A stretch of DNA of 23,343 nucleotides, taken from positions 1 through 23,343 of the IMG/VR virus record IMGVR_UViG_3300046011_003263. The stretch is one strand, 5' to 3'. Position numbers and translations under genes: made by a program. Under the pieces are notes generated by a model, which made no database searches, was not told the origin of the DNA, and saw only the letters and a list, made by a program, of their open reading frames with translations. Positions 1 through 23,343 of the stretch are shown piece after piece; position 1 is the first letter of the stretch, and each line of letters begins with the position of its first letter. Source of the DNA: a virus.

Positions 1-196
1 CGTTAACGCGGCCACGGACGACGGCTGGTTCTACGTCAGCTACGCCGGGACAGACATGAACAACCCGGCCTCGACGTCCAACCTGAGCCTCTACAGCGGC
101 GACGGACTGCACTGGGTTGCTGGCGGACACGCCATTGTGGCGGACGTGGTGAAAACCGTCACGCTCCCCGCAATCTACAGCTACCTCGGCGTCTAA
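1..196 (+). CDS. 3' end of an unrecognised phage protein (partial)
   Basis: An open frame enters from the left edge (first full codon at base 2) and stops with TAA at 194-196, giving 64 visible residues ending in IYSYLGV. The piece is rich in Gly, Ser, Tyr and Trp with alternating hydrophobic residues (for example DGWFYVSYAG and SLYSGDGLHWVAGG), which suggests a beta-rich structural or receptor-contacting domain. In T7 the gene just before the capsid gene is the scaffold, which is acidic and helical; this tail does not look like that. No tail fibre gene is found after the gene-16 homologue, so this could be a relocated fibre, head fibre or decoration protein. I do not recognise the family, and the start lies outside the window. 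Confidence 0.6.
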   Translation, partial: VNAATDDGWFYVSYAGTDMNNPASTSNLSLYSGDGLHWVAGGHAIVADVVKTVTLPAIYSYLGV

Positions 197-479
197 TCGC
201 GCTCTGATCCGGCAGGAACCGGAACCCCCGTGAGAACCGGGGGCCACTACCCGAGAGACCGAAGGTAGCCACACCGCTCGACGCAAGCACTCGATCCCTG
301 AGGGGACGCTGATGCTCAAGCAATCGCCGGTGGCCTATGCCTATCCATCTCACACGCCTTCCCAAAGACGAGCCCCAAGACCTCTAGCGGATGCTTTAGG
401 TGGCGGGACAACTTCGACAGGGGCGGAGCGAGTGCGTGGGGGCTGAACCCTTCCACACCTCACTCTCGGAGATACCCCT
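197..479. other. Intergenic leader of the capsid gene with a GC hairpin
   Basis: No convincing gene lies in these 283 bases. A hairpin at 225-243 (CCCCCG pairing with CGGGGG around TGAGAAC) follows the upstream stop codon by about 30 bases but has no T-tract. Directly after it, 244-257 reads CCACTACCCGAGAG, loosely like the initiation region of T7-type promoters (CACTATAGGGAGA). A strong late promoter is expected here because the capsid gene follows, but the match is too weak to call. The capsid ribosome site GGAG is near 469-472. Confidence 0.4.
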
Positions 480-1406
480 ATGGCTGACAACACCCTGAGC
501 CGCATCGGTCAGGCCAACCTGGCTGGCGCTACGGACGCTCTGTTCCTGAAGCTCTACGCCGAAACCCTGACCGCCTTCGCCCGCACCACCAAGGCCAAGG
601 ACCGCCACTACGTTCGCCAGATCGCCAATGGCAAATCGGCCCAGTTCCCCACCATCGGTCGCGCCGCCGCGCGCTACCATACGCCGGGCACCGAGATCGT
701 TGGCCAGACGATCCCGCACAACGAGAAGATCATCACCATCGATGGTCTGCTCATCGCCGACGTCTCCGTCGCGGAGATCGATGAGGCCATGTCGCACTTC
801 GACGTCCGCAACGAGTACGCTCGTCTGCTGGGCGAAGAGCTGGCCATGGAGTTCGACCGCAACGTCCTTCGCACCGGCATCCTCGCCGCGCGTTCGACCG
901 GCTGGCACGCTTCGATGCCGGGCGGCACCAAGCTCATCTCCGCCAACTCGAAGACCGTGGGCCTCGACCTCGCCGCCGCCATCTACTCGGCTGGCGTCAC
1001 CCTGGACGAGAACTGGTGCCCGGAGACGGAGCGTTACGCCTACATCAAGCCCGTCCAGTACGCGCTCCTGGTCCAAGAGACCAAGAACATCAACAAGGAC
1101 TGGGGCGGCGCTGGCTCCTACGCCGATGGCACGATCCAGAAGATCAACGACATCGAGCTGGTGAAGACCAACAACCTGCCGACGACCAACGTCACCGGCA
1201 CGTTCTCCTCGAAGTACGACGTCAACGCGGTCAACACGGCCGCGCTGGTCCTGCACCGCAACGCGGTCGGCACCGTCGATCTGCTGTCCATGAAGATGGG
1301 CAAGGAGTGGTCGGAGCGCCGCCAGTCCACGCTGGTCGTCGCCAAGAAGGCGTGCGGTCACGGCGTTCTGCGCCCTGAAGCCGCCGTCGAGATCGCCACG
1401 GCGTAA
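480..1406 (+). CDS. Major capsid protein (T7 gp10-like)
   Basis: The 308-residue product is the HK97-fold major head protein that forms the icosahedral shell. It follows T7 gp10A closely along its length: LFLKLYAETLTAFART near the start, then GKSAQFPTIGR, HNEKIITIDGLLIADV, a conserved LGEELAM stretch and the C-terminal HGVLRPEAA. It is somewhat shorter than gp10A (about 345 residues). The start ATG at 480 has a GGAG ribosome site about eight bases upstream. No frameshifted longer minor form like T7 gp10B is evident: a TAA stop and a strong terminator follow at once. A terminator placed directly behind the capsid gene also matches T7. Confidence 0.97.
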   Translation: MADNTLSRIGQANLAGATDALFLKLYAETLTAFARTTKAKDRHYVRQIANGKSAQFPTIGRAAARYHTPGTEIVGQTIPHNEKIITIDGLLIADVSVAEIDEAMSHFDVRNEYARLLGEELAMEFDRNVLRTGILAARSTGWHASMPGGTKLISANSKTVGLDLAAAIYSAGVTLDENWCPETERYAYIKPVQYALLVQETKNINKDWGGAGSYADGTIQKINDIELVKTNNLPTTNVTGTFSSKYDVNAVNTAALVLHRNAVGTVDLLSMKMGKEWSERRQSTLVVAKKACGHGVLRPEAAVEIATA

Positions 1407-1424
1407 GCCCTGACGACACCCCTA

Positions 1425-1465
1425 GGGGCCACCTTCCAGACCATCGGAGGGTGGCCCCTTTTTTT
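1425..1465 (+). terminator. Intrinsic terminator after the capsid gene
   Basis: GGGGCCACC at 1425-1433 pairs perfectly with GGTGGCCCC at 1450-1458 and is followed by seven T residues. The inner part (TTCC with GGA) may extend the stem. It sits 19 bases after the capsid stop codon, the place where T7 has its late terminator T-phi. Confidence 0.92.
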
Positions 1466-1490
1466 CGCCCCACCCCAAGGAGACACCCAG

Positions 1491-2084
1491 ATGGACGCGA
1501 CGTCGCCCACAACCGAACTCCAAGCGGTCAACATCATGCTCTCCCTGATCGGGGAGATGGAGATCGATGACCTGAGCCTTGCCGCGTCCAACGCTGACGT
1601 CCAGATGGCCCTGTTCATCCTCCGCTCGGCCACCCGCACCGTGCAGACCAAGGGCTGGCAGTTCAACACCGAGACCGGCCGCACGCTCTACCGTGGCCCC
1701 AACTCCGAGATCGCCCTGCCGTCCAACGCGGTGCGCTGCTCGAAGCCAGAGGACCCGCAGCTGCAGCAGGAGGACGTCCGCTTTACGATCCGTGGCCAGC
1801 GCCTGTTCAACCAGACCACCAACAGCTTCGTCTGGGATGTGGATGTGGTGGCCGACCTGACGCTCCTCCTGCCGTTCGAGGAGCTGCCCGAGCCCGCCCG
1901 GAACTACATCGCGGAGAAGGCGGCCCAGCGGTTCCAAGACCGGAAGCTGGGCTCCACGACGCTCCGCTCGTTCACTGCGGATGACATGGCTGACGCCTCG
2001 GTCGCCCTCATGGACTACGAGCTGGACGATGGCGTCTACAACCTGCTGGTCCACCCCTCGACCGCTGCGATCTGGCTGCGCTGA
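1491..2084 (+). CDS. Tail tubular protein A / head-tail adaptor (T7 gp11-like)
   Basis: The 197-residue product matches T7 gp11 in length (196) and position. This is the gatekeeper ring that joins the portal to the nozzle. Visible family features are an N-terminal helix starting with ELQAVNIMLSLIGE, the GWQFNTE motif, and the helix ELPEPARNYIAEKAAQRFQDR followed by a short C-terminal region with DYELDDGVYNLL. An AAGGAGA ribosome site lies near 1478-1484. Its TGA stop overlaps the next ATG (TGATG), so it is translationally coupled to the nozzle gene. Confidence 0.93.
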   Translation: MDATSPTTELQAVNIMLSLIGEMEIDDLSLAASNADVQMALFILRSATRTVQTKGWQFNTETGRTLYRGPNSEIALPSNAVRCSKPEDPQLQQEDVRFTIRGQRLFNQTTNSFVWDVDVVADLTLLLPFEELPEPARNYIAEKAAQRFQDRKLGSTTLRSFTADDMADASVALMDYELDDGVYNLLVHPSTAAIWLR

Positions 2085-3124
2085 TGTCCCTCGTCAGTCA
2101 GACCATCAGCAACCTCGCCAACGGCATCAGCCAACAGGCCCCGACGGCGCGCTCCCCCTCACAGGCCGAGCTGCAGGAGAACTGTCAGTCCACCGTGGTT
2201 GATGGCCTCCGCCGCCGCCCACCCACGCACCACATCGCGAAGGTCTCCACGGCCACCACCTACGGGGACGCCTTCGTCCACACCATCGACCGGGACTCGG
2301 CCGAGAAGTACGCCGCTGTGTTCCTCGACGGGCTGGTCAAAGTGTTCGACCTTCAGACCGGCGAAGAGCAGACCGTGAACCACCCTGACGGCTGGGACTA
2401 CCTAGACGCTGCTGACCCCAGGACGACCATCCGCGCCACCACTGCGGCCGACTTCACGTTCGTCATCAACCGCGCCGTCGAGGTGGGGATGCTCGCGGAG
2501 CTGTCTCCCGTCCCCGCACCCAAGGCGATGGTCTTCTTCCGCTCGGCCACCTACCGCGAGAAGTTCGTCCTCAAGGTCAACTCCAATGAGTGGTCGCTGC
2601 AGATGCCCCTCCTGGGCGGCAGCAATAACAACAGCCAGTGGCTCTCGACCAACATCACCGCGAAGGGCTTCCACGAGCTGCTCACCACCGGAAGCGTGAC
2701 CGCGCTGGCCTCGACGGACACCACCCCGTTCTCCTCGACCGCAACCATCACCTCCCTCGGCTTCACCGCCACGCTGGAGGGCTCGATCATCACCATCACC
2801 CGCTCCGACGGTGCTGACTTCACGATCTCCGGGGTGGACGGCAACGGCAACGAACACATGAAGGTCATCAAGGGCACCGTCCAACGGTTCTCCGACCTCC
2901 CGCGCATCGGCATCGACGGCTTCTCTCTGAAGGTGGTCGGTGACCCCGACAACAACGCCACGGACTACTGGGTTCAGTACCGCACTGAAGAGCCCGATCC
3001 CGTCGCCCTCTCGCTGCCAGCTGGTGGTGACACTGGCGAGGTTGGCGGCTCTGGCGGTGGTGCTGGCGGCATCACCCCGTTCGATCCGTACGAGCGCGAT
3101 CCCTACTTCGCCTTCATCCCATAG
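2084..3124 (+). CDS. Tail tubular protein B, N-terminal part (T7 gp12-like, split gene)
   Basis: This 346-residue product aligns with the first third of T7 gp12 (794 residues), the nozzle that ends the short tail. It starts SLVSQTISNLANGISQQAP, as the family does, and carries the RRRPPTHH motif, HTIDRDSAEKYAAVF and the DYWVQYRTEE strand near residue 300. In ordinary homologues the chain then runs straight into a segment like ETVAPGV...MPHALV. Here it instead goes into a glycine-rich linker (residues about 312-330) and ends at TAG (3122-3124) after FAFIP. The next ORF continues the family sequence in the same reading frame. This is therefore a split gene 12, either two subunits or one chain made by readthrough of TAG. 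Confidence 0.88.
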   Translation: MSLVSQTISNLANGISQQAPTARSPSQAELQENCQSTVVDGLRRRPPTHHIAKVSTATTYGDAFVHTIDRDSAEKYAAVFLDGLVKVFDLQTGEEQTVNHPDGWDYLDAADPRTTIRATTAADFTFVINRAVEVGMLAELSPVPAPKAMVFFRSATYREKFVLKVNSNEWSLQMPLLGGSNNNSQWLSTNITAKGFHELLTTGSVTALASTDTTPFSSTATITSLGFTATLEGSIITITRSDGADFTISGVDGNGNEHMKVIKGTVQRFSDLPRIGIDGFSLKVVGDPDNNATDYWVQYRTEEPDPVALSLPAGGDTGEVGGSGGGAGGITPFDPYERDPYFAFIP

Positions 3125-3136
3125 GAACCCACCTGC

Positions 3137-5995
3137 ATGACGACCACCTCATCGACAGGCGGATGGTTCGAGACTGTCGCCCCCGGCGTGCAGATCAAGC
3201 TCGACCCGGCCACCATGCCCCACGCCCTCGTCTCCGAAGGTGGCGGGGTGTTCACCTTCAAGCAGCTCGACTGGGACCCGCGCGGGGCAGGGGACGACAA
3301 CAGCTGTCCAGCACCCTCGTTCGTCGGGCGCAAGCTCAACGACATCTTCTTCGCCCGCAACCGGCTGGGCCTCCTGTCCGGCGAGAACGTCATCCTCTCG
3401 CGGGCGGGGGGTAGCTACTATGCGTTCTTCCGCGAGAAGGCCTCCCAGATACTCGACACCGACCAGATCGACGTTGCCTCGACGGACAAGGAGATCAGCC
3501 TCCTGACTGCGGCCCTGCCGTTCAGCGAGGACATCCTGCTCTTCTCGTCCAAGGCGCAGTTCCGCCTGACGTCCGGCTCCGAGCTGATGACGTCCAAGAC
3601 CGTCGAGCTGCGCCCCCTCTCGCGCTTCCCCAACTTCACTGGCGTCTCGCCCGTGGTGTCTGGTGGGGCCATCTACTACGCCTCCGACAGCGGCAAGAAC
3701 TCGCTGCTGATGGAGATGCTGGTGGACCAAGGAGGGGCCGTTTCCGGTGACCTGACCGCCCACTGCCCGCGCTTCCTTCCGCCCAACCTGCAGAAGATCG
3801 CGTGGTGTAGCGCGGAGAACGTCGGGGTCACCCTGAGCCGCGCCGAGCCGAACGCCGTGTACGTCTACGGGTACTACTCGCAGGGCCAGGAGCGCCTCAT
3901 GGCGAGCTGGTCGAAGTGGACTTGGGACGAAGGGGATCGCATCCTCGATGTCAGCGTCACCGGGTCCGACCTCGTGCTGGTCATTCAGCGGGCCGACGGG
4001 CTCCACATCGAGGCCATGTCCCTCTCGCCCGCGCACAACGACATCGGGTCGGACCACACGATCCACCTCGACCGCCGCGTGACCGAGGACCAGTGCGTCG
4101 TGGACTACGAGGAAGCCACCGGCCTCACCGTGGTCACCCTGCCGTACAGCAACGCAGCGCCCGGCCTTCAGGTCTGGCAGCGCCTCTCGGCAGGATCGAT
4201 CGACATCCCCCGGCAGCTGCACATGGTCCGCCGTGGGGCCAACCAGCTGGTCCTGACTGGCAACCAAGAGGCCACCCCGTTCTTCGTCGGGTTCGCCAAC
4301 GAGGCTGTCTACGAGTTCAGCCAGCAGTACCTCCGCCAACAGGACACAGTCCGCACCGATGGACGCCTCCAGCTCCGCAGCTTCGCGATCAACCACGGGC
4401 GCACCGGAGGCTACATCGCCGAGGTGTCCAACCCTTCGCGGGCTTCGACGGCCACGGTGAACCTCCAGAACTTCGCCTCTGACGCATGGAGCGCCCTGAC
4501 GTCGTACGATGGGACGCCCATTGAAGCAGAGGGGGTGGGCCTGACGTTCGCGGACCCTGAGGACTACGTGAACAGCTACACCGGGTCCATCTCCGGGTCC
4601 GTGGCTGGCGTGGTCCCAGATGGCCGGTACTTCCTCCGCCTCTCCGCTCCTGGGGCCACCGACACGGACGTCCTCATTGCCTCGGACTTGACGTTCAGCT
4701 TCGCGACCAGCCCGTCTGGGGTGAAGTCCGTCAGCCTGATCCGCGCCAGAGACGGCGTCCCGGTCCATCGGCAGGTGTTCGGCCTCGGCGGCCCCACCGG
4801 GCTGTTCCTCGTGGCACCCGGAGACCGCTTCGTGATTGAGCCCGGCGTCTTCATGGCGCGTGAGGTTCCCCCCGGCGACGGCGGGCTGGTGATCCGCGAA
4901 GGCACGGCCTCGATCCGCTCTCAGGCCAAGGCCATCCTGGCTGCCTGTGCCCGCGACGAGGAAGAGCAAGCCGTCGGCTGGACACGCGCCCTCCTGCAGA
5001 CTCAGCGCCCCGACGGTGTGTTCCCTGAAGAGGTGAACCCGGAGTCTGGCGAAGAGGTGGACGAGATCGGCTACGACCTTGAGACGCAGATGTGGGTCGT
5101 CCTGGCCCTCGCCCGCGTGATGGCTGTCTACCCTGCCAACCGCTACGCAGAGGACATCACCGGCCAGCTCAACGACCTCGTCGCGTTCCTCGAAGGGGAC
5201 CACCTCCAGACCATCATGGCGCTGCCCACCACGGGCCTCATCGTGTTCGATGGAGAGGCCTCCACGCGGGTCAACCTCCTGGCCTACTTCGCGTTCAAGG
5301 CGGCCGGGGAACTCACCCGCGCAGCCGACTTGGCCGACGACATCATGGCCAAGCTGTGGAACCCCGCAGAGGGGCGCTTCGTGGCTGGCGCTGATGAGGA
5401 CGCACCGTTCGACCTCGACCAGCTCCTCGTTGAGTCCCTCGCCCCGGCGTTCCTCGTGGACATCGGCAAGGTGGAGTTGGCCAAGCTGGCGGAGCTGTGG
5501 CAGCAGTACTACGTGTCCGGCTCCGGCCGTGCGCTCGGTCTCGCTGAGACGGCCATCGGGCTGGAAGTCCAAGGAGACTGGGACGCCACACCCACCGCGC
5601 TGGACGCAGGGACCACGCTGGAGGCCATCATCTCAAAGCTGGCCCTCGGTGACCGGGCATCGGCTCGCGCCGCTCTGGCCGCACTGGAGCCCGCCACAGG
5701 GCTATCCCCGGATGCCCTCGCCATGATCTGCATCGTGAGCGAACCTCAGGGCGTCTTCTCGCTGGGCAGCCCAACGCCGCTGTGGACCGAAGGGTCCGTG
5801 GTGGATGACCGCAGCCAGACCTTCACCTACCGATTCCTCGCGCCCGGCCCATCGTCGGACGGCAGGTTCTCCTTCCCGGTGAACATGAACAGCGAGGACG
5901 CCGTGGTCCGCCTCAAGTCCCTCGGTGCGCTCCCCTTCGGAGCCCTGTCCGCAGAGATCGAAGGGTTCTTCACGGCACGGGCGTCGAAGGTCTGA
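3137..5995 (+). CDS. Tail tubular protein B, C-terminal part, with large inserted domain
   Basis: The 952-residue product continues the nozzle family. ETVAPGV, TMPHALV, PSFVGRKLNDIFFARNRLGLLSGENVILSR and the following propeller-like repeats match T7 gp12 up to about residue 445. The canonical C-terminus (GRFSFPVNMNSED...AEIEGFF) returns only at about 908-945. Between them lie about 460 extra residues: a beta-rich part (about 447-580), then an all-alpha part (about 590-868). The latter has repeated amphipathic helices such as GWTRALLQTQRPDGVFPEE and YDLETQMWVVLALARVMAVYP, reminiscent of (alpha/alpha)6-toroid glycosidases or lyases. The start ATG at 3137 has AGGA overlapping the previous stop codon (TAGGA). 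Surface polysaccharide binding or degradation is an inference; no catalytic residues are assigned. Confidence 0.88.
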   Translation: MTTTSSTGGWFETVAPGVQIKLDPATMPHALVSEGGGVFTFKQLDWDPRGAGDDNSCPAPSFVGRKLNDIFFARNRLGLLSGENVILSRAGGSYYAFFREKASQILDTDQIDVASTDKEISLLTAALPFSEDILLFSSKAQFRLTSGSELMTSKTVELRPLSRFPNFTGVSPVVSGGAIYYASDSGKNSLLMEMLVDQGGAVSGDLTAHCPRFLPPNLQKIAWCSAENVGVTLSRAEPNAVYVYGYYSQGQERLMASWSKWTWDEGDRILDVSVTGSDLVLVIQRADGLHIEAMSLSPAHNDIGSDHTIHLDRRVTEDQCVVDYEEATGLTVVTLPYSNAAPGLQVWQRLSAGSIDIPRQLHMVRRGANQLVLTGNQEATPFFVGFANEAVYEFSQQYLRQQDTVRTDGRLQLRSFAINHGRTGGYIAEVSNPSRASTATVNLQNFASDAWSALTSYDGTPIEAEGVGLTFADPEDYVNSYTGSISGSVAGVVPDGRYFLRLSAPGATDTDVLIASDLTFSFATSPSGVKSVSLIRARDGVPVHRQVFGLGGPTGLFLVAPGDRFVIEPGVFMAREVPPGDGGLVIREGTASIRSQAKAILAACARDEEEQAVGWTRALLQTQRPDGVFPEEVNPESGEEVDEIGYDLETQMWVVLALARVMAVYPANRYAEDITGQLNDLVAFLEGDHLQTIMALPTTGLIVFDGEASTRVNLLAYFAFKAAGELTRAADLADDIMAKLWNPAEGRFVAGADEDAPFDLDQLLVESLAPAFLVDIGKVELAKLAELWQQYYVSGSGRALGLAETAIGLEVQGDWDATPTALDAGTTLEAIISKLALGDRASARAALAALEPATGLSPDALAMICIVSEPQGVFSLGSPTPLWTEGSVVDDRSQTFTYRFLAPGPSSDGRFSFPVNMNSEDAVVRLKSLGALPFGALSAEIEGFFTARASKV

Positions 5996-6462
5996 TGCTC
6001 CGCGCAGTACCGGCCACCCTGGCCCACGCTGCAGCCATCCTTCCGACACTCCGCCCAGAGGATCGACGAGAGATCATGTCGTCGTCTGGCCGCACCGCTG
6101 AGTCCTCACTGGGCCGCGCTGTGGCCGTCTCTGAGCGGGCGTGGGCGGCACTCGACGAGCATGGGCACGTTGTCCTCCTCTTCGGTGTCGCCCGCCTGTC
6201 GAAGGCTACCGGCTCCCCGTGGATGGTGGCCTCAACCAAGATCGGTCCCCACGCCCGTCAGATCGCCCGCCTCACGCGCCCGCTTGTCGATGCGCTTCAG
6301 GTGGACTTCCCGGTCCTCGTGAACGCCGCCGACAGCCGCAACAAGCTGCACCTCCGCTGGCTGGCGTGGTCGGGGTTCACCTTCACCCGCCAATCCCTCG
6401 CCAAGGACGGCACCCCCTTCATCGAGTTCATCAGGATCAAGCGCCCATGTGCGACCCAGTAA
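5995..6462 (+). CDS. Internal virion protein A (T7 gp13-like)
   Basis: The 155-residue product sits exactly where T7 gene 13 does, between the nozzle and the gp14 homologue. T7 gp13 (138 residues) is needed for correct assembly or ejection of the core proteins. The sequence has a GNAT-like look: an N-terminal ATLAHAAAILPTLRPEDRREI helix, a strand with HVVLLFGVARL, then a C-terminal LRWLAWSGFTF that resembles the 'H/N..IRFLKTIGAVF' region of gp13. The TGA stop of the nozzle gene overlaps its ATG (TGATG), and its end overlaps the next gene by 16 bases. Sequence conservation is weak, so the assignment leans on order and fold impression. Confidence 0.78.
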   Translation: MLRAVPATLAHAAAILPTLRPEDRREIMSSSGRTAESSLGRAVAVSERAWAALDEHGHVVLLFGVARLSKATGSPWMVASTKIGPHARQIARLTRPLVDALQVDFPVLVNAADSRNKLHLRWLAWSGFTFTRQSLAKDGTPFIEFIRIKRPCATQ

Positions 6463-7070
6463 CATTCACGGCCCTCACGGCCGCCGGGCTTTCAACCTCC
6501 GCAGCAGCCTCCGCCGCAGTCGCCGCTGGCACTGCAGCCGTTGGAGGCCTCGGTGGTGCGCTCGCCATTGGCTCAGGGCTCGCCGGGATCGGGGGCTCAG
6601 TCCTCAGTTACCAGCAGCAGAAGGCCATGTCCGAGGCCACCGCGAACGCCGCCAACAATGCCTACGAGCAGGACGCGCGGTCCATCTCCCAGCGCCAGAT
6701 GCAGGAGCAGGACGCCACCGCCTCCGGCAACTTCGCCAACGCTCAGGAGTACGCCGCCGCTCGCGCCTCCGGTATCGTGGCAGCGGAAGGGTCCGGCATC
6801 AGTGGCCTCTCCGTGGATGCCCTGCTGAACGACCTCGCGGGGCAACAGGCTGCACGCCAGAAGACGGCCGACACCAACCTCGGCTGGACCCTCGCGCAGA
6901 TGCAGCAGGAGAAGCTCGGTGCCGCCGCACAGCGTGACAGCCGCATCCTCTCCGCCCCCAAGCCCAGCTCGCTAGGCCTCGCCCTCCAGATCGGCGGTCA
7001 GGCTCTCGGCGGGTTCGACGCTTACAAGACCCGCACCGATCCGAAGTGGAGTACCCCCCGCCGTGGCTAA
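6447..7070 (+). CDS. Internal virion protein B (T7 gp14-like)
   Basis: Starting at ATG 6447 gives 207 residues (T7 gp14 has 196). The reading frame is open further upstream, but that part lies inside the gp13-like gene in another frame, and the family typically starts MC, as here (MCDPVTF). The first 50 residues are Ala/Gly-rich and hydrophobic, then come glutamine- and alanine-rich helices (QQQKAMSEATANAANNAYEQD and onward), the pattern of gp14, which forms the outer-membrane channel of the ejection machine. It overlaps the upstream gene by 16 bases and the downstream gene by 8. Confidence 0.85.
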   Translation: MCDPVTFTALTAAGLSTSAAASAAVAAGTAAVGGLGGALAIGSGLAGIGGSVLSYQQQKAMSEATANAANNAYEQDARSISQRQMQEQDATASGNFANAQEYAAARASGIVAAEGSGISGLSVDALLNDLAGQQAARQKTADTNLGWTLAQMQQEKLGAAAQRDSRILSAPKPSSLGLALQIGGQALGGFDAYKTRTDPKWSTPRRG

Positions 7071-9189
7071 CCCCATCGTCCAGAACCTGCAGCCAACCCA
7101 GCGCCTCAACCCCACGGCCAGCCCGACGAACACCTACGTCCAGCCGGGGCAGGGCAACACACAGGACTTCCTTCGCGCCCTCGGCACGTTGAACCCTGTG
7201 CTGGACCAGTTCGCCCAGCGCCTCTCAGATCAGGACCGCGTGAAGCAGGAGGCCTCCGCCGAACGCAAGATCGGGGGGATGACCTACGAGGAGAGCCGCG
7301 CCGCCGTGAAGGCTGGAGAGCTGCCTGAGTTCGCGTCCCCGTGGTTCCGCGCCGCCTTCGAGAAGCAGACCGGCATCCGCATGGCCAACGAAGTCCGCCG
7401 CAAGGCCGAGGCTGAACTGGCCACCATGGACGTCACCACTGCCGATCCTGAGGCCCTCGTCGCCACCTTCGTTGAGGAGGCCAACGCCGAGATCGACGGC
7501 AGTGGCTCCCAGTTCCTCGCCGCAGGTTTCTCCAGCGCCCTCGACGGTGTTGGCGAGAAGGTGAGGGACGCCGTCAACTCCGCGCGCATCAAGAGGACCG
7601 TCGAAGTCCGCGATGCCAACGCCTACGAGAACGGCCTGGGGCTCGTCGAGCGGTTCACGCAGACCGGACCTGACGGGCAACCCGTGGTCGGGGACGGCAG
7701 GGCGCTGCTGACCAGCTACCGGCTGGAGATGCAAGCCAACCGCGACACCCTCGGCATGAGCTACGCCGATCAGGACAAGATCACCGCGCGCATCATCCAG
7801 ACGCTCGCCCAGAGGCCCGGCATGGAGGATGTGATCCGCCAGCTGGGGTCCCTCGACCGTGACGCTGGGATCGCCGTCAGCTCGAAGATGGGTCCGCAGT
7901 TCGACACGCTACTGCTTCAGGCTCAGGCCGCCACCGAGCGCCAGCAGAACGACGCCATCCAGCCGCAGATCGCAGACTGGACCATCCGGGCCGACTCCGG
8001 TGACGCAACCCAGTTCGACGAGAAGGCCTTCGACGCCTTCGCTGCAGCCAACCCCACGATCCTCACCGGCTCCTTCGTGGCCAGCATCAAGCTGCGCTAC
8101 AAGAACGCCGTGGAACAGGCAGCGGCCAAAGCCTCCGCAGCTCTCGCCTCGACGGCCAAGGACACCGTCATCACGGGCGCGACTCCCCGGCTGGTCAACC
8201 TCGCCCGCACCGGTCTCATCGCCGAGGTGGTCGGGGACACGACGGTCGAGGTCAACGGGCGGTCGGTCACCCTGACGCAGACCGAGATGCGCGAGATTGG
8301 CCTCCGTGGTGCAGCCGAGCAGATCGTTGCCGAGGGCACTGCCCAGAAGCTGTCGCCCGAACGCATCCGCGCCAACGTCATCGGCCTCTACGGGCAGAAC
8401 GGCGAGGTGGACCCGGTGGCCAAGTCGCGGATCATCGCCGCCGTCCAAGCCTCGGTGGTGCCTGGGGACGTCTCCGAGACGCTCCTGCAGTACCTCCCAG
8501 AGATCAGGGCCGTGGCGTCCGAGAGCCCCGAGATGCTCCACCTGATCGTCCCCGACGAGCGCAGCCGCATGTTCCTTGAAGCCATCGACGTCGGTCTCGA
8601 CACGGGGCTCGGGGAGCGGGAGGCCATCCGCGCCGCTGAGTTCCGCCGCCAGAACTACGACACGCTCGCCCGCCCTGAACCCGCCGTCATGAAGTCCCTC
8701 GTGGCCAGCGTGAAGGGCAAGCTCGGTGGTGGTCCTGCGGCTGAGGCTCTTGGACGGACCATCGAAGCCCGCGTCCGCTACTACGCTGCCACCGGGGTGA
8801 CTGGTGACGCCCTCGTCAAGCGCGCCCGAGACAGCATCCTCGCGAGGAGCGTCAAGATCGGGAACGCCTACGTGGACATCTCCGGCACCGGGGTTGCTCC
8901 CACCCGCGCCCAGCCCGTCTTCGAGGAGGCCGTCGATGCTCTCCAAGAGGCCCGTCCAGAGTTCAAGGGGGCCATCGGGTGGGTCGCGATGTCCGAGGGC
9001 TCCAAGCAGTTCATGGCTGTGGACGCCATGCGGAACCCCATCCCCGGCTCCACCCGCACGTGGGACGAGCTTTCCTCCATGTACGACAGCCGCCGGGCCG
9101 CCCGCCTCAAAGCTGAAGCAGACCGCAAGGCAAAAGGCAAACCCACCACCCTCGGGACCATGATGGTCTCCCCATCCCTGATGTTCTAG
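7063..9189 (+). CDS. Internal virion protein C (T7 gp15-like)
   Basis: The 708-residue product corresponds in size and place to T7 gp15 (747 residues), part of the head core that is ejected and forms the periplasmic tube with gp16. It starts at GTG 7063 (MANPIVQNLQPTQRLNPTASP), with GGAG about ten bases before; no better ATG is close. It is largely helical and Ala/Glu-rich, with no signal peptide or membrane segment. The family link is supported by position, size and general character more than by motifs. It overlaps the gp14-like gene by 8 bases and ends 7 bases before the gp16-like gene. Confidence 0.85.
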   Translation: MANPIVQNLQPTQRLNPTASPTNTYVQPGQGNTQDFLRALGTLNPVLDQFAQRLSDQDRVKQEASAERKIGGMTYEESRAAVKAGELPEFASPWFRAAFEKQTGIRMANEVRRKAEAELATMDVTTADPEALVATFVEEANAEIDGSGSQFLAAGFSSALDGVGEKVRDAVNSARIKRTVEVRDANAYENGLGLVERFTQTGPDGQPVVGDGRALLTSYRLEMQANRDTLGMSYADQDKITARIIQTLAQRPGMEDVIRQLGSLDRDAGIAVSSKMGPQFDTLLLQAQAATERQQNDAIQPQIADWTIRADSGDATQFDEKAFDAFAAANPTILTGSFVASIKLRYKNAVEQAAAKASAALASTAKDTVITGATPRLVNLARTGLIAEVVGDTTVEVNGRSVTLTQTEMREIGLRGAAEQIVAEGTAQKLSPERIRANVIGLYGQNGEVDPVAKSRIIAAVQASVVPGDVSETLLQYLPEIRAVASESPEMLHLIVPDERSRMFLEAIDVGLDTGLGEREAIRAAEFRRQNYDTLARPEPAVMKSLVASVKGKLGGGPAAEALGRTIEARVRYYAATGVTGDALVKRARDSILARSVKIGNAYVDISGTGVAPTRAQPVFEEAVDALQEARPEFKGAIGWVAMSEGSKQFMAVDAMRNPIPGSTRTWDELSSMYDSRRAARLKAEADRKAKGKPTTLGTMMVSPSLMF

Positions 9190-9196
9190 GAACCCC

Positions 9197-12100
9197 ATGG
9201 CTGAACTGAGCTACAACAGCGCCAACTCCAATGTGAGGGCGGCGATTGCCGAGGCTGCGCGCCTGACCGGAGAGTCCGAGGAGTTCCTGGCTCGCACCGC
9301 AGCCCGCGAGTCCTCGTTCAACCCCAACGCCAAGGCCCCCACCTCGTCGGCCACCGGTCTCTTCCAGATCATCGACGGAACGTGGGAAAGCCTGACCACG
9401 AAGTACGGTGCGAAGTACGGCATCACGCCCCAGACGTCGCGCCTCGACCCTCGGGCCAACGCGATCATGGGTGCCGAGTACGCCCGCGAGAACCGGACGG
9501 CCCTGCAGCGATCCCTCGGCCGCGCCCCCACGGACGGTGACCTCTACGTCGCCCACTTCATGGGGGCCGGTGGGGCCTCGGCGCTGATCAAGGCGGCCGA
9601 GCGTGACCCTCGCGGCAATGCGGCTGCCCTGTTCCCCGAGCAAGCTGCCGCCAACCCGGCAATCTTCTACCTCGACCCGAAGACGCGGCTCCGCCCCAAG
9701 GAGCTGTTCACGGTGGTCGGCGACCTGCGCGCCAAGGTCGGTGCCGGGGACACTCGGGTCAACGCCCCAGCCACCTCTCCGATGGGCGCGATGGCGAACA
9801 CCTTCGTGGAGTCTCCTCAAGGCCCCCCGAAGCCGAACGCTTGGCAGCTGTACATGATGGCCGCCGAGCAGGAGCAGACCCAGATGATGCTCGGGCAGTT
9901 CGCCGCCACCATGGGCAGCTCCGAGATGGCTCCTGACGAGAACTTCAGGTGGACCCCGGAGCTGATCAAGGAGACGACCGCAGACCTCCCCGAGGAGTAC
10001 GCCAAGTACGTCGTCGAGAACGCCCGCAGCCGCGCCCAGGTCGATCACTACCGCGAGCTGGCCCAGCGCGACATGGAGAACGAAGAGACCCTCGGCGAGC
10101 AGGGCTGGCTGGCCAACCTCGGCTACCGTGGCGCGGCGATCCTGACCGACATGCCGACTTGGCTTGCAGGTGGGGTGGCTGGGAAGCTCGTCGCTGGGGC
10201 CAAGGCCACCAAGGCCGTCATGGCTGCCCGCGCAGGGTTCATCGCCGTGGCTGAGACCGCTCCCGCCGAGATCGCCAAGATGAACCTGAGGCCCAGCTAC
10301 GGGATCGACGACGCCCTCATCGCTGGGACCGCGTCGTTCGCTTTCGGTGCGGGCTTCGGTGCCCTCTTCGGCAAGCCTGGGGCCGAGCTGGACGACGCCT
10401 TCCAAGGTGCCGCCCGCAAGGCTCAGGGAGACGCGCTGGAGGCCGACGGCAACGCGCTGACACGTGCGGGTCAGGCCTACTTCCGAGGCCCCTCCACGGC
10501 CCAGAGCGGGGGCGCAGCGGCCACTCCTGCTGGTGCCCTCGGGCAAGTCGGCGACAAGTCCGCCCTGCGCGCCCTCGACATCTCCACGATGGGCCAGCTG
10601 GCCAAGTCCAACAACCCCGAGGTCCGCGCCTTCGCTCCCCAGCTGGACGTTGACGCCATGGGCGATGGCGGTGCCTCACTGCGCCCCATCGAGTCGGCCT
10701 TCGAGTACGCGCGCATGGCCACCCAGGCCACCGACGCCATGGTCAAGCGCAAGGTCAACGACGCCTTCGACAGCTGGGCCGAGGCACGCGGTGTTCCCCT
10801 CGCTGACCGCTTCACCGGCAAGGCCCGTGACGACTTCATGGAGGACGTCGGGCGCGAGATCGTGGTTCCGACCAAGTCCGATCCCAACGTGACGGCCGCA
10901 GCTGACGCCGCTCGCCCCGGCTTCAAGCGGGTCCTCGACGATGCCCGTGAGAGCGGCGCGGAGTGGGCCAAGGCTGTGCCCGACGATCCCAACTACTTCC
11001 CCATGGTGTTCGACGCGGCCAAGATCGAGCGATACACCGCGACCATCGGCGACACCGGGATCGAGCAAGTCATCGCCCGCGCCATGATGGCCGCCCAGCC
11101 CAAGCTCGCAGCGGAACTGGCCGAGAAGATCGCAGCGCGATACCTCAAGGTCATCAAGTCGGCGACCGATGGCTCCACCGCCAACGTCTCCCACGCGATC
11201 AGCGGCATGGACACCGAGGCTCTCCGCACCCTGCTGCGCGAGACGGGCACCCCCGACGAGGACATCGAGGCCTTCCTGGCCGCCAACAAGTCCTCCGCCA
11301 AGCGTGGCCCCGGAAACTTCAAGCGCCGCACGCTGATGGACAGCGAGACCCAGTGGCCGACCGGGGAGATGCGCCGTGGCCCATCAGGGAAGATGGAGCC
11401 CGTCTACCTCTCCGTCCGCGACCTGACCGACATGAACTTCGAGCGGGTCTGGGAGCGGTACAACCGGAGCATCAACGGCCACATCGCCATGGTGCGGCAG
11501 GGCTTCCAGACGCAGGGGGCCTTCGAGACGCACATCCGCAGGATCACCATCGAGAACGCCAACAGCTTCCCCGGCTACACAGCGAACCACGCCAAGGAGG
11601 ACTATAAGCGTCTGCGGTTCCTCGGCGACAGCGTCTATGGCATCCCGACGCACAACATGGATGAGAAGTGGCAACAGGCCACCGGCATCCTGAGCGACTG
11701 GAACTTCTCCCGGTCGATGGGTCAGTCCGGCGTGGCCCAGCTCGGCGACATGCCGAAGCTGATCCACAAGGTGGGCTTCAAGGCCGCCTTCAGCGAGTTC
11801 CGCCTTGGCGACATCATTGACGTCTTCCGCACTGGCAACAGGTCCATCAGGGACAAGCTCGTGGCGGACCTCGAAGACTTCACCGGGGTCGGCACCCATC
11901 GGACCCGGCAGACCATCGTCGCCGCGTACAAGGGGATCGACGAGTTCTACGCCGAGAGCCAGACCATGGGCACGCTCAGTCGCGTCCGTCAGGTGACCCG
12001 CACGATGGCCAACGTCACCGGCCTCGTGTCCGGAATGACGCCCTCCGTGGACTTCCTCGGCAGGTGGGCCACCAGAGCCTTCACGCGCGAGCTGGCCGCC

Positions 12101-12946
12101 CTCACCAAGGGCACCCGGAAGCTGTCGGCCAAGCTGATGAACGACAGAGGGCTCACCCCCGAGCTGCTCGAACGCTTCGGCAAGCTGGTGGACCAGATGG
12201 ACATCGACCCGCGCGGCACAATCCTCGACATGAACCTCGACAAGCTCAAGGCCTTGGACCCGGAGGGCTACACGCAGATGCGCCTGTACGTCTCCCGGCA
12301 AGCCCGACTGACGGTCCTCGAACACTCCCCCGGCATGCTCCCCATGTGGGCTCAGAGTCCGCTCGGGAGGCTGGCCGTGCAGTTCCGCACGTTCTCCATC
12401 GCGAGCCACGCGGCCAACACCCTGCACAACATCAAGCTGGGTCCGGCCTACGCGGCTCAGTCGCTGCTGCTGACCTCGGTCTGGGCGGGGATGATCTACG
12501 CCCTGCACCAGTACACGAAGTCCATCGGAAGGCCGGATCAGGACGAGTACCTCCAGAAGACCTTCGCGCCTGACAAGTTCCTCGCCTCGGCGCTGGGACG
12601 CTCGGCCGACGCTGGTCTGCTCCCGATGATGACCGACAGCACCGTCTTCTGGCTGCTCAACAAGACGACCGGCATGGAGAGCCCCTTCCAGTACAGCAGG
12701 ACGACCGGCCTCTCGACTGGCATCATGGGCAACCCGACGATTGACCTGATCAATGACCTCACTACCGGCGCTGGAGAGCTGGTCGCCGACCCACTGCAGA
12801 AGGGGAAGGTGTTCACCAAGGAGGACGCCAAGCGCCTCCAATCCCTTCTCCCCCTCAACAACACATACGGTGTCGCCAATGCCATGGCAGCGATCACCGG
12901 CAGACTCCCCAAGAAAGAGCCTGATGACACCTTCGGAAACCGCTGA
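9197..12946 (+). CDS. Internal virion protein D with lytic transglycosylase domain (T7 gp16-like)
   Basis: The 1249-residue product matches T7 gp16 (1318). Residues about 10-130 form a transglycosylase (SLT) domain: the catalytic Glu is probably E38 in AARESSFNP, followed by ATGLFQIIDGTW (residues 53-63, the G-L-x-Q-I motif) and YVAHFMGAGGA (117-127). This domain opens peptidoglycan locally during DNA entry. Apolar stretches near residues 320-345 and 370-392 and another near 1090-1110 (LLLTSVWAGMIYAL) fit insertion into the inner membrane. The rest is long and helical. It follows the gp15-like gene by 7 bases. Unlike T7, no tail fibre gene follows it. Confidence 0.95.
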   Translation: MAELSYNSANSNVRAAIAEAARLTGESEEFLARTAARESSFNPNAKAPTSSATGLFQIIDGTWESLTTKYGAKYGITPQTSRLDPRANAIMGAEYARENRTALQRSLGRAPTDGDLYVAHFMGAGGASALIKAAERDPRGNAAALFPEQAAANPAIFYLDPKTRLRPKELFTVVGDLRAKVGAGDTRVNAPATSPMGAMANTFVESPQGPPKPNAWQLYMMAAEQEQTQMMLGQFAATMGSSEMAPDENFRWTPELIKETTADLPEEYAKYVVENARSRAQVDHYRELAQRDMENEETLGEQGWLANLGYRGAAILTDMPTWLAGGVAGKLVAGAKATKAVMAARAGFIAVAETAPAEIAKMNLRPSYGIDDALIAGTASFAFGAGFGALFGKPGAELDDAFQGAARKAQGDALEADGNALTRAGQAYFRGPSTAQSGGAAATPAGALGQVGDKSALRALDISTMGQLAKSNNPEVRAFAPQLDVDAMGDGGASLRPIESAFEYARMATQATDAMVKRKVNDAFDSWAEARGVPLADRFTGKARDDFMEDVGREIVVPTKSDPNVTAAADAARPGFKRVLDDARESGAEWAKAVPDDPNYFPMVFDAAKIERYTATIGDTGIEQVIARAMMAAQPKLAAELAEKIAARYLKVIKSATDGSTANVSHAISGMDTEALRTLLRETGTPDEDIEAFLAANKSSAKRGPGNFKRRTLMDSETQWPTGEMRRGPSGKMEPVYLSVRDLTDMNFERVWERYNRSINGHIAMVRQGFQTQGAFETHIRRITIENANSFPGYTANHAKEDYKRLRFLGDSVYGIPTHNMDEKWQQATGILSDWNFSRSMGQSGVAQLGDMPKLIHKVGFKAAFSEFRLGDIIDVFRTGNRSIRDKLVADLEDFTGVGTHRTRQTIVAAYKGIDEFYAESQTMGTLSRVRQVTRTMANVTGLVSGMTPSVDFLGRWATRAFTRELAALTKGTRKLSAKLMNDRGLTPELLERFGKLVDQMDIDPRGTILDMNLDKLKALDPEGYTQMRLYVSRQARLTVLEHSPGMLPMWAQSPLGRLAVQFRTFSIASHAANTLHNIKLGPAYAAQSLLLTSVWAGMIYALHQYTKSIGRPDQDEYLQKTFAPDKFLASALGRSADAGLLPMMTDSTVFWLLNKTTGMESPFQYSRTTGLSTGIMGNPTIDLINDLTTGAGELVADPLQKGKVFTKEDAKRLQSLLPLNNTYGVANAMAAITGRLPKKEPDDTFGNR

Positions 12947-13199
12947 CCCCCTCTCCTCGTCGGGGTCGGGCGTAGCTGAGATCATGCTGGGGCTGGGCCG
13001 CCTTGAGGGGCGCGTCGAGCAGTTCCTTACGCACCAGTCCCGGCATGAGGACCGCCTGAACAACCACGACCAACGCCTCGGCGTGCTGGAACGCGACAAG
13101 AGCAGCCGCTCGGGGGCCTACTGGCTCGCCGGAACGCTCGGTGCCGCCGTCTCCGCCATCGTCGGGCTGTTCGCCACCCTGAAAGGAATGGCCGGATGA
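12924..13199 (+). CDS. Holin-like small membrane protein
   Basis: From ATG 12924 (GAAAGAG upstream) the product has 91 residues. Residues about 17-58 are charged and helical with a likely coiled coil (LGRLEGRVEQFL...RLGVLERD). One transmembrane segment follows at about 65-86 (AYWLAGTLGAAVSAIVGLFATL), with a short tail after it. The position between the gp16-like gene and TerS equals that of T7 gene 17.5 (holin), and the layout of coiled coil plus C-terminal membrane helix resembles XhlA-type lysis proteins. It overlaps the gp16-like gene by 23 bases and TerS by 4 (ATGA). A lysis role is inferred from place and topology; no endolysin is in the window. Confidence 0.65.
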   Translation: MTPSETADPLSSSGSGVAEIMLGLGRLEGRVEQFLTHQSRHEDRLNNHDQRLGVLERDKSSRSGAYWLAGTLGAAVSAIVGLFATLKGMAG

Positions 13200-13471
13200 C
13201 CAAGAAGAGAGCCTCTGAGAACGCCCTGGGGGCGCTTCACGAGAAGATCGCCTCGGCGATGGCCGACAAGATCGAGAGTGGTGAGTACACCGCCGCCGAC
13301 ATGGCCAACGCCATCCGCTTCCTGAAGGACAACGGCATCAACGCCGACCTTCGCGCAGCAGTGCCGCACCAGAACGTCCTCGACGGGCCGGATGCTGGCC
13401 CCTTCGACGAAGACACGGAGCTGGACCGACTCAGGGCAGCGTTCTCTGGACCCCCCTCAGGACGCGCGTAG
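13196..13471 (+). CDS. terS: Terminase small subunit (T7 gp18-like)
   Basis: The 91-residue product has the size and position of T7 gp18 (89 residues), the DNA-recognition subunit used in cutting and packaging concatemers. The N-terminal part (ENALGALHEKIASAMADKIESGEYTAADMANAIRFLKDNGI) follows the family pattern of a helix followed by a short helix-turn-helix-like segment and the K-x-x-G-I turn; the C-terminus is acidic. It is coupled to the holin-like gene by an ATGA overlap. A terminator separates it from TerL. Confidence 0.85.
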   Translation: MTKKRASENALGALHEKIASAMADKIESGEYTAADMANAIRFLKDNGINADLRAAVPHQNVLDGPDAGPFDEDTELDRLRAAFSGPPSGRA

Positions 13472-13494
13472 AGCGCCACACAGCCCCATCCATG

Positions 13495-13530
13495 AGCCCC
13501 GGTAGGTGAGAACCCGCCGGGGCTTTTTTT
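13495..13530 (+). terminator. Intrinsic terminator between the TerS and TerL genes
   Basis: AGCCCCGG (13495-13502) pairs perfectly with CCGGGGCT (13517-13524), followed by a run of seven T residues. It stands inside an otherwise dense late operon, so it probably only attenuates transcription, lowering TerL relative to the upstream genes. Confidence 0.9.
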
Positions 13531-13569
13531 CGTCCCCACGGCGCTCCCTGCGCCCCGGAGAACCCCCAC

Positions 13570-15294
13570 ATGAGCGACACCACGTCGCGCCAAGTGCAGC
13601 GTGCTGATGAGCGCGCCCAGAAGAAGCAGTACCGCCTCTTCAAGAACTTCCTCGCGCGGACTTGGAGACACCTCCGGCTGCCCGATCCGACGCCTGTCCA
13701 GTACGACATGGCGGACTACCTCCAGTTCGGCCCCAAGCGGTGCGTGATCGAGGCCTTCCGGGGCGTCGGCAAGAGCTGGATCACGGCGGCCTTCGTCTGC
13801 TGGCTCCTCCTGCTGGACCCCCAGAAGAAGATCATGATCGTCTCGGCCTCCAAGGAGCGGTCGGACGCCTTCTCGATCTTCGTCAAGCGCCTGATCGCCG
13901 ACATGCCCGAGCTGCAGCACCTGCGGCCGGACAAGAAGAAGGGCGACCGGGACTCAAACCTGATCTTCGACGTCGCCCCGGCCACCCCCGACCAGTCTCC
14001 CTCGGTGAAGTCGGTGGGGATCACGGGGCAGCTCACCGGCTCCCGCGCGCATGTCATCATCGCGGACGACATCGAGGTCCCGAAGAACAGCTTCACGGCC
14101 CCCATGCGCGAGAAGCTGGCCGAGCTGATCAAGGAGTTCGACGCGGTCATCAAGCCCGCCGAGGACTGCCCCCCTGACGAGCCCTCGCGGATCATCTTCC
14201 TTGGGACCCCCCAGACCGAGATGTCGATCTACAACCGCCTCCCTCCGCGTGGCTACGAGATCAGGGTGTGGCCAGCCCGCATCCCCGTGGACGCCAAGAA
14301 GTACAGCGGAACCCTCGCCCCCTTCGTACAGGCGATGATCGACTTCGGTGCCAAGCCCGGCCACCCGGTGGACGTCAAGCGGTTCACCGACGGGGACCTC
14401 GCCGAGCGCGAGCTGTCCTACGGCCGCTCAGGGTTCGCCCTGCAGTTCATGCTGGACACCAGCCTCTCAGACGCCGAACGCTACCCCCTCAAGCTCGAAG
14501 ACCTGATGGTCATGGGCTTGGACATGGAGCGCGGCCCTGTCGCCCTGGCCCACGGCAAGGACCCCCGCAAGAATCTCCTCGAAGACCTGAGCCCTCCGGG
14601 GTTCGCCGGGGACTACTTCTGGGGACCCATGTGGGTGGACGCAGAGTTCTCCCCCTACGAGGGCTCTGTGCTGGCCGTAGACCCCTCAGGGAGGGGCTTG
14701 GATGAGACCGGGTATGCCGTGGTCAAGCAGCTCCACGGACGCCTCTTCCTGATGGCCTCTGGGGGCTTGAAGGGCGGTGCCACCCCGGAGAACCTCCGCA
14801 AGCTCGCCGACATGGCCAAGACCCACAAGGTCAACGCCGTGGTCATCGAGAAGAACTTCGGGGACGGCATGTACGGTGCCCTCCTCAAGCCGATCCTCTC
14901 GCAGGTGTGGCCATGCTCCCTTGAGGAGTGCCTCTCCACCGGCCAGAAGGAGACCCGCATCCTCTCCACCCTGGAGCCCATCGTCCAACAGCACAGGCTC
15001 GTGGTGGACCGGAAGGTGATCGAAGCCGACCTAGCCTCCGACGATCCCTCCTACAGCCTCTTCTACCAGTTCACCCGCCTCACGAGGGACCGGGGTGCCC
15101 TGGCCCATGAAGACCGACTGGAAGCCCTGCAGATGGGGGTCCAGTACTGGCTCAACCTCATCGGCGTTGACACCGACAAGGTCGCTGAAAGCCACCGTGA
15201 GGAACTCCTCATGGCTGACCTCTTAGCGTTCGAGGACATGGCTGGTCTCTCTGTGACTGGAGGAGCCTCAAGACCACGTTGGGTGGACGCATAG
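13570..15294 (+). CDS. terL: Terminase large subunit, packaging ATPase and nuclease (T7 gp19-like)
   Basis: The 574-residue product matches T7 gp19 (586). The ATPase part has a Walker A loop FRGVGKSW (residues 63-70, K68) and a Walker B strand AHVIIADD (160-167), followed by the coupling region IIFLGTPQTE. The nuclease part has the RNase H-like first strand VLAVDPSGRGLDETGYAV, with D371 as the probable metal ligand, and later VIEKNFGDGMYGALL. It drives DNA into the procapsid and cuts the concatemer. A CGGAG ribosome site precedes ATG 13570. It is the last clear late gene; the likely genome-end region begins just after it. Confidence 0.96.
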   Translation: MSDTTSRQVQRADERAQKKQYRLFKNFLARTWRHLRLPDPTPVQYDMADYLQFGPKRCVIEAFRGVGKSWITAAFVCWLLLLDPQKKIMIVSASKERSDAFSIFVKRLIADMPELQHLRPDKKKGDRDSNLIFDVAPATPDQSPSVKSVGITGQLTGSRAHVIIADDIEVPKNSFTAPMREKLAELIKEFDAVIKPAEDCPPDEPSRIIFLGTPQTEMSIYNRLPPRGYEIRVWPARIPVDAKKYSGTLAPFVQAMIDFGAKPGHPVDVKRFTDGDLAERELSYGRSGFALQFMLDTSLSDAERYPLKLEDLMVMGLDMERGPVALAHGKDPRKNLLEDLSPPGFAGDYFWGPMWVDAEFSPYEGSVLAVDPSGRGLDETGYAVVKQLHGRLFLMASGGLKGGATPENLRKLADMAKTHKVNAVVIEKNFGDGMYGALLKPILSQVWPCSLEECLSTGQKETRILSTLEPIVQQHRLVVDRKVIEADLASDDPSYSLFYQFTRLTRDRGALAHEDRLEALQMGVQYWLNLIGVDTDKVAESHREELLMADLLAFEDMAGLSVTGGASRPRWVDA

Positions 15295-15308
15295 CCACAA
15301 CCTCAAGT

Positions 15309-15336
15309 CCCACCCTTGGCTCATACCGGGGGTGGG
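15309..15336 (+). other. Hairpin just after TerL
   Basis: CCCACCC (15309-15315) pairs perfectly with GGGTGGG (15330-15336), 15 bases after the TerL stop codon. No T-tract follows, so it is not a standard terminator; it could slow polymerase or protect the 3' end of the late transcript. Confidence 0.45.
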
Positions 15337-15375
15337 CATTGAGTCACACCATAGGAGAGAGGCACCCAAAGACAC

Positions 15376-15423
15376 TTATAGTGTATCTTATAGTGGTACC
15401 TATAGTGGCACTGATGGTGATGG
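15376..15423. repeat. 12-bp tandem repeat with TATAGTG core, about four units
   Basis: Units start at 15376, 15388 and 15400 (TTATAGTGTATC, TTATAGTGGTAC, CTATAGTGGCAC), with a diverged fourth at 15412 (TGATGGTGATGG). The stretch is AT-rich compared with its surroundings. On the minus strand each unit reads CACTATA, the initiation core of T7- and SP6-type phage promoters. The first unit also makes a palindrome with the preceding bases (ACACT-TAT-AGTGT). Confidence 0.8.
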
Positions 15424-15580
15424 TTCAGTGTGTGTCTATGTGTCTCTCTCCAAGCTCCTCATGAGGGGTAGAGTGGGTAGGGTATCCCCCACCATAGACC
15501 TCCTTGAGTGGCACCCATCGGATAGGCCCTTGGTGGGACCCTTAGTGGCACCGATGGAGATGCTGAAGTGGCACTGATGG
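15403..15580. repeat. Dispersed AGTGGCAC-(N)-ATGG boxes, four copies
   Basis: AGTGGCAC occurs at 15404, 15507, 15544 and 15567, in three cases followed by (T/C)GATGG and in one by CCATCGG. A further related copy, TGAAGTGGCAC, is near 21845 after the integrase gene, matching the fourth copy including its TGAA. Several short direct repeats beside the presumed genome end recall the short repeats next to the T7 terminal repeat or iterons of an origin. Confidence 0.6.
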
Positions 15581-15788
15581 TCCTGGGGTCTCCCGCGACC
15601 TACAGCATCACAAAAATCCGAGACGCCATGATGTATAACGAACGCGCGCCGACCCCCCGGTACCCCCATCGATGGTCCCCAATCGCCCCCTAGGGTCACA
15701 GAACGGGGTCACCTATGCCACCCACACCGCCCCGAGCCCCTTACGACACAAGGGAATGCACACGGATTGACAGTCTGGTGGTGTGTCC

Positions 15789-15821
15789 CTGCGCCGCCCC
15801 TGCGCCACCCCTGCGCCACCC
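15789..15821. repeat. Three 11-bp tandem repeats
   Basis: CTGCGCCGCCC, CTGCGCCACCC and CTGCGCCACCC follow one another with one base changed in the first unit. No coding sense is seen. Confidence 0.8.
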
Positions 15822-15864
15822 GGCCCGACCTACAGCCGCCGCGTCCCTTTCGTGGGGTGTATGG

Positions 15865-15959
15865 TCACACCCAATGTGAACACGCGCTCACATGCCCGGT
15901 GTGATCAAACGCTCACATTCAGGCCTCAACGGTCTGTCCGTTTTTGCTCAGAGTGAGCA
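15865..15959. promoter_or_regulatory. Cluster of dyad operator-like sites (TGTGA/TCACA)
   Basis: Half-sites alternate: TCACA 15865, TGTGA 15875, TCACA 15888, TGTGA 15900, TCACA 15913. Two of them form near-identical 18-bp dyads, TGTGAACACGCGCTCACA and TGTGATCAAACGCTCACA, 25 bp apart (centre to centre). Each has an 8-bp spacer, not the 6 of a CRP site. A third, TGCTCA-GAG-TGAGCA, lies at 15945-15959. Tandem dyads at this spacing are typical for cooperative repressor binding; the protein is unknown. Confidence 0.65.
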
Positions 15960-15981
15960 TAAGTCCAGGGCGTCAACGCCG

Positions 15982-16050
15982 GGCCACCACAGGCCACACC
16001 GGGCGGGCCACACCGGGCGGGCCGGACAGGCCACACAGGACGGGCCACCC
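15982..16050. repeat. 14-bp GC-rich tandem repeat, about five units
   Basis: GGCCACACCGGGCG is repeated exactly at 15992-16005 and 16006-16019, flanked by partial units (GGCCACCACA at 15982, GGCCGGACA at 16020, GGCCACACAGGACG at 16029, GGCCACCC at 16043). It is noncoding in appearance. Confidence 0.8.
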
Positions 16051-16227
16051 GCCGCCGCTTGGAGCGGCTACATGGGGATTGAACCGCCCGCCCATATACG
16101 CGCGGCAACAGAGAACCCGCCGAAACCTGTGCAATCCCGCCAACGGGTCCGGCCTGTCCCGTTTTTCTCGCCGTGAAACCCTAAGCAAAACAACAGGTTG
16201 AAAGAAAGTTGCCCCCCAATGTCGTTT

Positions 16228-16244
16228 TTGCGTTGACGCAATCG
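16228..16244. promoter_or_regulatory. TTGCG-type dyad operator, early-region copy
   Basis: TTGCGTTGACGCAATCG contains the dyad TTGCG-TTGA-CGCAA. It shares 15 of 17 positions with 22090-22106, upstream of the RNA polymerase gene, and resembles the dyad over the promoter at 20037-20072. A TTGACG box that could act as a -35 element lies inside it (16233-16238), which would make bound protein a repressor. Confidence 0.6.
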
Positions 16245-16410
16245 CACCGATCTGCGCTTTCTCTGGACACACCGGAAGACGGAGCGGCGCCAACGGCGGC
16301 CGGACTTCCCAAGGTCTTTGACATTGTGAGCAAGCAAGGTCCCGCCAGTCGGTCCCGCCATGAAACGCCCTAGGGCGCGAGCGGGGGAGCCGCGTAGGGG
16401 CCTCGCCCGA

Positions 16411-16467
16411 AAGGGTCCCTAGGGTTCGCCCCTAGGCTGACCATGCCGGTTGACCGGCGAAACCCTT
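16411..16467 (+). ncRNA. Hammerhead-like RNA (type III layout, deviant core)
   Basis: The RNA can fold into the hammerhead three-way junction. Stem III is AAGGGU (16411-16416) with ACCCUU (16462-16467). C16417 would be the cleavage base of GUC. Stem I is CCUAGGG (16418-16424) with CCCUAGG (16430-16436) around UUCGC. CUGA (16437-16440) follows, then stem II GCCGG with CCGGC around UUGA (16445-16458), then GAAA (16459-16462). The one fault is CCAU in place of the invariant NGA between CUGA and stem II, which lacks the catalytic G8. It may be inactive or a variant. It lies just before the first early gene. Confidence 0.5.
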
Positions 16468-16486
16468 GAACGATTGGAGCGCCACC

Positions 16487-16759
16487 ATGGGCATGAGACT
16501 AAAGACTGACACCGCCGCTCGCCCTCCCTTGCTGGTCACCCTTGGGGACTATGAGCGCAACACACTAGACCGCGCCAAGGCTGCAGGACGCCCCGGCTAT
16601 TGGGACGCGGTCACCGCAATGCTGGATACGGCGGCGGATGTCATTGACGAGGCTGGGAGCGTTGACGAGGCGCGCCACATCCTTGGCATCATCGCCGCGG
16701 ACATCCTCGAAACCGTCCGGCAAGCGCGGGTCTACGTTCGCAAGGTTGCCACCACCTAA
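16487..16759 (+). CDS. Small early protein of unknown function
   Basis: I start at ATG 16487, which has GGAG seven bases upstream; an in-frame TTG at 16466 would add seven residues but falls inside the hammerhead-like stem. The 90-residue product (MGMRLKTDTAARPPLLVTL...VRKVATT) is mostly helical and acidic in the middle (AADVIDEAGSVDEARHILGIIAADILETV), with basic ends. No membrane segment, Cys motif or known domain is seen. It is the first gene of the early block, just downstream of the presumed control region and upstream of hammerhead 1. Such leading small genes in T7-like phages often act on the host, but nothing here shows that. Confidence 0.75.
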   Translation: MGMRLKTDTAARPPLLVTLGDYERNTLDRAKAAGRPGYWDAVTAMLDTAADVIDEAGSVDEARHILGIIAADILETVRQARVYVRKVATT

Positions 16760-16760
16760 A

Positions 16761-16817
16761 GACGTCTGAAGAGGCCCTTGAGAAAGGCCGAAACCGCCAC
16801 CCCTAGGCGGTCGCGTT
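16761..16817 (+). ncRNA. Type I hammerhead ribozyme 1
   Basis: The core CUGAAGA is at 16766-16772. Stem II is GGCC (16773-16776) with GGCC (16786-16789). GAAA is at 16790-16793. Stem III is A16793-U16811 plus CCGCC (16794-16798) with GGCGG (16806-16810). The cleavage triplet GUC ends at 16812, so self-cleavage is predicted between 16812 and 16813. Stem I is GACGU (16761-16765) with GCGUU (16813-16817), including G-U pairs. All invariant hammerhead core bases are present. It starts two bases after the stop codon of one gene and would leave a leader of about 51 bases on the next. Confidence 0.9.
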
Positions 16818-16863
16818 GTCTCTAGACGATTGCACCCACACGAACGCAAAGGAAGGTCCCGCC

Positions 16864-17604
16864 ATGAACGGCGCAATTCTCTATGAAGGCCCGTCAGCCA
16901 TCGACGGCCAACCCATCGTCGTGATCGCCACAGGCCTTAGCGGTCGGTCGCGTAACGAAAAGACCGGCGACATGGTCCAAACGTGGGTCCTGCGGTCTGA
17001 CATCGCCCCTCATGATGCCGTGAAGGGTGGACAGGACGAAAGTGTCTGCGGTCAATGCCCCCATCGCGGGACCATGGTTGACGGGAAGAATGTTGGCCGG
17101 TCCTGCTATGTGACGGTCTTTCAAGCGCCTCTCAGCGTGTACAAGGCTTATCACAGGGGCATCTACCCGCGCCTTAATGCCTTCGAGGCCGCAGCCGCTC
17201 TGGCCGGTCGGATGGTCCGCCTAGGGGCCTATGGAGACCCCGCCGCCGCACCCTTCGCCATGTGGAAGATGGCCACCAGCCGCGCCAAGGGTTGGACCGG
17301 GTACACCCATCAATGGCGCACGGCTGACCCCCGCTTTGCCGCTCTGTGCATGGCCAGTGCCGACACGGCGGAAGAGGGTGAAGAGGCCCGCGCTGCAGGT
17401 TGGCGGACGTTCCGGGTCCGCACGGCTTCCGGCGCTGTTGCCCCCCGTGAGTTCATCTGTCCCGCGTCGGAAGAGGCCGGGTATAAGACCGACTGCGCCA
17501 CGTGCAAGGCTTGCATGGGGACCGACGCGAAGGCGAAGGCCTCTCCGGTGATCATCGCCCATGGGGCCACCGCGCGGGCCTTTGAACGCCGCCAAGCCGC
17601 CTAG
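16864..17604 (+). CDS. Cysteine-rich conserved phage protein (DUF7227-like)
   Basis: ATG 16864 has a strong AAGGAAGG site; an in-frame TTG at 16816 lies inside hammerhead 1 and is not used. The 246-residue product starts AILYEGPSAIDGQPIVVIATGL and has CGQCPHR (C62, C65), CYV (C81), C162, C199 and a C-x2-C-x2-C near the end (C211, C214, C217). It also has the blocks RMVRLGAYGDPAA (residues 117-129) and GYTHQWR (146-152), and ends VIIAHG...ERR. I know this layout from many phage and plasmid proteins of unknown function; DUF7227 is my best memory of the name. The eight Cys suggest zinc or iron-sulfur binding. It is the largest early gene and lies between hammerheads 1 and 2. Confidence 0.85.
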   Translation: MNGAILYEGPSAIDGQPIVVIATGLSGRSRNEKTGDMVQTWVLRSDIAPHDAVKGGQDESVCGQCPHRGTMVDGKNVGRSCYVTVFQAPLSVYKAYHRGIYPRLNAFEAAAALAGRMVRLGAYGDPAAAPFAMWKMATSRAKGWTGYTHQWRTADPRFAALCMASADTAEEGEEARAAGWRTFRVRTASGAVAPREFICPASEEAGYKTDCATCKACMGTDAKAKASPVIIAHGATARAFERRQAA

Positions 17605-17633
17605 GCCCTAGCGATCACGCAAACGCACACACC

Positions 17634-17685
17634 CCGCCTGACGAGGCCCGTGGCAGGGCCGAAACCGTCGCTGAGACGGTCGCGG
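17634..17685 (+). ncRNA. Type I hammerhead ribozyme 2
   Basis: The core CUGACGA is at 17638-17644. Stem II is GGCCC (17645-17649) with GGGCC (17656-17660) around GUGGCA. GAAA is at 17661-17664. Stem III is A17664-U17680 plus CCGUC (17665-17669) with GACGG (17675-17679) around GCUGA. The triplet GUC ends at 17681, giving predicted cleavage 17681/17682. Stem I is CCGC (17634-17637) with GCGG (17682-17685). Stems I and III differ from copies 1 and 3 in sequence but keep pairing. It lies 29 bases after the Cys-rich gene and would leave a 38-base leader on the next gene. Confidence 0.93.
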
Positions 17686-17719
17686 AGCCAAACCCCCCGC
17701 ACACCGAAAGAGCCACCCA

Positions 17720-17881
17720 ATGTACGCCCTTACCACCCGCACCGGTCGCGTTGTTCTGGAAGGCTACCAAAGCCACGCCGACGCCGTCCGACTGGCCCGC
17801 GAGATGGGTCTCCAAGTCCGCAAGATGATGGACCCCATCTGCGCCCCGCGTTCGCTCTCCAGCGTCTTCCGGGGGGTCTGA
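17720..17881 (+). CDS. 53-residue early protein of unknown function
   Basis: ATG 17720 opens a frame to TGA 17879-17881. The product, MYALTTRTGRVVLEGYQSHA...SSVFRGV, begins with a short beta-hairpin-like part followed by a helix (ADAVRLAREMGLQVRKMM); the look is of a small alpha/beta protein. GAAAGAG at 17706-17712 is a fair ribosome site. The third-position GC preference is like that of its neighbours, which supports coding. It stands directly after hammerhead 2 and three bases before the next gene. No known family is recognised. Confidence 0.7.
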   Translation: MYALTTRTGRVVLEGYQSHADAVRLAREMGLQVRKMMDPICAPRSLSSVFRGV

Positions 17882-17884
17882 TCG

Positions 17885-18061
17885 ATGACCGCCACCCGCC
17901 GCCGCACCATCCGCCAGCCGTCCGCTGAGAGTGTCTACGAGGCCCGCTATCACGCCAGCGCCACCTATCGCCGCGCCCGTCGTCGGGAGGCCGTGAGGCT
18001 CTGGCTCTGGGTCTATGTCGGGTGCTTCGCCCTGTCCATCCCGCTCGCCCTGTTCGCCTAG
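17885..18061 (+). CDS. 58-residue Arg-rich single-pass membrane protein
   Basis: ATG 17885 to TAG 18059-18061. The first 38 residues are strongly basic (RRRTIRQ, then YRRARRREAVR), followed by one C-terminal hydrophobic stretch LWLWVYVGCFALSIPLALFA at about residues 39-58. This gives a small inner-membrane protein with its basic N-terminus in the cytoplasm. The function is unknown; roles such as superinfection exclusion or modulating lysis would be guesses. Its TAG stop codon is the first conserved part of structured element A. Confidence 0.68.
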   Translation: MTATRRRTIRQPSAESVYEARYHASATYRRARRREAVRLWLWVYVGCFALSIPLALFA

Positions 18062-18121
18062 CCCCCATCCCAGCCCGCCCAGGGCGACACCTAGGGCGGG
18101 CTGCAGTGGTCGCTTGGACCT
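18059..18121 (+). ncRNA. Repeated structured RNA element, copy A
   Basis: It begins with TAGCCCCCATCC (containing the upstream stop codon). A perfect 9-bp hairpin follows: AGCCCGCCC (18072-18080) with GGGCGGGCT (18094-18102). After one variable base comes CAGTGGTCGCTTGGACCT (18104-18121), identical to copy B at 19496-19513. GCGAC in the hairpin loop (18084-18088) can pair with GTCGC in the tail (18109-18113), suggesting a pseudoknot. No T-tract and no hammerhead core are present. It lies 38 bases before the next start codon. Confidence 0.75.
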
Positions 18122-18159
18122 AGCCCGCTGGCCTCGCCAGCTACACGAAAGATGATCCG

Positions 18160-18357
18160 ATGTTCGAAGACATGCCCGCCACGGTGCAGGTGGCCACGGC
18201 CCTCCGCGCTGCCTACTTCGTGAACCCGTCCGACGCCCTGTGGTCCGCCCGCATGGACGCCATCTCCGCCATGACGCGGGCAGAGGACGGCTACTACGTC
18301 TCCATGCGGTGGCTGCTGTCGGACCTCGCCGCGTTCGCCTACTGGGCCGCCCTCTGA
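18160..18357 (+). CDS. 65-residue early protein of unknown function
   Basis: ATG 18160 to TGA 18355-18357. The product MFEDMPATVQVATALRAAYF...SDLAAFAYWAAL is short, helical, slightly acidic and aromatic-rich at the end (MRWLLSDLAAFAYWAAL). That C-terminal stretch is moderately hydrophobic but carries an Asp, so it is more likely an amphipathic helix than a membrane span. GAAAGATG at 18148-18155 may serve as ribosome site. Its stop codon overlaps the next ATG (TGATG), indicating coupling. No family is recognised. Confidence 0.7.
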   Translation: MFEDMPATVQVATALRAAYFVNPSDALWSARMDAISAMTRAEDGYYVSMRWLLSDLAAFAYWAAL

Positions 18358-18566
18358 TGGCCCTCGCCGACAGGATCACGGCGCTCATCCAAGGCGCGCT
18401 CATCCACCCCGACCCTCACGAGGCCGCCAAGCTCCTCCGCAAGCGCGCCCGGCTGATCGCCAAGGGGGACCGCTCCAAGTGGCCCTCAGGGGTCACCGTG
18501 GCCGACTGGCTGGACGCCCAGAGCCGACTGCTGGCTGCGGCCAACGCCCTCTCCCCTGCCACCTGA
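18357..18566 (+). CDS. 69-residue basic early protein of unknown function
   Basis: ATG 18357 shares a base with the previous stop codon. The product MALADRITALIQGALIHPDPHEAAKLLRKRARLIAKGDRSKWPSG (first part) has two helices, a strongly basic middle (KLLRKRARLIAKGDRSKW) and a C-terminal helix with VADWLDAQSRLLAAANAL. The basic helix suggests nucleic acid or membrane surface contact, which is only inference. It is translated in the same short unit as its two neighbours, downstream of element A and upstream of hammerhead 3. Confidence 0.7.
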   Translation: MALADRITALIQGALIHPDPHEAAKLLRKRARLIAKGDRSKWPSGVTVADWLDAQSRLLAAANALSPAT

Positions 18567-18581
18567 AAGGAAGCCTGACCC

Positions 18582-18731
18582 ATGCACCCCATCACCATCG
18601 ACCTGACCGGCCCCGACTGGGAGCCTGAGGCATCCATCAAGTGGTACGCCCAGTGCGGCGGCACGTTCGCCTTCGGTCCTGACCCGCACGCCGCGCTCGC
18701 TGCGCTGCTGCTGCTCCTCCCTGCCACCTGA
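18582..18731 (+). CDS. 49-residue early protein; its stop codon lies in hammerhead 3
   Basis: ATG 18582 (AAAGGAAG upstream at 18566-18573) to TGA 18729-18731. The product starts MHPITIDLTGPDWEPEASIKW and ends AALAALLLLLPAT. The first half looks soluble and acidic, the last 12 residues are hydrophobic, too short for a usual membrane span. The final codons form the 5' strand of stem I of hammerhead 3, and the TGA stop is bases 2-4 of its catalytic CUGACGA. Translation to the end would therefore disrupt the ribozyme until the ribosome leaves. No family is recognised. Confidence 0.65.
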   Translation: MHPITIDLTGPDWEPEASIKWYAQCGGTFAFGPDPHAALAALLLLLPAT

Positions 18732-18779
18732 CGAGGCCCCCTGAGACAGGGCCGAAACCCGCTGCGGCGGGTCGTGGCG
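18722..18779 (+). ncRNA. Type I hammerhead ribozyme 3
   Basis: The core CUGACGA is at 18728-18734. Stem II is GGCCC (18735-18739) with GGGCC (18749-18753) around CCUGAGACA, a loop like that of copy 1 (CUUGAGAAA). GAAA is at 18754-18757. Stem III is A18757-U18772 plus CCCGC (18758-18762) with GCGGG (18767-18771) around UGCG. GUC ends at 18773, giving predicted cleavage 18773/18774. Stem I is UGCCAC (18722-18727) with GUGGCG (18774-18779), six pairs including one U-G. It overlaps the end of the upstream gene and would leave a 42-base leader on the next. Confidence 0.95.
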
Positions 18780-18815
18780 TCTCATCGCCCATCACCAACG
18801 ACAAGGAAGCACCCA

Positions 18816-19214
18816 ATGCGCACCTCCTACCCCGCCCCCAGCGTCACCGAGAACGTGGCCCTCGCCGCCATGTGCCTCATGGAAGAGGCCTCAGAGCGCA
18901 CCCTGCTGGCCAACGAGGACCAGTGGCCCGGCATCAACAGGTGGCGCGAGACCCAAGGGTCCTACGCCCTGCGGTCTGAGTTGCTCGCCGACGCCGCGCT
19001 GGTCGAGGCCGCGTGGGACGTCCTGAACCCGAGCGATGGCACCGTGTCCATCACCGAGGACCTCGGCCTGTACGCCTTCGACTTCGACTTCTGCCCGCGC
19101 CTCCTGACGATCCTCTTTGAGGGCGACGAAGAGGTGACCTGTCCGCTGCTCGCCGCCCAGATCGTGGTCGGCTCCGAGTTGGTCGCGCAGTTCGCCAAGG
19201 CGGTGGCCCGATGA
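18816..19214 (+). CDS. Acidic early protein of unknown function
   Basis: ATG 18816 with AAGGAAG (18803-18809) is chosen; an in-frame GTG at 18774 lies inside hammerhead 3. The 132-residue product is clearly acidic, by eye more than twice as many Asp/Glu as Arg/Lys, with acidic clusters MEEASE, FDFDF and EGDEEV. It has a hydrophobic C-terminal helix region (LLAAQIVVGSELVAQFAKAV). T7 makes an acidic DNA-mimic antirestriction protein (Ocr, 117 residues) from its early region, so a mimic role is thinkable, but no sequence similarity is visible. It is coupled to the next gene by an ATGA overlap. Confidence 0.78.
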   Translation: MRTSYPAPSVTENVALAAMCLMEEASERTLLANEDQWPGINRWRETQGSYALRSELLADAALVEAAWDVLNPSDGTVSITEDLGLYAFDFDFCPRLLTILFEGDEEVTCPLLAAQIVVGSELVAQFAKAVAR

Positions 19215-19456
19215 ACACCTCAACCTACGCCTACCTGCTGTCCCTCGTGGTCTGGGGGAAGAACGCCACGCCCGGCCCGCTGGGTGGGTGCCACGCCGCC
19301 GAAAGCCTCCAGTGGCGGGTCTACCGGTCGCTGACCGACGCCGAACGCCCCGAAGCCTTCCGCGCCCGCCGCACCCTCAAGACCATCGACATGTTCGCCA
19401 AGCTGGTCACCTGCCGCCGCCTGTCCGCCGGTTCGCTCGGGCAACCCCTCCCCTAG
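19211..19456 (+). CDS. 81-residue early protein of unknown function
   Basis: ATG 19211 overlaps the preceding TGA by four bases (ATGA). The product starts MNTSTYAYLLSLVVWGKNATPGPLGG, has an arginine-rich helical middle (WRVYRSLTDAERPEAFRARRTLKTIDMFAKLV) and a short basic end. The first 16 residues are hydrophobic but lack the charge pattern of a good signal peptide. Its TAG stop begins structured element B, just as the 58-residue gene's stop begins element A. No family is recognised. Confidence 0.7.
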   Translation: MNTSTYAYLLSLVVWGKNATPGPLGGCHAAESLQWRVYRSLTDAERPEAFRARRTLKTIDMFAKLVTCRRLSAGSLGQPLP

Positions 19457-19513
19457 CCCCCATCCGAGCCCCTGCAAGACCACCTGCAGGGGCTCCAGTG
19501 GTCGCTTGGACCT
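19454..19513 (+). ncRNA. Repeated structured RNA element, copy B
   Basis: It has the same plan as copy A: TAGCCCCCATCC including the stop codon; a perfect 10-bp hairpin AGCCCCTGCA (19467-19476) with TGCAGGGGCT (19485-19494); one variable base; and the shared tail CAGTGGTCGCTTGGACCT (19496-19513). The hairpin stem differs from copy A in sequence but keeps full pairing. Loop bases GACCAC (19478-19483) can pair with GTGGTC in the tail (19498-19503), again allowing a pseudoknot. It lies 26 bases before the next start codon. Confidence 0.78.
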
Positions 19514-19539
19514 GTCACCCACGAAGGAAGCAACACCAC

Positions 19540-19854
19540 ATGACCGACTGCCCCATCAGCCAGATCGTGGCCGAGCGGAAGGCCGCGCTGACCTACCGCG
19601 AGAGCCCCATCCCGGCCCTGCGCTTCGCCAACGGTGCGAACCTGTCCGTTCAGGCCTCCAGCGCCCACTACTGCACACCGCGCGACAACGTCGGGCCGTG
19701 GGCCAGCTTCGAGTGTGGCCGGGCAGACCACCGCCAGTTCCCCGAGCTTCGCCCCTACCGGGTGGCCGGGCTTGGCACCGATGGCGTCCACCCGTTCGTC
19801 CCCGCCCGCGTCATCCGCGCCATCCTCAAGCGGTGCGGGGGGCTGGCCCGATGA
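19540..19854 (+). CDS. 104-residue early protein of unknown function
   Basis: ATG 19540 with GAAGGAAG (19523-19530) is chosen; the open frame runs further upstream but that part lies across the previous gene and element B. The product starts MTDCPISQIVAERKAALTYRE, has a central Gly/Ser/Tyr-rich part (SSAHYCTPRDNVGPWASFECG) and ends with a basic helix (ARVIRAILKRCGGLAR). Four Cys are scattered without a clear metal-binding pattern. It overlaps the next gene by ATGA. No family is recognised. Confidence 0.72.
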   Translation: MTDCPISQIVAERKAALTYRESPIPALRFANGANLSVQASSAHYCTPRDNVGPWASFECGRADHRQFPELRPYRVAGLGTDGVHPFVPARVIRAILKRCGGLAR

Positions 19855-20030
19855 GCCTCCCCATGTCCCACCCCGAGGCCGCCCGCATCTGCGGCCGCCA
19901 AAGCACCGGCTCCCTGCGCGCGATGGTGGTCGCCCTCTCGATCCACCCGTGGCTCAACACCAAGGACGACGAGAGGAGGCTGAAGGCTGCCAAGGTGGTG
20001 CTGTCCGCCCGCAAGAGCGCCTCACAATGA
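19851..20030 (+). CDS. 59-residue basic early protein of unknown function
   Basis: ATG 19851 overlaps the upstream TGA (ATGA). The product MSLPMSHPEAARICGRQSTG (first part) continues with SLRAMVVALSIHPWLNTKDD and ends in a basic helix (ERRLKAAKVVLSARKSASQ). The opening segment (PEAARICGRQSTGSLRAMVVALSI) could be a small helix-turn-helix, which would fit a DNA-binding protein such as a Cox/excisionase type near an integrase; this is weak inference. It is the last gene of the early block before the promoter at 20037-20072. Confidence 0.7.
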   Translation: MSLPMSHPEAARICGRQSTGSLRAMVVALSIHPWLNTKDDERRLKAAKVVLSARKSASQ

Positions 20031-20036
20031 GGCCAC

Positions 20037-20072
20037 TTGCGCGTTGGTGCAAACGCAACTAGGACCTACACT
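20037..20072 (+). promoter_or_regulatory. Sigma70-type promoter with overlapping dyad
   Basis: TTGGTG (20044-20049) and TACACT (20067-20072) are separated by exactly 17 bases, a good host-type promoter in a GC-rich genome. A dyad with outer arms TTGCGC (20037-20042) and ACGCAA (20053-20058) covers the -35 box; the half-site TTGCGTT (minus strand) is the same as in the dyads at 16228 and 22090. It points at the regulator and integrase genes, so autoregulation is likely. Confidence 0.65.
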
Positions 20073-20157
20073 GCTGTCACAGCGCCGGGCGCAATCCTGC
20101 GGACGCGGTACTCAAGGGACGGTCAATGTCAGCTCACCAGATCAAGGCTTCAGAGGC

Positions 20158-20607
20158 ATGCCCACCGACCTTTACATCCCGCAAATCGCCGGAGTGTCCG
20201 CCCATGTCGAGTTCGCCGATCCACGCGCCCCCGACGAGCCGTTCGTCTGGTGTCTTCGCAGAGCAGCGTCTTTCCAATTCCGCATCGGGAGCGTATCAGG
20301 GGTCATCTCCTTCGGCGCGACCCGCAGCGGGGGATGGCGCAAGGGGAGTACGGACGATGGCGAAGGGCAGGGCAGCGCCCAAGGGGACCATCGGTCTCTA
20401 CCGTGTGATGGACGAGCTGTTCCGCACGGACAGCAACATGCCGGTGGCCCAGGCGGTGATCTTCCTGTTCATTGCGGCGCGGTCGGCGGACCCTGCGTCT
20501 GCGCCAACGATGACGGACATTGCGGTTGCCCTCTCCACGGATGTGAGCCGCGTGAGCCGCAACGTGAAGCTCCTCTGCGAGGCCGGTCTGGTCGAGACGC
20601 AGCGTGA
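20158..20607 (+). CDS. Doubtful ORF ahead of and overlapping the regulator gene
   Basis: From ATG 20158 this frame reads MPTDLYIPQIAGVSAHVEFA and on through PFVWCLRRAASFQFRIGSVSGVISFG; over about 60 codons it has the high third-position GC of the real genes here, whereas the frame that leads into the regulator does not in the same stretch. It then runs on, without coding character, over the first 250 bases of the regulator gene to TGA 20605-20607. It may be a short real gene whose end overlaps the regulator, or the 5' part of a longer regulator broken by a frameshift near 20340. I see no strong ribosome site. Confidence 0.3.
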   Translation: MPTDLYIPQIAGVSAHVEFADPRAPDEPFVWCLRRAASFQFRIGSVSGVISFGATRSGGWRKGSTDDGEGQGSAQGDHRSLPCDGRAVPHGQQHAGGPGGDLPVHCGAVGGPCVCANDDGHCGCPLHGCEPREPQREAPLRGRSGRDAA

Positions 20608-20692
20608 CCCGCTGGACCCCCGCTCCAAGCTGTCCTTCGTGACGGCGCAGGGCCACGCCTTCCTCACCCGCCTCACCACCCTGATCGACTAG
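20357..20692 (+). CDS. MarR-like winged-helix transcription regulator
   Basis: The frame is open from 20126, but I start at ATG 20357, nine bases after GGGGAG; the upstream part is Ser/Pro-rich and lacks coding character. The 111-residue product has a helical N-terminus (TIGLYRVMDELFRTDSNMPVAQAVIFLFIAA), a winged helix-turn-helix (TMTDIAVALSTDVSRVSRNVKLLCEAGLVE, residues about 53-82) and a wing (TQRDPLDPRSKLSFVTAQG), then a closing helix, as in MarR proteins. Next to the integrase, it is the best candidate for the lysogeny repressor or switch protein, probably acting on the TTGCG dyads (inference). The integrase follows after 14 bases, so the two are probably co-transcribed. Confidence 0.82.
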   Translation: MAKGRAAPKGTIGLYRVMDELFRTDSNMPVAQAVIFLFIAARSADPASAPTMTDIAVALSTDVSRVSRNVKLLCEAGLVETQRDPLDPRSKLSFVTAQGHAFLTRLTTLID

Positions 20693-20706
20693 GAGAACCC
20701 ACCCCC

Positions 20707-21795
20707 ATGACTATCCGCCAACGCGGCAAGTCCTTCATGGTAGATGTGAAGGTGCTGGCCGCCCGCAACCCCTCGTCTGAAGACGTTCGCGTTCGCGTGA
20801 CTGCCAAAACGCGGGACGATGCTATCCGCCTAGAGTCCCTGATCCGCGCCGAGGTCATGAGGACTGGCCGCTGGTCCCCGCAAGCTGACGACGCCATGTC
20901 AGCCGCCCGGTCTACACCTGCCCGCAAGGAGGGGACCCTGAAGGCCGCGCTCAAGTGGGCGTGGGACCACCCGACCAAGGGCTGGCACCTCGCGAAGGAA
21001 GCGTCGGCCGAGGGGCAGAGGCGCAACGCCCAGATGGTCATCGACTTCCTCGGCGAGGACACCCTGTGCTGTGACATCGGGCGGGAGGACTTCGAGCGCG
21101 CGGCCACCCACTTCAAGGCCAAGGGCAACAGCAACGACACCGTCACCCGGAAGCTCCAAGCCTTCTCGCGGGTGCTGTGGTTCGCCGAGCGCAAGGGATG
21201 GATCAAGGCCCGCCCCAGCTGGGACCGCGCACCGAGCGCCCCGCACCGCAGCTTCATCTTCTCCCCCGACCTGGAGGCCAAGGTGCTGGACTTCTTCGAG
21301 ACCGTGGCGTGGGACCCGGCGATGGCCGACCTGTTCCGCCTCGGGGTGGACACCGGCTGCCGCCTCGGCGAACTGCTGCACCTCAAGGCGGGCGATGTGA
21401 ACCTGATCGACGGGTTCATCACGGCGCGCGGCGAGAGCGGCTCCACGAAGAACGGCGAGGTCCGCGAGGTGGCCCTGAACAAGCGCGCCAAGGCCCGGCT
21501 GGCAGTCCTGCTGGTAGGCAAGGAGCGGGGCGACCGCCTGTTCCCCGGATGGAGGGCCGAGAGGGTCAGCCGCCGGATGGTCCAGTGCCGCAACGCGCTG
21601 GGCTACGAGGGGGAGAAGGGCTTCACGTTCCACTCCACCCGCCACACCTGCGGCACCCGCATGGCCGGGGCAGGGGTCAACACCCAGCTCCTCCTTGACC
21701 AGCTCGGGCACCGCTCGCAGGTGATGGCCAGGGTCTACGTCAACGCCGCCCCCACCGCCCGCCGAGACGCGATCCTCAAGGCGATGGGGGAATAA
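20707..21795 (+). CDS. int: Tyrosine-type integrase
   Basis: The 362-residue product is a phage integrase. An N-terminal arm-binding-like part (MTIRQRGKSFMVDVKV) is followed by a SAM-like core-binding domain (about 75-170) and a catalytic domain with all expected residues: R219 in TGCRLGELLHL, K248 in the beta hairpin STKNGEV, H309 and R312 in HSTRH, H335 in LGHRS and nucleophile Y344 in ARVYVN. AGGAGA lies about ten bases before ATG 20707. It cuts and joins attP with a host attB site; the adjacent tRNA-Leu gene is the probable att site. The place upstream of the phage RNA polymerase matches other integrase-bearing T7-like phages (cyanophage P-SSP7, pelagiphages). Confidence 0.97.
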   Translation: MTIRQRGKSFMVDVKVLAARNPSSEDVRVRVTAKTRDDAIRLESLIRAEVMRTGRWSPQADDAMSAARSTPARKEGTLKAALKWAWDHPTKGWHLAKEASAEGQRRNAQMVIDFLGEDTLCCDIGREDFERAATHFKAKGNSNDTVTRKLQAFSRVLWFAERKGWIKARPSWDRAPSAPHRSFIFSPDLEAKVLDFFETVAWDPAMADLFRLGVDTGCRLGELLHLKAGDVNLIDGFITARGESGSTKNGEVREVALNKRAKARLAVLLVGKERGDRLFPGWRAERVSRRMVQCRNALGYEGEKGFTFHSTRHTCGTRMAGAGVNTQLLLDQLGHRSQVMARVYVNAAPTARRDAILKAMGE

Positions 21796-21815
21796 GTCAC
21801 ACCCTAGGTGCGCTG

Positions 21816-21865
21816 CCCCCTTTGTGTATCCCTTTAAGTCAGACTTGAAGTGGCACACGAGGGGG
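21816..21865. other. Long imperfect hairpin between integrase and tRNA
   Basis: CCCCCT (21816-21821) pairs with AGGGGG (21860-21865) and GTGT with ACAC inside it. After a small internal loop, CTTTAAGT (21832-21839) pairs with ACTTGAAG (21843-21850) around CAG, with one G-T. No T-tract follows on either strand. It may end integrase transcripts through structure or present integrase arm sites. Confidence 0.6.
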
Positions 21866-21882
21866 TGACAGCCACCGGGTGA

Positions 21883-21967
21883 TGGTACCCCCTGCTGGAC
21901 TTGAACCAGCACGCCCGAGGACCCGGCATTTTAAGTGCCGTGCGTCTACCAGTTCCGCCAAGGGGGC
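21883..21967 (-). tRNA. tRNA-Leu(UAA), complete, with encoded CCA; probable attP
   Basis: On the minus strand the 85 bases fold as a full class II tRNA. Acceptor GCCCCCT pairs with AGGGGGT (one G-U). The D stem is GCG with CGC around GAACTGGTAGA. The anticodon stem is CGGCA with TGCCG, loop CTTAAAA (anticodon TAA at 21931-21933). A long variable arm follows, then T stem GCTGG with CCAGC around TTCAAGT, discriminator A and genomic CCA. Next to an integrase this is the classic tRNA attachment site. The whole gene, not just a 3' part, is present, so it could also serve as a working tRNA. Confidence 0.93.
21924..21940. other. Candidate attP core (anticodon stem-loop of tRNA-Leu)
   Basis: CGGCA-TTTTAAG-TGCCG is a perfect 5-bp inverted repeat around a 7-bp spacer, the usual shape of a tyrosine integrase crossover site in tRNA anticodon loops. 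Related AT sequences, CTTTAAGTCAGACTT at 21832 and ACTTAAAATCAGACT at 22074, lie on each side at about 90-140 bp and could be arm sites. The true crossover cannot be fixed without the host junctions. Confidence 0.5.
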
Positions 21968-21992
21968 AAGGCCTCCCGTCTACAGCAGGAGC

Positions 21993-22217
21993 TGTGCCCC
22001 GGCAATGTGTCCCCTGTGCCCTCGGGTCACGCGCAATCCCTTACAGCACAACGATGTGCCCCAATTTCCGCAGACTTAAAATCAGACTGTTGCGTTCGCG
22101 CAATCGGGACTGACGCACCTCTAGGCCCGCTGCTCTAAGCGGCCAACCTTTGCGAACACGCGAGCATCCATGTGCCCCGGCCGCCTGTGCCCCGGAGGCT
22201 GTGACCCCGTGTGCCCC
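21993..22217. repeat. TGTGCCCC boxes, five exact and three near copies
   Basis: Exact copies start at 21993, 22055, 22171, 22186 and 22210; variants are TGTGTCCCC at 22006, TGTGCCCTC at 22015 and TGTGACCCC at 22200. All are in the same orientation and end just before the polymerase gene. The meaning is unknown; a protein-binding array or slippage product are both possible. Confidence 0.65.
22090..22106. promoter_or_regulatory. TTGCG-type dyad operator upstream of RNA polymerase
   Basis: TTGCGTTCGCGCAATCG holds the dyad TTGCG-TTCG-CGCAA and matches 16228-16244 at 15 of 17 positions. It lies about 140 bases before the polymerase start codon. A second partial copy of its right half, CGCGCAATC, is at 22030. 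A repressor bound here could keep the phage polymerase silent in a lysogen (inference). Confidence 0.6.
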
Positions 22218-22244
22218 CTGACCCCACCATCCGAAGAGAGACGC

Positions 22245-23343
22245 ATGACCGAACCCCACCTGCTCGCCGACATCGAAGTCCTCGCCACCGAGATCACCGA
22301 CCCCCGTGTCGCCCGCCAGTTCGAGCTGGAGACGGAGATGATCGAGGACGGCGCGCACCGCTACTGGGACCGGGTCGCGAAGGCCCGTCCGGGCTTCGAC
22401 GAGAACGGCCACAAGCGGGAAGGGGAGGAGAGCCGCACGCCCGCCGCCCAGTGCCTCCTGCGCCTGAGCATCGGGCCGGTCACCGAGGGCGTCATCGAGT
22501 TCCTCGAAGATGCCGCCGGGGGGAAGGCGGGTCGCCGCCACATCGCCGTGAAGCACCTCAAGCTGATCGAGCCCGAGGCCGCCGCCTTCCTCGCCATGAA
22601 GCGGGTGATGGACGGCTTCTCTCTCGGCCTGTCGATGGCTTCGATGAACATCCGCATCGGCCGCACCATCGAGGACGAGATCAAGCTGCGCCAGTGGAAC
22701 GACCAACGCCCGGCCCTGCTTGAAGCCATCCGCTCGCGGTTCGTCACCAAGAACTTCTCGTTCCACCGCCGGGTCCTCAAGGCCCTCGCTCGCCGCTACG
22801 ATGTGGACCTTGGCGAGCCGTGGTCCGACAACGAGGCGCTTCAGGTGGGCTCCGCGCTGGTCACCGTCGTGATCCAGAAGACCGGCCTGTTCGAGGTCAT
22901 CAACGAGGCTGGCCGTCTGGTCATCAAGCCGACCGAGCGCGCCCAGCAGTGGGTCCGCGACAAGGACGCCCAGGCCCAGTTCCTGTACCCCACCTACATG
23001 CCCACCGTGGTGCCTCCCAAGCCGTGGACCTCGCCGGTCGGCGGCGGCTACTACTTCGGGCTGGCCAACAAGCTGCGCCTCGTGAAGTCCCGCAGCCGTG
23101 GCTACCAGTCCGAGCTGAAGGAGTGGGACATGCCCGACGTGTACCGCGCAGTGAACGCGATGCAGGACACGGCGTGGCAGGTGAACACCTCCGTGCTGGA
23201 CCTCATGTCCGAGGCTGTCCGCTCCGGGTCCGCCCTCGCTGGCCTCCCCGAGACCCACCAAGAGCCCGTGCCCCTCGCCCCAGCTGGCATCCCGCTGGAG
23301 AAGGAGAAGCGCACCGCCGCCCAGCAGGAGCAGCTGGTCCAGC
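22245..23343 (+). CDS. Phage-type single-subunit RNA polymerase (T7 gp1-like), N-terminal part
   Basis: The frame from ATG 22245 (GAAGAGAG upstream) stays open to the right edge, giving 366 residues of a protein that should be about 800-900 long. It follows T7 RNA polymerase: an N-terminal helical domain with LARQFELE-like ARQFELETEMIEDGAHRYW, the block GRTIEDEIKLRQW, ALQVGSALVTVVIQKTGLFEV, and the diagnostic VVPPKPWTSPVGGGYYF near residues 255-271, then VYRAVNAMQDTAWQVN. It transcribes the middle and late genes from phage promoters. The catalytic palm and fingers lie beyond the window. Upstream TTGCG dyad and TGTGCCCC boxes may control it. Confidence 0.97.
   Translation, partial: MTEPHLLADIEVLATEITDPRVARQFELETEMIEDGAHRYWDRVAKARPGFDENGHKREGEESRTPAAQCLLRLSIGPVTEGVIEFLEDAAGGKAGRRHIAVKHLKLIEPEAAAFLAMKRVMDGFSLGLSMASMNIRIGRTIEDEIKLRQWNDQRPALLEAIRSRFVTKNFSFHRRVLKALARRYDVDLGEPWSDNEALQVGSALVTVVIQKTGLFEVINEAGRLVIKPTERAQQWVRDKDAQAQFLYPTYMPTVVPPKPWTSPVGGGYYFGLANKLRLVKSRSRGYQSELKEWDMPDVYRAVNAMQDTAWQVNTSVLDLMSEAVRSGSALAGLPETHQEPVPLAPAGIPLEKEKRTAAQQEQLVQ

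Follow-up and report, generated by a model that had tools for sequence, protein, structure and literature searches.

A temperate T7-like phage has three elements in its early operon that are probably genuine type I hammerhead ribozymes, predicted to cut the early polycistronic RNA between its genes, and a probability of about 0.75 is assigned to this reading. All three lie on the plus strand of the window, by which is meant the whole 23,343-nt stretch of DNA analyzed. The DNA comes from IMG/VR as a fragment of 23.3 kb; the record is permuted, with the end of the late genes adjoining the early region.

Gene Content of the Phage

The phage is a temperate T7-like phage, encoding a single-subunit RNA polymerase, a T7-type terminase, capsid and nozzle proteins and an integrase. 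The T7-type large terminase gene (13570..15294, plus strand) marks the end of the late genes, and the N-terminal part of the single-subunit, T7-type RNA polymerase (22194..23342, plus strand; Pfam RPOL_N 2.3e-18; phrog_414 6.6e-59) extends past the end of the record. The hammerheads sit between these two genes, matching the position of the early genes in T7; together with the capsid and nozzle genes, this upholds an initial annotation of the same DNA, which had placed them in the early region of a T7-like phage.

The early region comprises gene 1 (16487..16759, 90 aa, no family), gene 2 (16864..17604, 246 aa, Cys-rich, phrog_2554 with function unassigned, E 2.9e-86), genes 3–7 (17720–17881, 17885–18061, 18160–18357, 18357–18566, and 18582–18731, spanning 17720..18731) and gene 8 (18816..19214, 132 aa, no family), all on the plus strand. 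On the same strand, these are followed by a MarR-family regulator (20126..20692; Pfam MarR_2 1.2e-8; phrog_9665) and a tyrosine integrase (20707..21795). A tRNA gene adjoins the integrase on the minus strand (21886..21967; Rfam tRNA 54.3 bits); the long variable arm, together with the anticodon, marks it as probably a tRNA-Leu (UAA), and the tRNA/integrase neighbourhood is a probable attP region. The order terminase, early genes, MarR, integrase and RNA polymerase is shared by the temperate T7-like phages LUZ100, RHEph01, TRX32-1 and RHEph21 (the last three from Paadamvirus), RHph_I20 and HTVC019P. As in the window, a tRNA-Leu is found next to the integrase in several of them, including LUZ100 and TRX32-1. 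When the early region was used as the query in a DNA search of known phages, only parts of gene 2 and of the integrase gene found a match.

Three Intact Type I Hammerheads

Hammerhead 1 (16761..16817), hammerhead 2 (17634..17685), and hammerhead 3 (18722..18779), all on the plus strand, contain the exact cores CUGAAGA, CUGACGA and CUGACGA, respectively, each with GAAA, A15.1-U16.1 and C17, as the type I definition of the core prescribes (CUGANGA / GAAA / U16.1-H17, A15.1-U16.1). Their helices also follow the type I order, with stem I open and then stems II and III, and this order is supported by covariation. In each copy, stem II has 4–5 bp, stem III 6 bp (including A15.1-U16.1) and stem I 4–6 bp. 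The strict motif was found three times in the window, always on the plus strand, and was not found in 60 dinucleotide shuffles (both strands). Using a relaxed scanner, the three copies scored 38, 41 and 46, and 2.36 Mb of shuffled sequence gave one match with a score of at least 24.

Additionally, a covariance model, R2, was trained on 51 type I hammerheads from other viral contigs, with the window left out. This model detected hammerheads 1, 2, and 3 with 45.0, 58.2, and 56.8 bits (E 3.7e-13, 1.2e-17, and 3.6e-17), and the runner-up site in the window reached only E 0.05. The elements of the initial annotation, which had described them as a series and as having their parts in exact hammerhead order, were recovered at the same coordinates. 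The cleavage positions that it gave, 16813, 17682 and 18774, coincide with the cuts predicted here (16812/16813, 17681/17682 and 18773/18774). The compensatory changes that it had seen in the stems were also borne out in the R2 alignment, where the helices showed 181 both-side changes vs. 48.5 after shuffling, a count biased towards structure by the choice of R2 members for having stems. Paired cells in this alignment amounted to 94%, vs. 26–43% with the partners slid. When pattern matches were picked on the core and stem II only, the other two stems were present in nearly all of them.

An Rfam 15 search over the window, by which the initial annotation had proposed to judge the ribozymes, reported no hammerhead above threshold, an outcome that it had taken as speaking against them. 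The same scan proved insensitive, because across nine viral and phage loci with dozens of intact hammerheads only one was reported, a type II. With this positive control failed, the scan was dropped as the deciding test; R2, as described above, finds all three copies. Most phage type I hammerheads escape Rfam-based annotation.

Scores below the Rfam threshold, together with the damaged core of a type III copy in the leader (described below), might suggest that the elements are inactive, decaying relics or chance look-alikes. This is very unlikely, given that the three type I cores (3/3) and all of their stems are intact, that their pseudoknot strands covary, that none arises in shuffled sequence and that relatives keep intact elements at comparable places of the early region.

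A Predicted Pseudoknot Between Loop II and the 3′ Flank

In the three window copies (3/3), complementarity of 4, 4 and 6 bp was found between loop II and the strand directly 3′ of stem I. The strands are GAGA (16780–16783) with UCUC (16819–16822) in hammerhead 1, UGGC (17651–17654) with GCCA (17687–17690) in hammerhead 2 and UGAGAC (18742–18747) with GUCUCA (18779–18784) in hammerhead 3. Their letters vary between the copies and the pairing is kept. Judged by this complementarity, hammerheads 1–3 would each have the tertiary contact between stems I and II. Among viral type I copies, 34 of 136 have at least four pairs between loop II and the 3′ flank, vs. a mean of 11 and a maximum of 20 in 200 shuffles with the flanks swapped. 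This pseudoknot was absent from the initial annotation. In a study of hammerheads in prophages, a pseudoknot of the same type was shown to be important for fast cleavage (Perreault et al., 2011; PMC3088659).

Minimum free energy (MFE) folding was rejected as uninformative for the type I copies, as the pseudoknot strands mispair. For copy 1, a calculation that leaves out tertiary contacts favours an alternative fold over the hammerhead helices by ~7 kcal/mol, and because of this competing fold copy 1 may cleave more slowly than the others.

Position of the Predicted Cuts Relative to the Genes

The predicted cuts 1, 2, and 3 fall 53, 77, and 42 nt past the upstream stop codon and 51, 38, and 42 nt ahead of the next AUG. 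The initial annotation had placed each copy between the stop codon of one gene and the ribosome site of the next. Junction placement was found for all of the copies, and the description has to be corrected for copy 3, whose core contains the upstream stop: the UGA that ends the ORF 18582–18731 is the UGA of the CUGA core of the hammerhead. Gene pairs 3/4 and 5/6 abut or overlap and have no ribozyme. Junction 4/5 (about 18062–18162) contains a strong non-hammerhead hairpin (fold z -3.3), which is a candidate RNase III site.

A similar placement was observed in other viral hammerheads. Of 140 type I copies, 107 have an SD and a start codon within 100 nt 3′ of the cut (antisense control, 11), and a second set, retrieved with other patterns, gave 129 of 251 (control, 18). 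The median distance from cut to start was ~30 nt for type I and 60–65 nt for type III. This arrangement, with a sense-oriented cut shortly 5′ of the following start codon, holds for hundreds of phage hammerheads.

The stop codons close to the ribozymes also bear on a different reading, in which upstream translation or alternative folds would control the cutting and the hammerheads would be switches rather than constant punctuation. A ribosome at a stop codon in or near stem I would then mask the ribozyme until its departure. The CUGA core contains the stop codon not only in copy 3 but also in 28 of the 113 viral type I copies whose upstream ORF is clear. This is consistent with such control, as are a second cluster of stop codons 4–14 nt upstream of viral type I copies and the competing fold of copy 1. 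However, UGA is inherent in the core, so that open frames often end there by default (15% at control sites), and neither a ligand domain nor a conserved alternative pairing was found. Regulated cutting is therefore considered unlikely, and constant punctuation by the type I hammerheads is preferred.

The Early Leader: boxA and a Type III Element

In the early leader there is a putative rRNA-type boxA site, the exact motif TCTTTGACA (16315..16323, plus strand), within GTCTTTGACATTGTGA. A type III hammerhead-like element (16412..16466, plus strand; type III model R3 31 bits, E 5.1e-7 / 1.5e-7), overlooked in the initial annotation, follows 87 nt 3′ of this sequence and precedes gene 1. Its three stems are perfect and the MFE fold of the RNA is the hammerhead fold. 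Its core departs from CUGANGA, reading CUGACCAU instead, and because G8 is lost, the element is probably inactive and was not classed as a ribozyme. Elements of the early operon can decay, as this broken core indicates.

In the closest relative, contig L088, the same 16-mer is found at 7364, and an intact type III hammerhead begins 7 nt further on; this contig also has a type I hammerhead at a later junction. The succession of boxA and type III was also found in RHph_I20, RHEph01, RHEph21 and contig L084, and with those added by a boxA-directed scan, about eleven distinct contigs are known to have it. A boxA-like site with no type III element at that place is present in LUZ100, TRX32-1, Lo5R7ANS and BB8, and in HTVC019P the type III leader element is not accompanied by boxA. 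A general link between boxA and type III was rejected, since an exact boxA was found ahead of 6 of 102 type III copies, four of them through the boxA-directed scan. The pairing is confined to a subset of the T7-like phages.

When the order within mixed series was analyzed, type III came first in 7 of 8 independent clusters of the discovery set, where 3.5 would be expected (P 0.014, post hoc), and in 3 of 3 of a second set (expected 1.2, P 0.056). L094 and probably L160 are exceptions, and series made up entirely of type III occur. The position rule is suggestive only.

As a tentative proposal, possible rather than probable, temperate T7-like phages may have a composite early architecture. The boxA, of the host rRNA type, would recruit the Nus antitermination factors to the host RNA polymerase. 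The type III hammerhead directly after it would trim the boxA leader, so that the new 5′ end carries hairpins, and the internal type I copies would leave hairpins on the upstream 3′ ends. Each ribozyme topology would then suit its place in the operon, with ribozymes taking over the role of RNase III in T7.

Hammerheads in Related Phages and Beyond

The junction region was also compared with that of related phages, as the initial annotation had suggested, and T7-like relatives were found to carry hammerheads in the early region. In the closest of them (L088/G009), with a terminase 73.7% identical to that of the window, they lie between the terminase and the RNA polymerase, as they do in RHEph01, TRX32-1 and HTVC019P. 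Early-region hammerheads were also found in the phages RHph_I20, RHEph01, RHEph21, TRX32-1 and HTVC019P, and in the T7-like contigs G001–G011, G013, G014 and G017, among others. The named temperate phages have one or two hammerheads (LUZ100 has none, only the boxA-like site), whereas the window has three and a degenerate one. No hammerhead match was found outside the early region in the near-complete T7-like records searched. The hammerhead search detected none in T7, phiKMV, SP6 and seven other T7-like relatives, so their function is dispensable or otherwise met.

No strict hammerhead was found in the fetched stretches of L124–L143, relatives picked only for their gene 2 protein or their RNA polymerase. 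Some of these contigs carry a hammerhead beyond the fetched stretch, as L133 and L088 are the same contig, and likewise L135 and L167. Beyond the T7-like group, 333 hammerhead loci in 214 similarity clusters were found, often in series and with up to eight copies.

Discussion

In the mechanism proposed here, the early operon would be transcribed by the host RNA polymerase and each type I hammerhead would fold on emergence, with the pseudoknot between loop II and the flank aligning stems I and II. The RNA would be cut 3′ of C17, past the upstream stop and ahead of the downstream ribosome site. The upstream mRNA would retain its stop codon and end in stem-loops II and III with a 2′,3′-cyclic phosphate. 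On the downstream mRNA, a 5′-OH and a short leader would precede the ribosome site. A 3′ hairpin with a cyclic phosphate and a 5′-OH leader should slow exonucleases and 5′-phosphate-dependent decay.

The early mRNA of T7 is cut between genes by host RNase III, with ends comparable to those predicted for the window, and self-cutting would be the counterpart of this host activity. Both cases have intergenic cuts in an early polycistronic RNA (predicted ones in the window), the same gene order and, with type I, a hairpin on the upstream 3′ end. RNase III leaves a 5′-phosphate and a 3′-OH in T7, whereas self-cutting is predicted to leave a 5′-OH and a 2′,3′-cyclic phosphate. To judge from their sequence, the hammerheads very probably chop a long early message into shorter ones; by analogy, cleavage in the window phage, effects on stability and translation, and equivalence to RNase III are probable.

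Serial hammerheads would also yield ends suited to another fate, in which RNA pieces excised with a 5′-OH and a 2′,3′-cyclic phosphate are circularized by an RtcB-type ligase, as in retrozymes, and the relative Lo5R7ANS has a putative RtcB gene. However, no hammerhead was detected in Lo5R7ANS, no RtcB gene was seen in the window fragment and the window copies are too diverged for one mobile unit. Circular or spliced products were sought in the earlier prophage study and none were found (Perreault et al., 2011; PMC3088659). Circularization is thus highly improbable, and the processing of the early transcript by self-cutting is retained as the preferred reading.

Hammerhead clusters in prophages have been reported previously, with cleavage shown and transcript processing proposed, the same role as is proposed for the window copies (Perreault et al., 2011; PMC3088659). 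Prophage arrangements comparable to that of the window cleave in vitro, the Agrobacterium one also in E. coli, and the triple set of Agrobacterium tumefaciens lies near tail, ardA, marR and integrase genes. This neighbourhood resembles the early region of the window, and in Pasto, a T7-like phage, the gene order is ardA, HTH regulator, integrase. Like those clusters, the window has several close hammerheads flanking genes, the same type of pseudoknot and a marR/integrase neighbourhood, and it also agrees with the description of a phage cluster given there, at least two hammerheads flanking genes in one region and in sense. Cleavage was demonstrated for those clusters and is predicted for the window copies. 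The accessible text mentions neither a placement in T7-like early operons nor a boxA/type III leader.

The initial annotation had considered a hammerhead series used as operon punctuation to be outside standard knowledge. Punctuation of phage transcripts by hammerheads is an already published idea (PMC3088659); what stands of the claim is the recurrence in T7-like early operons, of which no report was found in a literature search covering few subscription papers. As far as the literature was searched, novelty apparently extends to this recurrence, to the leader combining boxA with type III and to the weak rule on position.

The purpose of phage hammerheads has been in question since 2011. Isolated close relatives exist (RHEph01, TRX32-1, RHph_I20, and HTVC019P), the predicted 5′-OH ends are base-exact and hammerhead-free relatives such as LUZ100 are natural controls. 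No case of phage mRNA processing is better understood than the T7-like early operon, and the link to it opens the punctuation idea to direct tests.

The stop codon of the upstream gene was found to be the UGA within the catalytic CUGA core in 28 of 113 type I phage hammerheads (for instance, in the viral loci L078, L061 and L103). When different types were combined in one series, as in L009, L075, L088, L104 and L343, type III was mostly the 5'-most ribozyme and types I and II came later; this order was observed in 10 of 11 independent clusters, a count that is partly post hoc. A gene of phrog_2554, a Cys-rich family of unknown function with relatives in Caulobacter phage S2B and in mycobacteriophages, was located near hammerheads in the window (16864-17604) and in contigs L019, L054, L063 and L104.

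A strongly folded gene junction at window positions 18062-18162 (-46.6 kcal/mol, z -3.3) matched neither a hammerhead nor an Rfam family, and could be an RNase III site or a terminator. Hairpins were also seen at the hammerhead-free junctions of L088, the closest relative.

RtcB RNA ligase is the enzyme that joins hammerhead-type ends. A putative RtcB is encoded at 9397-10000 of Mesorhizobium phage Lo5R7ANS (L149), a temperate T7-like phage in which hammerheads were not detectable.

The early region opens with an rRNA-type boxA antitermination motif in many temperate T7-like phages: at 16315-16330 in the window, and at 7364 in L088, 15744 in L144, 645 in L145, 650 in L146 and 526 in L148. The boxA-like site of LUZ100, GCTCTTTAACAAT, closely resembles the boxA of the E. 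coli rrn operons. In the literature searched, there was no paper on rRNA-type boxA at this location in such phages.

The nozzle (tail tube B) gene of the window consists of two ORFs (2084-3124 and 3137-5995) matching successive parts of one family; therefore, there is a frameshift or a sequencing error near 3124-3137.

Finally, a tRNA gene, probably tRNA-Leu, adjoins the integrase in the window (21886-21967, minus strand). The integrase is likewise adjoined by a tRNA-Leu gene in LUZ100 and TRX32-1, and tRNA-Leu also lies near it in Lo5R7ANS and YIMV22061. This arrangement suggests that the window phage shares its attachment-site type with LUZ100 and TRX32-1, and also with Lo5R7ANS and YIMV22061.
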